Positions 1 to 64,000 of a stretch of DNA of 64,000 nt are shown here, piece after piece. The notes below the pieces were generated by a model. It ran no database searches. It saw only the letters and a program-made list of their open reading frames with translations, and was not told the DNA's origin. This stretch comes from Fretibacter rubidus (GTDB lineage Bacteria > Pseudomonadota > Alphaproteobacteria > Caulobacterales > Maricaulaceae): the NCBI RefSeq assembly GCF_041429785.1, contig NZ_CP163423.1, positions 3,038,001 through 3,102,000 of the forward strand. Reading direction: 5' to 3'. Every line of letters starts with the position of its first letter. Position 1 is the first letter of the stretch. Position numbers and translations under genes: made by a program.

Positions 1-882
1 ATGGCCCCTGGCATAGAGGTTGAGAGTGTCTTTATTCCTGATGTATCAAAGACGGGAGCGCTTTGCGTCTCTTCTCAAGTCGGTTGCACGCTAACTTGTA
101 CGTTTTGTCACACAGGCACACAGCGCCTTGTGCGGAACCTCACAGCGCGCGAAATTATCCTACAAATTATCATTGCCCGCGATGATTTGGATGAATGGCC
201 AACGCAGCAGGAAAACCGCAAGCTGACGAACATCGTCTTTATGGGCATGGGCGAACCACTTTATAATACAGAGCAGGTTTGCCAAGCCGTTGACATTATG
301 TCCAATGAAACAGGCCTGTCCATTGGACGGCGGCGGGTGACCGTCTCCACATCGGGCGTTGTACCTGAAATCGCCCATGTCGGACGGCGCACCGGGGCGA
401 TGCTCGCCATATCGCTTCACGCAGCTAATGATGCTTTGCGCGAAAAAATCATGCCAATTAACCGCAAATATCCACTCGCGGAACTCATGCAGGCCTGCCG
501 TGATTATCCGGGGCTGTCTAACGCGCGGCGCATTACGTTTGAATATGTAATGCTAAAAGGCATTAACGACAGCCCGAAACATGCGCGAGAATTAATTACT
601 TTGCTGCAAGGCATTCCTGCCAAAGTGAACCTGATCCCGTTTAATCCGTGGCCTGGCAGTGAATATGAATGCTCTGATTGGGAAACGATTGAACGCTTCG
701 GCGTTATTGTGAATAAATCAGGGCTCGCCGCGCCCATCCGCACCCCCCGTGGCCGTGATATCTTGGCCGCCTGCGGACAATTGAAATCCGAGTCTGAAAA
801 GATGCGCGCCAGCGAAAGACGCGCTTTAGAAAAAGCCGCGCAAAGCGAGGCGATTACAGATGCATCCCCCCTCAAAGAATAA
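1..882 (+). CDS. rlmN: 23S rRNA (adenine2503-C2)-methyltransferase RlmN, N-terminus missing
   Basis: Radical-SAM enzyme that methylates C2 of adenine 2503 in 23S rRNA (and A37 of some tRNAs). The visible 293 residues hold the radical-SAM cluster motif CxxxCxxC at residues 29, 33 and 36. A cysteine seven residues earlier (C22) and one in the C-terminal ACGQL motif correspond to the two catalytic cysteines of the family. The family is usually 350-400 residues, and the segment before the [10 protein letters not shown] stretch lies outside the window. The ATG at base 1 is therefore probably an internal methionine and the gene is cut by the window edge. The C-terminal tail is charged and poorly conserved. 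A terminator-like hairpin follows at 938. Identification is confident. Confidence 0.95.
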
Positions 883-937
883 AGTGTAATGTTGATAATC
901 TCACAGGGTATAGTTTGAAATAAAATCACGTCGCCGC

Positions 938-972
938 ATTATGGGCTTGATTTCAGACCATAATCATTTTTA
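938..972 (+). terminator. Probable intrinsic terminator after rlmN
   Basis: A 7-bp inverted repeat, ATTATGG at 938-944 and CCATAAT at 958-964, is followed by a short T run (968-972). The stem is AT-rich, so it is a modest terminator. It lies between rlmN and the next plus-strand gene. Confidence 0.45.
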
Positions 973-1025
973 ACTAAATCGTTGGGTGTGGGGCCGACGG
1001 AAACGCTAATTATCCGGATAAATAT

Positions 1026-1439
1026 ATGGAACCCGCACTCAATAGCCTCGCCCAAGGTTTCCCTTGGCTGATTTTCTACCTTCTGGTTGTCACAGTCATC
1101 TACCTTGTTGGGATTGTGATTTACACATGGCTAACCCCGCATAAAGAGCTTAAGCTTGTCCAAGACGGCAATATGGCCGCCGCCGTTTCGTTTTCGGCGC
1201 TAGTCATTAGTTTGGCCCTGCCGTTAGCCGCCTGTCTAGTCAATAAAATAGGCCTGTTTGATGTTGCGCTATGGGGTACGGTCAGCCTGTTTTTGCAGTT
1301 ATTTTTATTCCGTATGACGGACGCGCTGTTCCGCGGTATGCCCGAGCGCATCGAAGCCGGCGAAGTCCCTGCGGCCACTGTGTTAGCCGCCTTTAAAATC
1401 GCAGGGTCTATTATGTTGGCCGTTGCGATTGTGGGCTAG
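1026..1439 (+). CDS. DUF350 family small inner-membrane protein
   Basis: A 137-residue integral membrane protein with about four hydrophobic segments (roughly residues 13-36, 50-70, 78-95 and 115-137). The layout, the DGNMAAA stretch after the first segment and the IEAGEVPAATVLA stretch before the last match DUF350 (UPF0719). The molecular function of that family is not established; it is often found beside envelope or stress genes. It ends 3 bp before the next gene, so it is probably co-transcribed with the serine protease and the extensin-like gene. The start is the first ATG after the rlmN terminator. Confidence 0.75.
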   Translation: MEPALNSLAQGFPWLIFYLLVVTVIYLVGIVIYTWLTPHKELKLVQDGNMAAAVSFSALVISLALPLAACLVNKIGLFDVALWGTVSLFLQLFLFRMTDALFRGMPERIEAGEVPAATVLAAFKIAGSIMLAVAIVG

Positions 1440-1442
1440 GCG

Positions 1443-2240
1443 ATGCGCTTTCGTATTCCCGATTGGTCTATTTATTTCCTAATCGTGTTTTTAATCTATG
1501 TGAACGCATCACGTAGTGCCCCTGAATTTGACGCCTCGACCCCGCCGCCAGAGCTGGGGCCGATGCTACCAGGACAAAGCCCGCGTGACACAACTGTTCT
1601 TGTTGAAATGGACGCGCCAAGTTCGGGTATCGGCACAGCCTTTGCTGTGGATGATAAAGGGACATGGTTGACCGCACGCCACGTCATTGACGGCTGTGAT
1701 AGTGTCGGTCTTAATTTGGGTGGCGGTAAAACACTGCGCGCGGATGCGGCGATTTCAAAAAACGCAGACATTGGTGTACTGCGGACAAAATGGAAACGTG
1801 ACCCGCTTGCCAGTGACTTATACTCCCGCCGCCAAATCGGAGAGCACGCCTATCTTATGGGGTTCCCGCAAGGACGCCCTGGTGAGGTGATTGGCGAGCT
1901 TTTAGGGCGTCACAGACTGCTTGTGCGTGGACGCTACCAGACAGAAGAAGCAATTTTGGCCTGGACCGAAGTCGGGCGTACACGCGGCTTGCGCGGCTCT
2001 ATCGGCGGTATGAGCGGTGGGCCTGTTTTGGATAATGACGGTGAAATCATTGGTATTGTTGCCGCGGAAAGCCCGCGCCGTGGCCGTGTTTACACTGTGG
2101 CTCCAATATCGCTACAAGGCATTATTCCAGAAGGTGTTAAGGCCACAGCCATCCCCATTACCAATGCGACTTACGGATTAGAAGCCGACCGTTACCGCCG
2201 TGACCGCCGTATTGCGCAGGTTATCTGCATCGTGAATTAA
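1443..2240 (+). CDS. Trypsin-like (S1) serine protease, membrane-anchored or exported
   Basis: A 265-residue protein with a hydrophobic N-terminal segment (residues 9-21), a proline-rich linker and a chymotrypsin-fold protease domain. The catalytic triad is visible: His80 in TARHVIDG, Asp109 in NADIGVL and Ser191 in GGMSGGPV. No PDZ domain is seen, so this is not a full DegP/HtrA protein. The N-terminal segment is either an uncleaved anchor or a signal peptide without a clear cleavage site. The gene starts 3 bp after the DUF350 gene and ends 4 bp before the extensin-like gene, indicating an operon. Periplasmic proteolysis is inferred; the substrate is unknown. Confidence 0.8.
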   Translation: MRFRIPDWSIYFLIVFLIYVNASRSAPEFDASTPPPELGPMLPGQSPRDTTVLVEMDAPSSGIGTAFAVDDKGTWLTARHVIDGCDSVGLNLGGGKTLRADAAISKNADIGVLRTKWKRDPLASDLYSRRQIGEHAYLMGFPQGRPGEVIGELLGRHRLLVRGRYQTEEAILAWTEVGRTRGLRGSIGGMSGGPVLDNDGEIIGIVAAESPRRGRVYTVAPISLQGIIPEGVKATAIPITNATYGLEADRYRRDRRIAQVICIVN

Positions 2241-2244
2241 CGCT

Positions 2245-3027
2245 GTGAATTGGGAGCGTATAAAAAGGCGCGCCAGATTGCGCCGCGCGAGTCGTAAACA
2301 CGGCGCAAAACGTCATATAAAACGTTACGTCCCACTTTTTAAAATCCTAGTTTTTCTGTCTCTTATCGGCGGGATTGGCTGGGGTATTGATAAAGCGGTT
2401 CCGCATCAGCATCTGCCGTGGCGCGCATTGGATGCAGACCGTCCTGTTGGGCTAGCGACGAAAACACAGCTCTTTCGTGTGCAATTGTCGCCCAGCCAGA
2501 CATGCGTTAATCTGGCCCTTGCCGCGCAAGATTTATCCTCCGTTCCGGCTGATCCAAAAAATGTCAAAGATAGCCCCTGCGGCTGGGGCGTTGCGCGCGT
2601 GCATTACGGGTCGGGCGCGGTGCCGCTATCACCTGGCGAGGCCACGATGCAATGCCCGCTTAGCCTGGGCAGTTATATCTGGAGCCGAGAAATTGACACT
2701 CACGCACAAAAATATCTCGGCGCTGATTTGTCAAAAATCGTCCATGCAGGAACCTATAGCTGTCGCCGACAACGCGGCAATGGGTCAGGCGCATGGTCTG
2801 AACATGCCTTTGCCAATGCCTTTGATGTCACGGGATTTATGTTATCAGACGGGCGCGTTATCTCCGTTCTGAAAGATTGGGACGGGGATAAAGACCGCCG
2901 CAAGTTCCTGCGGGCTGTCCGCGATTCCGCCTGTGATATTTTCCGCGTTACGCTCAGCCCGGATTTCAACGCTGCCCATAAAGATCATTTTCATGTCGAT
3001 ATGGGACCCAGTACGTCCTGCCGTTAA
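2245..3027 (+). CDS. Extensin-like C-terminal domain protein with LAS-peptidase zinc motif
   Basis: A 260-residue protein starting at GTG, with a basic N-terminal tail, one transmembrane segment (about 32-50) and an extensin-like C-terminal domain (PF06904 type, about 85-260). The domain has HxxxxxxD (His187, Asp194) and HxH (His248, His250), the zinc-binding pattern of LAS/M15-type peptidoglycan peptidases. Several cysteines (87, 112, 137, 173, 230, 259) could form periplasmic disulfides. Activity on peptidoglycan cross-links or stem peptides is inferred. It is the last gene of the DUF350-protease operon, and its 3' end overlaps the convergent CDF gene by 4 bp. Confidence 0.75.
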   Translation: MNWERIKRRARLRRASRKHGAKRHIKRYVPLFKILVFLSLIGGIGWGIDKAVPHQHLPWRALDADRPVGLATKTQLFRVQLSPSQTCVNLALAAQDLSSVPADPKNVKDSPCGWGVARVHYGSGAVPLSPGEATMQCPLSLGSYIWSREIDTHAQKYLGADLSKIVHAGTYSCRRQRGNGSGAWSEHAFANAFDVTGFMLSDGRVISVLKDWDGDKDRRKFLRAVRDSACDIFRVTLSPDFNAAHKDHFHVDMGPSTSCR

Positions 3028-4010
3028 GGCGTTTCTAATATCGGTGCCTTCAGCGGATACATCACATCAATAGTCGCGTGATCAATACCGTAATCCTCAA
3101 ACAATGCGGCCTTAATCTGAACGCTGACCTCCTCAATGCTCACGCCGCGCTTTATATAAGCTTGGAGACTGACCAGCGGGCGGTCAGCGTTAAGTGTCCA
3201 GATATGAAAGTTTTCAACCGAGATAAGCCCCGGGATGCAGTCCTCGAGCGTCTTTGTAATACGACGCCTGTCGAGGTCTTTGGGGGCGCCTTGCAATAGC
3301 ACATGCGCACTTTCACGGATAAGCATCCATGCACTTTTTAAAATAAGCAGCGCAACCAAGACAGATAGAATTGGATCAATCGGCATCCAGCCTGTCGCCA
3401 TTATCATCCCCGCAGCAACAATCGCCGCAACAGAGCCGAGCAAATCGCCCAGCACATGTAGCACGGCGCCGCGCATGTTTAAATTTTCATGGTGCCCTGC
3501 GTCGTTTTTATTGGGACGCGTTAAAATCCAAAATACCAGTAGGTTCACAACCAATCCCGCTATGGCCACATATAACATCGGGCCTGCTAGAACCTCTGAC
3601 GGATCTTGAATGCGGTGGTATGCTTCAAACACAATCCAAATAGCCACGCCAACCAATGTCAGTCCGTTAAGAAACGCCGTAAGCGTTTGAAACCGCGCAT
3701 AGCCAAAGGTATATTGCCACGTAGCTGGACGGCGGCTGATTGCAAAGCCAGCCCAAGCGAGGCTAAGCGCAGCAAAATCTGTCATCATATGACCCGCATC
3801 AGCCAAAAGCGCGAGCGAGCCAGAGATAAGCCCGCCAATAATTTCGACCACCATAAATATGCCCGTGATGACAGCCGCCAGGGCCAGTCGGCCTTGAGAA
3901 CTGTTTTTCGTGTGGTCATGGCTATGGTCATGGTCGTGATCAAAGCCGGGTTGATGCAGCGTTGTCACCGTTTGCGAGACCTTGCTATCTGGTAAATGTG
4001 TGTCGTTCAT
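3024..4010 (-). CDS. Cation diffusion facilitator (CDF) family Zn/divalent metal exporter
   Basis: A 328-residue inner-membrane antiporter that exports Zn2+ or similar divalent cations in exchange for protons. It has an N-terminal histidine- and aspartate-rich stretch (about residues 19-35), six predicted transmembrane helices and a cytoplasmic C-terminal domain. The family metal-site motifs are visible: HMMTD in helix 2 (LLADAGHMMTD) and HVLGD in helix 5. Architecture and length fit the ZitB/CzcD branch. It is monocistronic, divergent from the acetyltransferase at 4161 and convergent with the extensin-like gene. No metal-regulator gene is adjacent. Confidence 0.9.
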   Translation of the reverse strand: MNDTHLPDSKVSQTVTTLHQPGFDHDHDHSHDHTKNSSQGRLALAAVITGIFMVVEIIGGLISGSLALLADAGHMMTDFAALSLAWAGFAISRRPATWQYTFGYARFQTLTAFLNGLTLVGVAIWIVFEAYHRIQDPSEVLAGPMLYVAIAGLVVNLLVFWILTRPNKNDAGHHENLNMRGAVLHVLGDLLGSVAAIVAAGMIMATGWMPIDPILSVLVALLILKSAWMLIRESAHVLLQGAPKDLDRRRITKTLEDCIPGLISVENFHIWTLNADRPLVSLQAYIKRGVSIEEVSVQIKAALFEDYGIDHATIDVMYPLKAPILETP

Positions 4011-4160
4011 ACTGTATCATGGTCGAAAAAAGGGGCGGGCGTAAACAAAAATTATACGTCTTAGGCTGAAACAACTTTGGCTAAATAATAATAGACGCCT
4101 TAATTCGTCTATAACCAAATTTTGGTAGTCTAATCTCAACTTTGTGAATTTAGGCCTCCT

Positions 4161-5300
4161 ATGCGTGCGATGACCGTTGACATAATTCGCCCTGACGCGC
4201 TGTCCGCCGTTGATATAGCGGCTTGGGAGCATATGCGCGCGCATAACCCTGCGCTCTATAGTCCTTATTTTCATGTCAATTACACCCAATATTTAGGGGC
4301 GTTACGTGATGATGCGCGTGTTATTATTGCGCGTGAAAAAGACCGCGCAGTGGCCTTTTTACCCATTCAAGGCAGCGGAAAATTTACGGCCCCCTTGGGC
4401 GCCCCGATGAGTGATTATCAGGGCTTTATATCAGCAGCACATACCGATTTGGATTTTGAAGATATCTTACGCCGTGCAGGCATTGGGGCCTTTCATTTTA
4501 CAGCTATGGTGGATAATGATCTGGCGCGCCGTCATAGCCTCGCTGATGATCCTGTTGCGATGATCCATATGCCCGCTGGTGGACAATCGTGGCGCGACGC
4601 CCAAGACGGCAGTTACCGCCGCAGTCTTAAGTCTTTACGCCGCCGCATCCGTAATACCGAATCTGATCACGGTAAGCGCCGTTTTGTTTACCAATCAAAT
4701 GACCGCGATGTATTTAACACCTTGATGCGCTGGAAACGCCGCAAGTTTGAAGAAACGGGTAAATATGATGTGCTCTGCGCGAAATGGACGCTGCCGTTAT
4801 TAGAGACGCTCTGGACGGCTGGCTTAACCGATAAGGACGCGGCCCTGCGGTGTGATATGCATGCGCTTTATTTCGGTGACCGCTTAGCCGCCATTGATTT
4901 AGGGCTATCGGACGGTCCAACCTTTCATAGCTGGATTGTGGCCTATGACAGTGAGTTATCAAATCTGTCACCTGGTATACAATTGCTAGAGGGGGTTATC
5001 GATGCGGCGGATAATTTGGGATATTCGCGTATCGACCTCGGTGCGGGGATTGAGGGCTATAAACGCTACTATGCCACAGAAAATCTTAATGTGCATAGTG
5101 GTTTTATTGCCGTAAAAGGCCCCGCTGCGGCGCTATCCAATATTTACGGCGCGGCCGAGAAATTTGGCGAGAAAGCCATGGCTGATATTCCCGGAAAATT
5201 ACGGCGGCGCTATACACAAATCGCAGCTTGTGAGGACACACTATCAGGACGAGCGAGAGCCATGATAGACGCCGTCAAAACAACAGGTCGCGCGGGATAG
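4161..5300 (+). CDS. CelD/BioF2-like GNAT acetyltransferase
   Basis: A 379-residue soluble protein of the CelD/FemAB-like acyltransferase group (Acetyltransf_6). The central part, about residues 140-310, contains the expected basic RRSLKSLRRRIRNTE helix and the GNAT-like core ending in YSRIDLGAGIEGYKRYY. Relatives act in exopolysaccharide or cell-envelope modification, but the substrate here cannot be read from sequence. The first ATG (4161) is used; an ATG three codons later is equally possible. A small lipoprotein gene follows 73 bp downstream. Confidence 0.65.
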   Translation: MRAMTVDIIRPDALSAVDIAAWEHMRAHNPALYSPYFHVNYTQYLGALRDDARVIIAREKDRAVAFLPIQGSGKFTAPLGAPMSDYQGFISAAHTDLDFEDILRRAGIGAFHFTAMVDNDLARRHSLADDPVAMIHMPAGGQSWRDAQDGSYRRSLKSLRRRIRNTESDHGKRRFVYQSNDRDVFNTLMRWKRRKFEETGKYDVLCAKWTLPLLETLWTAGLTDKDAALRCDMHALYFGDRLAAIDLGLSDGPTFHSWIVAYDSELSNLSPGIQLLEGVIDAADNLGYSRIDLGAGIEGYKRYYATENLNVHSGFIAVKGPAAALSNIYGAAEKFGEKAMADIPGKLRRRYTQIAACEDTLSGRARAMIDAVKTTGRAG

Positions 5301-5373
5301 AAGGACGCAACTGCGTAAGAGCAAGCAACGCGCAGTAGAATATGATAGGGTTATCCAACACAAAGGATACGCC

Positions 5374-5739
5374 ATGCGTCGTTTATTTATTACCGCCTGT
5401 TCAACAGTCTTAGCTTTCAGTACTGTATCATGCAGTCAAAATGCACAAAGTGACACTCAAGACGACCGTGTGACTGCCGCCCCAGTGTTTAACAAAACAG
5501 TGATTTACATATGCGGTAAGACCCAGGTGAAAGCCAATTTTTATGACGGCTTTGTCGATATTGGGGTGAACGGACAATCTTATAACTTGCCCCGCGTAGC
5601 TGCCGCGTCAGGCCAAAAATATGAACGCAAGGCTGATACAGATAGCGTCATATTTTGGAGCAAAGCGGACAGCGCAACAATGGTGATCAATGGCCAGGTC
5701 TATCCAAACTGCAAGGCCAAAGACAACGCTATACGCTAG
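5374..5739 (+). CDS. MliC-family lipoprotein, C-type lysozyme inhibitor-like
   Basis: A 121-residue lipoprotein. The N-terminal signal ends in a lipobox-like STVSC, so the mature protein probably starts at Cys20. The rest matches the MliC/PliC fold: VIYICG near the start, LPRVAAASGQKYERK in the middle, FWSKADSATMVINGQ and a final cysteine in PNCK. In the family the two cysteines form a disulfide and the SG.xY loop blocks lysozyme. The expected role is protection from C-type lysozyme at the outer membrane. Strong spacing and an AAGGAT ribosome-binding site support the ATG at 5374. Confidence 0.7.
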   Translation: MRRLFITACSTVLAFSTVSCSQNAQSDTQDDRVTAAPVFNKTVIYICGKTQVKANFYDGFVDIGVNGQSYNLPRVAAASGQKYERKADTDSVIFWSKADSATMVINGQVYPNCKAKDNAIR

Positions 5740-5760
5740 CGGCCTTCCAACAGTTTGCGC

Positions 5761-5790
5761 AAAAAAGCCCCGCCGTGATTGGCGAGGCTT
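5761..5790 (-). terminator. Intrinsic terminator of the efflux/peptidase operon
   Basis: On the minus strand a stem AAGCCTCGCC / GGCGGGGCTT (one mismatch, loop of 6) is followed by six T residues. It lies directly downstream of the M13 peptidase stop codon and ends the minus-strand operon that begins at 14157. Confidence 0.8.
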
Positions 5791-5796
5791 ATAATT

Positions 5797-7887
5797 TTAC
5801 CAGATTTTGACGCGGTTCTCTGGGGCAACATAAAGGGCGTCGCCGGGTTGTATATTAAACGCCTCATACCACGCATCAATATTGCGTACGATACCATTGG
5901 CACGAAACTCACCCGGGCTATGCGGGCCATTTTTAATTTGCGCGCGCATGGCTTCATCACGGAATTTAATGCGCCAGATTTGCGCGTAAGCGAGGAAGAA
6001 ACGTTGATCCCCCGTCAAGCCGTCAATCACAGGAGCAGGCTTTCCACCGAGTGATTTTTGATAGGCTTTATAGGCCATTGTCACACCGGTTAAGTCACCG
6101 ATGTTTTCACCCAAGGACAAACGTCCATTAAGGTTTTCACCGGGCAGCGGCTCGAACGCGTCATATTGCGCAACAAGCGCATCAGAGCGCTCTTTGAAGG
6201 CTGAGCCGTCTGATTCTGACCACCAATCACGTTGTTCGCCGTTACCGTCAGTTTTACGGCCTTGGTCATCAAAGCCGTGGCCCATCTCATGACCAATAAC
6301 CGCGCCGATACCGCCGTAGTTCACAGCAGGGTCAGCGTTGGGGTCAAAGAACGGCGCTTGCAAAATCGCAGCTGGGAACACAATTTCGTTTAGTGACGGA
6401 CGGTAATAGGCGTTAACCGTTTGCGGGTTCATGCCCCATTCGCCGCGATCAATCGGCCCGCCAAGTTTGGAAATATCTTCGTTCCACGACCATGCATTAG
6501 CTGATTTTACCGTGCCAATAAGGTCACTACGGTCCACTTTCAGAGCTGAGTAATCAGTCCATTCTTCGGGATAGCCAATTTTTGGGTTAAACTTCGCGAG
6601 CTTATCCAGCGCTTCGACCTTTGTCTCTTCGCCCATCCAGTCTAGGTTTTTCAGACCCTCTTCAAATGACGCGCGCAGGTTTTCAATCAATGCGTCCATC
6701 TGACGTTTGCTTTCTGGTGGGAAGTGTTTTTTGACGTAAACCTTGCCAACCATTTCGCCCATCGTGCCGTCAATTTGGCTGACCGCACGTTTCCAACGCT
6801 CCCGTTGTTCTGTTGTGCCGCTGAGCGCTTTGCCGTAAAAATCAAAGCGAGCATTATCAATGGATGCGGGCAGATAGGCCGACATACTGCCGAGGTAACC
6901 CGCCGTCATATAATCGCGGATTGTGTCCATATCCGTCTTGGCAAATGTCGCGGCCAAGCCTTGAATGGCGTCATTTTCACGAATAATAAATGTGTCCTGA
7001 TCTGACAGATTTGACGCCGACAGCATAGACTCCCATGGGAAACCAGGGGCATAGGATTTAAGCTCATCTAGGCTCATTTTATTATAGGTCAAGCTACGGT
7101 CACGACGCTTCGTAGGTGTCCAATGCGACCCTGCCATTTCGGTTTCAAAGGCCATGACTTTTTTCGCACGGGCCTCAGGATTATCCAGACCAGCTTCGCG
7201 CAACATAGTTGTCAAATAGGTGACATAAGCGGCGCGAAGCTCAACCGATTTATCGTCGTCATCAAGATAATAATTCTTATTGGGCATACCGAGACCGGAT
7301 TGCGTCATATAAAAAATGTAGTTTTCAATATCCTTCACATCGACATCAACCCATCCGCCGACGGGGGCACGAACGCTCATGGATGGGTCGCCCATCAAAG
7401 CCGCAGCATCTTCATGGGTGCTCACGGCACGGATGCGGGCAATGTCGGCTTTCACAGGCGTCAGGCCAGCGGCTTCAATTGCGTCGGTATCCATAAAGGC
7501 CGCGTAGAAATCACCGATTTTTTGTTCCTCTGACCCCATAGGGGCGTCTTTTGCGGCAGCCTCTTCAATAATAACTTTGACGCGGTCATCAGAGAGATCA
7601 CGCAATTGCGTAAAGGCGCCATATCGTGATTTATCCGCTGGAATTTCCGTATTTTCCAACCATGCCCCATTGACGTATTTAAAGAAATTATCGCCGGGCT
7701 TCACAGACTCGTCGATATTGGACAACTCAACCCCAAAGGAGCCTAAAACAGGTTTTTGTGCAGGCGCGGCAATAGAGCCGTTAGTGTCAGAGTTTGGCTC
7801 TGTTACATTACAGCCCGCTAAGGCCAAGGTTAGGCCAAGAAGGCTTGGCGCAAAGACACGCGTCATAAGGGCGGATTTAAACGTCAT
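5797..7887 (-). CDS. M13-family (neprilysin-like, PepO) zinc metallopeptidase lipoprotein
   Basis: A 696-residue M13 endopeptidase. A lipoprotein signal ends in LALAGC (Cys25). The catalytic zinc site is His533-Glu534-xx-His537 in VIGHEMGHGFDDQG, with the third ligand Glu594 and the supporting Asp598 in GENIGDLTG. The upstream NAYYRPSLNEIVFPAAILQ stretch is the conserved substrate-binding segment. Length is normal for the family (650-700). It probably sits in the periplasm or at the outer membrane and cleaves short peptides. It lies 35 bp downstream of the RND permease on the same strand, so it is likely the last gene of the efflux operon. Confidence 0.92.
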   Translation of the reverse strand: MTFKSALMTRVFAPSLLGLTLALAGCNVTEPNSDTNGSIAAPAQKPVLGSFGVELSNIDESVKPGDNFFKYVNGAWLENTEIPADKSRYGAFTQLRDLSDDRVKVIIEEAAAKDAPMGSEEQKIGDFYAAFMDTDAIEAAGLTPVKADIARIRAVSTHEDAAALMGDPSMSVRAPVGGWVDVDVKDIENYIFYMTQSGLGMPNKNYYLDDDDKSVELRAAYVTYLTTMLREAGLDNPEARAKKVMAFETEMAGSHWTPTKRRDRSLTYNKMSLDELKSYAPGFPWESMLSASNLSDQDTFIIRENDAIQGLAATFAKTDMDTIRDYMTAGYLGSMSAYLPASIDNARFDFYGKALSGTTEQRERWKRAVSQIDGTMGEMVGKVYVKKHFPPESKRQMDALIENLRASFEEGLKNLDWMGEETKVEALDKLAKFNPKIGYPEEWTDYSALKVDRSDLIGTVKSANAWSWNEDISKLGGPIDRGEWGMNPQTVNAYYRPSLNEIVFPAAILQAPFFDPNADPAVNYGGIGAVIGHEMGHGFDDQGRKTDGNGEQRDWWSESDGSAFKERSDALVAQYDAFEPLPGENLNGRLSLGENIGDLTGVTMAYKAYQKSLGGKPAPVIDGLTGDQRFFLAYAQIWRIKFRDEAMRAQIKNGPHSPGEFRANGIVRNIDAWYEAFNIQPGDALYVAPENRVKIW

Positions 7888-7922
7888 ACGGATACTCCAT
7901 AGGGGTTATAATTATAGGTTTG

Positions 7923-10900
7923 TTATTCAGCAGGAACAGGCGTTCCAGCTCCAAGATCGGCCTTATCTGCCAATTCCAAATCTTCCAAGGCCAGTTGAAC
8001 ATTGGGGTCATAGGTGCTGCCGAGCGGCGGTTGCTTCACCCCTGTCCAAATGCCTTTCCATCCGCGCGATATATCAATGCCCATGGCAAACATCGCAGGT
8101 ACAAGGAATAACGTTAGGAAGAAGTCAAACAAAACACCAAAGGCCAAAGCCACCACAAGCGGTTTTAAAAATTCCGCTTGGGCAGAGTTTTCCGCCAGCA
8201 TGGGCAAGATACCGACAAAGGTCGTCAATGAGGTGAGTAGAATGGGGCGAAAGCGCGATACACAGGCATCGACAATCGACTGATACGCGCCAATACCGCG
8301 CGCACGGAGGCGGTTTACATAATCAATTAAAACCAGATTGTCATTAATTGCCACACCCGCCGCCGCAAAGAAGCCAAAGATAGACATGAATGACATTGGA
8401 ATCCCCGTGACCAACGCCCCGACCACCATGCCGACATAGGCAAAAGGAATGGCGACCAGAATTAAGAGAGGCTGAGAATAGGATTTAAACGCAATGGCAA
8501 GGATCATATAGGTCACCGCCAAAACGAATAACCCAAAGAACATCAATTCGCGCATTTGACGTTGTTGCTCTTCGTCTACGCCAACCAATATGCGTTCGGC
8601 ATCAGGATATTTAATATTCCATTCCGGTAGAAAGTTTGCTTCTAAGTCATCCATAATTTCTTGGCGCACATCGGCCTCGCCGATAACTACGGCACCGGTG
8701 TAGGCGACTTGTTTACGGTCGCGACGGTTGACCCGCGACACACCAGGGCCGAAGCTGACATCGGCCACTTCAAAGAGAGGAACTTCAACACCGCCTGCCC
8801 CACGAATGCGCAGGTTTTTCAGCGTGTCAATCGAGTCGCGCGCGGCTTCGGGATAGCGCACAACCACACGCACATCTTCACCGTTACGCGGCAAGCGCTG
8901 TACTTCGCGGCCAAAAAACGCTTCGCGCACCTGGCGGGATACATCCGCCAATGTAATGCCCAAGGCCTGAGCGCCTGGTTTAAGTTGAAAACGCATTTCC
9001 TGCGCGCTGCTTTCAAAATTATCCCATGTGCGAGCGACGCCACTATAGCTATCGAATTGCGTTTTCAAATCCTTGATGGCAGCCTCAAGCGTGGTTGGGT
9101 TTTTCGCTGCAACCCCAAAGAAAAGACCACGATTATTATTACCGCCACCCCCTGCATTAATTGACACGCGGTAAGCATCAGGAATTTCACCGAGGTATTT
9201 TTCAAACGCCTGTTCAATATCAGTATTGCTGACCGTGTCGCGTTTTTCGAGTGGTGCAAGACCTAAAAACGCCTGTAATCTATTCCCCGCAATAAAGCTG
9301 CCCGGGGACGGAATGATGGTATAATCAACGCCAAAATCCTGCTTGCCATTTTCGTTTAAGCGTTCAATTGCCTCTGACATTTGGTTTTGCACTTGCAAGA
9401 GACGATTATAGGAGGTGCCTTCGGGGAAGCGAATGTTGACCTGCATCATATCGCCACTAACATTACCGTCAGGCGAATATTTTGCGTAACCAAATTTCGC
9501 TGCGCCAAAGGCCAATACAAATAGCGCGATGAAGCTTGTGAAGGTCGCATAACGCCATTTGATACAAAACGCCGCCACAGGCCTGAATACATTGCTAGCA
9601 AAGTTAACAAGGCTTTGGGATATCCGCTCTTGTGTCCGGATTAGGAAATTTTCAGAGCCCTTTTTGATCGGTTTTAAATGGCGCAAATGTGCTGGCAAAA
9701 TTAAGAAGGACTCAATCAAAGAGAACAGCAAAGCCGCAACCACAACAAATGTAATTTGCGATGTGATTGTGACTTGCGAAACGGTCAACATAGCAAAAGG
9801 CGAGAACGCCAGCATGGTCGTTAGGACCGCGAAGAAGACGGGCTTGGCGACCATAGATGCCCCCGCAATCGCCCCGCGTTCTCCCGTGACACCATTTTCC
9901 ACATGCAAGTGAACGCTTTCACCCACAACAATCGCGTCATCCACAATAATCCCAATAACTAATAAGAAGGCAAAGACAGAGAAAATATTAAAGCTAATGC
10001 CCATGGCCGGTGCGATGGCCAAAGCCCCCATAAAGGCAATGAGAATTCCGACACTCACCCAAACGGCTACGACAGGCCGCAGAAAGAGGCACAGAAAAAT
10101 AAGGACCAGCACCATACCCATAAGGGCGTTGGTGAAAATCAAGTTCATCATACCACCAAAACCGTCGGCCATATTGGCCCAAACCTCTAAGGTAATTCCA
10201 GGGGGGAGCGTCTCATTACGCTCTTTTACAAACTCTTCAAAAATACGGCCCGTCTTTGTGATGTTGCTTTTTTCAGGTGACAACACGCGCATAAACATGG
10301 CGGGCTTACCTTTATATTCAGACTTGAAATCAAAATCTTCAAAACCGTCAATAACCCGTGCGATATCTTTGACCCGCACTGTGCCGCCAGAGGCCGATTG
10401 ACGAATGATAATATCTTCAAATTCCGCCTTGGATACGGCCTGATTACGCGTGCGAAGTTGCAGGGAGCCCGTCGATGTGCGCACTTCGCCCGCTGATGCG
10501 TTGAGCGACGTGCCAGAAATAGCTTGAGCGACTTGGGAGAAGGTCAGATTAAAGCGGCGCAAATCGTTTTCAGAAATCTCAATTGTGATCTCTTCTTCCA
10601 ATTTGGTAATCATCTGCGTTAGCTCACCGCCGGGCAGCTTGGCCATTTCGCGCGTGATATCTATGGCAAGGCGTTGCAGTTCTTTGCGGTCAACATCATC
10701 CTGCCCGTAAAGCGCAAGATAGAGATAATCAATTTCAATGTCGCCGCGCCGTGTGTTCAGGCGAAAGGCGTCTGGTGGCAGATTATTGATGCCATCAACA
10801 CGGGATTTAACTTGGTCTAAAATTCGGTCAAAATCAGATGTCACAAGCGTCTGAATAGTCACAGAGCCGCTACCTTCGCGGGCGTTGGCTTCGATATAGT

Positions 10901-11135
10901 CGATGCCGTCAATGCCTTCAATCGCCTGCTCAATACGCGAGATGATTTGTTCTTGGATGTCATTGGGCGACGCGCCGAGCCAGACGCCTGATACGCTAAT
11001 CGTTGTAACCTTTGGCGCAGGAACAAATTCACGCTCTAATTTGAAAAAGCCGTATATCCCCATAAGGATAATTGCGACCATCAAAAGATTAGCCGCAATT
11101 GCGTTTTTAACCCACCATCCAAGAAATCGCTTCAT
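7923..11135 (-). CDS. RND efflux pump permease (HAE family)
   Basis: A 1,070-residue inner-membrane proton-driven transporter of the AcrB/MexB superfamily. It shows the standard layout: TM1 at about residues 12-30, a large periplasmic loop, TM2-6 beginning near LIFTNALMGMVLVLIFLCLF, a second loop, and TM8-12 near the C-terminus. The proton-relay pair is in VIGIIVDDAIVVGE (TM4). The second half has the mirror motif GVAINDNLVLIDYVNR. Substrate is not predictable, although the branch is closer to multidrug than heavy-metal pumps. The start codon is 2 bp from the adaptor stop, showing tight coupling. Pump, adaptor and outer-membrane channel are all present. Confidence 0.95.
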   Translation of the reverse strand: MKRFLGWWVKNAIAANLLMVAIILMGIYGFFKLEREFVPAPKVTTISVSGVWLGASPNDIQEQIISRIEQAIEGIDGIDYIEANAREGSGSVTIQTLVTSDFDRILDQVKSRVDGINNLPPDAFRLNTRRGDIEIDYLYLALYGQDDVDRKELQRLAIDITREMAKLPGGELTQMITKLEEEITIEISENDLRRFNLTFSQVAQAISGTSLNASAGEVRTSTGSLQLRTRNQAVSKAEFEDIIIRQSASGGTVRVKDIARVIDGFEDFDFKSEYKGKPAMFMRVLSPEKSNITKTGRIFEEFVKERNETLPPGITLEVWANMADGFGGMMNLIFTNALMGMVLVLIFLCLFLRPVVAVWVSVGILIAFMGALAIAPAMGISFNIFSVFAFLLVIGIIVDDAIVVGESVHLHVENGVTGERGAIAGASMVAKPVFFAVLTTMLAFSPFAMLTVSQVTITSQITFVVVAALLFSLIESFLILPAHLRHLKPIKKGSENFLIRTQERISQSLVNFASNVFRPVAAFCIKWRYATFTSFIALFVLAFGAAKFGYAKYSPDGNVSGDMMQVNIRFPEGTSYNRLLQVQNQMSEAIERLNENGKQDFGVDYTIIPSPGSFIAGNRLQAFLGLAPLEKRDTVSNTDIEQAFEKYLGEIPDAYRVSINAGGGGNNNRGLFFGVAAKNPTTLEAAIKDLKTQFDSYSGVARTWDNFESSAQEMRFQLKPGAQALGITLADVSRQVREAFFGREVQRLPRNGEDVRVVVRYPEAARDSIDTLKNLRIRGAGGVEVPLFEVADVSFGPGVSRVNRRDRKQVAYTGAVVIGEADVRQEIMDDLEANFLPEWNIKYPDAERILVGVDEEQQRQMRELMFFGLFVLAVTYMILAIAFKSYSQPLLILVAIPFAYVGMVVGALVTGIPMSFMSIFGFFAAAGVAINDNLVLIDYVNRLRARGIGAYQSIVDACVSRFRPILLTSLTTFVGILPMLAENSAQAEFLKPLVVALAFGVLFDFFLTLFLVPAMFAMGIDISRGWKGIWTGVKQPPLGSTYDPNVQLALEDLELADKADLGAGTPVPAE

Positions 11136-11137
11136 CG

Positions 11138-12577
11138 TTAGTTCCCTCCACCTGGCGGATTATCTGATGTCGCAGTGCCCTCGCCTGGCTTTTTGTCACT
11201 TTTTTCATCGACTTTAGTGTCGTCTTTCTTTTTACGCCCAAAAAGGCCGCGCTTTTCTTCTTTGTCATCCGGTTTGGCTGCCTCTTCGGCTTCAGCTTTT
11301 TTAACCCAGTCAGGTTTAGGCGGCTCTATGAGGACAACGGTTGGATCATTGGCATCCAGCACCTTAAAAGATAGCGTGAGTTGCGATTTTTCTAACGGCG
11401 AGACAATGACGTATTCGCCGGGCTCCACACCTGATTTCAAAACCGCGCGCTGTGCGTTGGTGTCGTACACCACTGCGTCGCGGCTTTCAGCTTTACCTTT
11501 GTCATCGACAACATAGACTTTGTCTTCGGGACGAAGCGCGTCGCGCGGAATAACAATGGCGCTTTCCAGCGTGCGGCCAATAATATCAGCATCAACAAAT
11601 AAGCCAGGGGGCAGCGGCGTGCCGTCTTCTGACGCGCCTTTGCCGTAAGGGTCTAGCACTTCGACAATGGCCGACAACGTGCGTGTTTGCGGATCAAAAG
11701 TTCCGTCTGTACGCACAATTTTACCATTCCAAATTTGTTTTTTGCCCGCGATCACGGCTGACAAAATAACGTCCGTCGCCTTAGACCTATCTGTGACAGC
11801 CATAGAGAGCGGAATATCAACGCGGGTTAGGTCCGCGTCATTTAGCGACAAAGGAATTTCAACCGCCTCTGTTGAAAACACGCGGGCCAGCCGTGTGCCA
11901 GGCCCAACAAATTGACCAACATCAGCAAAGCGCTCACGAATGCGACCATTGAACGGCGCGCGAATTGTAGCGCGCGACAGCTGTAATTTTGCATTATTTA
12001 AATCAGCTTGCGCGGATAATAAATTGGCTTCAGCTTCGGCGAGTTGCGGCTTGCGCAGGGTCAACGGTGACGGTTCACCCCCGCGCCCTAAATCCGCCCA
12101 ATCCTGGCGCGCAATTTCACCTTCGGCTTTTTCACGAATGACAAGCTGTTCAGCGCGAGCTATGCCAGCTTGCGCCCGTAACACGGCGACTTGAAAATCT
12201 GCCTCTTCAATTTTTAACAAGATATCGCCTGTTTTAAATTGACCGCCTGCCACAAATTGATCGGACACATAAACAACTTTGCCGCCCACTTGCGGCGTGA
12301 GGTCAACTTCGGTCCGAGGGCGCGATTGTCCTTGCACCAACGCGTCCAAGACAACGGTATCTGAATAGGCTTGCTGCGCCATAATCGCGAGCGACGGGTC
12401 ACGGCGTTTTTTGGCTTCGGGCGGTGATTTACCGGCTGCCATTAAAAACAGTAATAACCCAGCAAAAAGGATAATCGCAAAAATAACTCCAACCACGACA
12501 AGCTTTCGCGTCGGGCTGCCAACAGCATCTTGCGCCGCAACACTGTTTTGGGGGATGTAGTTTTTGTTCTGACTCAT
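11138..12577 (-). CDS. RND efflux periplasmic adaptor (membrane fusion protein)
   Basis: A 479-residue membrane fusion protein that links the pump at 7923 to the outer-membrane factor at 12670. After a cytoplasmic tail there is one TM anchor (about residues 29-49), then a lipoyl/barrel-sandwich domain split by an alpha-helical hairpin (about 90-205, AQAGIARAEQLV to NAKLQLSRATIRAPFNGRI), and a beta-barrel domain. The last about 50 residues are a highly charged low-complexity tail rich in K, D and E with a final GGGN. Such a tail is unusual for the family and has no obvious function. The gene overlaps nothing and lies 92 bp after the outer-membrane factor. Confidence 0.92.
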   Translation of the reverse strand: MSQNKNYIPQNSVAAQDAVGSPTRKLVVVGVIFAIILFAGLLLFLMAAGKSPPEAKKRRDPSLAIMAQQAYSDTVVLDALVQGQSRPRTEVDLTPQVGGKVVYVSDQFVAGGQFKTGDILLKIEEADFQVAVLRAQAGIARAEQLVIREKAEGEIARQDWADLGRGGEPSPLTLRKPQLAEAEANLLSAQADLNNAKLQLSRATIRAPFNGRIRERFADVGQFVGPGTRLARVFSTEAVEIPLSLNDADLTRVDIPLSMAVTDRSKATDVILSAVIAGKKQIWNGKIVRTDGTFDPQTRTLSAIVEVLDPYGKGASEDGTPLPPGLFVDADIIGRTLESAIVIPRDALRPEDKVYVVDDKGKAESRDAVVYDTNAQRAVLKSGVEPGEYVIVSPLEKSQLTLSFKVLDANDPTVVLIEPPKPDWVKKAEAEEAAKPDDKEEKRGLFGRKKKDDTKVDEKSDKKPGEGTATSDNPPGGGN

Positions 12578-12669
12578 AAGAGCAGTCCTTTATGCGTGGG
12601 ACACCCGAATAGAGGCGTCCCTGTAAATCATACGCTTAATTTAAGCCCACGTCTTGGTCTTTATAACAG

Positions 12670-14157
12670 CTATGGCTGCAAAGACGCAAAATTGACCTCA
12701 TTTTCAGCCAGTTGAGGGCTTAAATTACCATTATTGGTGATATCACCGCCGCCCAAGGCGACATGAAGACGAACACGATTAGAAAGACGCTCTTTACGCG
12801 CACTGATCAGTTGGCTCTCAGCGCTAAGGCGGCGTGATTGACTGTCCAGTAATTGCAGGATGCTGGCAAGGCCTTCTGTGTAGCGCAATTCCAAGCGGCG
12901 TTCGGCTTCTACCGCTTCTTCAAGCGATGTGCGCAACGCCACTTCGCGTTCCTCAAGCCGGTCTTCGGCGTCAAGGGCGTTTTCTACCTCTAGGTAAGCG
13001 GTCAGTACAGCGCCCGTATAACCTTCGAGTTGCTGGCGCAGAATTTGGTCTTGTTGTTCAATATTGGCTTTGATGCGGCCGCCTTGAAAAATTGGCGCAG
13101 TCAGTCCTGCTGTTAGGCTGGCAACCAGTGAGTCGATATCAAAGATATTATTTAAGGCAGATGCGTTATCAGTGATATTGCCCGACAACGTTAGGCTAGG
13201 CAAAAGCGCCTTGCGGGCCACATCCACATTCAACCCTGCCGCACGCATACGGCGTTCCGCAGCAAGCAAATCCGGGCGATGACGCAGCACAAAGGCTGGC
13301 GTTCCCGCGCCGCTAAGTAGCGGAAGTGGCGGCAGGTCAGCTGCAGCGGTTAAGCTTTCGTCAGGGTATTCGCGGAGCAGGACTTCGAGCGAACGCGATA
13401 GCGCCGATAAGCGTTGGCGACGGCTAGATTGCAAAGCTTGGGCATTGGCGAGTGATGAGCGCGCAAGCCGAACATCAGACGACCCCGTCACGCCGCCTTC
13501 AAAACGGCGCGTTGTGAGCCGCAATGCGCGTTCTTGCGTTTCAACCTCACGCTCTGACAGCTCCGTCAAAAGACGCGCCTCAATCAGGTCAAACCATGTT
13601 TGGGTCACCCGTGCGGCAATCGCCAAGCGCGCGCCAGCATAATCAGCATCAGAGGCAGCGACATCTAGTTCAGCTGCGTCAACCCCGTCGCGAATACGGC
13701 CCCAAAGGTCATATTCCCAGCTAGCATCGACACGTGCCGAAATAGAGCTAGACCCACCAATAAGGTCATTGCCACTTTCAGTACGCCCTACGCCGCCGCC
13801 CGCTGTCACCGATGGCAATAAATCAGCTTGGGTAATGCCCAAACGGGCTAGTGCGGCGCGGTAGCGGGCCTCTGACACGCGGATATCAGTATTTTGCGAC
13901 AAAGCCTGATCAACAAGGGCTGTAAGCTGGTTGTCGTTAAAGCCTGCAATCCAATCTGTGCGCGGTAAATCCTCTGGCGCGGCCTCGCTCCACTGCAAAG
14001 CGCCTGTCTGCGATATAGGCGCAGCAGGCACATCCGCAGCGACAACGGTTTTTTGCGGTTTTAAATCGAGCGTGGAACAGCCCGTTAACATCACAGCACT
14101 TAAGGCTGTAGCCCTCAACACCATGGCACTGGCGGTGAGCGAAAATAATTTAGTCAT
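12670..14157 (-). CDS. TolC/OprM-like outer-membrane efflux factor lipoprotein
   Basis: About 495 residues, an outer-membrane channel of the NodT/OprM type with two OEP repeats (about 95-270 and 300-480). The open frame extends to 14250, but the ATG at 14157 is preferred. It is preceded by a good GGGAG site and begins a lipoprotein signal ending in MLTGC, which would otherwise be buried after about 30 extra residues. The tail carries the typical YTEGLASILQLLDSQSRRLSAESQL helix. It is the first gene of a four-gene minus-strand operon with adaptor, permease and M13 peptidase. Confidence 0.92.
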   Translation of the reverse strand: MTKLFSLTASAMVLRATALSAVMLTGCSTLDLKPQKTVVAADVPAAPISQTGALQWSEAAPEDLPRTDWIAGFNDNQLTALVDQALSQNTDIRVSEARYRAALARLGITQADLLPSVTAGGGVGRTESGNDLIGGSSSISARVDASWEYDLWGRIRDGVDAAELDVAASDADYAGARLAIAARVTQTWFDLIEARLLTELSEREVETQERALRLTTRRFEGGVTGSSDVRLARSSLANAQALQSSRRQRLSALSRSLEVLLREYPDESLTAAADLPPLPLLSGAGTPAFVLRHRPDLLAAERRMRAAGLNVDVARKALLPSLTLSGNITDNASALNNIFDIDSLVASLTAGLTAPIFQGGRIKANIEQQDQILRQQLEGYTGAVLTAYLEVENALDAEDRLEEREVALRTSLEEAVEAERRLELRYTEGLASILQLLDSQSRRLSAESQLISARKERLSNRVRLHVALGGGDITNNGNLSPQLAENEVNFASLQP

Positions 14158-14533
14158 ATCTGTCTCCCTTCCCTGTCTTAGGCCGTTATTTTTATAAATG
14201 TCAATAAAAATTATCGAAAAACGATAATACAGAGACGGTTTTATTCTCATCTGGGCGTCCGGTTATATAGTCATGAATAAGCACAATGGTCATGATAAAT
14301 TATTGTCATGTTTAACAAAACTGGCCCATATCTGTAAGGTGCTGCCGCGCACAACATTTTCAGAGAAGCCAATTATTATTATGTTACGCAAAAAAGACGG
14401 TTTTGTGACATTGTCGCGCGGCACTTATAGCCTTATTGCGCTAGACGCTATCTATGGTCTATGGGCGTGGAGCAGAACCATATTATAGCGGTAAATAAGA
14501 TAGACTTATCATCACGAGGCCCAATAAAGTTAT
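14158..14533. promoter_or_regulatory. Divergent intergenic region between the efflux operon and phoR
   Basis: This 376-bp stretch contains no convincing gene and should carry the promoters of the minus-strand efflux operon and of plus-strand phoR. It holds an AT-rich perfect inverted repeat at 14211-14227 (listed separately). A short open frame at 14273-14488 lacks support. GGCCCAATAAAG at 14518-14529 is repeated exactly before phoU at 16134. Confidence 0.6.
14211..14227. promoter_or_regulatory. Perfect inverted repeat, possible efflux-operon operator
   Basis: TTATCGAAAAACGATAA: two perfect 6-bp arms around an A5 spacer, 54 bp upstream of the outer-membrane factor start. The size and symmetry suit a dimeric repressor (PadR, TetR or MarR type). 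No such regulator is encoded next to it, so the assignment is an inference from position. Confidence 0.45.
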
Positions 14534-16036
14534 ATGCCAGTACCGCCTGAAATTGACACAGACAAAGAGGTATCCAATATGCCCTCTTTATCACCTCACC
14601 CTGTCGATGAGCCGACACCACGGTTAGATCCGACCGACAGAGCGATTATCGCGCTTATTGGTTTTGGGCTTATGCTCGTCATGGCGGCGTTTACCGAGAC
14701 ACATTTTATCATTGCCATTATAAGCGCCCTCACCTTTACATTTTTAGTGCAACTCTATGGACGCCTGCCTCGGCGTGAATTTATAAGCTCAAGCGAGCGC
14801 CGCCGCATATCGGCCTCTGATGATAATATGTTTGGCGAACGCGCGATCGCAGAGAGCCTGCTGGACGGAATCTGGATTGTGAACCCTATTGGTCGGATCA
14901 TCTATGCCAATCAAACGGCAGAAGACATATGGGGCAAAATAGAGGTGGGCCAACGCATGACAACGGTGACCCGCGCCATGGTCATCCAGACTGTGGTCAG
15001 TGATGCCCACGCGGGGCGCGTTGTTGATCCTGTGCATTATCATTCCGAAACACCAACAGATTTGCATCTGCGTATATCTGCCAGCCCAATCCTGCCCAGT
15101 GGCATTGACGACACACGATATCGCCATGCTCTTGTGGTGTTTCGCGACGAGACCGCATCAGAAAAAGCCGCCGTCATGCAAGGGGACTTTCTGGCCAATG
15201 CCTCACATGAGCTAAAGACGCCGATAGCCTCGCTACTGGGTTATATTGAAACCCTACGCGGCCATGCCAAGGACGACCCTATCGCACGCGATAAATTTCT
15301 CGGTATTATGCAAGAACAAGCCGAGCGGATGCAGCGGCTTATCAGTGACTTGTTGTCTTTACGCCAAATTGAACAGGTTGAACATATTGCACCCAGCGGG
15401 AAAGCTGATTTTGCCCAAGCGACGCAACGTGCCATTGACACCATCTCGCCAATGGCGCGAAAGCGCGGCGTGTCGTTGGCCGCCGTCGACCTTAGCCCGC
15501 AATGGGTCATCGGCCACGAGGACGAACTTGTGCAGCTTTGCGTCAATATCATCGACAATGCCGTGAAGATGAGCCCAAAAGGCGGGACTGTTTCGGTCAG
15601 GCTGTCACGGTCAGAAACATGGCGCCCACAAAGCCTGACGCTGCGGGCAGATGATAATGAACGCACGAAAACGCGTCTCATCATTGCCCCGCCCAATACA
15701 CAGCGCCCCTATGTTGTCTTGCAAGTCAAAGACGAAGGGCCTGGATTTTCCAAAGATCATCTCCCCCGTATTGGCGAGCGGTTTTACCGTGTCATGGGCG
15801 ACCGGCTATCGCGAGAAAAAGGGACTGGTCTAGGTCTCGCTATTGTGAAACATATCATCATGCGTCACAGGGGCGGCCTTCATATCAAAACGTTGTCCAA
15901 GCCCAAAGAGGATATTTTTGGCATGGTGGACACCACGGTGCAAGAGGCCTCCGAAACAGGCGACAATCCCGTTAAAACAGGCACTCAATTCACCGCGATT
16001 ATACCCGCAGCAACGGACACAGCACCAGATCAATAA
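14534..16036 (+). CDS. phoR: Phosphate-regulon sensor histidine kinase PhoR
   Basis: A 500-residue membrane histidine kinase. Two hydrophobic segments at about 37-53 and 57-75 form a short hairpin with little periplasmic sequence, as in PhoR. A PAS domain follows (about 105-205), then HisKA with the phospho-acceptor His225 in NASHELKTP. The HATPase domain has the N box (NIIDNAVKMSP), G1 (VKDEGPGF) and G2 (GTGLGLAIVKHI). It would phosphorylate PhoB during phosphate limitation, with PhoU as inhibitor. It is followed by phoU and phoB without the intervening pstCAB genes common in alphaproteobacteria. The first ATG is used; a second in-frame Met at residue 16 is possible. Confidence 0.9.
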   Translation: MPVPPEIDTDKEVSNMPSLSPHPVDEPTPRLDPTDRAIIALIGFGLMLVMAAFTETHFIIAIISALTFTFLVQLYGRLPRREFISSSERRRISASDDNMFGERAIAESLLDGIWIVNPIGRIIYANQTAEDIWGKIEVGQRMTTVTRAMVIQTVVSDAHAGRVVDPVHYHSETPTDLHLRISASPILPSGIDDTRYRHALVVFRDETASEKAAVMQGDFLANASHELKTPIASLLGYIETLRGHAKDDPIARDKFLGIMQEQAERMQRLISDLLSLRQIEQVEHIAPSGKADFAQATQRAIDTISPMARKRGVSLAAVDLSPQWVIGHEDELVQLCVNIIDNAVKMSPKGGTVSVRLSRSETWRPQSLTLRADDNERTKTRLIIAPPNTQRPYVVLQVKDEGPGFSKDHLPRIGERFYRVMGDRLSREKGTGLGLAIVKHIIMRHRGGLHIKTLSKPKEDIFGMVDTTVQEASETGDNPVKTGTQFTAIIPAATDTAPDQ

Positions 16037-16079
16037 ACACCGCTAGAAAAATCAAGCAAATCAATCTATGCCGAATTGA

Positions 16080-16108
16080 TTTCATAAATGTGTCATAAAA
16101 CAGTAATA
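16080..16108 (+). promoter_or_regulatory. Pho-box-like direct repeats upstream of phoU
   Basis: TTTCATA at 16080 and TGTCATA at 16091 are repeated with the 11-bp period of a PhoB box, and a weaker third copy (AGTAATA) starts at 16102. A -10-like TAGAAT lies at 16107-16112. The site is between phoR and phoU, about 50 bp before the phoU start, suggesting PhoB-driven expression of phoU-phoB. Confidence 0.6.
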
Positions 16109-16156
16109 GAATAGACACGAAACCGCCCTAAGCGGCCCAATAAAGGTAGATACGCT

Positions 16157-16858
16157 ATGCACGCTGATCACATAAACCCAACATATGACAACGATTTGAA
16201 TCTTTTAAACAATTCACTGTCCCAAATGGGCGCAATCGTCGAAGATATGATAGGGGGCGCTATACGCGCTGTCAAAAAGCGCGACTCAGAGCTCGCAAAA
16301 GCGACTATTCTGCGCGATAAAGAGGTCAACACTCTACAAGAAGAAATTGACGCAGACGCGCTTCGCTTACTGGCCCTCCGCCATCCAATTGCCACAGATT
16401 TACGCCGCGTTATCGGCACCATCCGCGCCACTAATGATTTAGAACGCATGGGCGATTTGGCCGAAGGCATCGCCCGTCGCGCACTCGACGTCAACGCCTT
16501 TGAGGCTGTTGATTTGGCCCGCGGTGTATCGCGCATGGGCAAGCTGGTTAAACGCCAAGTCAAAGACGCGCTTGACGCCATGTTTACAGAGAATGCCGAT
16601 AAAGCTGTGCAGGTCTGGCTTCATGACCAAGATGTTGACGCGCTTTATGCGTCGTTGTTTCGGGAACTTCTGACCTATATGATGGAAGATCACCGCAACA
16701 TCAAAGCCTGTACCAGCCTTTTGTTTATCGCTAAAAACCTAGAGCGCATTGGCGACCATGCGACCAATATTTCCGAGATAGTGTACTTCACCGTTCACGG
16801 GCGGTCATTGACAAATGACGACCTTGTTCTGGACGGTCAAGAAGAGGATGAAGACTAG
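16157..16858 (+). CDS. phoU: Phosphate signalling regulator PhoU
   Basis: A 233-residue soluble protein with the two tandem three-helix PhoU domains (about 10-105 and 115-215). The conserved metal-binding E/DxxxD-type motifs are visible: RATNDLERMGDLAEGIA in the first repeat and IAKNLERIGDHATNISE in the second. PhoU connects the Pst phosphate transporter to PhoR and suppresses the Pho response when phosphate is abundant. The tail is acidic. It has an AAAGG site before the ATG, a Pho-box-like element upstream, and overlaps phoB by 11 bp. Confidence 0.95.
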   Translation: MHADHINPTYDNDLNLLNNSLSQMGAIVEDMIGGAIRAVKKRDSELAKATILRDKEVNTLQEEIDADALRLLALRHPIATDLRRVIGTIRATNDLERMGDLAEGIARRALDVNAFEAVDLARGVSRMGKLVKRQVKDALDAMFTENADKAVQVWLHDQDVDALYASLFRELLTYMMEDHRNIKACTSLLFIAKNLERIGDHATNISEIVYFTVHGRSLTNDDLVLDGQEEDED

Positions 16859-17570
16859 CCCTTCAAGAGATGCCGTGAAACCCTATGTATTAATTATCGA
16901 AGACGAAGATGCCATTCTGACGCTTCTACAATATAATTTTGAAAAAGAGGGTTATGACGTCGGCATAGCAGAAGACGGCGAGATGGGCCTCGTTGCCGCG
17001 TCTGAGCGCACACCAGATTTAATTGTCCTAGATTGGATGATGCCAAAACTGTCTGGTGTAGAGGTTTGCCGTCGTCTGCGCCGCAAGCCAGAGACCCGCG
17101 CCACGCCCATTATTATGCTAACGGCACGCGGCGAAGAGACCGATAAAATATCAGGCCTTGATTATGGGGCTGATGATTACATGGTCAAACCGTTTTCTAT
17201 GCCAGAGCTTTTGGCCCGCGTGCGTGCCATACTCCGCCGGACCTCGCCTAGCTTGCTTGAAGAGGTTATACGTCATGGTGATTTAGAAATTGACGTATCC
17301 GCCTTTCGCGTTAAACGCGGCGAAACTGAAATCCATCTCGGCCCAACAGAGTTTCGCCTACTTGAGCATTTCATGCGCCACACAGGCCGCGTGTTCTCTC
17401 GCGAACAACTGCTTGATAATGTCTGGGGCCGCGATATTTATGTCGAAGCCCGCACGGTGGACGTTCACATTGGACGGCTGCGCAAAGCGCTTAAATCCAA
17501 TGGCGGTAAAGACCTTATCCGTACCGTGCGTTCAGCAGGCTATGCATTTGAGCCAAAAAGTGGCAACTAA
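16848..17570 (+). CDS. phoB: Phosphate-regulon response regulator PhoB
   Basis: About 240 residues, an OmpR/PhoB-family response regulator. The receiver domain (about 12-128) has the acidic pocket EDED (18-21), the phospho-acceptor Asp62 in LIVLDWMMP and the conserved Lys in DDYMVKPF. The C-terminal winged helix (about 140-238) has the family signature LLDNVWGRDIYVEARTVDVH and ends in IRTVRSAGYAFE. The open frame begins at 16815, but the ATG at 16848 is preferred: it has GAAGAGG just before it and removes an unusual 11-residue extension. It overlaps phoU, showing translational coupling. Confidence 0.93.
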   Translation: MKTSPSRDAVKPYVLIIEDEDAILTLLQYNFEKEGYDVGIAEDGEMGLVAASERTPDLIVLDWMMPKLSGVEVCRRLRRKPETRATPIIMLTARGEETDKISGLDYGADDYMVKPFSMPELLARVRAILRRTSPSLLEEVIRHGDLEIDVSAFRVKRGETEIHLGPTEFRLLEHFMRHTGRVFSREQLLDNVWGRDIYVEARTVDVHIGRLRKALKSNGGKDLIRTVRSAGYAFEPKSGN

Positions 17571-17582
17571 CACAATATTGTG
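17571..17582. promoter_or_regulatory. Perfect 12-bp palindrome between convergent regulators
   Basis: CACAATATTGTG lies in the 17-bp gap between the stops of phoB and the ActR-like gene. It is too short and lacks a T run for a standard terminator. It could be a protein-binding site or chance. Confidence 0.3.
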
Positions 17583-17587
17583 AGAGT

Positions 17588-18145
17588 TTAGCGCGGCGCA
17601 CGTTTCGCTAAAATACGCTGTAATGTCCGGCGGTGCATATTGAGGCGGCGCGCCGTCTCCGATACATTTTTTCCGCAAAGCTCATAAACGCGTTGAATGT
17701 GTTCCCAACGAACGCGATCAGCGGACATGGGATTTTCTGGCGGTTCTGGCGCCTGCCCTTTATCAGCAAGAAGCGCTTTACAGACATCATCGGCGTCTGC
17801 GGGTTTGGCGAGATAATCCACAGCCCCGCGTTTAATGGCCGACACAGCCGTCGCTAAATTGCCATAGCCCGTCAGCAAGACCATGCGGCAATCATCGCGC
17901 GTTTTGTGGAGCATATCGACAATATCAAGCCCATTACCATCCTCTAGCCGCATATCCAGTACGGCAAAGGCCGGCGGATTAGACGTAACAAGGTTTTTAG
18001 CTTCGCCGACAGTTTCAACGAGGGTGACGGTAAAACCGCGCTGTTCCATGGCCCGACCGAGGCGGTTACGAAATGCACCGTCATCGTCCAAAATCATCAT
18101 GGTTGCGTCGCTGGGTAAATTATAGTCATTTTGCGTAAGTGACAT
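17588..18145 (-). CDS. ActR/RegA/PrrA-type response regulator
   Basis: A 185-residue two-component regulator. The receiver domain (about 14-128) has acidic residues LDDD at 19-22, phospho-acceptor Asp64 in AVLDMRLEDGNG, and Lys in VDYLAKPAD. A short proline-rich linker precedes a Fis-type helix-turn-helix with the hallmark SETARRLNMHRRTLQRILAKRAPR at the C-terminus. This ending is diagnostic for the RegA/PrrA/ActR group, which controls redox-responsive genes. In many alphaproteobacteria the RegB kinase and senC lie nearby; here neither is present, so its partner must be elsewhere. It converges with phoB. Confidence 0.88.
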   Translation of the reverse strand: MSLTQNDYNLPSDATMMILDDDGAFRNRLGRAMEQRGFTVTLVETVGEAKNLVTSNPPAFAVLDMRLEDGNGLDIVDMLHKTRDDCRMVLLTGYGNLATAVSAIKRGAVDYLAKPADADDVCKALLADKGQAPEPPENPMSADRVRWEHIQRVYELCGKNVSETARRLNMHRRTLQRILAKRAPR

Positions 18146-18378
18146 ATCTGTCTCCTTTTATATGTTTTATTTACGCGTAACCCCCACAAATAGATGCAAG
18201 ACAGATGTAAACCCAGGTCTATTTCCCTGCAAAGAAGCCCTGCAAAAATGCAAGGCCCGACATCACGCCTTGTTACGGGGTGTTTTATGACCGGGCTTTC
18301 ACTTGAACAAAGTTAGTGTCGCTTTTATGAGAACGAGCCTGCGCGCAGATTAGCGCTCGTTTCACCTTAGGATACACA

Positions 18379-19506
18379 ATGAGTTTGGAATTTATCGATC
18401 TACAGGCTCAACGCCTGCGCATCAAAGACGAGATTGATACAGCATTAGCAACGGTGCTGGACCATGGCCGGTTTGTGATGGGTCCCGAAGTGGGTGCATT
18501 TGAATCAGCGCTCGCTGATTTTGGTATGGCGAAATATGCGCTGGGCTGCGCCAATGGAACTGATGCCTTAATCTTGTCATTAATGGCGTGGCGCATTGGC
18601 CCGGGCGACGCAGTCTTCTGTCCATCCTTTACCTATTGCGCTACGGCCGAAGCGGTGGCTATTCGCGGGGCAACACCTGTCTTTATTGATATTGACCGCG
18701 AGACCTATAACATTTGCCCCCAAAGCCTTGAACAGGCCATATCTGAGGTAAAAGCACGCGGCGTATTGCGTCCGCGCGCCGTCATTGCTGTGGATTTATT
18801 CGGGCAATGCGCTGATTACCCTGCAATTAAAGCCATTGCTGACGCGCATAGCTTAAAGCTTATCTCTGATAGCGCCCAAGCATTTGGCGCGACATTAAAT
18901 GGACATCACCCGTTGCATTGGGCGGATATCACCACAACATCTTTTTTCCCAGCCAAACCTTTGGGGTGTTACGGCGACGGGGGCGCTATTTTAACCAATG
19001 ACGAAGCCTTGATGACGGAAATTGACAGCCTTCGCATTCACGGCAAAGGCACCGATAAATATGATAATGTGCGGGTTGGTCTTAACTCCCGTCTCGATAC
19101 AATGCAGGCTGCGATACTGCTCGCAAAACTCGCGATTTTTGATGATGAAATCAAGGCCCGTCAAGCCATTGCGGACCGCTATATTGACGGCCTAAAGGAT
19201 CACGTGTTGCGCGTGCCAAAGGTTAAAAACGGCGGGCAAAGCACATGGGCGCAGTTTACCATTGAAGTACAAAACCCCGCCAGTTTTGCAGCACAGATGG
19301 GCGAAGCAGGCATCCCAACGGCACGTTATTATCCCAAGCCAATCCACAAACAGACGGCCTATGCGCATTTCCCCGTGGCGGGCAACGGTTTGGCCCGAAC
19401 GGACGACGCATCACACAGCGTTATTAGCCTACCGATGCACCCTTATCTGGAGAACGATGTACAAGACCGCATTATTGAAACAGCCATTAAGGCCGCCAAA
19501 ATATAG
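18379..19506 (+). CDS. DegT/DnrJ/EryC1/StrS aminotransferase, WbpE-like
   Basis: A 375-residue PLP-dependent sugar aminotransferase. The N-terminus EFIDLQAQRLRIKDEI and the motif SFFPAKPLGCYGDGGAI, with PLP lysine Lys193, closely resemble WbpE/WlbC enzymes. Those transfer an amino group to C3 of UDP-2-acetamido-3-keto-glucuronate. The partner genes for that pathway (wbpA, wbpB, wbpD) are not in the window, so the exact substrate is unconfirmed. It opens the large polysaccharide region and is followed 101 bp later by a Wza-like export gene. Its length is typical of the family. Confidence 0.85.
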   Translation: MSLEFIDLQAQRLRIKDEIDTALATVLDHGRFVMGPEVGAFESALADFGMAKYALGCANGTDALILSLMAWRIGPGDAVFCPSFTYCATAEAVAIRGATPVFIDIDRETYNICPQSLEQAISEVKARGVLRPRAVIAVDLFGQCADYPAIKAIADAHSLKLISDSAQAFGATLNGHHPLHWADITTTSFFPAKPLGCYGDGGAILTNDEALMTEIDSLRIHGKGTDKYDNVRVGLNSRLDTMQAAILLAKLAIFDDEIKARQAIADRYIDGLKDHVLRVPKVKNGGQSTWAQFTIEVQNPASFAAQMGEAGIPTARYYPKPIHKQTAYAHFPVAGNGLARTDDASHSVISLPMHPYLENDVQDRIIETAIKAAKI

Positions 19507-19607
19507 GCTCGCTGCATTTATTACTCTTGCTCGCGTCTTTTGCGTTTCAATTGTCAGTGGAATTTGGCACATAAAGGCATGGTTAGAACATTTACAGGCA
19601 TGATTTA

Positions 19608-20366
19608 ATGCGATTACGGCCCTTGGCAGTGATGGCAAGTCTTGCACTTGGCCTGTGCGCGCAAACTGCGCTCGCGCAAGTCGGCGGCGATGACGGCTGG
19701 GTCAGCCTTGAAGATATTATGCGCGAAGAAGGCATCATTCCTAACAGCCAGCCGCAGACCGAAAACGCCGATGATTTTAGCGCCCCAACCTATATCCCGC
19801 CACAACGTGATAGCTTAATTGCGGGGGATCAATTTCGCGTGACGGTCGTTGGCCATTCGCAACTATCCAAAATTTATACAGTCGATGATTACGGCGAAGC
19901 CGACCTAGACCTGGTTGGGCCCTTAATCGTGCGCGGATTGTCGCTGGACGACCTGTCAGTCAATATTCAGCGGCTCTATAATCGCGAGTACTTGCAAAAT
20001 GCTGTGGTCAAAATCGAGCGCTATATTCCGCCAGTATCGATTAAGGTTAAGGCGCGAAACACAACTGAAAAAATCATCTCGGCCCCCAATCAATCACCTT
20101 TACTCGACGTTTTGCAGGACGAATATGAAATGACCTCTTTAGAGCTCTCATCAGTCATCATGGTACGAAACGCGGCCGGTCAACTATCCCATGTTATACC
20201 TGCTAACACCTTTATCGGTAACAGCTATAAAGGTCCGCCCCTAAACGCAAATGACACGATTTTTATTGGCGAATGGTACAGCATTTTATCAGAAAACAGG
20301 GCGTTAAAGAACACACCCTATTTAAACGCTTTAATCAAGCGCTCTATTGAAGTGTATAAGCCGTAA
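19608..20366 (+). CDS. Polysaccharide export protein, Wza-like, soluble form
   Basis: A 252-residue exported protein with a signal peptide ending at ALAQ (about residue 24). A Poly_export domain covers about 66-145, from LIAGDQFRVTVVGHSQLSKIYTVDDYGEADLDLVG through the export-type repeat; an SLBB-like part follows. There is no lipobox cysteine, unlike typical Wza, so it may be a periplasmic partner or a specialised outer-membrane component. It follows the WbpE-like aminotransferase. A second Wza-like protein is at 39996. Confidence 0.75.
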   Translation: MRLRPLAVMASLALGLCAQTALAQVGGDDGWVSLEDIMREEGIIPNSQPQTENADDFSAPTYIPPQRDSLIAGDQFRVTVVGHSQLSKIYTVDDYGEADLDLVGPLIVRGLSLDDLSVNIQRLYNREYLQNAVVKIERYIPPVSIKVKARNTTEKIISAPNQSPLLDVLQDEYEMTSLELSSVIMVRNAAGQLSHVIPANTFIGNSYKGPPLNANDTIFIGEWYSILSENRALKNTPYLNALIKRSIEVYKP

Positions 20367-20723
20367 GGGCCATTTTGCTTGCCGCTTTTGGTAACCCCCA
20401 AGAAAAACCAATGGAGCAGGCAAATGTACTTTGGGATCTTTTAAAATAATAATCGTAAATTTGAATGCGGTTATTCGATATCTAATCTATGTATTATTGG
20501 CACAATATAAGCGATGGTAATCACGAAGAATGTGATGCTGGTGGCCCTTAAAATTTTAGCCGCTAGGTTAACAAAACACTTGCACTGGCGCGGCAGCTGT
20601 GAAAAAGACGCCGCTCGGGCGCGAGAAGACCTGCAAGCACGTGCGTTAACACGAATAAGACGCGCTGTTTCAATAGGCTGCCTCCGTTAATTAGGGTTCA
20701 GACAGGCGCGGGCCACGAGTCAA
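20367..20723. other. Intergenic region without a recognisable gene
   Basis: This 357-bp gap separates the Wza-like gene from the sugar transferase. No supported open frame, RNA gene or strong terminator was found. An AT-rich stretch around 20440-20520 may hold a promoter for the downstream gene. Confidence 0.5.
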
Positions 20724-21329
20724 ATGATGAAACAAACATTAAAACAGCGTTTTCAGGCGCATTACCCTGTGGTGAAACGGGCGCAAGATATTGTTATATC
20801 TGGCACTTTATTGTTGATGCTCTCGCCTATCCTTATTTTAACAGCCTTGGCTGTAGCCTTGACGTCTAAGGGGCCTATCTTTTTCTGGTCTGCCCGCACG
20901 GGTTACAAAGGGCAGCCTTTTATAATGCCTAAGTTTCGTACAATGACGCAGGGCTCCAAAGTTATGCAGCGCGAGATTGCAACGGACACAGATATATGCG
21001 TCACAAAGGTTGGGCACATTTTGCGCAAATCTAGCCTCGACGAGCTCCCGCAGCTTTGGAGTGTTTTAAAAGGCGATATGAGCCTCATTGGACCGCGTCC
21101 GCTCTTAGTCAATGATCAAGTTGTTGCGCAGCGTTCAAAGCATGCCGAGATTTTTGACGTGAAACCTGGTATCACTGGCCTCGCGCAAGTCAATGGCCGT
21201 AACTTTATCACCATGCGTAATAAAGTCCGCTATGATGCGTTTTATGCAAACCGCGTCTGTATGATCCTGGATATGAAGATAGCACTTCGGACTTTCGGCG
21301 CCGTGATTGATACAAAGCTTGTCAAATAA
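20724..21329 (+). CDS. Undecaprenyl-phosphate sugar-1-phosphate transferase (PHPT, short form)
   Basis: A 201-residue membrane enzyme of the bacterial sugar transferase family (PF02397). It transfers a sugar phosphate from a nucleotide sugar to undecaprenyl phosphate and starts repeat-unit assembly. It has one hydrophobic N-terminal segment (about 28-50) and the catalytic core: KFRTM, the [25 protein letters not shown] stretch and [13 protein letters not shown]. It lacks the extra N-terminal helices of WcaJ, so it is the short, PglC-like form. Two adjacent ATG codons start the gene (20724 and 20727). A second transferase is at 40929. Confidence 0.9.
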
Positions 21330-21379
21330 AGACCGGTTTTAATACATGTCCCAGCCTCAAAGCGTAGATAGCTTAGGCC

Positions 21380-22171
21380 TTAGGCGGGCGGGGCTGCGGT
21401 TTCGGTGCTTTGCAAAAATGATAGTGATGTATCTTTCACGACCAAGGCCGTCAAAGGCCCGCCGTGGCATGCGCCGGTATCCACCGCTATTCGGTTTGGT
21501 AATATCTCTGCGGCCTCTACAACGCTGTGTCCGTGAACAATCATATGCGGGTGCGGCTTTTTATAATCCAAGAACCGTTTTCTGATCCAACGCATATCAG
21601 CGGCGCTTTGCTCAGTAAGGGCAACACCAGGCTTTATCCCAGCATGCACGCACATGAAGTCACCGAACATATGATAGTCTTTGAACCCGCGTATAAACTC
21701 TAAGTGATCCTCCGGCACAGCGCGCTGAATATCCGATATAACTCTGTCTGGATCCATCAAGACCGCGCCAAGGCTCTCTACCCCGTAGCTACGGGCGCAG
21801 GTCTTCCCACCAAATTGAAACCATGACATCATTGCGTCTGTGTCCCCGCTCAAGACTTGCAGCATAACCTCCTCATGGTTCCCCATGATGAAATGCACGT
21901 TGGCAAAATCGGGATTATAGTCTTTGAGAAAGGCAATGACTTCTTTGGATGCAGGGCCGCGGTCCATAAGGTCGCCGAGGAAGATTATATCGGCATCACG
22001 CTCTGGATGGGCGCGGCGCTCATCTTCGATTTTCATCAGCAACTCTTGGAGCGCGTCAAAACAGCCATGGACATCACCAATCATAAACCCAATGGCATTG
22101 TTTGGGCCTGATGGCGCGACCGTATTTGATACCGCAGCCGCGGCCTTGCGGCGATTGAATAAACCGAACAT
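21380..22171 (-). CDS. PP2A-like serine/threonine protein phosphatase / metallophosphoesterase
   Basis: A 263-residue calcineurin-like phosphoesterase. Its metal-binding motifs are in order: GDVHG (Asp33, His35), GDLMDRG (Asp67) and GNHEEV (Asn98, His99), followed by VHAGIKPG and IVHGHSVV. The spacing matches bacterial PrpA/ApaH-like protein phosphatases. It may counter kinases such as the tyrosine kinase at 37420, but that is not shown. It lies on the opposite strand to the surrounding glycan genes and is monocistronic. The ATG at 22171 is the only reasonable start. Confidence 0.85.
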   Translation of the reverse strand: MFGLFNRRKAAAAVSNTVAPSGPNNAIGFMIGDVHGCFDALQELLMKIEDERRAHPERDADIIFLGDLMDRGPASKEVIAFLKDYNPDFANVHFIMGNHEEVMLQVLSGDTDAMMSWFQFGGKTCARSYGVESLGAVLMDPDRVISDIQRAVPEDHLEFIRGFKDYHMFGDFMCVHAGIKPGVALTEQSAADMRWIRKRFLDYKKPHPHMIVHGHSVVEAAEILPNRIAVDTGACHGGPLTALVVKDTSLSFLQSTETAAPPA

Positions 22172-22455
22172 TTCGACACCTTTTCATGCGCCCACATGGT
22201 GGATAACGCGACAATTTTCCTACCGCGTGATCAGATTTTACACATAGGGGCACTATGCCAGAAAGCCAATGTAAAGCCAGCCTAAATGGTCATGGCCCGA
22301 CTTTGGACTGGGTAGATTTTACAGCCATGTAGATAAAGCATAAGGGCGCGCCACCCCGTAAAATGGGGGTTTTCCCATGCCTTTAATAATTGTATGTATA
22401 TTGGTCTATTAAGATTGTTTTTTGTTAGCCTCATACGTATGTTGACGCTTTTGCG

Positions 22456-23700
22456 ATGGTTAGTCCGATGAAGTTAGTGAGAAATGCCCTTCTGTTACTG
22501 TGCTTCTTCCCGTCTATTACCTTCGGCGTTCTTGCCGCAGAAATATTCCCGTGGGCCATTTTATTTTTTATTGCGTCAATTCATCTGATTCAGCCTAGGT
22601 TATTAGTCTCAAGCGGAATGTTAATTCTTCCGCTTTTAATTTCTGCTGCGGTAGCGACGACCAATTTTTCAGGCGCAGATTCGTTGAGAAGCGTCGCGGC
22701 ATATTTAAACGTCGTCGCCGCATTTATTGTTTTTCTAAGTCTTAGACAGGACGCCGTCGAGGCATCCTGCCGGCTCGTTAAAAACGTTTTAATTTTTCTA
22801 ATCGTCATGGGTGTTTTACAATTTTTGAATTTGCTTGGCTTTTTAGAGGGGGTTTTATCATTTATTGTCCCGCGTGCCTCTGTCACCTCATTGTCCGAAA
22901 TGGGCAATCGCGGGGTTACACTTTTGTCTAGTGAGCCTAGTCGAGCTGGGGTGGAGATTGTATATCTCTATGTCTTGTGCAGACTAGTGTTCATCAAAGA
23001 AAAATTCGGCATTTTTCTTGATATCCTTTGTATCGTTTTCTTACTTACTATTATTAAGGCTGTTCAGCCCTTAGCTTTTGGAATATTCGCGGTATCGCTT
23101 TTTTTGATCAAAAAGCCGAGTCATGCAGTCGCTGTGGTGGCTATCCTTTTGATTGGTTTGACCCTTGGTGTGAATGTAGAGGAAGGTCGTGCTGTTGTTC
23201 TTTTGGAGACGCTCGCGAGCTCGGGTTCTTTCTCCGACGCTATCTTTTTTCTGGCCAACGAATCTGGACACCGCCTCTTAACAACTTATGCCTTTACCGC
23301 CTACGGTTTTCAGAACCCTTTTGGTGCGGGGGTCGGAATGTGGCCCATTGCCTCTATCGAAGCTCTTCGTGCAACAGGCGTAGACATAACCCAATTAAGG
23401 TATTTTCTTATTCATGGGGATGGTAACTACATTTCCGTGCGGGGTTCTGGCTTGTTATCAAATATGATGTTAGACGTTGGCATTGTTGGGACCTCTGCGT
23501 TTATTTACTGGGTTTTTTATGCCACCCGGAATATCCGTAGAAAGGATAAGACCACCATACTCGTGCTTACATTATTGTTTGTGAAGATTGCATTTATTGG
23601 CTCCGTTGGAGAACCTCTTCCTTGGATAATCACGGCGCTTGCTTTAAAATGGAATTACAATTTACCGCGCAACCAACACATAATGTCGCGATCGCACTAA
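22456..23700 (+). CDS. Polytopic membrane protein, Wzy/O-antigen polymerase-like
   Basis: A 414-residue protein with about ten hydrophobic segments and a large loop near residues 245-325 (GFQNPFGAGVGMWPIASIEAL). This layout is typical of Wzy polymerases, which are poorly conserved in sequence. It starts an AT-rich four-gene operon with licD, a glycosyltransferase and a deacetylase-like gene. It could link repeat units in the periplasm. The identification rests on topology and location rather than motifs. A second such protein is at 34783. Confidence 0.55.
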   Translation: MVSPMKLVRNALLLLCFFPSITFGVLAAEIFPWAILFFIASIHLIQPRLLVSSGMLILPLLISAAVATTNFSGADSLRSVAAYLNVVAAFIVFLSLRQDAVEASCRLVKNVLIFLIVMGVLQFLNLLGFLEGVLSFIVPRASVTSLSEMGNRGVTLLSSEPSRAGVEIVYLYVLCRLVFIKEKFGIFLDILCIVFLLTIIKAVQPLAFGIFAVSLFLIKKPSHAVAVVAILLIGLTLGVNVEEGRAVVLLETLASSGSFSDAIFFLANESGHRLLTTYAFTAYGFQNPFGAGVGMWPIASIEALRATGVDITQLRYFLIHGDGNYISVRGSGLLSNMMLDVGIVGTSAFIYWVFYATRNIRRKDKTTILVLTLLFVKIAFIGSVGEPLPWIITALALKWNYNLPRNQHIMSRSH

Positions 23701-23718
23701 CACGTTGAGGATAGCACT

Positions 23719-24561
23719 ATGGATAAGTGCGAGGATGAAACTACTGAAACTCACCAAATGGATCTAGCTGGACTGCATAATGTGCTTTTGATGATCGCTA
23801 GAGACTTTGATGATTTTTGTACATCAAATGAGATTACATATTACTTGATGGGCGGTACCGCTCTGGGCGCAATGAGGCACGGCGGTTTCATTCCGTGGGA
23901 CGATGATTTTGATGTTTTTATGGATAGAAAAAATTATAAAAAGTTCCTTAGCTTAGCGCCCAAAAAACTCAATAATGATAAGTATTATTTTCAAGCTGAA
24001 AATACGACTGAATGGCCTTTGTTTTTTTCAAAACTACGCCTGAACGATACAGAGTATGTGGAAAGGTATGAGGATTTAGGGAAAATGCACTGCGGCATTT
24101 ATATTGATATAATGTGTCTCTATAACAGTTTTTCATTTAAGCCTTTGCGTTATCTGCAATATCTATGTGCTAAAACGCTGTCTGCTTCTGCACTTCATAA
24201 GCGGGGTTACAATACAAAGTCTGTCTTAAAGAAAGTCGCTATACGATGCGCATCGATTGCGAATCTTCCCCCTTTAAAAAAATTCCTATTTCGATTTGTG
24301 AGCTGTTTAGACGGACGTGAAACAGAGGTTGTAGGGCATTTTTTCGGCAGAGCCCCATTCAAAAGAACGTCATTTTTAAGGGCAAGTCTTGGTAAGCCTC
24401 GCCTTGTAAAATTCAACGATATTGTGCTTCCTGTTCCTTCAAATGTGGAGACCTATTTAACGGCTCGATTTGGAGACAAATATATGGATCCTCCGAGTCA
24501 GAAGATTTTAAATGCCTATCCGAGCCACCTTTTGCGGTGCAATCTGGGGCCCTACGCATGA
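23719..24561 (+). CDS. licD: LicD-family phosphotransferase
   Basis: A 280-residue LicD/fukutin-related nucleotidyltransferase-like enzyme. It carries the family signature TYYLMGGTALGAMRHGGFIPWDDDFDVFM (residues about 41-72), with the catalytic acidic DDDFD. LicD enzymes transfer phosphocholine, or other phospho-groups from CDP-activated donors, onto surface glycans. The cytidylyltransferase at 27224 could supply a CDP-linked donor. It has an AGGAT ribosome-binding site, begins 18 bp after the polymerase-like gene and overlaps the next gene by 4 bp (ATGA). Confidence 0.9.
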   Translation: MDKCEDETTETHQMDLAGLHNVLLMIARDFDDFCTSNEITYYLMGGTALGAMRHGGFIPWDDDFDVFMDRKNYKKFLSLAPKKLNNDKYYFQAENTTEWPLFFSKLRLNDTEYVERYEDLGKMHCGIYIDIMCLYNSFSFKPLRYLQYLCAKTLSASALHKRGYNTKSVLKKVAIRCASIANLPPLKKFLFRFVSCLDGRETEVVGHFFGRAPFKRTSFLRASLGKPRLVKFNDIVLPVPSNVETYLTARFGDKYMDPPSQKILNAYPSHLLRCNLGPYA

Positions 24562-25409
24562 ACGCGACAGTCGCGCCAGAAGGGCATCCGGTAAAATTTG
24601 CTGCGATGTTGTGCCTATATATTAACAATGATCATCTGGAAGTCGAAGCGGCTTTAAAGTCTGCATTTCACAATCAAAGTTTAAAACCTGACCATCTGAT
24701 CGCTGTCTTTGACGGACCTGTTCATCCTGAGGTCGCGCGCGTCATTGATGACTTTGAAAAAGAGCATAGCGTTACCCGCGTTTACCACGACGCGTGTAAA
24801 GGACATGGTCCTTCTAGGTCCGCAGCAATTGATGCTTGCGAACATGATTGGATTGCAATCGTAGACGCGGATGATGTGTCAAAGCCGCATAGATTTGAAG
24901 CGACCTGCTCTATCATTAAACAATACCCTGACACGGCTGTTGTGGGCGGCGGGATAACTGAATTTAACACGACTGAAACACTCACCAGCTTTGGCAAAAC
25001 TAAATCATATCCAGAGAGTCCAGCAGATGTCCGCAGGTATCTAAAGGCAAGATCTCCAATAGCACAGCCCGCGTCTATGCTGCGGGTAGAAGCGATTAAA
25101 GCCGTTGGGAATTATATGCCTTGGTTTAATAATGAGGATTATCATCTATGGATACGCCTTGTATCCTCTGGATATGAACTCAGAAATTCCCCTCATTCAC
25201 TCATATGGTTCCGTACGAACCCAGCTCTTTTCATGAGGCGCGGGGGGTGGCGCTACTGGCTGAATGAGACAAAGTTGCAATTTTACAGCCTCAGGTCTGG
25301 CACCACCTCTTTACGCTATGTGGTTCCTGGCGTTGCCTTACGATTCGTAATTCAAGTCATGTCTCCCAACAAAATAAGGAAATATTTTTACGAAAATATT
25401 TTGAGATAA
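24558..25409 (+). CDS. Family 2 glycosyltransferase
   Basis: About 283 residues. The N-terminal GT-A domain (about 10-200) starts with FAAMLCLYINNDHLEVEAALKSA, typical of GT2, and contains the metal-binding acidic motif IVDADD. PAQPASMLR-type stretches and WFNNEDYHLWIRL fit acceptor binding. The frame opens at GTG 24537, but the ATG at 24558 forms an ATGA overlap with licD and is preferred. The sugar and acceptor are unknown. The C-terminus has a hydrophobic stretch (about 250-270) that may contact the membrane. Confidence 0.85.
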   Translation: MNATVAPEGHPVKFAAMLCLYINNDHLEVEAALKSAFHNQSLKPDHLIAVFDGPVHPEVARVIDDFEKEHSVTRVYHDACKGHGPSRSAAIDACEHDWIAIVDADDVSKPHRFEATCSIIKQYPDTAVVGGGITEFNTTETLTSFGKTKSYPESPADVRRYLKARSPIAQPASMLRVEAIKAVGNYMPWFNNEDYHLWIRLVSSGYELRNSPHSLIWFRTNPALFMRRGGWRYWLNETKLQFYSLRSGTTSLRYVVPGVALRFVIQVMSPNKIRKYFYENILR

Positions 25410-25411
25410 CT

Positions 25412-26248
25412 ATGATTTCATTCAATCAATATCATAACATTCTGTCAAAACTCAGTCAGAACGGCATCCATTCCCAACCCGTTAAATCTCTTGTGAACAA
25501 ACAAGGTGATTTGCATGTGTTGGTGATAAAGCACGATGTCGAAGCTAACCTTAAAGCGGCTTTAAGAGCTGCACAAATAGAGACTGAGCTTGGCCATTGC
25601 GCGACTTACTATCTTCAAGGCGACTTATTGCAAGAAGAAGGCAGTGCTGAAATTGTAAACAAAATTGCGCAGCTCGGGCACGAGGTCAGTTACCACTATG
25701 ACGTATTAGACTCATGTGATGGTGACTTCCCTTTGGCCTCGGAAGAATTCGAACATTATAAGAGCCTAATCGAAAGTGCATCGGGGCAGGCCATTGAAAC
25801 CGTTTGTCCACACGGCAATCCGACGAAGGTTAGAAACGGCTGGAAATCAAATAAAGACTTCTTTAGGTCACCATCGGTACGTCAGAAGTATTCCGAACTC
25901 TCTGATATTGTCGTCGATTTTAACACCCTGATGCCTAACGGCACATATATTTCGGATGCAGGCTTTCGACTGCGTAAAATCGGGAACATTTCGGGTAACG
26001 ATCAGTCCAATGCCAATGCAATTGATGACGGTGTTGACGTGGCCTGGGACACGCTTGAAACTATGTCGCTAATGGACAAATCCATTCTTTTGTCACTACA
26101 TACGCACAGAATGCGGGACAGCGAGTTTATTTTGTTCTTAACAAAGAAAAGAATAGCGCTGCTTCGCAGTGGTTACAAACTTGGAAGCAAGGTGCCGGGT
26201 GTTAAGTGGTTAGCGAACAAGTTCTATGCTTATAGTCGGCGGCTCTAA
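25412..26248 (+). CDS. Polysaccharide-deacetylase-like protein (CE4/NodB fold)
   Basis: A 278-residue protein resembling deacetylase-like proteins of glycan clusters. An early VIKHDVE motif supplies a possible catalytic Asp. GHEVSYHYDVL gives a histidine pair spaced differently from the classical HxxxH. Later motifs are TVCPHGNP and SLHTHRM. It has no signal peptide, so action would be in the cytoplasm on a lipid-linked or nucleotide-linked sugar, or it is a non-enzymatic relative. It starts 2 bp after the glycosyltransferase and ends the AT-rich operon. Confidence 0.65.
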   Translation: MISFNQYHNILSKLSQNGIHSQPVKSLVNKQGDLHVLVIKHDVEANLKAALRAAQIETELGHCATYYLQGDLLQEEGSAEIVNKIAQLGHEVSYHYDVLDSCDGDFPLASEEFEHYKSLIESASGQAIETVCPHGNPTKVRNGWKSNKDFFRSPSVRQKYSELSDIVVDFNTLMPNGTYISDAGFRLRKIGNISGNDQSNANAIDDGVDVAWDTLETMSLMDKSILLSLHTHRMRDSEFILFLTKKRIALLRSGYKLGSKVPGVKWLANKFYAYSRRL

Positions 26249-26447
26249 TACAGTCTAAAAGTCTCACAGGCTTGGCGAAGCGCAGACGGTCTGCGCCTCA
26301 TTGTTATCACGCTATCAAATGATATCCGTTTTCGTGTTGCTTACGGCACTGGCAGCCGTGTGCTTAAACGCTGTAAGCCCCCGGTCAGAATAAATGATAC
26401 CTTCGTTGCCACTTGTCAGGCTTTTGACGTGAGCGTTAGCTGCTTGG

Positions 26448-27224
26448 CTATTTATCGGTTCGCCGCTTCTCTTTTCTCTCAATGATTGTCGGCGGTACAG
26501 TCCGGTGATAAAGCCTAAATAAAAACTCTTTCGTTTCCCGCACTAAAAAATTAAAGTGTGTCTCTACAGGCCGGTCTTTAAATTCATACTCTTTATTAAG
26601 CGTTGAATAGCCTCTGCGCATCCAGAAGCCTTTTCTTAATAGATGATAGTCTTTGAAAACTTTTTTATCTACGGAATATAGATCTATACCTCTCGCGCGC
26701 TTACCGCTTTCAATCTCAAAGTCCCAGGCACTTTCTCCGGCTTTCAATAGGGAAAGCAGTGTGTCTTTTTTAAATAAGCCGTATACGAGGGTGCACCGAT
26801 AAATACCCGTTTCCGATATCTTTTTCACACCAGGCGCCACCCGGTCGGTTTGATAATTATTTGGGTGCATCGTAATATAGGGCCAATCGTGTTTATCGGC
26901 CAAAGTTATCGCATGCGTCAGTCTTTCTATATTGACCTTTCTAACAAAAAAGTCGTCAAATATAAAAAGTATGCGTTCTTGTGGTATTTCGGGCAAGCCG
27001 CGCAACATATTGCTGGACCAATCGACATCTTCGCCAACCTTGATTGTCGTCACCCTTCCATCTCTATCGTAGTCTTTAAAATTCGTCAGCAGATATAATG
27101 GAAGCGGGCAATTGGGCCATGCACGATCAAAATAATCAAAAAATGGGTCCCATAAATCACTCGACCCATCATAAGATAACACACATATCGCGATCTTATC
27201 TTTTAGCGCGTCCAAGCCAGTCAT
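26448..27224 (-). CDS. Putative glycosyltransferase-like protein of unknown specificity
   Basis: A 258-residue soluble protein. It begins with IAICVLSYDGSSDLW and has FIFDDFF (about residue 90), an acidic motif like that of GT-A glycosyltransferases, followed by a basic, aromatic C-terminal half. I do not recognise a named family with certainty. Its start overlaps the stop of the cytidylyltransferase by one base (TAATG), so the two are translated together. Placement in the glycan region supports a role in decorating the polymer. The base composition is AT-rich like its neighbours. Confidence 0.5.
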   Translation of the reverse strand: MTGLDALKDKIAICVLSYDGSSDLWDPFFDYFDRAWPNCPLPLYLLTNFKDYDRDGRVTTIKVGEDVDWSSNMLRGLPEIPQERILFIFDDFFVRKVNIERLTHAITLADKHDWPYITMHPNNYQTDRVAPGVKKISETGIYRCTLVYGLFKKDTLLSLLKAGESAWDFEIESGKRARGIDLYSVDKKVFKDYHLLRKGFWMRRGYSTLNKEYEFKDRPVETHFNFLVRETKEFLFRLYHRTVPPTIIERKEKRRTDK

Positions 27225-27661
27225 TATGAATTATACTCGTTTTCATTAATTAATTCCAAAATTTCCGTAAGACGAGTGGACGATACTTTCTTGGTATATG
27301 GGAAATAAACAACATCAACACCGACCGAACGGAGGCGTGCTTCCGCATCAAGAAAAACGGGCTTTCCTCGCCAATCATCCCCAACAAACATTAAATCAAA
27401 TTGATGCTTTTCCCATGCACCAAACTTATCTCGGTCGTGCACAGGAACAACTTTATCGACAAATTCAATGGCCCCAACAATTGCCATTCTATCCTCATGC
27501 GGAATTATTGGCGTCTTGCCTTTATAGCTCTCTACAAGTTCGTCTGAGCTAACCCCTACAATTAACTCACCGCAACCCGCTTTAGCATTCTTTAAAATAT
27601 TTAAATGCCCTACATGAAACATGTCAAATACACCTGATGTATATCCAATTTTCTTTGTCAC
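27224..27661 (-). CDS. TagD-like cytidylyltransferase
   Basis: A 145-residue nucleotidyltransferase. It has the family HxGH motif in SGVFDMFHVGHLNILKNAK and the later STRLTEIL, matching glycerol-3-phosphate cytidylyltransferase (TagD) and related CTP transferases. It would make CDP-glycerol or a similar CDP-activated alcohol, a suitable donor for LicD-type transfer. The start is GTG at 27661 with AAGGAAA upstream. It is co-transcribed with the glycosyltransferase-like gene at 26448. Substrate cannot be fixed from sequence. Confidence 0.85.
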   Translation of the reverse strand: MTKKIGYTSGVFDMFHVGHLNILKNAKAGCGELIVGVSSDELVESYKGKTPIIPHEDRMAIVGAIEFVDKVVPVHDRDKFGAWEKHQFDLMFVGDDWRGKPVFLDAEARLRSVGVDVVYFPYTKKVSSTRLTEILELINENEYNS

Positions 27662-27940
27662 AGTTTATTTCCTTTTAACACGATTCACTTTGTAAAATTG
27701 ACAAAAATAAAACACTCTGCAAAGACAGTTTTTCAATTTACAATGCAGTGATAGCCGTAAGAATGTACATACAAATGTGATTGCATCACTGAGTAAAACT
27801 ACGCCCTATTTTCCTCAAATGGTGAAGTTTCTTTCATTCTAACTTCCGTGAACCCTTTAGCTACGTGCATCCGCTTAGTCAACCAGCCTGATAACGAGAC
27901 TTTATATCGGCCTCACTGTTAAACCTAATGCAGCTCAGCG

Positions 27941-29107
27941 TTATATATTAGAGAGAACATCAACGGCTTCGTTAATGGGGTAATGATGATTACCAATAAA
28001 GAGGCCGTGCTGATCAATATAATCAGCATTATCCAGAGTGCCGTGAACTGAATAATCAAAATATTTGATGCATTCATTCTTCACAAAATTACCGGCAACC
28101 ACCGGACGGCACTCAAACCCTTCAGCGCGCAACATATCAATCACTTCTTTGCGCGTTTTGTTATACTCAGGCTTAATAACGAGGCTAAATCCAAACCAGC
28201 TGCTCTCGCCAATCTCTTGTTGGATATAGAATTTATCGCTATCTTTCATCGCGTTTTGAAAAATTACCGCATTGTCCCGGCGTCCACCAATGATGCTTGG
28301 TATTTTTTTCACTTGCTCAATACCCAGCGCGCCTGACATTTCAAGGGGGCGCAAATTGTATCCTGGCAGAATGAATTTAAAACTCTCATTGAAGGGATCA
28401 GAGTCTTTCGTCCCCGTCAACAAGTTTTCTGTAGGCAAGTTACGCGTCCAGCCATGCGCCCGAATAGAGAGCATTAATTGATACATTTCCTCATCATCTG
28501 TGGTGACAATGCCGCCTTCCATGGTTGCAATGTGATGAGAGAAAAATGAAGAGAAGCTGCCCATTAGGCCAAATGTGCCAGCTTGCTTGCTATTAAACGT
28601 CGCGCCGAGGCTCTCGCAATTATCTTCAATCAGAACAATATCACGACCAGCGATAATATCATTGATGACATCAAAATCGTTCGGGTTACCGAGGAGGTTC
28701 ACGGCAAAAATCATGCGTGTATTCTCTGTGACCGCGCTGCGCAGAGCGTCTAAATCAAAGTTTAGCGTATGAAGGTCAATATCAACAAATTTAAGCTTCA
28801 GGCCATATTGTTGAAGAGGGTGATAAGTTGTCGACCATGACACAGCAGGGACGATAACTTCGTCGCCCGCCTTCAAGCGCTTTGCAGGGTCTTTGGTATA
28901 AAATAACGCTGCAATCATTAATAAATTGGCGGAGGAACCAGAGTTACACATGATGGCATATTCACTGCCAAAGAAGTTGGCGAAGTCTTCTTCAAACTGC
29001 TTAACCTTGGGGCCCATGGAGAACATGTCACTTTTAATGACAGCCTGTAGAGCGGCGTATTCTTTGTCATCCCATGTGGATGTCGCGAGGGGAAAACGTG
29101 CGGCCAT
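27941..29107 (-). CDS. colD: GDP-4-keto-6-deoxy-D-mannose 3-dehydratase (ColD)
   Basis: A 388-residue PLP-dependent dehydratase of the DegT family. The usual PLP lysine is replaced by histidine in SSFFSHHIATMEGG (His191, equivalent to the catalytic His188 of E. coli ColD). Long stretches such as PAVSWSTTYHPLQQYGL, VNLLGNPNDFD and EDNCESLGATFNS match ColD as recalled. It removes the C3 hydroxyl of GDP-4-keto-6-deoxymannose, giving GDP-4-keto-3,6-dideoxymannose. It lies downstream of gmd and a Fcl/ColC-like gene, which makes the three-step colitose pathway complete. It has an AAAGGAT ribosome-binding site. Confidence 0.9.
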   Translation of the reverse strand: MAARFPLATSTWDDKEYAALQAVIKSDMFSMGPKVKQFEEDFANFFGSEYAIMCNSGSSANLLMIAALFYTKDPAKRLKAGDEVIVPAVSWSTTYHPLQQYGLKLKFVDIDLHTLNFDLDALRSAVTENTRMIFAVNLLGNPNDFDVINDIIAGRDIVLIEDNCESLGATFNSKQAGTFGLMGSFSSFFSHHIATMEGGIVTTDDEEMYQLMLSIRAHGWTRNLPTENLLTGTKDSDPFNESFKFILPGYNLRPLEMSGALGIEQVKKIPSIIGGRRDNAVIFQNAMKDSDKFYIQQEIGESSWFGFSLVIKPEYNKTRKEVIDMLRAEGFECRPVVAGNFVKNECIKYFDYSVHGTLDNADYIDQHGLFIGNHHYPINEAVDVLSNI

Positions 29108-29125
29108 GATAAAATCCTTTAAAAG

Positions 29126-30064
29126 CTATAGGTCAGCGTAAGGGGTGGTCAGATAAAAAGCATAAGTCTTTTCTATGCCTTGCTCAAGCGATGTTGGAGG
29201 CTGCCAACCCCACTGCGTTTGACGTGCCGTCGAGCATAATTTTTGGTTCATGCCAACGGGGCGAGATAAATCATGGGTAAATTCACCCGTCCATCCAATG
29301 ACCTTGGCCACAGTATCGTAGTAATCGTTAATGCTGTGATCAACACCAACGCCCGTATTCATCAAGGCCGGTAGCGAATCAATTTTGGGTGCGGCCTCTA
29401 AAATAAAATCAGCGAGGTCTTCCGCATACATAAATTCACGACGCGCTTCGCCTGAGCCCCATATTTCAACCGTGGGCTCTGACTTGCGCTTTGCCATATG
29501 CACTTTGTGGATTATGGCTGGAATTAAATGTGAATTATGCGGATCGAACTTGTCATATTTTCCGAAGAGGTTGCACGGGATAAGCGTTTTATACTGCAGC
29601 TCTGGACGTTCTCGGCCAATGTATTCGCACAGCCTCAGCGCCGCAATTTTCGCCAGCGCATAGCCTTCATTCGTTGGTTCTAGCCGCCCTTCGAGAATTT
29701 GATCTTCAGAAAGCGGGTTTTCCGCTTCGCGGGGATACACACAGGTCGAGGCCAGGTTAATTAATTTGGGCACATCGGCACGCATCGCGCCCATGATAAC
29801 ATTACGCCCAATGAGAAGATTATCGTCCAGAAATTGAACGGGCGAGGCCATATTAGCCGCAATGCCGCCAACTTTGCCCGCGCTATGAACAACTAAGTCG
29901 GGCGCAAGGTCTTTAATAAACCCAGCAACCGCTTTCCCGTCCGTAAGGTCAAGGTCGGCACGCGACGGGGACACAATGTTCCACCCCCCAGCATGCTGGC
30001 TACCGCGTATGTTGCGGCCAACCATGCCATTGCCGCCCGTCAGAAATAATGTTGGCTGCGCCAC
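29126..30064 (-). CDS. colC: GDP-L-colitose synthase (ColC) / GDP-L-fucose synthase-like epimerase-reductase
   Basis: A 312-residue short-chain dehydrogenase of the Fcl family. It has the NADP motif TGGNGMVG, the active-site STCVYP with a cysteine, YALAK, and a histidine in NSHLIPAIIHK, which together fit C5 epimerisation and C4 reduction. The gene is between gmd and colD, so the product is probably GDP-L-colitose and not GDP-L-fucose. The two enzymes cannot be separated by sequence alone, so the colC name depends on context. Start is GTG at 30064, 14 bp after gmd. Confidence 0.8.
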   Translation of the reverse strand: MAQPTLFLTGGNGMVGRNIRGSQHAGGWNIVSPSRADLDLTDGKAVAGFIKDLAPDLVVHSAGKVGGIAANMASPVQFLDDNLLIGRNVIMGAMRADVPKLINLASTCVYPREAENPLSEDQILEGRLEPTNEGYALAKIAALRLCEYIGRERPELQYKTLIPCNLFGKYDKFDPHNSHLIPAIIHKVHMAKRKSEPTVEIWGSGEARREFMYAEDLADFILEAAPKIDSLPALMNTGVGVDHSINDYYDTVAKVIGWTGEFTHDLSRPVGMNQKLCSTARQTQWGWQPPTSLEQGIEKTYAFYLTTPYADL

Positions 30065-30078
30065 GCCGGATCCCCGTC

Positions 30079-31206
30079 TTATAATTCGTGAGATTGCGGT
30101 AAGCCGTAGCCGTGTTTTTCGACTAATAGATTCCGGCGCGCGGATTTAAGATCTTCACGAACCATCTCGGCGCACATCTCTTCGCAGGTGATTTCTGGTA
30201 CCCAGCCAAGCTCTGCTTTGGCTTTGGACGGGTCACCCAATAGAGTTTCAACCTCTGTTGGACGGAAGTATTTTGGATCAATACGCACAATGACATCGCC
30301 GACTTTTAAATCTGTTTCTGCATCATCAGCGATTGCGTCAACAATGCCAACTTCTTCTGTTCCGCTGCCTTCAAAGCGCATGGTAAGGCCAAGCTCAGCC
30401 GCAGACCAGCTAATGAATTGGCGTACAGAGTATTGTTTCCCCGTCGCAATAACAAAGTCTTGCGGTTTATCTTGTTGCAGCATCATCCACTGCATGCGCA
30501 CAAAATCTTTGGCATGGCCCCAATCCCGAAGCGCGTCGATATTGCCCATATAAAGACATTTATCGAGACCCACAAAGATATTGGCAAGGCCACGCGTAAT
30601 TTTGCGCGTTACAAATGTTTCGCCGCGGCGCGGGCTTTCGTGGTTAAACAATATGCCGTTACACGCATAAATACCGTAAGCTTCGCGGTAATTCACAGCG
30701 ATCCAATAAGCGTAAAGCTTTGCCACCGCATAGGGGCTGCGCGGATAAAACGGCGTCGTTTCGCGTTGTGGAATCTCTTGTACCAAGCCGTATAGCTCTG
30801 AGGTCGAAGCCTGATAAAATTTAGTTTTCTTTTCTAGCTTCAAAAACCGAATGGCTTCTAGAAGGCGAAGCGTGCCTATGGCATCCACGTCGGCCGTATA
30901 TTCAGGACTCTCGAAACTAACAGCAACATGGCTTTGCGCACCAAGGTTATAAACCTCGTCAGGTTCGATATCACGTACAAGGCGGGTTAGATTTGAACTA
31001 TCCGTCAGGTCACCATAATGCAGGAATAAATTTTTGTTATTCTCATGCGGATCTTGGAAAATGTGGTCAATACGCTGCGTGTTGAAGGACGACGCACGGC
31101 GTTTGATACCGTGAACCTCATAGCCTTTTGCAAGTAAGAATTCGGCCAAATAGGACCCATCCTGACCTGTGATACCTGTAATAAGGGCTGATTTTCTTTT
31201 GGACAT
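30079..31206 (-). CDS. gmd: GDP-mannose 4,6-dehydratase
   Basis: A 375-residue NADP-dependent SDR enzyme converting GDP-D-mannose to GDP-4-keto-6-deoxy-D-mannose. The motifs are [16 protein letters not shown] (nucleotide binding), QASTSELYG (catalytic Ser/Thr and Glu) and [10 protein letters not shown] (Tyr/Lys), followed by [17 protein letters not shown]. The frame opens at TTG 31284; the ATG at 31206 is preferred because it is preceded by GCGAGG and starts right at [11 protein letters not shown]. It heads the gmd-colC-colD operon. Confidence 0.95.
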
Positions 31207-31427
31207 CGTGGCCTCGCGCTCCGCTTTATTAAATTCACGCACCCTTAGACTATTCAAAACCCTATTTATACCCCTAGCCTGCAATATTTTTACAAAAAAA
31301 AAGAATTTAAAACAGATGCTTACAGTCTGGTTTAGGCGGCTCGAACATTTCTCCTTACGCGCGTAACCACGCGTTAGCCTCCCTTAGAAGAAAAGCCAAT
31401 TATCCTTTAAAAAAACAAGGATTTCCC

Positions 31428-32699
31428 ATGGATAATACAGTCAAACTCTCCCTTCCCTATATCGCACCGGGCCAAGCCCAAAAACATGTCACCGTCAATG
31501 AAAGCCTGCGGCGGCTTGACGTTCTTGTACAAGCCCATGTGATTGATTGGGACGTGGTCACCCCGCCAAGCAGCCCGCAAAATGGCGACCATTATGTTGT
31601 TGGCAATGCGCCAACCGGGTCATGGGCAGACCATGCCAACGCAATTGCGGCTTATGCTGATGAGGGATGGTTTTTCTATCCGCCGCAGAAAGGCTGGTGC
31701 GTGTGGCTGTGCTCGCAAAACCATCATATTGCTTTTGATGGTACATCATGGATTACTGATACGGGATCCGATCTTTCTGAACCGCCGCAGCAGCTAGGCA
31801 TAAATACCACAGCCGATAGCGATAATCGCTTATCCGTGAAATCAAGCGCGGTTCTTTTTAGTTATGATGATGACGGCACGGGTAGTGTTTATGTAAAGGC
31901 AAATAAATCTGGAGCGTCACAAACGGCATCCCACTTATTTCAATCTGGTTGGGCCGGGCATGCGGAAATGGGCCTGATTGGCGATAATGATTTCCGGATT
32001 AAAACCTGTTCTGATGGCACGGTTTGGAAGGATGCCATTCACATTGACGGAACCACAGGGACTGTATCCACGCCGCACACGCCAGATGCGCCGCTTGATA
32101 TTGCCCTTATCGGCGCGGCGGCCAATGGCCCTGCCTTTGCCATGCGCGGGACCGCACTATCAGGGTCCTCGGACCAAAATGACGGTGTCGGGTTTTACTT
32201 AAATCACAACACACCGAATAACCGCCAATTTGGATTGATGACAACGGACACCCAAACGGGTGTTCGCATCATTGCCCTGTCTAGTTCGCCAATATTAGAG
32301 GGTGTTAAAAATGGAAGCCGCGCGGACCTTGTCATTGGGTCTGGAACGCACGGCGCGCATGTCGGTTTTACGCTGTCAAACACACAGTTTTCAGTCAGTA
32401 ATTGGGGCGGGGCAGCGACCAAAACCGTTTTTGAAGTGAACGGTTCAACTAGCCAAAGTGGTGATCTTCTGTCCATCGGCACGGTACCCGCAAGCCGGGG
32501 CGATGCCTTTCGCGTGGGTGCGGATAAAACGGCCATATTTGGCGGCGCCGCGCGGCTTGCCGTCTATACCAAGGCCCTTCTCCCTGCGGCTGGCGCGGGG
32601 CGGATTATTTTCGTTTCTGACGCAGCAGGCGGCCCTGTCCCCGCATTTTCTGATGGGACGGATTGGCGGCGTATCTCCGACAATAGCATTATTGACTAA
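31428..32699 (+). CDS. DUF2793 domain protein, phage-tail/GTA-like
   Basis: A 423-residue protein. The first about 110 residues are DUF2793 (LPYIAPGQAQKHVTVNESLRRLDVLVQ...), a domain found in alphaproteobacterial phage and gene-transfer-agent regions. The remainder is repetitive beta-strand-type sequence (TTGTVSTPHTPDAPLDIALIG), ending in a short GRIIFVSDAAGGPVPAFSDG module like phage tail-fibre tips. There is no signal peptide. Its presence inside a glycan locus, alone and without other phage genes, is unusual. Function is unknown; binding to surface glycan is one guess. A terminator hairpin follows. Confidence 0.75.
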   Translation: MDNTVKLSLPYIAPGQAQKHVTVNESLRRLDVLVQAHVIDWDVVTPPSSPQNGDHYVVGNAPTGSWADHANAIAAYADEGWFFYPPQKGWCVWLCSQNHHIAFDGTSWITDTGSDLSEPPQQLGINTTADSDNRLSVKSSAVLFSYDDDGTGSVYVKANKSGASQTASHLFQSGWAGHAEMGLIGDNDFRIKTCSDGTVWKDAIHIDGTTGTVSTPHTPDAPLDIALIGAAANGPAFAMRGTALSGSSDQNDGVGFYLNHNTPNNRQFGLMTTDTQTGVRIIALSSSPILEGVKNGSRADLVIGSGTHGAHVGFTLSNTQFSVSNWGGAATKTVFEVNGSTSQSGDLLSIGTVPASRGDAFRVGADKTAIFGGAARLAVYTKALLPAAGAGRIIFVSDAAGGPVPAFSDGTDWRRISDNSIID

Positions 32700-32708
32700 G
32701 GCGCAAAA

Positions 32709-32760
32709 TAGGCGGGGCCTTGACTTCTATATAACGGCCACCGCCTAGCCCAATATTTTT
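32709..32760 (+). terminator. Intrinsic terminator after the DUF2793 gene
   Basis: A stem TAGGCGGGGCC pairs with GGCC-A-CCGCCTA (one bulged base, loop of about 16). It is followed by a T-rich CAATATTTTTG. It ends the single-gene transcript at 32699. Confidence 0.65.
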
Positions 32761-32841
32761 GTTTACGCGGAGTGCCTTAGCCCCTAGAAGCCGTTATAAT
32801 TTATCGCGGCAAATTTACCGCGAAGATGATCAGGCAAGCAA

Positions 32842-32955
32842 ATGGCAACCATGTTTTTAATTGTCGGTACGGGCAATCAATTGTTCGGTGCTTCCCGCGC
32901 GCACGTCATTAAGGATAATTGTGACGCTATGACATCTAGGAAACAGGCGACGTAA
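32842..32955 (+). CDS. Possible 37-codon leader peptide
   Basis: A 37-residue open frame with an ATG start, whose stop overlaps the start codon of the next membrane protein as TAATG. The arrangement would fit translational coupling or a regulatory leader. Composition and length do not prove expression, and no recognisable motif is present. Confidence 0.2.
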   Translation: MATMFLIVGTGNQLFGASRAHVIKDNCDAMTSRKQAT

Positions 32956-33650
32956 TGGCCGATTTTTTTAAGTCACTTCTTGACATTGTCAGTAGCAATT
33001 TAACGATAGTTGTCTTTATTGCCGCCTGCGGGTTGTTCTTAGCCGTCATCATGGAACAGCTTCAAATTCTGGCTAAATATGATGGCGCGATGAAAGCAAA
33101 AGTCGCTAGCGGATATAATTCAGCCATGAAAATCATGGTTATCAACCGCCTTGGTGCAGTCCTTTATTTTGTCTTTGTAGCATTTGCTATCGATACAGGT
33201 ATTAGCCCGCAAAGGCTGTCATCGTTTTTCATTGGAACCATATGCGCCTTGGCCGTTGTCAATATAGGCGTTTTTTCTGTATATTTTAGACGCTTTAAAA
33301 CAGAACTGACTGCCGAGGTACGTAGTGCCGGGCGGGTGGAGCACAAACGCCAAGAAGACCTGCTAGCGCTTTGCGTCTTCGCAGCGACCATGCTTAATCT
33401 TTTGGGCCTGACCATCCCTTTGCTCTTGAGCGCGAAATTCCCAGACTACCGTATGACGCTGTCTAATACGGGGTTTTTGTTTAATACGTTATTTACCATT
33501 ATCAATGTCTTTATCATCGAAAATTACCTCGCGAAATTAATAGATAAAAAAGATGACCGCTTACATCGCATCGTTGTTAGCATTCTAGGCATACGGATTT
33601 TAGGGCAAGCTGGAGCCATAGGCCTTCTCATGCTTGTTGCTTTTGCATAA
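32955..33650 (+). CDS. Six-helix integral membrane protein of unknown function
   Basis: A 231-residue protein with six hydrophobic segments (about 12-30, 55-75, 80-100, 130-150, 165-185 and 205-228). Polar positions include a basic loop at about 112-128. It is not assigned to a named family with confidence. It sits between the DUF2793 gene and the UDP-glucuronate epimerase, in a glycan locus with no obvious Wzx flippase. A transport or flippase role is possible but speculative. An AGGAAA site lies before the ATG. Confidence 0.6.
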   Translation: MADFFKSLLDIVSSNLTIVVFIAACGLFLAVIMEQLQILAKYDGAMKAKVASGYNSAMKIMVINRLGAVLYFVFVAFAIDTGISPQRLSSFFIGTICALAVVNIGVFSVYFRRFKTELTAEVRSAGRVEHKRQEDLLALCVFAATMLNLLGLTIPLLLSAKFPDYRMTLSNTGFLFNTLFTIINVFIIENYLAKLIDKKDDRLHRIVVSILGIRILGQAGAIGLLMLVAFA

Positions 33651-33772
33651 GAAGCGTTCAAAATAGAGCTCACTCATGACGTGCGCAGCGTGGCTTAAGC
33701 CCTAGCTGGAGATGAGGGTAAAGGCTGCGTGAGTTCAATGGAGCTAGCGGTAAATAATATGAGTGTGAACTT

Positions 33773-34804
33773 ATGACTATTCTTGTGACAGGCGCTGCGG
33801 GTTTTATTGGCTCATTTACAACAAAGGCTCTCCTATCACGCGGAGACACTGTTGTTGGGCTCGACAATCTCAATGATTATTATGATGTTTCACTCAAGCA
33901 TGCGCGGCTAGAGTCCCTGAGGGCGCATGCGGAAAAGTCAAAAGGCACGTTTCATTTTCATGAGATCAATATCGCTGAGAGCGACCCAGTAAACGCTATT
34001 TTCGCACACTATAAACCGACACGCGTCATAAATTTAGCGGCCCAAGCAGGCGTTCGTTACAGTCTTATTAATCCAAATGCTTATGTCCAAAGCAATATAG
34101 TGGGTTTTACGAATATTCTTGAAGCCTGCCGCCATAACGGCGTTGAGCATTTAGTCTATGCCTCGACCTCAAGTGTTTATGGGGCCAACACTAATATGCC
34201 ATTTTCAGAAAACCATAATGTCGATCACCCGCTGCAATTTTATGCCGCGACAAAAAGAGCCAATGAGTTGATGGCACATAGCTATAGTCATCTCTTTGGT
34301 CTCCCCACGACGGGGTTACGGTTTTTTACTGTCTACGGGCCATGGGGGCGACCAGACATGGCCCTGTTTTTGTTCACAAAAAACATACTCGCGGGGAAGC
34401 CCATCAACGTCTTTAATAACGGCAATCACAGCCGCGACTTTACCTATATCGATGATATCGTCGAAGGTATCGTTCGCGTGATTGACCGGCCTGCGAGCCC
34501 TGATCCAGACTGGTCATCAGATCAGCCCAATACAGCGACCTCATCTGCGCCCTACCGTATATTTAACATCGGTAATAATGCGCCCATAATTTTAAATGAT
34601 TACATTGAGGCGATCGAAGCCGCATTGGGTATACAGGCGGTTAGAAATCTTCTGCCATTACAGCCTGGCGATGTGCCTGATACCTATGCGGATTCGAAGG
34701 CTTTGATGGCTTATACAGGATATCAGCCCAAAACGTCGGTAAGCGACGGGGTGGCGCGTTTCGTTGAATGGTATAAAAATTACTACGCCGATGAACTGCG
34801 TTGA
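33773..34804 (+). CDS. UDP-glucuronate 4-epimerase-like NAD-dependent epimerase
   Basis: A 343-residue SDR epimerase of the CapI/LpsL type. The N-terminus has TGAAGFIGS for NAD binding, the middle has STSSVYG and YAATK (Ser, Tyr, Lys), and [19 protein letters not shown] matches UDP-glucuronate 4-epimerases closely. It would interconvert UDP-glucuronic and UDP-galacturonic acid, giving an acidic sugar for the polymer. Its 3' end overlaps the convergent ligase-like gene by 22 bp. It is preceded by an about 120-bp promoter region. Confidence 0.85.
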
Positions 34805-36114
34805 CGCCCATGATTTACCAGCACAACGGCGAGTAATGTTGCGATAGTCGCCATTGATATTGTGCGCAGCGGATAATCCACAAAAGAGTGGATGCCAATA
34901 ATCGTCAACCCAATCAAACAGGCTTTTTGCGTTAAGCTTTTACGGCGGCTGGTGCGCAGTAACCGCCAAGCTTGCGAACATAGCCAAACAATTAGGCCAC
35001 AAAGCCAAAGGAACCCAAATATCCCAAATTCAAAACAAAGCTGTAAATATTCATTGTGGGTCTCATTGGCAAATCTTGTGATGATTTCATCCTCACGTTC
35101 ATAGATCTTATACACCTCACTGAAACTCCCCGGACCATAGCCAAAAAGCCCGCCTTCCTTGATGGCCTCCCATGTCGTTTCAAATATTCTGACCCTAGAA
35201 ATGGATGTTTCGACGGAAAATTTACTCAGCAAAGTCGTAAACTCACGACTCAGCACGAAAAAATCTATGGCGAAGATGAACGCTCCAAGACCCCAACAGA
35301 TAAAAATGGCGCCCTTGCCATATGTTCCACGGCTAAACCATAACAGGCTAAGCGACGCACTTAGAATGATAAGCAAATAAGCGGCACTTGAGCCCGTCAA
35401 AAGTCCCACGCAAATCATTAGAATAATTAAAACAATTGATAATGCCTTCTGCTTGGCCCTGTCTCTATCTGTTTGTTTGCGGGGGTGTTGAAAAATACTG
35501 ACTGCCGCGAATGAGAGCGCCACGGCCAAAAATGTACCAAGATGGTTTGTATTTGAAAAAATACCGACAGGACGGTTAAGGGTGTAAGCCTCATAGAGCA
35601 CAAGATAACCGTCGCCCAAAAAGGTTTGCAACACACCCAAAAACGCGACTGCGACGGCAATGATTGGCACGCTAAGTAACGCCCGTTTTAATTCCTTGGG
35701 GGTCCGACTAAGGCGCGCGATTAATGCAGTTGTAAGGATCGGCAGAAAGGCAAATAATCCATACATCGTTTTCTCTGGCGCGATGCTTAACGGCAGCGCG
35801 GGCAGGTCTTGCCCTGTCAGGCGGTAGCCCTCAATGACATAAGATTTAGATGCCAATTCGGACCAAAGCCAGGCGGGCAAGGGTATGAGGTATAAAATAA
35901 AAAGAAACGGTAATAGCGCCAAAAACAACAGGGGCGGACATATTAATTCACGCAAGCTGTGTCGGTCCCGATCGATAAGGATCCATCCTAAAAAAATCAC
36001 AGACAAAAGATAAAGCGGGGCTTTGTAACTCATGATAGATTGGGCCGTTCCGCCCAAAATCACGCAAAGCATAAGGTAAGCTGTCAGACGCCAAGATGTC
36101 ACTTTTGTCTGCAT
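34783..36114 (-). CDS. O-antigen ligase/polymerase-like membrane protein (Wzy_C family)
   Basis: A 443-residue protein with about eleven hydrophobic segments. The periplasmic loop shows the signature [19 protein letters not shown]...[18 protein letters not shown], common to WaaL, ExoQ and Wzy-type enzymes. It may polymerise or attach repeat units. It lies 25 bp after the 410-residue exported protein and belongs to the wzc operon on the minus strand. Distinguishing polymerase from ligase is not possible from sequence. Confidence 0.8.
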
Positions 36115-36139
36115 AATTGTCCTGATAGTTGCGGTCGCA

Positions 36140-37372
36140 TTACCCTGCGGGTTCCAAAGTGAGTGAGGTCACAGTCATTGTAATGCTCTGTGGAAATACC
36201 CCCGAACGCGCCCCTATGTTTAGATATGCAAATTCGCACGGCTCATCTTTTGCCTCCAAGGGCAATAATAGCGACGTTTGAGCTGTTAAGCTTTGCCTTA
36301 TCTCTTTTCTCGATAGCAATTGATTATTAGCCGAACAGCGAAGCTCTAAATAAAAGTTACCTTTTTTTTCGTCATATTTGTGAGTTCCTGTGATAGCGAA
36401 GCTGTAATTTTGATAATCAACGGGCAGAAAAATAAATTGGCTGGCTACAGCTGACAGGTCGTCACCACGGAAGGAGAAAAAAGCACCCTTATCGCTTTCA
36501 TACTCGGATGACACGTCGCGCGTGTTATATAATGTCCAGTTTAGGGCTGGCTGATTTTTAAGAGCTACAAAATTAGGGTTAAAGACAGCTTGCGCCGCAG
36601 TCCCGCCCGGGATGCCGTCTGGCCTGCGCTCTCTCCATATGCGTTTAACACGGTCATAATTTTGGGCTTTGATCAACCGCGAGATATAACGCGAATATAA
36701 AGCGCCAATTAAATTATCATTGTCGCTATGACGTGCAAAATATGAAAGGGGCGCCTCGAGCGTACCAAGGTTATCATCTGTCGTTGCCGTAGTCTCTTGG
36801 AACAAAAACTCATAAGCCCAAAGTGGTAGTGGCTTTTGGTCAAGGTAAGATAAAAGCTCTGGCGATGTCGGAGGGTTTTGAAATAAACCCGACAGCACCG
36901 CTATATAGTAATCTCGATTAGATTCGTTCAGGCGGTATAATAGCCCGATTTCAGAAAATATTGTGTCGATATCATTGTCTTGTATGGCCCAAGCTAGCCG
37001 CACAGTTGCCACCCCGCGGTTGCGCGCATTTAACCGGCGCGCAAAACTTATAAAGCTTTTATTGTCGGCCTCATTATTCGCCAAATATCGCGCAGCATAA
37101 TACTGGGCATAGGCCTCATCCTCGATAGAGAGCCGCATTAAAACGCGGTCAGCATTGCGCTCAATCACAGTATTTGGAGTGTTCGCCTCAAGCGCGCTTT
37201 TGATCAAAGCTTGGTTAAGCTCAAGGATATGATCGGCACTTTCATATCCCCAAGTAACCTCATCTGTTTCTAGATCAACGTTTGGATAAAAAACAAATGT
37301 AATAGCGTAGACAAGGCATAGCATGAGAGCAGCGGTCAAAGAAAAAGGTAAAAATGTCCTAATGTGTGCCAT
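36140..37372 (-). CDS. Membrane-anchored periplasmic protein of the glycan export operon
   Basis: A 410-residue protein with one N-terminal transmembrane segment (about 7-29) and a mostly helical, periplasmic remainder. The middle carries helical, possibly TPR-like, repeats (about 65-270) and the C-terminal about 130 residues look beta-rich. I do not recognise a named family. It sits between the Wzc-like kinase and the ligase-like protein in one operon, so a role in assembly or export of the polysaccharide is inferred. Spacing to both neighbours is short (47 and 25 bp). Confidence 0.6.
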   Translation of the reverse strand: MAHIRTFLPFSLTAALMLCLVYAITFVFYPNVDLETDEVTWGYESADHILELNQALIKSALEANTPNTVIERNADRVLMRLSIEDEAYAQYYAARYLANNEADNKSFISFARRLNARNRGVATVRLAWAIQDNDIDTIFSEIGLLYRLNESNRDYYIAVLSGLFQNPPTSPELLSYLDQKPLPLWAYEFLFQETTATTDDNLGTLEAPLSYFARHSDNDNLIGALYSRYISRLIKAQNYDRVKRIWRERRPDGIPGGTAAQAVFNPNFVALKNQPALNWTLYNTRDVSSEYESDKGAFFSFRGDDLSAVASQFIFLPVDYQNYSFAITGTHKYDEKKGNFYLELRCSANNQLLSRKEIRQSLTAQTSLLLPLEAKDEPCEFAYLNIGARSGVFPQSITMTVTSLTLEPAG

Positions 37373-37419
37373 TGATATTAGTCGCTAATTACCCGGCGCT
37401 GGATAGCGCCTTTCCTGGT

Positions 37420-39708
37420 TTATGTTAGAGAAAATTTTCTTTTGGCTTTGCGCTCTGGTGTTTGTTTTTTCTGGCTTGTCTTATACTGGGAAGCGTCGTT
37501 GCCGTAGCTGTATTGGTAATAGTCCATATACCCTTTGTTTTGGGCTTTGTATTTGGTCAGGACAACGCCTAAGACTTTGGTGCCACTGCTCACTAAGCGG
37601 TCGAGTGACGCTTTGATGTTTGGCGTGCGCAAACGGCCCGTCTCCACCACCAGCAAGGTAGCATCTACCTTTGCGCCTAGCACAGGTGCGTCGGCGAGCC
37701 CTAACACGGGTGGACCGTCGACGATGACGTAATCATAATTTTCAGAAGCCCAGTCGAGCAGAGCATCAAAACGCGATGAGGAGAGTATCTCTGACGGATT
37801 GGGCACAATTGTGCCACTGGGTAACAGCGAGAGAAGATCATATTTGGTAGATTTAACCGCGTCTTTAAACTCGGTGCTAGAGGTAAGCACACCAGACAAA
37901 CCTACACTCCGCTGGCCAGCACCATCGAGGAAGGTGGGCAAACGCATATCCGCATCAATCAGCAGCGTTTTGTGACCCGCGCCGGCAAAGCGTAAGGCGG
38001 TTGCAAGCGAGGTTACAGATTTTCCTTCACCACTTCGGGTGCTCGTCACTTGGATAATACGGGGGCCCCCGTCCCCTCCTGAAAACTGTAAGTTCGTGCG
38101 CAGAGATGCATAGGCCTCAGCCGTGGTCGTTTGCGGATTCGCAAGCTCTGTTGCAAAATCTTCGGGATTCTTACCCATGGGTATCACGCCCATTATGACT
38201 TGGCCTAGTTTATGTTTAACGTCATCAGGACTTTTGACGTGATCATCAATCATTTCAATGGCGTAAGCGATGGCAAAGCCAAGGCCTCCACTTAAGAGAA
38301 GGGCTAATAAAAGTCCGCGCAAACGGTCGGGCTTAAACGGGTTTTTGGGTGATTGGGCGCGGTCAACGACCTCAACCAAATTAGAGCCTAGATCATCCGA
38401 AACGCTGACTTCTTTGAGCCGTGCGAGCAGAGCATCATATTGAGTCCGTTCTGTCTCCACTTGGCGCTGGAGGATATTGTAATCAATACTTTTTTCACGC
38501 ACGTTTACGACGGAAGCCTTCAAGGCCCGCACACGGGCGGCTAAATTTTGTTCTTTGGACAAGGCTTGCTCATATGCAAGCTTGAGATCAACGCGCTGTG
38601 CATCAACGATTTCAGCGGTTTTCATGGCAATCTCTTTATCAAACAAATCAATGCGACCTTTAAGCTCGACCATCTCTGGGAAGCCAGGTTTGTATAATGC
38701 TTGTTTTTCAAGATATTCAGAGTTGAGGGCCACACGTTCTGATTTCAACCGAGAGAGTGCATCACTGTCTAGGACATCTGCGCCAAAATTGTTCGACGCG
38801 GATTGTTCATAAGCGGTTTGGGCGCTGACGCGTTCAATACTGGCCGTGGTCAACTCGGCACTTAATGTTTTAAGCGCCGTGATATCAAGGGACCCCGAAC
38901 TCTCTTCTGGGTCTTCGCCGCTAACGATAATGATACCGTTTTCTGTCGCATAAGCCACGAGCTGCCGCTCAGCGGCCTCCAGCGAGGCTCGTACTGTTTT
39001 TAAACGTTCTTCCAAAAAATCGCGCGCAAAGGCGGTCGAATTGAATTTTCGTGCCAAGCCATTAGAGATAAAGTTCTCGGTCAGCGCATTGGTAATCTCG
39101 GCGGCTTTGCGCGGGTTCGCGTGGTCAAAGCTGACCTCAATCAACAAGCTTCGACCAACAGTGCTGACGTTTAAATTCTGGTCAAAACGATCTACAACTG
39201 AGCGCATGCGTTGTTCGCGTGATAGGCTGCTCCATTCCTCACTCTCAACATTCGCGAGATAAGGATCAGAGAGTAGATTTAATGATTCAATTGTATCCTG
39301 AATTAGGCTTTGGCTTTGAAGAAGCTCAACTTGAGTCGTGAGGAACTCCCGGTCAACTACGACACTTTCAACAGCTGACACATCAATAACATTGCGTTCT
39401 TCTTGACGGACCTCCAAAAGACTTGTGGCCTGGTAAACAGGCGTTATGCGAAATAGTATGACAGCCGTCACGGCTGTGATTATTGTCATAATTAGCGCGA
39501 TTAGCCACCACCAACGGCGCAAAACACTGATAACTTGCCAAAAACTAATAAGCCCAGTGTTGCTGTCATTTGAGCCCCGGTTGGCTGTATCAAGCCGATC
39601 AGTTAGGCGCGCAGCCCCCCCTTGTGAGGCATAGTTTTCAGTCATTGACTGCCCTTGACGCGAAGGCCCAGATTGACTGCGGCGCGGTGTATTATACTCA
39701 TTAGACAT
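37420..39708 (-). CDS. Wzc/ExoP-like polysaccharide co-polymerase tyrosine autokinase
   Basis: A 762-residue inner-membrane protein. After a 55-residue polar tail, a Wzz domain spans two transmembrane helices (about 69-90 and about 458-480) with a coiled-coil periplasmic section between. The cytoplasmic BY-kinase has Walker A in TSTRSGEGKSVTSL, Walker A' in LLIDADMRLP and Walker B in VIVDGPPVLG. A tyrosine-rich tail (YMDYYQYSYGNDASQY) is the expected autophosphorylation cluster. It controls chain length and export with the Wza-like protein at 39996, which is divergent from it. Confidence 0.93.
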   Translation of the reverse strand: MSNEYNTPRRSQSGPSRQGQSMTENYASQGGAARLTDRLDTANRGSNDSNTGLISFWQVISVLRRWWWLIALIMTIITAVTAVILFRITPVYQATSLLEVRQEERNVIDVSAVESVVVDREFLTTQVELLQSQSLIQDTIESLNLLSDPYLANVESEEWSSLSREQRMRSVVDRFDQNLNVSTVGRSLLIEVSFDHANPRKAAEITNALTENFISNGLARKFNSTAFARDFLEERLKTVRASLEAAERQLVAYATENGIIIVSGEDPEESSGSLDITALKTLSAELTTASIERVSAQTAYEQSASNNFGADVLDSDALSRLKSERVALNSEYLEKQALYKPGFPEMVELKGRIDLFDKEIAMKTAEIVDAQRVDLKLAYEQALSKEQNLAARVRALKASVVNVREKSIDYNILQRQVETERTQYDALLARLKEVSVSDDLGSNLVEVVDRAQSPKNPFKPDRLRGLLLALLLSGGLGFAIAYAIEMIDDHVKSPDDVKHKLGQVIMGVIPMGKNPEDFATELANPQTTTAEAYASLRTNLQFSGGDGGPRIIQVTSTRSGEGKSVTSLATALRFAGAGHKTLLIDADMRLPTFLDGAGQRSVGLSGVLTSSTEFKDAVKSTKYDLLSLLPSGTIVPNPSEILSSSRFDALLDWASENYDYVIVDGPPVLGLADAPVLGAKVDATLLVVETGRLRTPNIKASLDRLVSSGTKVLGVVLTKYKAQNKGYMDYYQYSYGNDASQYKTSQKKQTPERKAKRKFSLT

Positions 39709-39995
39709 AAACAGCCTTCACTCTCAAACATGCCTGACTTATTTTGCATATAACCATGCATTTGAAGCACAACCGTCCTTATCGCAGTTCAGCATGTGAA
39801 TTCAATAGCTTAATGTTATTAGCTGCAGTTAAAACTTGAAGTACAACAAGATTTACGGTGTAAGGGCACTGTTTAAGACTTTGATTTTCAGGCAAAACTA
39901 TTCTATGGAGCAGGGCCTGTGCGGCACGCCCAAGCTACGGACCTCGTGCCACGGGTAGACTGCACTCAAGTGTGGGCACTAAATGGAAAAACGTT

Positions 39996-40796
39996 ATGGT
40001 AAATACTCGCTATTCACAATCTTGGGCCACATTTAGCCGCCGAAGTCTTCTAAAGGTAAGCGCGACAGCAATAATGGGTTTCACACTCACCGCCTGCGTA
40101 AGTACAGCTAACGGAGTGTCGAATAGTAAGGCTGGTTACGCACAAGCGGAGTCTAGCGCCGCCTCTGACGCTCGACCTATGGTAGAAGCCTTCCCCGAAG
40201 TGGATATCAACACAATCGCCCGCTCTGTGACGCGCGACGTCTTTAAAATCGGTGATAGCGCCGAGATAGAAGTCTATGATGTCGACTCTCTGAGTAGCAC
40301 TTACATCGTGGACCGCGCGGGGAATATCACTTTCCCGCTAATCGGCACCATTCAGGTCGCGGGCCTGAACACCACAGAGCTTCAACAACGCCTCACACAA
40401 CGTTACGGCCAAGAGTATTTGCGCAACCCTAGCATCAACGTCAAAATTGAGTCGCAGCCACTGGGGCGTGTCGTGGTGGACGGCGCAGTCAATAAACCTA
40501 TCGTTTTTGAAGTAAGCGAGATTATCAGCCTGTCAGAGGCGATTGCACAAGCCGAGGGGCTTGATCAAACCTCCACTACTGGTAATTCCGTCTTCATTGT
40601 GCGGAGTATTAACGGCGAGCGCAAAGTGCGTGAGGTGAATCTTAAAGATATACGTCGGTTCGGCGCAGAAGACCCGCAAATAATTCCAAATGACGTTATC
40701 TTTGTCCAAGACAGCGCAGGTCGCGTCGCCTTCCGTGAGTTCCTAAGAACCGTCCCGCTACTCAATACAGCCGTGATTTTCGCGTCAAGGAACTAA
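39996..40796 (+). CDS. Wza-like polysaccharide export lipoprotein with Tat-type signal
   Basis: About 266 residues. The signal has a twin-arginine-like SRRSLLK motif followed by a hydrophobic core and a lipobox LTAC, so it may be a Tat-exported lipoprotein. A Poly_export domain (about 85-160) and an SLBB domain (about 165-240) follow. The frame opens at GTG 39972, but the ATG at 39996 is preferred. It probably forms the outer-membrane exit channel with the divergent Wzc-like kinase. It differs from the Wza-like protein at 19608 by having a lipid anchor. Confidence 0.85.
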   Translation: MVNTRYSQSWATFSRRSLLKVSATAIMGFTLTACVSTANGVSNSKAGYAQAESSAASDARPMVEAFPEVDINTIARSVTRDVFKIGDSAEIEVYDVDSLSSTYIVDRAGNITFPLIGTIQVAGLNTTELQQRLTQRYGQEYLRNPSINVKIESQPLGRVVVDGAVNKPIVFEVSEIISLSEAIAQAEGLDQTSTTGNSVFIVRSINGERKVREVNLKDIRRFGAEDPQIIPNDVIFVQDSAGRVAFREFLRTVPLLNTAVIFASRN

Positions 40797-40928
40797 AGAA
40801 AAGACGTTTGACCACAGTGTAATAATGACACGTTTATCCGAACTCAGTTCGCTAATTCCAAGATAAATATGTGCCACTGTTCGATGAAATGTTCTTTTTG
40901 TTCATGACAGAGCGGTCGCCAAAAGTGC

Positions 40929-41606
40929 TTAATGTGCACCCATAATATCGTCTTGCAGACTTTCAGGCGGTTTGGGTAATGTTGAAAATGCTGCATAAAC
41001 GGCGCCGCCCTTACCCGTCAGGACAACCCAAACGGTGAGGAAAATACAGGCAAAATAAACAAAGAGCGAATTATTCTGCACAAACCATTTTTCCAGCTCA
41101 CCCTTGTAAGGCATGATAACATCATCGTAGAACGCCTCTGGATTTTTCGCGGTGTCCATCATGTCTTCCTCGTTACGAAAGACAATTGAGCCAATACCAG
41201 ACAGGCCTGGCGTCACCTTTAAAATCGTCTCTTTCATATCATCCGGAAACGCGTCAAAGCAGCGCTGCGTTTGGGGCCGCGGGCCAATGATGCTCATGCT
41301 ACCAAATAAGATGTTAAAGAGCTGCGGCAACTCATTGATTTTACTTTTGCGCAGGAATTTACCAAAAGGCAGCACACGCGGGTCGTCTTTGACTGTAACC
41401 GTGCCAGTACCAATTGTTGCGCTATTTTTTAACATCGTCGCGAATTTATAAACGCCAAACATTTTGCCGTTTTTACCGACGCGTTGTTGAATGTAAAAAA
41501 TCTCACCTTCGCCAGAGAACCGCAAAACAGCCATAACAATTAATAACGGGACAATGAGAAATAAAAGCGCAAGACCAGAGAAGAGTATATCAAAAAACCG
41601 CTGCAT
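40929..41606 (-). CDS. Undecaprenyl-phosphate sugar-1-phosphate transferase (PHPT)
   Basis: A 225-residue PF02397 enzyme with an N-terminal re-entrant hydrophobic helix (about 5-28). The catalytic features are YKFATM, KSKINELPQLFNILFGSMSIIGPRP and PGLSGIGSIVFRNEE. A C-terminal hydrophobic helix (about 180-200) is an extra compared with the PHPT at 20724. It is the last gene of a three-gene operon with the 4,6-dehydratase and aminotransferase, so it probably transfers the 4-amino-4,6-dideoxy sugar they make. Its start overlaps the dehydratase stop by one base. Confidence 0.88.
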   Translation of the reverse strand: MQRFFDILFSGLALLFLIVPLLIVMAVLRFSGEGEIFYIQQRVGKNGKMFGVYKFATMLKNSATIGTGTVTVKDDPRVLPFGKFLRKSKINELPQLFNILFGSMSIIGPRPQTQRCFDAFPDDMKETILKVTPGLSGIGSIVFRNEEDMMDTAKNPEAFYDDVIMPYKGELEKWFVQNNSLFVYFACIFLTVWVVLTGKGGAVYAAFSTLPKPPESLQDDIMGAH

Positions 41607-42793
41607 TACATTCTCCCGTCAAGATAACGGCCAGTTTCCATATGGTTAAAGTTCGGAATCATGGCATTGAATAAATCCACGATAGGGCCCTTTTCCCATG
41701 TATCACCAGCGCGAATATCGGCGATGGCTTTCAAAAATCCGTCGAGTTGCGACGCGTCAAATTCGAGTTTATTTTTGATGATGCCGAGATTTTCAAACCG
41801 GTCCATATCCAAAGTTTCAGTCTCTGTGAAAAATTCTTCATAGCTTTTCTCACCCGTCGTATCAGAGCTAAAGAAATAAACGGGCCATTGTTTCTGCGCA
41901 ATCAATTCTGGCGCGCGGTCTCGCGCCTCTTCTTCGCTGCCGCAGTGATAGGGCTCATATCCTAAATTATTAAGGTAATTGACTGCAATGTCTGAAAACT
42001 TGGTGAGTTGCAGGGCTTCGGACATTTTTGGGAAGAAAATATCGCGGTTCTCACCTAGCAAGCATGACATCAGGCAGAGCTCGCCAGCCTCTTGCGGCAC
42101 GACAAAATAACGGCGCACATCATTGGGCGCAGATATTGGCTGCTGCTTGGCAAAGCGTTGATTAAAACCGTGCAGCAATGAACCATCAGAAAAGGCCACA
42201 TTGGCAAAGCGCGCCGTGGAGATTGGGATATTAACGCTTTCTTGCATCAAGAACATTTCCATGATGCGTTTGGATGCACCCATCATATTGACGGGGTTTG
42301 CGGCCTTATCGGTCGAGACACAAAAGTACTTCTTTGCACCGCCGGCTTTGGCCTGAACCAATGTACTAATGGTGTTAAGAATATTGACTTCTATCATGCG
42401 CATCAAAGTGAACGGATCTTTTTCCGACCGCACATGTTTAAGCGCCGACAAGTTTAGAACATAATCATAACCGTCTTCCATCGCGAGAAGCGCGCCAAAT
42501 TCGCGGGATCCGCAATCGAGCGCAAAGGTTCTAAAGTCACCATCAATATACCCCAGTGTGGATCGTATATCGCGGACAAGTTCGACAAGGTTGTTTTCTG
42601 ATATGTCAACGGCGTGTAGTGCGCGCGGGTTCCGTTTAAAAATCTCGCGCGTAACCGCTTGGCCGATTGTACCCGCCCCGCCGATCACAAGAAAGCGAGA
42701 ACTAGCGACAAGCGCTGAAAGTTCAGCCTCATTTTTGGCAATATCATTTTTAAACAACAGGTCCTGACGACCAATAACATTTAGAATATTCAC
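41606..42793 (-). CDS. UDP-N-acetylhexosamine 4,6-dehydratase (soluble, SMK-type)
   Basis: A 395-residue SDR enzyme of the polysaccharide biosynthesis/CapD family (PF02719), without the membrane domain of PglF. It has VIGGAGTIGQAV for NAD binding and STDKAANPVNMMGASKR. There the tyrosine of the usual YxxxK is methionine, the SMK pattern typical of this family. It would turn UDP-GlcNAc into a 4-keto-6-deoxy intermediate, which the adjacent aminotransferase would aminate. The C-terminal about 100 residues are a family extension. It overlaps the aminotransferase by 4 bp. Confidence 0.85.
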   Translation of the reverse strand: MNILNVIGRQDLLFKNDIAKNEAELSALVASSRFLVIGGAGTIGQAVTREIFKRNPRALHAVDISENNLVELVRDIRSTLGYIDGDFRTFALDCGSREFGALLAMEDGYDYVLNLSALKHVRSEKDPFTLMRMIEVNILNTISTLVQAKAGGAKKYFCVSTDKAANPVNMMGASKRIMEMFLMQESVNIPISTARFANVAFSDGSLLHGFNQRFAKQQPISAPNDVRRYFVVPQEAGELCLMSCLLGENRDIFFPKMSEALQLTKFSDIAVNYLNNLGYEPYHCGSEEEARDRAPELIAQKQWPVYFFSSDTTGEKSYEEFFTETETLDMDRFENLGIIKNKLEFDASQLDGFLKAIADIRAGDTWEKGPIVDLFNAMIPNFNHMETGRYLDGRM

Positions 42794-43959
42794 AGTGTTA
42801 GGCTCTCTATTTGGGCATCGGGGACACTAGACGGAATATTGACAATTCGCGCTTCTAGCCATTTCGCATTCGCGACGCCGTCATGTTCACAATCTTTGAA
42901 CATCTCCAGCTCGTTCATCAACCGCCAGACGGGACGCGTCATCACGCCTGCCGTATTGGTCTGCTTAAGGAACGCCTCACGCGTTGCCAGGTCATCAAGA
43001 CATAGGGCGTTCAGCCAGTAATTAGCTTTTGTCCCGGGCAGCGGGTGAACATAGTTCCAATCGTTTTTCGCACAGTAATCTTGGTACTGCTTTGCAATCG
43101 TTGCTTTGATGGCTTGCATTTGCGGCAGCATTTCCATCTGCGCACAGCCTAACGCGGCGTTAAGGGCCGGCATTCGGTAATTAAAGCCAACTTCGTCATG
43201 GACAAATTCATAAGGGTGGGGAATTTTTGACGTTGTCGTCATGTGTTTGGCGCGCTTGGCTAGCGCTTCGTCATTGGTCAAAATCATGCCGCCGCCGCCA
43301 GTCGTGATCACTTTATTGCCATTAAAGCTCAACGTGGCGAGTGCGCCAAAATTTCCCGTATGGGTATCCCCGACCCAACTGCCGAGGCTCTCGGCAGCGT
43401 CTTCTATCAAGACAATATTATGTGCTTTGCAAATATCAGCAATTTCTTTGATCCGAAGCGGGAGCCCAAACGTGTGCATTGGCACACAAGCTCGAACAAC
43501 GGCCCCTGTGTTTTTATTAACGCAGTGACCGTCTTTTTGGTGCGTATTGGCGGTCAGCCACGCTTGTAGAGAGCTTGGGCTCATGCCCATTGTATCGCGG
43601 TCAACATCGATAAAAACCGGTTTGGCCTTTGTGTAGCTAATCGCGTTACACGTTGCGATGAAGGTTAGTGGCTGCGAGAGGACTTCATCGCCCTGCTCCA
43701 CGCCTGCTAAAATTAGCGACACATGCAAAGCGGCCGTCCCGTTCACGCAGGAAATGGCATATTTCGCGCCAGTATAGTCCGCCACCATATCTTCAAATCG
43801 GTTAACTTCGACACCCACAGAGGACACAAAATTACTATCAACAGCGCGCACGAGATAGTCCCGCTCTCGCCCATTAAAGACGGGACGGTGCAAAGGAATA
43901 AATTCATCACCATAAAGAGAGCGAACAAAGGCTATAAGATCGTCGGTCTTCTGTGTCAT
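42790..43959 (-). CDS. LegC-family PLP aminotransferase
   Basis: A 389-residue DegT/LegC-like aminotransferase. The PLP lysine is Lys216 in LSFNGNKVITTGGGG, with the conserved VLIEDAAESLGSW upstream. The family acts on C4 of UDP-4-keto-6-deoxy-N-acetylhexosamine, giving a 4-amino-4,6-dideoxy sugar, the precursor of bacillosamine or legionaminic-type sugars. No acetyltransferase (PglD-like) is adjacent, so the final sugar is not certain. It starts the three-gene operon with the dehydratase and PHPT. Confidence 0.85.
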   Translation of the reverse strand: MTQKTDDLIAFVRSLYGDEFIPLHRPVFNGRERDYLVRAVDSNFVSSVGVEVNRFEDMVADYTGAKYAISCVNGTAALHVSLILAGVEQGDEVLSQPLTFIATCNAISYTKAKPVFIDVDRDTMGMSPSSLQAWLTANTHQKDGHCVNKNTGAVVRACVPMHTFGLPLRIKEIADICKAHNIVLIEDAAESLGSWVGDTHTGNFGALATLSFNGNKVITTGGGGMILTNDEALAKRAKHMTTTSKIPHPYEFVHDEVGFNYRMPALNAALGCAQMEMLPQMQAIKATIAKQYQDYCAKNDWNYVHPLPGTKANYWLNALCLDDLATREAFLKQTNTAGVMTRPVWRLMNELEMFKDCEHDGVANAKWLEARIVNIPSSVPDAQIESLTL

Positions 43960-44170
43960 ATAATTGCCTTTATACTATGCGCCCGCAAAAGGCGCGCCTT
44001 TCGCTGCGCGTGTCTATAGGCGAGCTTTATTCAAATTGGTATAGCTAAATATCAGTTTTCTTTGCAAATTTTATACCACCTCGGGATAGAGTTTATCCTA
44101 TCAGAAGAAATGACAGCAGCACAACCGCGTAAGGCTTGTATCATGGCGGGCAGGGACTTAAAGCACGGAT

Positions 44171-44410
44171 ATGAGATATCGCTTATTTGCATTTTTGGTT
44201 TACCTTTTGCGCGGGCTTGCGCCGCTCGCCGCAAGCGCGAGAAACACCGCATTTCAAACCTCGGTTATAAATTCTGGCACGCGGGTATTGGTGCGCGCCA
44301 TCAAACACTTTATACCTAACAACCTTGCGCTAGCACGCCCGCCAAAGCTAAAGCGCTTCACGGCTTTGACGTTGATGGACCGTCATATTTTTAACACCGT
44401 AAACCTGTAA
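44171..44410 (+). CDS. Small exported or membrane protein, hypothetical
   Basis: A 79-residue open frame with a hydrophobic N-terminus (about 3-22), ending 9 bp before the VanZ-family gene. Codon choice resembles the neighbours. The region has an overlapping frame (44062-44319) with no support. No family is recognised, and expression is unproven. Confidence 0.4.
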   Translation: MRYRLFAFLVYLLRGLAPLAASARNTAFQTSVINSGTRVLVRAIKHFIPNNLALARPPKLKRFTALTLMDRHIFNTVNL

Positions 44411-44419
44411 AGCTGTCTT

Positions 44420-44815
44420 ATGATTTCTGCATCTTCTTATCCGCGGCCTCACAACCGCGTTTTTAACGCGCTCTGCGGCGTGGGGTTTATCGCGCTTATA
44501 GCCTTAATTACGCAGCAAAGCCTTGTACCCGCTGCCGGCGTTGGCTTTAGCTACTGGGATAAGCTGATGCATTTCGCCGCTTATTTCGGCGTGGCGGTCG
44601 CTTTGGGTATGACGGTCCCAAAAATGCAGCTATTGTGGGTCATCGTCCTAACCGCCTTCTGGGGCGGGGCGGTTGAAATCGCGCAAGGGACATTAGGAAC
44701 AGGGCGTAGCATGTCATTAGCTGACCAAGTCGCTAATTCAGCCGGAGCCATAAGCGGTGCCATCGCTTTGCTGATGATTTCAAAGCTATGGAGTCTGTTG
44801 AAAGCACGCGACTAG
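44420..44815 (+). CDS. VanZ-family small membrane protein
   Basis: A 131-residue protein with about four hydrophobic segments. WDKLMHFAAYFGVAVALG matches the VanZ-like family core, and WGGAVEIAQGTLGTGRSMSLADQVANSAGAISG is the matching second half. VanZ relatives are linked to glycopeptide resistance or envelope physiology, but function here is unknown. It lies 9 bp after the small hypothetical gene and converges with the exported protein at 44860. Confidence 0.75.
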   Translation: MISASSYPRPHNRVFNALCGVGFIALIALITQQSLVPAAGVGFSYWDKLMHFAAYFGVAVALGMTVPKMQLLWVIVLTAFWGGAVEIAQGTLGTGRSMSLADQVANSAGAISGAIALLMISKLWSLLKARD

Positions 44816-44859
44816 CCGCGCTGGCCATGATTACTTGAACAGACCTAACATGGACGTCT

Positions 44860-45213
44860 TTAGTCGGTTCTGGCGCGTGTCACTTGCATTTGGCGAACAG
44901 CGTTAACAGAGTTAGTTTTCATCATGTCCCACTCTTTTTTCGTGGCACAGACTTTACGCTTTCTAAGACGTGTTCCTAGTCTGTCAATTTTTTTACAGAC
45001 GACACGGTCGGGATTGTCGACAGCCTTTGTCGCTTCTTCGGCTTCGGGGAGTTGATCAATGTGCTTGCCTTGAAATTTTTTCTTGAGTTCTGCCGTCGAA
45101 TTGGCCGTCAATGGTTCCGCTGTTTTTGTCTTATTATCAGTGGCAAAGCTTGGCGTTGCAAAAACGGCACACAGACATGCTGCGGCAAGTGTAGCTTTAA
45201 TGGAATAAGTCAT
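44860..45213 (-). CDS. Small exported protein, hypothetical
   Basis: A 117-residue protein with a signal peptide ending in SFA (about residue 24). The mature part is charged and has RVVCKKIDRLGTRLRKRKVCATKKEWDMM. This two-cysteine pattern occurs in small exported alphaproteobacterial proteins of unknown function. It is monocistronic, with GGAGAT upstream. It converges with the VanZ gene. Confidence 0.65.
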   Translation of the reverse strand: MTYSIKATLAAACLCAVFATPSFATDNKTKTAEPLTANSTAELKKKFQGKHIDQLPEAEEATKAVDNPDRVVCKKIDRLGTRLRKRKVCATKKEWDMMKTNSVNAVRQMQVTRARTD

Positions 45214-45355
45214 ATTGATCTCCTTTTAGTGGTTATAACAGATTGAGCTAAACAGGACAAGCATCGCGCATAACGCTTAGTTAAAGACCCAAATGCAGTT
45301 TAGGACGCGCTTTCTAATTTCTATATCTATATCTGTATCAACGAAACAACGCGTA

Positions 45356-45369
45356 TCAGATATATCTGA
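45356..45369. promoter_or_regulatory. 14-bp perfect palindrome upstream of the first phasin gene
   Basis: TCAGATATATCTGA lies 24 bp before the phasin start, just upstream of its ribosome-binding site. It is a good size for a dimeric repressor. The TetR-type regulator at 49292 is the only candidate nearby, but no binding data exist. Confidence 0.4.
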
Positions 45370-45392
45370 CATGCACATCATTGGAGGCCATC

Positions 45393-45824
45393 ATGGCTAA
45401 AGCAAAAACAGAGACAGTCGACACAAAAACACTCAACATCGGCCAGACACTTCGCAAAGGCACATTGGCCTATTTGGGTCTATACGGCACAGCCTATGCC
45501 CGCGCAAAAACACGCTTTGACCAAGTCAAATCATCGACTGATGGTCTGTTTGACACATTGGTCGTACGCGGCGAAGTGATTGAAGCTAAAGCAGCGCAAA
45601 GCTTGAAAACAGCACAAAGCAAAGTCTCTGCGACTTACACAACAAGTGCTGCCAAAGTGCGCGACGTGATGCCAACCGCATCTAACGACCGCGTGTCAGA
45701 GCTGGAAGCCGAAGTTGAAGCCCTTCACACAAAGATTGCTAAAATGGCGAAAAAATCAGCCGCTAAGCCTGCTAAAAAAGCGGCTGCGTCAATGAAGACC
45801 GAAAAGTCAACGAAAGCCGCTTAG
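45393..45824 (+). CDS. Phasin-like PHB granule protein
   Basis: About 143 residues. It is a helical protein with the phasin pattern: a hydrophobic-amphipathic first half (ETVDTKTLNIGQTLRKGTLAYLGLYG), coiled-coil-like middle, and an Ala/Lys-rich basic tail (KKSAAKPAKKAAASMK) similar to PhaF-type tails. It coats polyhydroxybutyrate granules. The frame opens at TTG 45381, but ATG 45393 follows a perfect GGAGG site. A strong terminator follows, and phaC is next. Confidence 0.75.
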   Translation: MAKAKTETVDTKTLNIGQTLRKGTLAYLGLYGTAYARAKTRFDQVKSSTDGLFDTLVVRGEVIEAKAAQSLKTAQSKVSATYTTSAAKVRDVMPTASNDRVSELEAEVEALHTKIAKMAKKSAAKPAKKAAASMKTEKSTKAA

Positions 45825-45840
45825 GTCTCTCTCCTCCCCT

Positions 45841-45860
45841 GTTCTTATGATTTTAAGAAC
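45841..45860 (+). terminator. First hairpin after the phasin gene
   Basis: A 7-bp perfect stem GTTCTTA / TAAGAAC with loop TGATTT lies just after the phasin stop. It has no T run of its own and stands directly before the stronger hairpin at 45874. Confidence 0.4.
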
Positions 45861-45873
45861 CCCTAAGCGCATC

Positions 45874-45910
45874 GGCGCGGCTGTTGCCCCCCAACAGCCG
45901 CGCCATTTTT
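45874..45910 (+). terminator. Strong intrinsic terminator between phasin and phaC
   Basis: A perfect 13-bp stem GGCGCGGCTGTTG / CAACAGCCGCGCC with a C5 loop, followed by ATTTTTG. This is a strong terminator separating phasin from phaC. Confidence 0.88.
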
Positions 45911-45911
45911 G

Positions 45912-45949
45912 TTTCACGCGAATTTTTCCTTTTAGACTCGCGCGTGAAA
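45912..45949. promoter_or_regulatory. Spaced inverted repeat before phaC
   Basis: TTTCACGCG (45912-45920) and CGCGTGAAA (45941-45949) are perfect 9-bp arms 20 bp apart, 36 bp before the phaC start. The spacing is too wide for a compact hairpin and suggests a possible protein site or looped element. Confidence 0.35.
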
Positions 45950-45984
45950 ACGGTCTAAGCTAACGAAAATAACGGGGAAACACT

Positions 45985-47664
45985 ATGGCACTCACACCAG
46001 AATCAGTTGGGCAAAAAGCATCAGAGACACCGACAGCCGTCAATTCGCTTGTTGGTTTCCGGCGCGGCGAAGTTGTGAAATCTATAGGCCTTTTGGCGGG
46101 ATATGCCGCCAAGCAACCGAGACCCTTTGCCAAGCATTTACGCAATTACGGCAAAGAAATGCTGGAAATCGCCAAAGGCACATCAGAACTCGCTCCACAT
46201 GCCAAAGACCGCCGTTTTAAAGACCCGACATGGTCAGAAAACCCACTTTATAAACGTGGCCTGCAAAGCTGGCTGGCTATGCGCCGCGAACTTAACGGCT
46301 GGATAGCCGATAGCGGTATGCATCCTGCGGATCAATCACGCGCGCAATTTGTTTTGGATCTTGTCGTTGATAGCCTTGCGCCGACAAATACATTATTAGG
46401 CAACCCTGCTGCCATGAAAAAGCTCTATGAGACGGGGGGACGCAGCCTGCTGAAAGGGTTGCAAAATGCCTATGACGATTTACGGCATAATGGCGGTATG
46501 CCCAGCCAAGTTGATGGCCGCCCGTTCAAAGTCGGAGAAAATCTGGCAACGTCCAAAGGTGCGGTTGTTTATAAAGATGAAATGCTGGAGTTGTTACAAT
46601 ATGAGCCAACAACAGATGAGGTGTATAAGACACCTATCTTAATTATTCCGCCGCAGATTAATAAATTTTACGCCAATGACTTAGCGCCCAATAAATCGAT
46701 TGTGCGCTTCCTTGCTTCACGCGGATATCAAGTTTTTGCCGTATCATGGCGTAATCCAACGCGGCAACACAGCCATTGGGGGCTTGAGAATTATGTCCAA
46801 GCCTTAATCGAGGCCACAGATGTCATGCGCAAAATTTGTCGTGTGCAACGCATCAATATTTCAGGGGCCTGTTCGGGCGGCATTACCATGGCCCTCCTAT
46901 TATCAGAGCTTGCTGCGCGCGGGGACAACCGCGTCAATAGCTTTACTCAAATGGTCTGTGTGCTGGACGGCAAGAAGACCGATAGCGAAGTTGGTCTATT
47001 TGTGACGGATGGCGCCATTGAAGCCGCACGCAAGAACAGTCGTAAAAAAGGGATTTTGTCGGGCGAAGAGCTGTCACGGTCTTTTGCTTGGATGCGGCCG
47101 AATGACCTTATTTGGAATTATGTCGTCAATAATTACCTACTCGGCGAAGACCCGCCGCCCTTTGACGTGTTATTTTGGAATAACGACAGCACGAATTTGC
47201 CTGCGCAGCTACATTCTGATTATCTTGATATTTTCTCTGACAAGCGTTTCCGCGCGGACAGCGAAGTCGAGTTTATGGGCCATATCGTTGACCTTAAATC
47301 TGTCACACAAGACGGCTTCATGGTTGCAGGCGTTACGGATCACATTACTCCGTGGAAAGCGTGCTACCGCAATATTGGGCTGTTTGGCGGGCAAATTGAT
47401 TTTGTCCTATCCAATTCAGGCCATTTACAGGCCCTGCTGAACCCGCCGGGCAATCCAAAATCTCAATATTTCATATCTGACGATTACCCCGAAACAGCCG
47501 ATGAGTGGATGGGCAAAGCAAAGCCCGTACAGGACTCCTGGTGGCCACGGTGGGATAGCTTTTTATCCGAGCGCTCTGGTGAGCTTAAAAAATCACCGCG
47601 TAGCCTTGGCAGCAAAAACTACCCACCCTTGGTGAAAGCGCCTGGGGAATACGTCTTTACCTAG
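45985..47664 (+). CDS. phaC: Class I polyhydroxyalkanoate synthase PhaC
   Basis: A 559-residue enzyme polymerising (R)-3-hydroxybutyryl-CoA into PHB. The catalytic triad is Cys296 in the lipase-box-like SGACSGG, Asp452 in VAGVTDHITPW and His480 in NSGHLQALLNPPGN. The N-terminal domain (about 70-210) is of the PhaC type, with NPLYKRGLQSWLAM. The alpha/beta-hydrolase domain follows. Length is typical for class I. No phaA/phaB genes are adjacent. It is preceded by phasin and followed by phaZ and a second phasin. Confidence 0.95.
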   Translation: MALTPESVGQKASETPTAVNSLVGFRRGEVVKSIGLLAGYAAKQPRPFAKHLRNYGKEMLEIAKGTSELAPHAKDRRFKDPTWSENPLYKRGLQSWLAMRRELNGWIADSGMHPADQSRAQFVLDLVVDSLAPTNTLLGNPAAMKKLYETGGRSLLKGLQNAYDDLRHNGGMPSQVDGRPFKVGENLATSKGAVVYKDEMLELLQYEPTTDEVYKTPILIIPPQINKFYANDLAPNKSIVRFLASRGYQVFAVSWRNPTRQHSHWGLENYVQALIEATDVMRKICRVQRINISGACSGGITMALLLSELAARGDNRVNSFTQMVCVLDGKKTDSEVGLFVTDGAIEAARKNSRKKGILSGEELSRSFAWMRPNDLIWNYVVNNYLLGEDPPPFDVLFWNNDSTNLPAQLHSDYLDIFSDKRFRADSEVEFMGHIVDLKSVTQDGFMVAGVTDHITPWKACYRNIGLFGGQIDFVLSNSGHLQALLNPPGNPKSQYFISDDYPETADEWMGKAKPVQDSWWPRWDSFLSERSGELKKSPRSLGSKNYPPLVKAPGEYVFT

Positions 47665-47807
47665 GTCAGGCTTCGTCTTTACTGACTGTTAAGCGCTGTA
47701 GCGCAGACTTTACTTTGGCGGCGAATATCGCCACCACAAAACAACAGACCGGGGAACCGGCGATATGGTCGACACAATATGGCGACCTGAAGGAAAACGG
47801 ACCCATC

Positions 47808-48701
47808 ATGAGTGATTTTCACCCCAATCTGCCACGTATCTTTTTTTCAAAGATTGGTAATCAAAAACTTCGGACAGCGATTTGGAGCGGAGCCGATAAA
47901 GGGTTTGGTAAACGCACACCACTTTTATTTTTCAACGGCATTGGCGCAAACCTTGAAATAGCGCAAACCTTTGCCGACACCTTTACGGGTCGCGATATCA
48001 TCACCTTTGATATGCCTGGCGTGGGCGGCTCGCCTGATCCAACATTTTTATATCGTCCGTGGTGGGTTGCCAAAGCGGCCAAACAAATCCTGATTGACAA
48101 TGGCTATGACAAAGTTGATGTCTTGGGCGTGTCATGGGGCGGGGGCGCGGCACAGCAATTTGCCTGGCAAAATAAAGACATGACCCACCGCCTGATTTTA
48201 TGTGCGACAACAACGGGCGTCACTATGGTGCCAGGTAATCCCAAAGCGCTGTCAAAGATGATGTCGCCTAAACGCTATATTGACCGTGATTTTCTGGCCA
48301 AGAACTTTGAGACATTATACGGCGATGCCGCCAGCGAAGGTGTAGGCGAGTTTTCGATTAATATGATGCCGCCCTCTGTGAAAGGTTATCTATTTCAATT
48401 AGGCGCAATGGTCGGTTGGTCATCGCTGCCGTTTATTCGGCGCATTCGAGCCAAGACATTGGTGATAATGGGTGATAAGGACCACATCGTTCCCGTCGTC
48501 AACGGGCGGTTTCTGCATATGATGTTAAAGCGCTCTCGTTTGAAAATTATTCACGGCGCGGGGCATTTGTTCTTACTGACCCGCCGCCAAGAAACCATTG
48601 ATATGATCCGCGATTTCTTTGGAGAGCCCGAAGTCCATGTTGACGTTGAACCCGTCTTGCTACCCTCTGTGAAAGAGACTTATGTTGGATGGCATCATTA
48701 G
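47808..48701 (+). CDS. phaZ: Intracellular PHA depolymerase, PhaZ-like alpha/beta hydrolase
   Basis: About 298 residues. The serine nucleophile is Ser109 in GVSWGGG; the triad is completed by Asp in GDKDHIVPV and His in GAGHLFLLTR. Stretches such as LLFFNGIGANLE and DMPGVGGS match Pseudomonas-type intracellular PhaZ well. It mobilises stored polymer. The frame opens at TTG 47715, but ATG 47808 is preferred: it gives the family length and has AAGGA upstream. The stop is 8 bp before the second phasin start. Confidence 0.85.
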   Translation: MSDFHPNLPRIFFSKIGNQKLRTAIWSGADKGFGKRTPLLFFNGIGANLEIAQTFADTFTGRDIITFDMPGVGGSPDPTFLYRPWWVAKAAKQILIDNGYDKVDVLGVSWGGGAAQQFAWQNKDMTHRLILCATTTGVTMVPGNPKALSKMMSPKRYIDRDFLAKNFETLYGDAASEGVGEFSINMMPPSVKGYLFQLGAMVGWSSLPFIRRIRAKTLVIMGDKDHIVPVVNGRFLHMMLKRSRLKIIHGAGHLFLLTRRQETIDMIRDFFGEPEVHVDVEPVLLPSVKETYVGWHH

Positions 48702-48709
48702 GAGCAAAT

Positions 48710-49285
48710 ATGAGCGGAACTGATAAAAACACACCCGATAATAAAGCCTCCGATAAACGTGAGCAAAGCGAGAGCCGCTCAACTGGCGAAGCAGCGCGGC
48801 GCATATTGCTCGCTGGCATTGGGGCTTATGGCCGTGCTTTTATGGAAGCCCAAGAAGCGTTGAAAGACGTGCGCGGAAAATCCAGCGATGTCTTTGACGA
48901 ACTTGTCCAAAAAGGCGAGATGATGGAAATGGCCTTTGAGCACAAATCCAAGCAAGTCACGGAACAGGTTTCTAAGCAAGTCCGCGATAAAGCATCTATC
49001 CCCAATCTTCAGCTTGATGACCGGATTAAAAAAATGCGGTCACGCCTAATGGGTGGCACAAAAGGCGCTTTAAGTGGCGACGACGGCTTTGACACTGAAA
49101 GCCTTTCAACCCGTCTTGATACCGTTGAAGCTAAATTGGATAAGGTGCTTGCCTTGCTCGATCCGCCCAAAGCGAAAAAGGCCGCTCCGAAAAAGACAAC
49201 GGCCACTAAAACGGTACGGACGGTAAAGACAGAAAAAATGCCGTCAAAAACGCCGCCCAAAACGCCCAAGGGCAAAAAGTCCTAA
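48710..49285 (+). CDS. Phasin-family PHB granule-associated protein
   Basis: About 191 residues, PhaI/PhaF-like. A long amphipathic helical section (EAARRILLAGIGAYGRAFMEAQEALKDV) is followed by a coiled coil and a Lys/Ala/Pro-rich basic tail (KKAAPKKTTATKTVRTVK), which may bind DNA as in PhaF. The ATG at 48710 follows AGGAG; an earlier ATG at 48689 overlaps phaZ and is less likely. It ends 6 bp before the TetR gene, indicating an operon. Confidence 0.8.
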   Translation: MSGTDKNTPDNKASDKREQSESRSTGEAARRILLAGIGAYGRAFMEAQEALKDVRGKSSDVFDELVQKGEMMEMAFEHKSKQVTEQVSKQVRDKASIPNLQLDDRIKKMRSRLMGGTKGALSGDDGFDTESLSTRLDTVEAKLDKVLALLDPPKAKKAAPKKTTATKTVRTVKTEKMPSKTPPKTPKGKKS

Positions 49286-49291
49286 GCGGTC

Positions 49292-49930
49292 GTGGCAGAG
49301 CGTTCTAAGACCAAAGAAAAAATACTGCGCACGGCGCTAGGCCTGTTTAATAATGAAGGCGAAAGCCAGGTCAGCTCTGTGGATATTGCCTCTGTCATGG
49401 GCATTAGCCCCGGCAATCTTTATTATCATTACAAGGGCAAAGACGAAATTATAACCGCCCTATTTGAGGATTTCGATGATGAAATTCGTATGGTGCTCAA
49501 AGCTCCCGTCAACGCCCCGCTTAGCTTGCCTGATAATTGGGTCTATCTTTACATCATATTTGAAGAAATTTTTGATTTCCGGTTTTTTTATAAAAACCTC
49601 TCAGAGTTAATTGCAAGGAACCCTGAACTCCGCGCACGTTTTTCACGGCTTTTAGCCCTCAAAGAGCAAACCGCTTATGCGCTGCTGAATACGTTGCGGG
49701 AGGCGGGGCATTTAGAATTTGAAGAGGGCGAAGCATCCGCCTTGTCGCAACGGCTCGCACAGCATTTTACATTCTGGCTGCAATATCATGATCTGCGGTA
49801 TAATATGGCGTCGCCTAAATCCCTAATTGACCAAGGCGTGTTTTCAGCGCTGGTCATGATTATTCCTTACCTTACCCGAGATGATGGTTTTTCAAGCCGT
49901 TTAGAACAATTCTTACAAGGCCAAGGGTAA
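49292..49930 (+). CDS. TetR/AcrR-family transcriptional regulator
   Basis: A 212-residue repressor. The N-terminal TetR helix-turn-helix is visible (about 5-60): ILRTALGLFNNEGESQVSSVDIASVMGISPGNLYYHYKGKDEI. The C-terminal ligand domain is variable. The start is GTG at 49292, close to the second phasin stop. It is probably co-transcribed with phaC, phaZ and the phasin and may control them, with the palindrome at 45356 as a candidate site. It is not the classical PHB regulator PhaR. Confidence 0.85.
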   Translation: MAERSKTKEKILRTALGLFNNEGESQVSSVDIASVMGISPGNLYYHYKGKDEIITALFEDFDDEIRMVLKAPVNAPLSLPDNWVYLYIIFEEIFDFRFFYKNLSELIARNPELRARFSRLLALKEQTAYALLNTLREAGHLEFEEGEASALSQRLAQHFTFWLQYHDLRYNMASPKSLIDQGVFSALVMIIPYLTRDDGFSSRLEQFLQGQG

Positions 49931-49962
49931 TGACCTTTTAGATTTGTTCATCAAAATGCAGC

Positions 49963-49982
49963 GTCTTTAACAGTCTTTAAGA
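49963..49982. repeat. Short direct repeat upstream of an exported-protein gene
   Basis: GTCTTTAACA is followed directly by GTCTTTAAGA, a 10-bp tandem repeat with one mismatch, 20 bp before the gene at 50004. It may be a regulator site or chance. Confidence 0.3.
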
Positions 49983-50003
49983 TACGGTCTGTAATATCGC
50001 AAT

Positions 50004-50501
50004 ATGATCACACGTGCAGATATAGTTTCGACATTAGTATTATCGGCAGCTTTGCTGTTCACGGCACCGCTTGCCCATGCCGCGGATCCTTTTGTTGATG
50101 TTATTGCAGGTGAAGCCTCGCTTAAGATGGTGTTTGACCATGGCGACGTCTGTGAATTTATAATTGAGCCGACTAATGACAAAGACGCGGCGGCGGCGCT
50201 GAGTCAAAAAATTACTAAACTCTATGATCTGAAACCTACTGTGCGCGGAACAACACGCGCTTGGGATATTCAAAATTCTGATGCAAAATCTACACAGTCA
50301 AAAACTGTGAGCATATTGATAAAACAACAGCGCAACGGGCGCTACCACCTTGTTATGGACCGACGTCGCGGCGGTGATCGTCATAATAGTCAGACAACAA
50401 AAGCTAACACATTGGCGCTTAGCCAATCCCGCAGTAATGCAGCCCCTGCCCGCCCTGCGGCACCGCCAGCACGGATACCGCCGCCTGCAACCACTGATTA
50501 A
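50004..50501 (+). CDS. Exported protein, hypothetical
   Basis: A 165-residue protein with a signal peptide ending at AHAA (about residue 26). The mature part (FVDVIAGEASLKMVFDHGDVCEFIIEP...) is beta-rich in appearance, followed by a disordered Pro/Ala/Gln tail ending PPPATTD. No family is recognised. It lies upstream of the DUF11 group and may be functionally unrelated. Confidence 0.6.
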   Translation: MITRADIVSTLVLSAALLFTAPLAHAADPFVDVIAGEASLKMVFDHGDVCEFIIEPTNDKDAAAALSQKITKLYDLKPTVRGTTRAWDIQNSDAKSTQSKTVSILIKQQRNGRYHLVMDRRRGGDRHNSQTTKANTLALSQSRSNAAPARPAAPPARIPPPATTD

Positions 50502-50622
50502 TATCGTCGAGATACTGTCTGATAATTAATTAAAAGACTGCCTTTTTTCTACCGCGTTTATCCTTCCGTTAATCATAGGGCTTTATATTTGAGCCATATA
50601 TGACGCTAACCAAGAGGATATT

Positions 50623-51099
50623 ATGCGTAAATTTTCCCCCCTCGTCACTGTCTTGGCCGCTTTAAGCTTAGGCTCTTTCGCCAACGCCCTATCAGCGACT
50701 CAGACCATTGAAAAAGAAAAAACTGTCATCACAGATGATGGATCAACACAAATCATCCGCACAACGGCAGATACCGTCGTACCGGGCGAAACCATTGTTT
50801 ACACACTTAATTTTGTAAATGATGATGGTCAGGCGGCGGACAATCTTGTTTTGACCATGCCTGTTCCTGAACAAGTCACCTTCGTTGAAGGCTCTGCTGA
50901 CCGGCCTGGAACTGTTGTGGTTTATTCTGCTGATAGTGGGCAATCCTTTGCCACGCGCCAAGCCACAATGGTTATGACGCAAGCTGGTGAAGTACGGGCT
51001 GCGGGCGCTGATGACATCACCCACGTGCGTTGGACTATACCAGGTCCCGTCGCGGCAGGCGAAACTGGGCAGCTTTCTTTCGCTGCCAAATTGAAATAA
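50623..51099 (+). CDS. Short exported DUF11-like protein
   Basis: A 158-residue protein with a signal peptide (cleavage near NALSA, about residue 25). It carries one DUF11/COG1361-type beta domain: ADTVVPGETIVYTLNFVNDDGQAADNLVLTMPVPEQVTFVEGS. This is a single-domain member of the family seen in the next genes. It likely acts in the periplasm or at the surface. It has AAGAGGA upstream and a strong terminator just after. Confidence 0.75.
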   Translation: MRKFSPLVTVLAALSLGSFANALSATQTIEKEKTVITDDGSTQIIRTTADTVVPGETIVYTLNFVNDDGQAADNLVLTMPVPEQVTFVEGSADRPGTVVVYSADSGQSFATRQATMVMTQAGEVRAAGADDITHVRWTIPGPVAAGETGQLSFAAKLK

Positions 51100-51122
51100 T
51101 ACCGACTGAAAAATTGCTTATA

Positions 51123-51150
51123 AAAACCGACCTTAGGGTCGGTTTTTTTT
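51123..51150 (+). terminator. Strong intrinsic terminator after the short DUF11 gene
   Basis: Stem ACCGACC / GGTCGGT with a short loop is followed by eight T residues. The upstream A run makes it partly symmetric. It ends the transcript of the gene at 50623. Confidence 0.9.
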
Positions 51151-51387
51151 GATCCTTATCAAAGGGCCCGACTTTTGAGCCGCCAAGCATTAATTTATAA
51201 TTGTGTAAACAGAGCCTTAATACCATCAATTTTGAAATCCTGTAAAACATTGTTTTTATTGAGTTTTTTGATATTTTATTAAGCCCCATTAAGGGCATTT
51301 TTATTTTATTTTAACCATACTTCTTTGGCCTCATTTAACCACCTTTCCTTATATTCGATGATACCAACTCGAAAAGGAAAGTGGGTT

Positions 51388-52518
51388 ATGACTAAAACTA
51401 AAACTCTAATGAAAGGCTTGCTGGGCGCCACTGCGCTTACAGTCTTTACGGCGGGCAACGCATTTGCTGCGGGTACTGCTGCGGATACACTCGTATCCAA
51501 CACATTTACACTCTCATATGATGTCGGAGGCGTCACACAGCCGCCTGTGACACCGCCAGCGGACACAACATTCCGCGTTGACCGTCTGGTCGATGTTCTG
51601 GTGGAATCATTTGCACCTGTAACACCGTCTGCACCAGGTGCAACGGCACAGCCACTGCGTTACCGCGTGACAAACCAAGGTAACGACACGCATGGTTATT
51701 TGTTGACGGCTGTTCAAGAAGGCGGCGACGACTTCAACACAGCAGGCGCTGTTATCACATATTACGTTGATGACGGTGACGGCATCTATGAACCAGGTGG
51801 AGATGACGGCGCGCCGATCACTTACACAGCTGGAACGTCAACACCTGATATTCCTGCCGATGGTTTCTTACACGTTATCATTTCCAGCGATGTGCCAGCA
51901 GGCGCAGTGGACGGTGAAACAGCCGACATCACACTTGTTGCTGATACGCTAGAAGGTGGCGGCTCGACGACAGCTGTGGGTCCAGATGCTGATGGTATCA
52001 ACGACATTAACGCGACTGAAAACGTTTTGGCTGATGATTCAGGCACAGCAAATGAAAACGCGAATGAAGGTGACCACTCTGCGACGAATACACTAACAGT
52101 TGGCGCGGCGGATATTTCTGCGGTCAAAGCTGTCTCTGTGTTCTCACAAGACGGATCTGGATGTACAACAATTCCAGGCACACCAGCCACACCCGCGAAT
52201 GAGCAATATGCCATTCCAGGTGCGTGTATTGAATACACAATTACCGTGGAAAACGAAGGTAGCGCGCTCGCTACTGATATTGACATCGGCGATAACCTAC
52301 AGCCAGGCCTAGAGTTTATTAGCGCCAGCTTCTCTGGTTTCTCTGGATCACCATCGTTCTCACCGGCTCTACCAAGCGCGGGCACAATCTGTGACGGTCC
52401 TGTCGGAACAGCGTGTCGCGTGTCAATGATTGACGGCGAACTCGCTGGCGGCACAGTTGGTTCTCCAACGACGGGTGTTCTTACAATCCGTGCGCTTGTA
52501 GATAACGGCGTACCATAG
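51388..52518 (+). CDS. Secreted DUF11 repeat protein
   Basis: About 376 residues. A signal peptide ends at AFA (residue 27). The mature part begins GTAADTLVSNTFTLSYDVGG, a motif seen in bacterial conserved-repeat proteins. The C-terminal third is a DUF11 domain (PGACIEYTITVENEGSALATDIDIGDNLQPGLEFIS). It has two cysteine pairs typical of such domains. It lacks a C-terminal anchor. The frame opens at TTG 51325, but ATG 51388 follows GGAAAG and starts the signal peptide. It is followed, after hairpins, by the giant barrel protein. Confidence 0.75.
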   Translation: MTKTKTLMKGLLGATALTVFTAGNAFAAGTAADTLVSNTFTLSYDVGGVTQPPVTPPADTTFRVDRLVDVLVESFAPVTPSAPGATAQPLRYRVTNQGNDTHGYLLTAVQEGGDDFNTAGAVITYYVDDGDGIYEPGGDDGAPITYTAGTSTPDIPADGFLHVIISSDVPAGAVDGETADITLVADTLEGGGSTTAVGPDADGINDINATENVLADDSGTANENANEGDHSATNTLTVGAADISAVKAVSVFSQDGSGCTTIPGTPATPANEQYAIPGACIEYTITVENEGSALATDIDIGDNLQPGLEFISASFSGFSGSPSFSPALPSAGTICDGPVGTACRVSMIDGELAGGTVGSPTTGVLTIRALVDNGVP

Positions 52519-52565
52519 GCCTTTATGGCCCTATGATTTCGGGTCGCCCACTTTGTGGGCGACCC
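52514..52565 (+). other. Hairpin pair between the two DUF11 genes
   Basis: The first hairpin has arms CATAGG and CCTATG (about 52514-52535). The second is a perfect 11-bp stem GGGTCGCCCAC / GTGGGCGACCC around TTT (52541-52565). Neither is followed by a T run, so they may be RNA-stability or attenuator elements and not a standard terminator. Confidence 0.55.
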
Positions 52566-52616
52566 ACAACAAACCAATAAAACAACAATTAATATGGTGG
52601 TGCCCGCTAGGGCTAT

Positions 52617-55600
52617 GTGGACAATAACGTGACAACTATGCGACATACATTAGGGGTAATAACCCTTGCCGCAACGGCCTGGGCCGGCGGAGCGGATGTC
52701 GCAATGGCGACCGGCATTGGCGATGACGTCGTCAACGTTGCCTCATTCTCATATAATATTGACGGATCGACGGTCAATGTGACGACTAATGAAGTTGTCT
52801 TCACGATTGAAGCACCCGCCATTCCGCCAACAATCGAATTTTTCCGTTATTCACCCAATGCCCCCCATGCACAAGGCACTGTGATTAACGGCTCACGTTA
52901 CAGCCCTTCAGGCGACTTAAACGGACCCTTTGTCAGCACAGGATCCCCGCGCACAACAGGTGGACGTGTTCTGGATTTATCGGGCAACGTACCGCTAATA
53001 CCCGCGACGACATTCCTCGCAAATGAACTGATGTTTGTACAAGTAACAGACGTTCAAGCCAATAATGATCCAAACGTCGTTGAGACGATTTCTATTACAA
53101 TCACCACATCAACTGGCGACGTCGTTGTCTTGCAGCTATATGAAAGTGGCCCCAATACGGGCGAGTTCTGGGCATATATTCCGACGACCAGCGACGTGTC
53201 ACCCGGCAACGATAATGAGCTGAACACAGAAGACAACACGCAATTAACCGCAACCTATGTCGATACATTCCGTCAGACGGATGTTGTCGTTGATACCGCG
53301 CTGATTAATCCGAACTGCTTTGTTTTTGATAGCATCACAGGCGCACCCATTGACGGCGCGACAGTGACTATCATCGACACAGAAACAGGGCAGCCTGCGA
53401 CTGTATTTGGTGTTGATGAATTTTCAACATTCCCGTCTGCTGTCGATTCTGGCGAAGACGTCGAAGATAATAGCGGCTTATTATACGATCCTGAAACAGG
53501 CGGCTTTCAGTTCCCGCACTTACAGCCCGGCAATTATATTATTGTCGTTGACGCGCCAGAAGGATACAGCTTTGCCTCGACACTGCCAGCGGATCAAATC
53601 CTGACCAATGCCGGCGGATATACACTCAGTACAGGGTCATTTGGCCAAGAATTCACGATTGAAGAACCAGGCCCCATACACTTTGATATCCCGCTGGATC
53701 CCCAAACTGATTTCACGCTGACAAAAACAGCTGACCGCAGCTTTGCTGATGTCGGTGACTTTGTGAACTACACGGTGACCATTCAAAACTCAGGGGCCTT
53801 ATCGGCCCCCGTACAGCTTTATGATACTTTGCCGCTTGGCTTCCGCTATGTGCCTGGCACCTCACGCCGCGAGCAAAACCTTATAACGGACCCGTCTATA
53901 TCAGAGAACGCGTCGCTATTAACATTCCCAATGGGTGTGCTTGGCCCTGGTCAGTCTATAACGCTTGATTACGCCTTAGAAGTCGGCCCTGGCGCGCCTA
54001 TGGGCGACGCGATTAACCGCGCGGTTGTACAAGGCATTGACGGCGGTCAAATCTCTAACGTTGCCCGCGCCGAAGTAACAATGCGCGAAGACCTATTGCG
54101 CTCACGATCGACTGTTGTGGGTCGTATTTCTGAGAACTCTTGTGACGGTGACCAGGACTGGGCGCGCGATATTGAGCGCGGTATCGGTGTCGAAGGTGTG
54201 CGTCTTTATATGGAAACAGGCGCTTATGCCGTATCTGATATTGACGGCCTATTCCATTTTGAAGGCATCACGCCTGGCACCCACGTTGTGCAACTTGACG
54301 AAGAAACACTGCCAAAAGGCTATACGCCCATGGTGTGCGAAGAAAATACGCGCTATGCAGGCTCTGCCATTTCAAAATTTGTTGACGTTCAAGGCGGCGG
54401 CATCTGGCGCGCAAACTTCTATTTAGAAAAAACAGGCGAAACCGAAGACGAGAGCGTTGAGGAAGAGTTTAACGAGGCTGTCGAGTATAAAGACTACGAC
54501 ACAGAATGGTTAAACAAGCAAGACGCCACCCCAGAATGGGTCTATCCCGATACAACGCGCACACCGTCCAGCCCGTCGATTAATATCGGCATTAAGCACG
54601 GCCCAAAACAACGCATCGATTTGATGTTAAACGACAAAGCCGTGTCATCTATGAATTTAGCGGCACGTGATGTGAGCCTTACGCAAGACGTTATGATTAG
54701 CCGCTGGCGGGGTGTTGATATTCTGCCGGGTAATAACTCTGTGACCGCCATTGTTAAAAATGAAGACGGCACAATTGCCAAAACAATGACACGTAAAATT
54801 GTCTTTGTTGATACAATTGCGCGCGCCGTTCCCATGCCGGATAGTTCGACACTTGTGGCCAATGGCCGCGACGTGCCTGTTGTGGCTATCCGACTAGAAG
54901 ACGAAGCGGGCCGCCCCGTTCATAAAGGCCGAGTTGCCAAGATTGATATTGAAACACCTTACCGTCTTTATGACGAAAACGGCGAACGTCAGTTAATCGA
55001 GCAGCAAAATGATTTGATTGCGCCGTTGACAGCCCGCCAAGAATTACAAGTCGGGTCTGATGGTATTTTGAAAGTCCGCCTAGAGCCAACACTGCGCACG
55101 GGTAAGGTCACTGTGATCGTGACATTGGATACGGGTCGCCAAGTGCCTGTTTACATGTATCTGGAACCTGAAAAGCGCGACTGGATTTTGGTTGGTCTTG
55201 CCGAAGGGTCTGCCGCACTTGAAAAGGTACGCGGTAATACAATTGCTTTGTCTGGTAGCTCCGATGATAACGCCTTTGATATGCGCGAAGAAACCGACGG
55301 CGAAGACGTTATCACCGATGGTCGTGTTGCATTTTTCGCCAAGGGCCTGATCAAGGGCAATTGGTTGATGACCATGGCCGTTGATACCGATAAGCGCCGT
55401 TTTGGACGTGACCAAGGCTACGCCGAAGAAATTGATCCCAACGCCTATTACACACTTTATGGTGACCGCTCTTACCAAGATTTTGAAGGCGTTAGCCGCT
55501 ATCCTGTTTTTGTTAAATTAGAAAAGCGCACGGCCTATGCCATGTTTGGTGACTACGACACAGATATTCCAGAAGGCAAGTTAACGGCCTATAACCGCCG

Positions 55601-57746
55601 CCTGTCTGGCCTTAAGGCTGAATATTTGGGTGAGAACTTTCAAGTCCTCGGCTTTGCCGCGGAAACCAACCAAGGCTTTGCCAAAGACGAGATTGCGGCT
55701 GATGGCACTAGCGGAACATATCAACTGTCGCAAAATAATATCTTGGCGCAGTCCGAGGAAATCGTGATTGAGACGCGCGATCGTAATCGTTCTGACGTTA
55801 TCCTCGAGCGCAAAGTTATGGTACGTTACTTGGACTACACGCTTGATTACCTCACAGGTGAGCTGATCTTCCGCCTGCCTGTTGATGCCACCGATTTTGA
55901 GTTTAACCCCAATGTTATTGTGGTGGACTATGAAACACTGAACGATGCTGAGAAAAACGTGACCGCCGGTGGCCGCGTTCAAGCGCAGTTTGCTGATGGT
56001 CGCGTCCGTGTGGGTTCAACATTCGTGCATGAAGAAGGGGCCGTGGCAAAAGCTGGCAGCGAACAAAATATGATTGGTGTCGATGTTGTCGCCCAAGTCA
56101 CGGACAGTACCGAAATTCGCGCTGAATATGCCATTACCGATGATGCGGGTAATCCTGATGCTAAAACAGCGAATGCTATGCTCGCCGAAGTTATTCATAC
56201 CAGCGAAAACATCTCTGCAGATGCCTATTTTCGCGAAGAAGACGGCGGGTTTGGACTAAATCAACGCGGGTCGACAACAAACCGTATCCGCCGTTTCGGG
56301 GCCAATGCTAATATTCAAATTTCTGAATTTGAAGACGAAGAAACAGGGCGTCGCGGCACACGCACCGTTGAAGCCCGCGCTTACCGTGAAGAAAACTTGG
56401 AAACAGGTGACCAGCGCGATGTGGCTGAAGTCACCGCCCGCCATACTGGCGAACGCTTAATCGTCTCTGCTGGTTTGCGCGCCGCCAAAGACGAACTTGT
56501 TGGGCGTGATGACCGCACATCAATCTTGGCCGTATCACAGGCAAGCCTGGCTATCCCGAAACACGGCACAACGATACAGTTTTCGCATGAGCAACCTTTG
56601 GGCGGCAAAGACGCCGTCTCTGCTTTCCCGCGCCGCACAATGATTGGTGTCGATAAGACAATTGGCGAAAAAGCAACGGCGTCTATTCGTCACGAAATTT
56701 TAGATGGTGATACACAAAAAAGCCAAAACACAACATTTGGCCTCGCCGCAACGCCTTGGAACGGCACAACCTTGACGGCGAACTCAGATCTTTTGACCAA
56801 TGATCTAGGCCGTCGGTTGGGCGCTACTGTTGGTGTCGACCAGCAAGTACAGCTATCTGAGAAGTGGTCAGCATCTGCAGGTCTACGTAACCGCAAAGTC
56901 CTCGACCAATCGGGTGAGTTTATCCAAGTCGCCCCAGACGCCGCTGTGTCGCCCGTGGAAGTGAATGAAGATTTCACATCGGCTTATATGGGCGTGGGAT
57001 ACCGCGACGAGGTCATGAGTGCCAGCACACGTGTTGAGGCCCGCAATAGTAGCGCAGGCGATACATGGATTGGCACCGCCGGTATTGCCCGCGAGCTATC
57101 TGAAAAACTATCCGTGGCCGGTGCGCTACGCGGCTTTTTTAATGAGAATAAGAACAACCCCAATGCAACAAGCCGTCTAGATGTCCGCGTGGGGTCTGCC
57201 TGGCGTCCGCGCGGTGAAGAGACAATTGTGCTGAACCGTTTTGATGCGTCTTATGATAAGAATGACCAAGGCGAAACACAGAGCAAGCTGGTCAATAATC
57301 TCGCCCTTAATACAATGGTGGCTGATAATTGGCAGCTCGCTACGAATTACGGTGTGAAATATGTCCAAGCTGATATTGCGGGTCAAAAACATAAAAGCTG
57401 GAACCATCTTTTAGGGGCCGAGACACGATTTGATCTGACAGAGAAAATTGACCTTGGTCTGCGCGCACAGCTTCTTCATAGCCCAACCGTTGGTACAACT
57501 GAATATAGCTGGGGTCCGTCTATTGGGATTGCGCCTGTGAAAAACGTCTGGATTAGCGCGGGTTATAATGTTAGCGGCTTTAAAGATGAAGATTTCGAGG
57601 CCGCTGATTATTCGCGCAAAGGTATCTATCTACAGATGCGCATCAAATTTGACCAACATACGGCCAGTGGCCTTTTGCGACGCATTAGCCCAAGTGCGAC
57701 AGTCAATGAGATTGATACATCTAACCAGAGCTTTGCCAACCCTTAA
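52617..57746 (+). CDS. Giant DUF11-beta-barrel outer-membrane protein
   Basis: A 1,709-residue secreted protein. The start at GTG 52617 is tentative; ATG 52638 is the best alternative and begins the signal peptide MRHTLGV...DVAMA. Two carboxypeptidase-regulatory-like beta domains lie at about 225-345 and about 504-605, with a DUF11 domain between (about 360-500, from TDFTLTKTADRSFADVGD). An acidic linker and Ig-like region (about 605-860) follow. The last about 840 residues are beta-strand-like with a terminal RKGIYLQMRIKF strand typical of outer-membrane barrels, and a short tail. The architecture suggests an outer-membrane barrel with a large surface or periplasmic arm. Its role (adhesion, secretion or assembly) is unknown. 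Confidence 0.75.
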   Translation: MDNNVTTMRHTLGVITLAATAWAGGADVAMATGIGDDVVNVASFSYNIDGSTVNVTTNEVVFTIEAPAIPPTIEFFRYSPNAPHAQGTVINGSRYSPSGDLNGPFVSTGSPRTTGGRVLDLSGNVPLIPATTFLANELMFVQVTDVQANNDPNVVETISITITTSTGDVVVLQLYESGPNTGEFWAYIPTTSDVSPGNDNELNTEDNTQLTATYVDTFRQTDVVVDTALINPNCFVFDSITGAPIDGATVTIIDTETGQPATVFGVDEFSTFPSAVDSGEDVEDNSGLLYDPETGGFQFPHLQPGNYIIVVDAPEGYSFASTLPADQILTNAGGYTLSTGSFGQEFTIEEPGPIHFDIPLDPQTDFTLTKTADRSFADVGDFVNYTVTIQNSGALSAPVQLYDTLPLGFRYVPGTSRREQNLITDPSISENASLLTFPMGVLGPGQSITLDYALEVGPGAPMGDAINRAVVQGIDGGQISNVARAEVTMREDLLRSRSTVVGRISENSCDGDQDWARDIERGIGVEGVRLYMETGAYAVSDIDGLFHFEGITPGTHVVQLDEETLPKGYTPMVCEENTRYAGSAISKFVDVQGGGIWRANFYLEKTGETEDESVEEEFNEAVEYKDYDTEWLNKQDATPEWVYPDTTRTPSSPSINIGIKHGPKQRIDLMLNDKAVSSMNLAARDVSLTQDVMISRWRGVDILPGNNSVTAIVKNEDGTIAKTMTRKIVFVDTIARAVPMPDSSTLVANGRDVPVVAIRLEDEAGRPVHKGRVAKIDIETPYRLYDENGERQLIEQQNDLIAPLTARQELQVGSDGILKVRLEPTLRTGKVTVIVTLDTGRQVPVYMYLEPEKRDWILVGLAEGSAALEKVRGNTIALSGSSDDNAFDMREETDGEDVITDGRVAFFAKGLIKGNWLMTMAVDTDKRRFGRDQGYAEEIDPNAYYTLYGDRSYQDFEGVSRYPVFVKLEKRTAYAMFGDYDTDIPEGKLTAYNRRLSGLKAEYLGENFQVLGFAAETNQGFAKDEIAADGTSGTYQLSQNNILAQSEEIVIETRDRNRSDVILERKVMVRYLDYTLDYLTGELIFRLPVDATDFEFNPNVIVVDYETLNDAEKNVTAGGRVQAQFADGRVRVGSTFVHEEGAVAKAGSEQNMIGVDVVAQVTDSTEIRAEYAITDDAGNPDAKTANAMLAEVIHTSENISADAYFREEDGGFGLNQRGSTTNRIRRFGANANIQISEFEDEETGRRGTRTVEARAYREENLETGDQRDVAEVTARHTGERLIVSAGLRAAKDELVGRDDRTSILAVSQASLAIPKHGTTIQFSHEQPLGGKDAVSAFPRRTMIGVDKTIGEKATASIRHEILDGDTQKSQNTTFGLAATPWNGTTLTANSDLLTNDLGRRLGATVGVDQQVQLSEKWSASAGLRNRKVLDQSGEFIQVAPDAAVSPVEVNEDFTSAYMGVGYRDEVMSASTRVEARNSSAGDTWIGTAGIARELSEKLSVAGALRGFFNENKNNPNATSRLDVRVGSAWRPRGEETIVLNRFDASYDKNDQGETQSKLVNNLALNTMVADNWQLATNYGVKYVQADIAGQKHKSWNHLLGAETRFDLTEKIDLGLRAQLLHSPTVGTTEYSWGPSIGIAPVKNVWISAGYNVSGFKDEDFEAADYSRKGIYLQMRIKFDQHTASGLLRRISPSATVNEIDTSNQSFANP

Positions 57747-57830
57747 CGCTTATAAATAAGTCTTTAAGCTTTCATCAAGGCAATTGCACTAGATTAGACA
57801 AAGCAGAATGCCGAAAAGAGGTTAGCCGGG

Positions 57831-59804
57831 ATGGTGCCATTAAAATTAATGGAGACGCGAAATTTTAAGTCGCGCATCAGTCGTGCGCTAGGCTTAATGG
57901 CCTCGCTATGCCTCATCGTACCTCTGGCAACAGCGCAAAGTTATCAAATCACCGGAAACCCCGCAGACGTCATTAACGGAACGATTGATTGCGGCGGCAC
58001 ATCCCGCCTAACCAGAACAATCAATGTGCCAACTAGCTTTACCGTGGATAAATTAAACCTAGGCTTTGTCGCCGCACATAGCTGGCGAGGCGATATAGAA
58101 CTGACCTTAACCCCGCCAGACGGTGCGCCGACCGTTCAATTGATTGATTCTGAAACCAATACGACCAATCAAGATAATTACAATGTTGAACTTGATAATG
58201 ATGCAACGACGCTGATTAACACAGCGCCGCATGACACCAATGACAGCCTAACATTTCCACCCGCAAGCACGACATATGAAAACCGTGTACAGCCAAACGG
58301 CGTTAGCGGTGCAGGCACGGGGCTCGACGCATTTTCTGGCGAGGCGGCGGCAGGCAATTGGACGCTGTCTATGTGTGACGCTTTCCCAGGGTCTGATGAC
58401 GGCACATTTGAGGCGGCGACACTTTATTTTATCGACGCCTCTGCCATTGATCTATCCATGGCGATTGCGCCCAGTTCAACGACGCCAGATTACGGCACCT
58501 CTGTCAATCTGGCTTACACAATTACGAACTCTGGAGCGGCAACCGCCACAGGCGTAACCGCCGATATCATATTACCAAGCGGGCTTGATTTCGTCTCTAG
58601 CACTGGGGCGGGTAGTTATAATGATACCACGGGCGTCTGGACTGTTCCAAATATCACCGCTGGCAACAGCCAAACAATCACGATATCCGCGACAGTCTTA
58701 ACATCGGGCGGCTACACGACAACAGCAGAGGTCAGCACCGCTACCGAGACCGATATCGACAGCACGCCCGCTAATGCCAATGTCACAGAGGATGATTACG
58801 ACAGCGAAACCTTATCGCCAGTATCAGTCAGCATTCCGCCGCTCGCCTGTCCCATTGGACAGCAATCAAGCCATATTTGGACAGCCCCCGGTGGGGCCAA
58901 TGGGTGGACAGGGCCAAGCCTGTCGGAGAGCTACACCCTGCCCAATGGGGAGGCTTTAGCCTTTACCATCTCAGGCGATACGGGCACGTTTATTCCGCGC
59001 GGCGGCGTCACCATTCCAGCCACCACGGATGAATTTACAGGCGGTAGCGGCAGTGGCATTTTCGGTCTGACCCTTTATGTTGATTTCACATCACCCAGTC
59101 AGTCCATTATTGTTGACATAGATGTCGGCGCGCCTGGCATTGGCATGGGCGACGTTCAATTTGGCGTTTATGATGTTGATTTGGGCGGATGGACAGACCG
59201 CATTGCTATCGAAGGGTTTTTGGACACGATTCCCAAAACCCCCATTATTACGGCTAGTAGCGGTAACACAGTTGTCGGCAATGCCATTGTCGGAACAGGT
59301 GGATCAGGCTCAACACAAGGGAACGGCAATTCAACCTTTACCTTTGGTAGTTCCGTTGACCGTATTCGCATGACCTATGACAATACAAACCCAGCCGCCA
59401 ATCCTGACCTCCAAGTTATTGCGATTATGCCCTTTACATTTTGCCCACCCTTTACGGCTGATTTAAGTGCGCAAAAGACGGTGGAAATGTATGATCCATC
59501 TGGCACAGGGGCGACAGATATTTACGCCATTCCGGGTAACGAAGTGTTGTATAAAATATCGGTCACTAATTCAGCCACTGCCACTGCGCCCGCCAATGAT
59601 ATAAATCTAAATGATGTTCTGCCAGGTAACTTACGCTTTGTATCGGCCAGCGTGACGGGGTTCTCAGGCGGTAGTTTTGGCTCACCTGCCCTACCCGCGA
59701 CTAACACCGACTGTGACGGCGGGGCATGTGTCATTAATTACACCGGTGCAGATTTGCCCGTCAACACCACAGGCGAGATTGCCATTCGCGCAGTGGTGAA
59801 GTAA
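57831..59804 (+). CDS. Secreted P-domain/DUF11 protein
   Basis: A 657-residue protein with a signal peptide ending at TAQ (about residue 36). A proprotein convertase P-domain (about 37-195) shows LNLGFVAAHSWRGDIELTLTPPDG and NWTLSMCDAFPGSDDGTFEAATLYF. A DUF11 domain (about 205-330), an unassigned beta-rich domain and a second DUF11 domain at the C-terminus (about 540-657) follow. The last domain resembles the C-terminus of the protein at 51388. No protease domain is present, so the P-domain is a structural module here. It lies 84 bp after the giant barrel gene. Confidence 0.75.
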   Translation: MVPLKLMETRNFKSRISRALGLMASLCLIVPLATAQSYQITGNPADVINGTIDCGGTSRLTRTINVPTSFTVDKLNLGFVAAHSWRGDIELTLTPPDGAPTVQLIDSETNTTNQDNYNVELDNDATTLINTAPHDTNDSLTFPPASTTYENRVQPNGVSGAGTGLDAFSGEAAAGNWTLSMCDAFPGSDDGTFEAATLYFIDASAIDLSMAIAPSSTTPDYGTSVNLAYTITNSGAATATGVTADIILPSGLDFVSSTGAGSYNDTTGVWTVPNITAGNSQTITISATVLTSGGYTTTAEVSTATETDIDSTPANANVTEDDYDSETLSPVSVSIPPLACPIGQQSSHIWTAPGGANGWTGPSLSESYTLPNGEALAFTISGDTGTFIPRGGVTIPATTDEFTGGSGSGIFGLTLYVDFTSPSQSIIVDIDVGAPGIGMGDVQFGVYDVDLGGWTDRIAIEGFLDTIPKTPIITASSGNTVVGNAIVGTGGSGSTQGNGNSTFTFGSSVDRIRMTYDNTNPAANPDLQVIAIMPFTFCPPFTADLSAQKTVEMYDPSGTGATDIYAIPGNEVLYKISVTNSATATAPANDINLNDVLPGNLRFVSASVTGFSGGSFGSPALPATNTDCDGGACVINYTGADLPVNTTGEIAIRAVVK

Positions 59805-59816
59805 TTTGGCGACCCG

Positions 59817-60326
59817 CTAGCTGCAGGATGATTTTGCTTTCTTTAGCGCCGCAGTTACGCCTTTTAATGAAAACTCATAACTCACTGATGTGCCGCGGCT
59901 AGAGACGGCTTGGACGCGCATATTGGCCCCTGCCCGCATTTTATTTACCAAGCTACGCTCGCTACTTGCGCTCTCGATAAAGGCTTCATTGGCGGAGACA
60001 AACATGCGCGTGCGCGACGCGCCGACAATGGCGACAGGCGGACTACTGTCTTTTAACGTATAGCCGGTCATCAGGCTGGGCTGTTCCGTCGCTTGACCTG
60101 ATTTCCAATTGGACACCATGAAATATATATCGCCGTGATTGACGGAACTGGGCGCTTTTTTCTGCGGCGCAGCCAGAACGTAGCAAATCTTGTCACCGCC
60201 CTCAACGCGCGAATAAGTCGCCCAATCGCTAAAGGTGCCCTCTAATTTGGGCGCGGACGCTTGTGCAGGATACGTGAAACCCAAAGCCGTAACCGCTAAT
60301 GTCGTTATCAAAATGCCGTAACGCAT
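59817..60326 (-). CDS. IalB-family exported protein
   Basis: About 169 residues. A signal peptide ends near AQA (about residue 22). The mature part has FSDWATYSRVEGGDKICYVLAAPQKKAP..., typical of invasion-associated locus B proteins, a common alphaproteobacterial exported family of unclear function. The C-terminus ends SSCS, giving one likely disulfide pair. The frame extends to 60359, but ATG 60326 follows GGAGAG and begins the signal peptide. It converges with the P-domain gene. Confidence 0.7.
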   Translation of the reverse strand: MRYGILITTLAVTALGFTYPAQASAPKLEGTFSDWATYSRVEGGDKICYVLAAPQKKAPSSVNHGDIYFMVSNWKSGQATEQPSLMTGYTLKDSSPPVAIVGASRTRMFVSANEAFIESASSERSLVNKMRAGANMRVQAVSSRGTSVSYEFSLKGVTAALKKAKSSCS

Positions 60327-60428
60327 CACACTCTCCAAAGTCGCGCCTGTGGCGAACATATAATTGCCCTTATAGCAATCGATTGGCGTTAAGGGCGCGT
60401 TAATAACAGTGCAATTTCAGTAAATAAA

Positions 60429-62120
60429 ATGCCTTTAACGGCCCGCTTGCCATCGCCTGTCTTTAGACCCTATTATAGTGTAGGGGGATTGGGCATTTCA
60501 AACAGATTTACATATGCGGGATTTGTATCCTACGCTCATCATGATGAGGCCCTAGCGGCCAAATTACATAAGGCGTTAGAGACATATCGCGTGCCCAAAG
60601 GGATCGCAGACCGCAAAGCGCTATCCCCCATTTTCCGAGACGCATCCGAGCTGAGCGCGCATCATAGTTTATCCGCCAAGATAAATGAGGCGTTAGAGAC
60701 GTCGCGTTATTTGATTGTACTCTGTTCGCCCGCCGCCAAGGCGTCTTATTGGGTCAATGAAGAAATTCGAACATTTCGCGCTTTACACGGCAAAGAGCGC
60801 ATCCTCTGCGCCCTGATTGAAGGCACGCCTGATACATCCTTCCCACCCGCCTTGACAGAGAACGGCGGCGAGCCCCTCGCCGCAAGTCTGGACGGGGGAC
60901 GCGACAGTTTCCGCCTCGGCGTGACCCAAATTGCTGCGTCTATTTTGGGGGTGGGGCTCGATGAATTAATCCAACGCGACGCACAAAGGCGCCGCGCCCG
61001 ACAACGGGTCATTAGCGGCGCGTCCCTCGCCTTTGCTGCCGTGATGGGGGCGATGACATGGACAGCGGTCGATGCGCGCAATGAAGCCGAGACGAGCCGG
61101 TCTGAGGCCGAAAAAATGGTCGAATTTATGCTAACCGATTTAAAGGCCGATTTGGAAGTCGTTAGCCGCCTTGATATTTTGGATGATGTCGGCAAAAATG
61201 TGACAACATATTACGACGCTATACCGCTATCTGATATGGATGATGACCGCCTCGCCCGCCAAGCCCGTGCCCGGCACTTGCTAGGGCAAGTCGCGCTGGA
61301 TACGGGCAATATAGAGCTAGCAGAAACAGAAATCGGCGCTGCCTATACCGCAACCCAAGAAGTCATGCGCCGCAATCCGCTTAACCCAAATGCGCTTTAT
61401 GCCCATGCTCATAGTGAATTTTGGCAAGGCGCTATTTTGATGGATAAAATGAACGGTGAGCAACGCATTGCGGCTCTCCCATATCTCCAGAATTACGCCG
61501 CGATAGGCGATAAATTATATGAGCTTGATCCCACAAATTTAAAATTTGTTGATGAACGAGCATCTGGCGCCAGTAGTCTCGGTACGCTTTATAGAAGTCT
61601 AAAGGATTATACGGCTGCGCAAGACTATTTTACAAAAGCGGAAGTTTATTTTCGAGAGGCTTTGATCGCTTTTCCAAACGAAACAACATTTGAAGGACGC
61701 ATAGCCAATGTCTTATCGGGGCTCGGCAGTATCGCGATTGCTCAAAATAATCTTGAGGCGGCGTTAGCTTATCGACAAGAACAAATCACGATATATGACA
61801 CCCAATTATTACGGCATCCCCACAACATCACAGCGAGATATGAAAAAGTGCAAACGCAATCGCGTTTGATCACCGAAGGCTTGCTTAATTATAATCGAGA
61901 GACATATCTATCGACGATAAAATCAACGCTTGATGAATATGATAAGCTGATAACCTATGATCCCAGCAACATGATCTGGCTCCGCAATTACAATTTCTAT
62001 CTTAATATCTTGCTCCAAGAGCAAAGCAAAGAAGGGGCTATTGCCTTGCCTAAGGAACTCCAAATCAGGCTTGATAATACGCTAAGTCGCTTAGAAAAAA
62101 ATATGGCTGGCACGGAATAA
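60429..62120 (+). CDS. TIR domain-transmembrane-TPR protein
   Basis: A 563-residue protein. The N-terminal TIR/SEFIR-like domain (about 28-180) has GFVSYAHHDEALAAKLHKAL, LIVLCSPAAK and WVNEEIRTF, with a candidate catalytic Glu at 111 or 112. A membrane helix follows (about 195-213). The next part (EAEKMVEFMLTDLKADLEVVSRLDILDDVG) is a juxtamembrane module found in many sensor proteins with TPRs. TPR-like helices run from about 265 to 560. In bacteria TIR domains can cleave NAD+ or act as scaffolds. Role here is unknown: signalling, stress sensing or defence are all possible. Confidence 0.8.
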   Translation: MPLTARLPSPVFRPYYSVGGLGISNRFTYAGFVSYAHHDEALAAKLHKALETYRVPKGIADRKALSPIFRDASELSAHHSLSAKINEALETSRYLIVLCSPAAKASYWVNEEIRTFRALHGKERILCALIEGTPDTSFPPALTENGGEPLAASLDGGRDSFRLGVTQIAASILGVGLDELIQRDAQRRRARQRVISGASLAFAAVMGAMTWTAVDARNEAETSRSEAEKMVEFMLTDLKADLEVVSRLDILDDVGKNVTTYYDAIPLSDMDDDRLARQARARHLLGQVALDTGNIELAETEIGAAYTATQEVMRRNPLNPNALYAHAHSEFWQGAILMDKMNGEQRIAALPYLQNYAAIGDKLYELDPTNLKFVDERASGASSLGTLYRSLKDYTAAQDYFTKAEVYFREALIAFPNETTFEGRIANVLSGLGSIAIAQNNLEAALAYRQEQITIYDTQLLRHPHNITARYEKVQTQSRLITEGLLNYNRETYLSTIKSTLDEYDKLITYDPSNMIWLRNYNFYLNILLQEQSKEGAIALPKELQIRLDNTLSRLEKNMAGTE

Positions 62121-62143
62121 CCCTGCCAGCCAAGGAAACCGCC

Positions 62144-62245
62144 TTAGCCGCCGCCAGTGCCAGTGCCCGTTCCGCCACTAGTGCTGCCCCCGGTGCCGCC
62201 GCCTGAACCACCGCCAGTGCCGCCGCCTGAACCGCTCCCCTGACC
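62144..62245. repeat. Glycine-codon minisatellite
   Basis: Imperfect GC-rich units such as GCCGCCGCCTGAACC repeat through this stretch and encode the Gly/Ser/Thr tail of the gene on the minus strand. Such a tract could vary in copy number. Confidence 0.6.
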
Positions 62246-62887
62246 AGGGTCTGGATCATGACCTCTGTCACCGTTGTTCAGGACAGGATCAATAATAATA
62301 TCAGTCTGCAATAATTTATCGCCCTCTTGCTGCGAGATGGTAATATGCAAATTATACTTCAGCCCTGGCGGGTTTGAACGGCAGTGATTGGCCAGCACAA
62401 GGATGTTATTATTATCCAGCGTGCAGACTTTTTCAAAATTACGCGTGAAATCATCACGGTCATTTTCGACGCTATATTGAATGTTATCCGTGAAGACCCA
62501 ATTATCTTGAGGCAAGTAAAAGAGGAACCAAACGGGACGGTTAATTTTAAAGTCGAGCGGACTAGGGGGGCGCGGACCTTGGGACCCGTCCGCGGCAAAT
62601 GCGGTAATATAATCGCCCAGCATAGAATCGAAATCCTTGGCCGTATAAGCCCCGTCAAGATGACCATCAATATTATCGCAATGGGCGGTAAATTCTTCGA
62701 TCAACGCATCGCGCCGCATTTCAATCCCATCTTTTTTCAGGCGGTCACGTTTTATCATACCGTCTTCTATACCGATTGATATGGGCAGCAATATCGGCCC
62801 CGCACCGTCGTAATCGCGTTGGAAGTCATCCCATTCTTTGAGATATTCTGCATTGGCGCGTAGATCGCCCTTGGTTGGTTTGTTCAT
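62144..62887 (-). CDS. Hypothetical protein with glycine-rich tail
   Basis: A 247-residue protein. The first about 205 residues are soluble, acidic and without a recognised family. The last about 35 residues are almost entirely Gly, Ser and Thr (repeat units of GGGTGGGSGGG type). There is no signal peptide. It lies 59 bp before the membrane-anchored protease on the same strand, so the protease and this gene probably form an operon. The tail may act as a flexible linker or a protein-binding segment. Confidence 0.55.
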   Translation of the reverse strand: MNKPTKGDLRANAEYLKEWDDFQRDYDGAGPILLPISIGIEDGMIKRDRLKKDGIEMRRDALIEEFTAHCDNIDGHLDGAYTAKDFDSMLGDYITAFAADGSQGPRPPSPLDFKINRPVWFLFYLPQDNWVFTDNIQYSVENDRDDFTRNFEKVCTLDNNNILVLANHCRSNPPGLKYNLHITISQQEGDKLLQTDIIIDPVLNNGDRGHDPDPGQGSGSGGGTGGGSGGGTGGSTSGGTGTGTGGG

Positions 62888-62946
62888 TCTATCCTCCGTT
62901 ATTATTTATTTTTATGTCAAAGTGTATGCGCCCGCCGTGATGACCA

Positions 62947-64000
62947 TCACGCAAAAACATTATTCACATCAATCTCCTTATAAGCTTCGTTTAGATGCTC
63001 CACCGCCATCGCCAGATTAGCAGCCTCGCCTGCATTGAAAATCTTATGTCCAGCAAAATGCACACCGAGAAGCTGCCCTGTTTTCAAATCCAATATTGGC
63101 GAGCCTGAGTTCCCGCCCATGGTCGAGGCATTATGGCAAATCGCGTCCATAGGAAAATCCACGCTATCGCACGCGTCAACTCTGACCTCAACGCCCAGCG
63201 GGCAATCCGTGTCTGATGAGTGTCGGAACACCCGTCCTTGGCTGATGCGTTTCACCGCGAAAATGGGGTTATCTTCGACCAACTCTGACAGAGTTGGGTC
63301 ATCAGGTTTATGCGTATCGGGGTAGCCAATTACGACAATATCACGTTCCAGCAAATCCTCTGTCTCGACGGCATGAATAGCAATAGGCGCGCGGTGCGTC
63401 ACAGATTCTGACAGCGTATAAATCGCGATGTCCATATTGGGGATGAGGTAAGGAGCCTCCCCGTTAAAAGGCATAAAGTCAGAGGCGTCATTGTCTTTCT
63501 CTGCGATAAACTCAATCCCGCCTCGCGCATCGCCCGTGAGGTACTGCCCGTAAAAGCCGTGCACATGACGGTTGGTCATGACATGTCTGTCGCTAATTAG
63601 AAAACCCGTACCAAGCGAATAATCATCGCGTGTTGGCTTTCCCTCTTGCGCAAACCCAAGCCGCCCCACTGCAGCATAAGCCGGGCGCAGCACAGCATAG
63701 CGTCCCGTAAGCATACTGAGCTGTGACGCCGCCAATGTGCCAGCCGAAGATAGGGGTGCAGGCGATAAGGCAAGCAGCGGACTACCCGCAAAAACCACTC
63801 CCGCTGGTTCAATTTTTGACGGGCGCTGAGGTCTTCTAGACCGTGTTGGCGATTTGCCTGTTGCAGCCGCGCCCTTTGCAATTTCACTCTGGCCAATACG
63901 GCTCTTAAAAGCCGTCCAAGCCACAAGCGCCAATAATGCCGTGCCAATCGCAAGAGCCGCAATGACCCATGGGGGTAAAAACAGATTGACAACAGCCCCA
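62947..64000 (-). CDS. Membrane-anchored trypsin-like protease, N-terminus cut by window edge
   Basis: A trypsin-fold protease with a visible triad: His in MTNRHVHGF, Asp in NMDIAIYTL and Ser in TMGGNSGSPI. A TTG at 63933 could start a 328-residue form, but the frame stays open to the window edge. The extra 22 codons read into a hydrophobic stretch (LPPWVIAALAIGTALLALVAW) followed by a basic residue, so a membrane anchor is likely and the true start is outside. The linker between anchor and protease is rich in Arg, Pro and Ala. It is followed on the same strand by the glycine-tail gene. Domain fold and triad resemble the protease at 1443, but it is longer. Confidence 0.8.
   Translation of the reverse strand, partial: GAVVNLFLPPWVIAALAIGTALLALVAWTAFKSRIGQSEIAKGAAATGKSPTRSRRPQRPSKIEPAGVVFAGSPLLALSPAPLSSAGTLAASQLSMLTGRYAVLRPAYAAVGRLGFAQEGKPTRDDYSLGTGFLISDRHVMTNRHVHGFYGQYLTGDARGGIEFIAEKDNDASDFMPFNGEAPYLIPNMDIAIYTLSESVTHRAPIAIHAVETEDLLERDIVVIGYPDTHKPDDPTLSELVEDNPIFAVKRISQGRVFRHSSDTDCPLGVEVRVDACDSVDFPMDAICHNASTMGGNSGSPILDLKTGQLLGVHFAGHKIFNAGEAANLAMAVEHLNEAYKEIDVNNVFA

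Follow-up and report, generated by a model that had tools for sequence, protein, structure and literature searches.

Candidate donor-strand surface fibres based on a split CLIPPER (DUF11) domain in Fretibacter rubidus

How could several secreted DUF11 proteins be held by a single giant protein of the outer membrane? This question is raised by four genes, called here SHORT, MED, GIANT and PDOM, that lie in a window of 64,000 nucleotides from Fretibacter rubidus (the window being the whole stretch of DNA analysed). The initial annotation described them as a unidirectional set, and ORF calling recovered all four at the same positions on the forward strand (Table 1). Their assignment to DUF11 also stood: the TIGR01451/DUF11 profiles match all four proteins, P_proprotein matches PDOM, and five of the six DUF11 matches of the 3.45-Mb chromosome fall within this group. 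The reading proposed below, given a probability of roughly 60%, is that a split CLIPPER (DUF11) domain forms the basis of a sortase-free system of surface fibres, in which adhesive donor-strand fibres, probably locked by isopeptide bonds, would be anchored in a barrel. A search of the open-access literature (bioRxiv lying outside its scope) found no named system with such a layout, in agreement with the initial annotation.

Table 1. Features of the locus, in coordinates of the window
Feature	Position	Strand	Remarks
SHORT	50623..51099	+	158 aa, single DUF11-like domain, signal-like N-terminus; ends ..GQLSFAAKLK
MED	51388..52518	+	376 aa from that ATG; longest ORF starts 51325; candidate major subunit
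MED donor strand ADTLVSNTFTLS	51481..51516	+	best match in MED to last CLIPPER strand
MED acceptor, incomplete CLIPPER	52093..52515	+	Lys247 (52126), Asp302 (52291)
GIANT	52617..57746	+	1709 aa; candidate outer-membrane anchor
GIANT donor strand IGDDVVNVASFS	52716..52751	+	near N-terminus, Asn40
GIANT SpaA/SdrD_B-like (CnaB-type) region	53322..53582	+	Pfam SpaA over cut-off, SdrD_B just under
GIANT complete CLIPPER	53709..54062	+	residues 365-482; Lys370/Asp403/Asn467; Pfam DUF11 35.1 bits, cut-off 24.6
GIANT outer-membrane barrel region	55308..57653	+	residues 898-1679; 38 predicted strands (counted on AF2 model)
Insert after sixth barrel strand	55671..55883	+	residues 1019-1089; AF2 secondary structure
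PDOM	57831..59804	+	657 aa: P-domain, complete CLIPPER, C-terminal acceptor
PDOM P-domain (proprotein-convertase type)	58071..58424	+	Pfam P_proprotein 27.8 bits, cut-off 21
PDOM acceptor, incomplete CLIPPER	59412..59801	+	Lys549, Asp595

In the accessible part of PMC12617251, the CLIPPER chemistry is given as Lys-Asp-Asn, and one solved CLIPPER domain contains an isopeptide bond. Complete copies resembling that domain (9IFR) in fold and in its Lys/Asp/Asn set occur once each in GIANT and PDOM. The copy of GIANT combines the family profile match with all three residues in one domain, and these are conserved in 73/75 (Lys370), 74/75 (Asp403) and 75/75 (Asn467) cases. An alternative residue, Asn481, is kept in 72/75; the last-strand matrix described below sometimes confuses the first and second Asn motifs of the terminal hairpin, and in GIANT its top match is 481, not 467. 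Asn467 is preferred on grounds of spacing, since it lies 64 residues from the Asp, closer than Asn481 comes to the values for 9IFR (58) and complete domains (median 56). A sequence search of GIANT against solved structures returned the DUF11 crystal 9ifr, together with 5t98 at E 0.38, which is without significance; the A4 profile, which took 19 of the 21 in-frame MED-GIANT loci and 56 of 61 acceptor segments in all, found nothing among solved structures at E 0.01.

The C-terminal CLIPPER domain of both MED and PDOM ends before the last, Asn-bearing strand and keeps the isopeptide Lys and Asp (the acceptor), and MED and GIANT carry the absent strand N-terminally (the donor). MED thus consists of an N-terminal donor strand, a middle domain and a C-terminal incomplete CLIPPER. 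Its acceptor profile match stops at state 92, short of the Asn state 101; the match extends to the Asn state in 5 of 62 MED proteins, which counts against a split. The acceptor Lys and Asp are each present in 62/62 sequences of the MED alignment, and in PDOM in 6/6 and 7/7 aligned, respectively. On the donor side, Asn38 of MED (codon 51499-51501) is found in 61/61 aligned rows, with one gap, and the GIANT Asn in 70 of 72, a Ser replacing it in one family (L155). The C-terminal domains of MED and PDOM had been singled out as alike, and are indeed 43% identical, with SASxxGFSG and SPALP stretches common to both. They had also been taken for a shared docking module, possibly for the barrel protein. 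A docking role fits this C-terminal module, but the predicted partner is an N-terminal strand and not the barrel itself: since the module is an incomplete CLIPPER whose absent strand lies at the MED and GIANT N-termini, docking is predicted to be of strand to domain.

The donor was located with a position matrix of the last strand, trained on 189 complete CLIPPER domains from 25 large proteins, which include neighbours in type A loci. The domain HMM built from this set replaced an earlier one derived from GIANT's own domain, which matched C-terminally in 45/62 MED, 28/43 SHORT and 3/8 PDOM. The top match of the matrix fell within the first 75 residues in 58 of 62 MED proteins against 20% in shuffles, in 49 of 71 GIANT proteins against 4%, and in none of the eight PDOM proteins. 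In GIANT itself the donor is the second-best match, the best being its own complete domain. These counts across relatives ignore kinship; the MED, SHORT and PDOM sets were filtered by length, and A2 took 63 of 78 giant segments, duplicates and some others being left out. Five of the 40 fetched loci (L162, L163, L164, L168, L174), in which ORF calling gave no barrel ORF, were set aside. Where ORFs overlap, the caller retains the longest, and it takes the first start codon; this hides some genes and misplaces some N-termini (e.g. L147, L150).

The same arrangement extends to distant members. Of the 16 loci in the type A tally (L115, L150, L159, L161-L183 and L185 stand outside it), 14 belong to distant genomes or to other families or phyla, and the donor was the top match in 25 of the 32 acceptor-bearing proteins of the whole tally. 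These 25 have the Asn in 24, the Asp in 25 and the Lys in 19 of 19 aligned; in 5 the profile match extends as far as the Asn state, and in 8 it stops more than 3 residues before the C-terminus. No clear donor was seen in 3 of 16 GIANTs (L156, L160, L184). The split of the domain, its isopeptide residues and its co-conservation are thereby established at the sequence level. The completion of the MED acceptor by the GIANT strand is predicted by AF2: for the relative L045, with both pieces tethered in one chain and no scrambled control, the donor was modelled at pLDDT 94-96, the strands lying beyond a disordered linker. This joint aligned to the CLIPPER crystal 9ifr over 120 of 123 residues (model range 3..229, Z 10.8, rmsd 2.5), at rank 34 among the 50 matches listed, where generic Ig domains (integrin, TRAP, GPI transamidase) score equally or higher.

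On these grounds, the donor strand of one protein would fill the acceptor of the next. The GIANT donor would enter MED, the MED donor would enter another MED or a cargo protein, and PDOM and other acceptor-only proteins, with the C-terminal CLIPPER lacking its last strand, would occupy the far end of the chain. The donors would be offered at the mature N-termini, and the C-terminal barrel of GIANT would hold the growing chain at the surface, in the outer membrane. Because the acceptors retain the catalytic Lys and Asp and the donors bear the partner Asn, an isopeptide bond could close each joint and tie the two proteins together, in the manner of a naturally occurring SpyTag/SpyCatcher pair.

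SHORT may serve as a cap or an assembly factor. Its score lies under the Pfam DUF11 cut-off and over that of TIGR01451, and the catalytic Asp position holds an Asp in 0/43 and a Met in 41/43. The last-strand matrix detects no donor strand in SHORT: its best match falls within the first 75 residues in 27/43 (45% in shuffles), contains an Asn in just 7/43 and exceeds the 99% level of shuffles in 3.

An unlikely alternative, and the likeliest of those considered, is a donor-strand fibre without covalent bonds, in which strand complementation would suffice and Lys, Asp and Asn would be retained for folding. The missing Asp of SHORT and the Ser of one GIANT family fit such a fibre, and donor-strand assembly has well-established precedents (chaperone-usher pili, as in the accessible part of PMC9715654). 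The invariant Lys, Asp and Asn of MED argue against it, though these sequences are related, as does the bond present in the one solved CLIPPER domain (PMC12617251, from the part available).

The genomic context of the split domain was examined in related loci. Of the 60 loci with enough upstream sequence, 58 have MED before GIANT in the same orientation, an order that exceeds chance; SHORT is found upstream in 37 of 56. The co-conservation of all four genes, implied by the initial annotation, holds only in part: the SHORT-MED-GIANT core is kept, but a PDOM-type gene is directly downstream in just 15 of 67 loci, which rules out the complete four-gene operon as a conserved unit. Members occur in Alphaproteobacteria, in other Pseudomonadota and in one Balneolaceae genome. 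A promoter and terminator scan gave counts no more than two standard deviations away from those of shuffles and was not used.

Among nine relatives with a long match, PDOM is also unlinked in seven; it looks like one of several cargo proteins and a candidate tip adhesin. Seven ORFs of the Fretibacter genome end in the acceptor domain. Five are unlinked, and the frames of two among these five are interrupted. Once MED and one SHORT match are excluded, 33 acceptor matches are found in 13 of 14 GIANT genomes and one match in 47 others, a comparison on which it bears that the profile was built from GIANT genomes. The distant genome G009 has a GIANT and no acceptor match in this profile search; G037, G041 and G044 have SHORT-like genes without a detected barrel core, and G044 also has an acceptor.

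This distribution is reminiscent of type IX secretion, in which unlinked proteins with one common C-terminal Ig-type domain depend on one giant barrel (SprA). Accordingly, the C-terminal domain could mainly be an export signal read by the barrel, strand exchange being secondary; this is quite unlikely as the main explanation, and it is compatible with the split-CLIPPER fibre. The seven domain-bearing ORFs and the very large barrel speak for it. Against it, Por_secre_tail/CHU_C and SprA gave no Pfam match in GIANT, MED, PDOM or three unlinked acceptor proteins, and the truncated fold is explained directly by a donor strand.

The presence of donor and acceptor on one chain would also allow MED to close on itself, its N-terminal strand completing its own C-terminal domain and the locked monomer binding GIANT otherwise. 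This is very improbable: GIANT has a donor and a complete CLIPPER of its own, and PDOM has an acceptor and no donor, so that inter-protein joints are needed for both. Scarcely probable is a set of ordinary DUF11 adhesins secreted beside an unrelated outer-membrane porin, their short C-terminal domains being degenerate repeats. In its favour, DUF11 repeats commonly serve as surface stalks (PMC12617251, part available), and type B loci place long DUF11 proteins next to the barrel protein and show no splitting. Against it, the domains of several families break off at one and the same strand, the N-terminal donor is in the expected place, and there is co-occurrence with GIANT. At the type B loci, a barrel protein of ~1,090-1,740 aa, with the same core as that of GIANT, directly follows the long DUF11 protein (called at 725-2,796 aa). 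Some of the type B DUF11 proteins have an OmpA-like tail by eye.

For the anchor of the proposed fibre, the outer-membrane barrel foreseen at the C-terminus of GIANT is supported by structure prediction: AF2 of residues 640-1709 gives a large barrel (pLDDT 78.5, pTM 0.70). The insert seen in this model is a candidate plug. A weak Pfam match to the barrel family BBP2 lies below cut-off, and aromatic C-terminal ends are found in 14/19 among the related barrel proteins listed. FimD entries (9fxs_D with Z 14.1, rmsd 9.7 and 322 aligned; another with Z 13.7) top the VIA list, tied with TonB-dependent receptors and other barrels. Neither the usher nor the autotransporter barrel family matched GIANT in Pfam up to E 0.1. 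At the level of Pfam families, where no match was found, membership of the usher, autotransporter, SprA or T9SS cargo families was rejected.

Among the closest parallels are chaperone-usher (type 1/P) pili. Their subunits, too, are Ig domains without the final strand that present a strand at the N-terminus, their platform is a large outer-membrane barrel, and their tip adhesin has an acceptor only. The incomplete subunit and its N-terminal donor are found here at the level of prediction, in a different fold family. Unlike in those pili, the subunits are CLIPPER domains with isopeptide residues and the barrel protein itself bears a donor strand; no PapD/FimC-type chaperone matched in Pfam among the nine window proteins scanned. 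SpyTag/SpyCatcher, a CnaB domain, likewise joins two proteins through a split isopeptide Ig domain; its split is man-made, as far as the available source describes it, whereas that of the CnaA-like domain here would be natural. Sortase-linked pili (BcpA, SpaD, RrgB) are among the closest solved folds to the completed joint (3kpt_B, Z 12.6), and no LPXTG-type sorting signal is visible by eye at the present C-termini, which end at a strand. In 9IFR the bond is described within one chain (PMC12617251, part available), whereas the domain is here divided between two proteins. The archaeal thread of Sulfolobus acidocaldarius (Saci_0406) is also a donor-strand fibre with apparent intermolecular isopeptide bonds, which, in the accessible part of PMC9715654, run from the N-terminal amino group of Asp24 to Asn57 of the second subunit along; in the present proteins the residues suggest instead a Lys-Asn bond with the catalytic Asp inside the joint, and an outer-membrane barrel is added.

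A bolder proposal, possible if doubtful, is a new class of Gram-negative organelle: natural split-isopeptide fibres, covalent and self-polymerising head to tail, on a ~38-strand barrel that would both export and anchor them, one acceptor tag letting several unlinked adhesin genes use one anchor. If the split-CLIPPER fibre is real, it would provide Gram-negative bacteria with a sortase-free route to covalent surface fibres and assign a function to some of the widespread DUF11 family. Secreted members of the system could then be predicted from sequence, and the donors and acceptors would constitute a natural pool of tag pairs for joining proteins.

Four genes with DUF11-type domains, referred to here as SHORT, MED, GIANT and PDOM, form a cassette (table) on the single 3,450,490-bp contig of Fretibacter rubidus JCM 15585, which is described as a marine prosthecate alphaproteobacterium (PMC11556079). 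This chromosome has six DUF11 matches in all, five of which fall within these genes. DUF11, now named CLIPPER, is presented as an Ig-like domain in which Lys, Asp and Asn make up the isopeptide bond set, namely Lys715, Asp748 and Asn806 in structure 9IFR (PMC12617251). A CLIPPER profile of 147 states was made from 189 near-complete domains of 25 large proteins of other loci; Lys stands at state 14, Asp at 48 and Asn at 101, and 155 of the 189 domains contain all three. With this profile, the C-terminal match of MED stops at state 89-92, 0-8 residues before the protein end (five examples). The match extends to the Asn state in 5 of 62 MED and in one of eight PDOM; aligned Lys247 and Asp302 are present in 62/62 MED, Lys and Asp in 6/6 and 7/7 PDOM, and the Asp position of SHORT shows Asp in 0/43 and Met in 41/43, all these counts being drawn from related sequences and hence not independent.

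Genes of the cassette and its downstream neighbors (window positions)
Gene	Position	Strand	Content
SHORT	50623-51099	+	DUF11-type match
MED	51388-52518	+	DUF11-type match
GIANT	52617-57746	+	One complete DUF11 domain and a SpaA/SdrD_B-like region
PDOM	57831-59804	+	P-domain and one complete DUF11 domain
IalB-family gene	59817-60359	-	Convergent with PDOM, ends 12 bp away
TIR-like and TPR protein	60429-62120	+	Pfam ThsB_TIR, TIR_2; weak PADLOC matches

The last CLIPPER strand alone was converted into a matrix, and its best match was located in each protein and compared with shuffles. For MED, this match falls within the first 75 residues of 58 out of 62 proteins (shuffles 20%), and 61 have the motif Asn. 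For GIANT, the figure is 49 of 71 (shuffles 4%); the N-terminal match is among the top three in 66, and 69 have the motif Asn. The donor, as this N-terminal strand is called, has an aligned Asn in 61/61 MED and 70/72 GIANT. With the same matrix, no N-terminal match was found in the eight PDOM, and the best match of SHORT is N-terminal in 27 of 43 (shuffles 45%), with Asn in 7 and a score above the shuffle 99% level in only 3. Sixteen loci with split-domain proteins (14 from a phylum search, L042 and the Balneolaceae locus L114) encode 32 proteins of 300-1000 aa with a match to the acceptor, the C-terminal CLIPPER domain devoid of this strand, and most of them end approximately in F-x-V/A-x-I/V-N/D/K/Q. 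The donor is the best match in 25, with aligned Asn in 24/25, Asp in 25/25 and Lys in 19/19; their acceptor match falls short of the Asn state in 20 and ends at most three residues from the C-terminus in 17. The other seven comprise three tip-like proteins, one seemingly misstarted, one cut by the contig stretch and two with a lower-ranked donor. In the 16 GIANTs of these loci, the donor is the best match in 11 (one with Ser for Asn), second in 2 and not evident in 3.

MED and GIANT share one reading frame in 21 loci. For L045, an AF2 fold running from the MED acceptor through the gap to the first GIANT strands, with stops read as Gly, was obtained from 56 rows, 19 of them read-through MED-GIANT rows. 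In this model, a single tethered chain that favours strand insertion and was run without a scrambled control, pLDDT is 88-98 in the acceptor, below 50 in the linker (154-195) and 94-96 in the GIANT segment (201-230), which is folded as strands. Structure 9ifr matches 120 of 123 residues (rmsd 2.5, Z 10.8, rank 34 among the best 50; Foldseek TM 0.66 by target) over model range 3..229, thus through the donor. The top matches, which comprise the BcpA, SpaD and RrgB pilin domains and also unrelated Ig domains (e.g. integrin, TRAP), equally cover acceptor and donor.

An acceptor profile detected seven sites in the F. rubidus genome: MED, PDOM and five unlinked. Three of the latter are uninterrupted ORFs (341, 484 and 465 aa) whose N-termini look hydrophobic by eye and whose ends read FSFRARID, FTVRLTGSVK and FTVSFRVGIE; two lie in interrupted frames (L197 6435-6965, L198 6498-7274), perhaps through Nanopore assembly errors, the assembly being described as Nanopore-based (PMC11556079). 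Over 61 genomes, this profile gave 49 matches in 15 genomes, namely all 14 with a close GIANT and one of the 47 others (G044), a co-occurrence to be read in the light of the profile having been built from GIANT genomes. By our sorting, setting aside MED (14) and one SHORT match leaves 33 matches spread over 13 of the 14 GIANT genomes, and a single one in G044; the stop before the last strand was checked among those 33 in F. rubidus and two other genomes.

GIANT itself is found in 15 of these 61 genomes, F. rubidus included, 14 copies being close and one distant (G009, counted among the 47). MED occurs in 13/14 close-GIANT genomes versus 0/47 others, SHORT in 13/14 versus 4/47, and long PDOM matches in nine genomes, all with GIANT but adjoining it in two; these counts, like those of the acceptor matches, are uncorrected for kinship. 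SHORT-like genes are also seen at L194, L195 and L196 (G037, G041, G044), in genomes where the barrel core of GIANT was not detected. In the complete loci L030-L041, MED and GIANT are co-directional in 12/12, with two genes in between in L041; SHORT is present in 10 and PDOM in one. A set of 73 named loci, partly from genomes among the 61 and including one without barrel core, bears the titles Hellea, Litorimonas, Robiginitomaculum, Henriciella, Parvularculaceae and other Alphaproteobacteria, plus one Balneolaceae and one Variovorax MAG. Of 60 testable loci, 58 have MED ahead of GIANT on the same strand; SHORT is located upstream in 37 of 56, on the same strand in 31 and on the opposite one in 6, and a PDOM-type gene directly follows GIANT on its strand in 15 of 67. 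The barrel core was detected in 55 of 398 Pseudomonadota genomes and, within the class, in 10 of 289, F. rubidus being counted in both. L202 and G002, G006, G013, G020, G027 and G032 show open frames of 3,125-6,851 aa with barrel core and many DUF11 repeats (20 matches in the part of L202 covered), and these genomes have the cassette too.

The initial annotation had predicted an outer-membrane barrel at the end of GIANT. The AF2 model of residues 640-1709 (64 sequences; pLDDT 78.5, pTM 0.70) contains, by our count, 38 strands over residues 898-1679, leaving aside a segment inserted after the sixth. Outer-membrane proteins head its list of structural matches: SlpA/SDBC of Deinococcus, TonB receptors and FimD. 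FimD 9fxs_D tops the VIA list, tied with others (Z 14.1, rmsd 9.7, 322 aligned). The last residue, commonly aromatic in outer-membrane proteins, is Phe, Tyr or Trp in 14 of 19 related barrel proteins with visible ends (L159, L161-L183 as analysed). In the L032 and L035 giants, the barrel is followed at the C-terminus by a further conserved stretch of some 200 residues.

Around the cassette, 11 of the 73 named loci have an IalB-like gene among the closest neighbors displayed, downstream in L043, L044, L047, L048, L058 and L072 and upstream in L079, L091, L097, L101 and L111. The TIR-like/TPR protein possibly has a signalling or defence role. Window region 45381-49930 resembles a polyhydroxyalkanoate-type cluster, with a phasin at 48689 and a TetR regulator from Pfam matches and, by eye, further phasin-like proteins and two hydrolase/synthase-like ORFs.

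In the mechanism proposed, the N-terminal donor strand of GIANT would be taken up by the C-terminal domain of MED, whose own donor would enter the next MED or an acceptor-only protein such as PDOM, giving a chain GIANT-MED-(MED)n-cargo. Lys, Asp and Asn would meet at every such joint, making an interprotein isopeptide bond possible. SHORT, acceptor-shaped but lacking the Asp, may be a cap or assembly factor. We infer a covalent bond, fibre growth, surface exposure and an export route for this system. The donor strand would work as in chaperone-usher pili, but no usher or chaperone family match was found among the cassette and window proteins scanned (Pfam), and the cassette is therefore not classed with them. 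Archaeal threads are described with donor strands and apparent isopeptide bonds, although of a chemistry differing from the Lys/Asp/Asn set (PMC9715654). No description of a split CLIPPER was found in the open-access literature searched, bioRxiv being outside its scope; a single paper there pairs 'donor strand' with DUF11, and in it DUF11 serves in a spore-fibre anchor. In Hellea balneolensis and Litorimonas cladophorae, the cassette is divergent from adjoining Flp/Tad pilus genes, with CpaB/RcpC and secretin genes of this type next to SHORT at L032 14211-16479 and L035 14212-16564, a neighborhood that fits a role in attachment.
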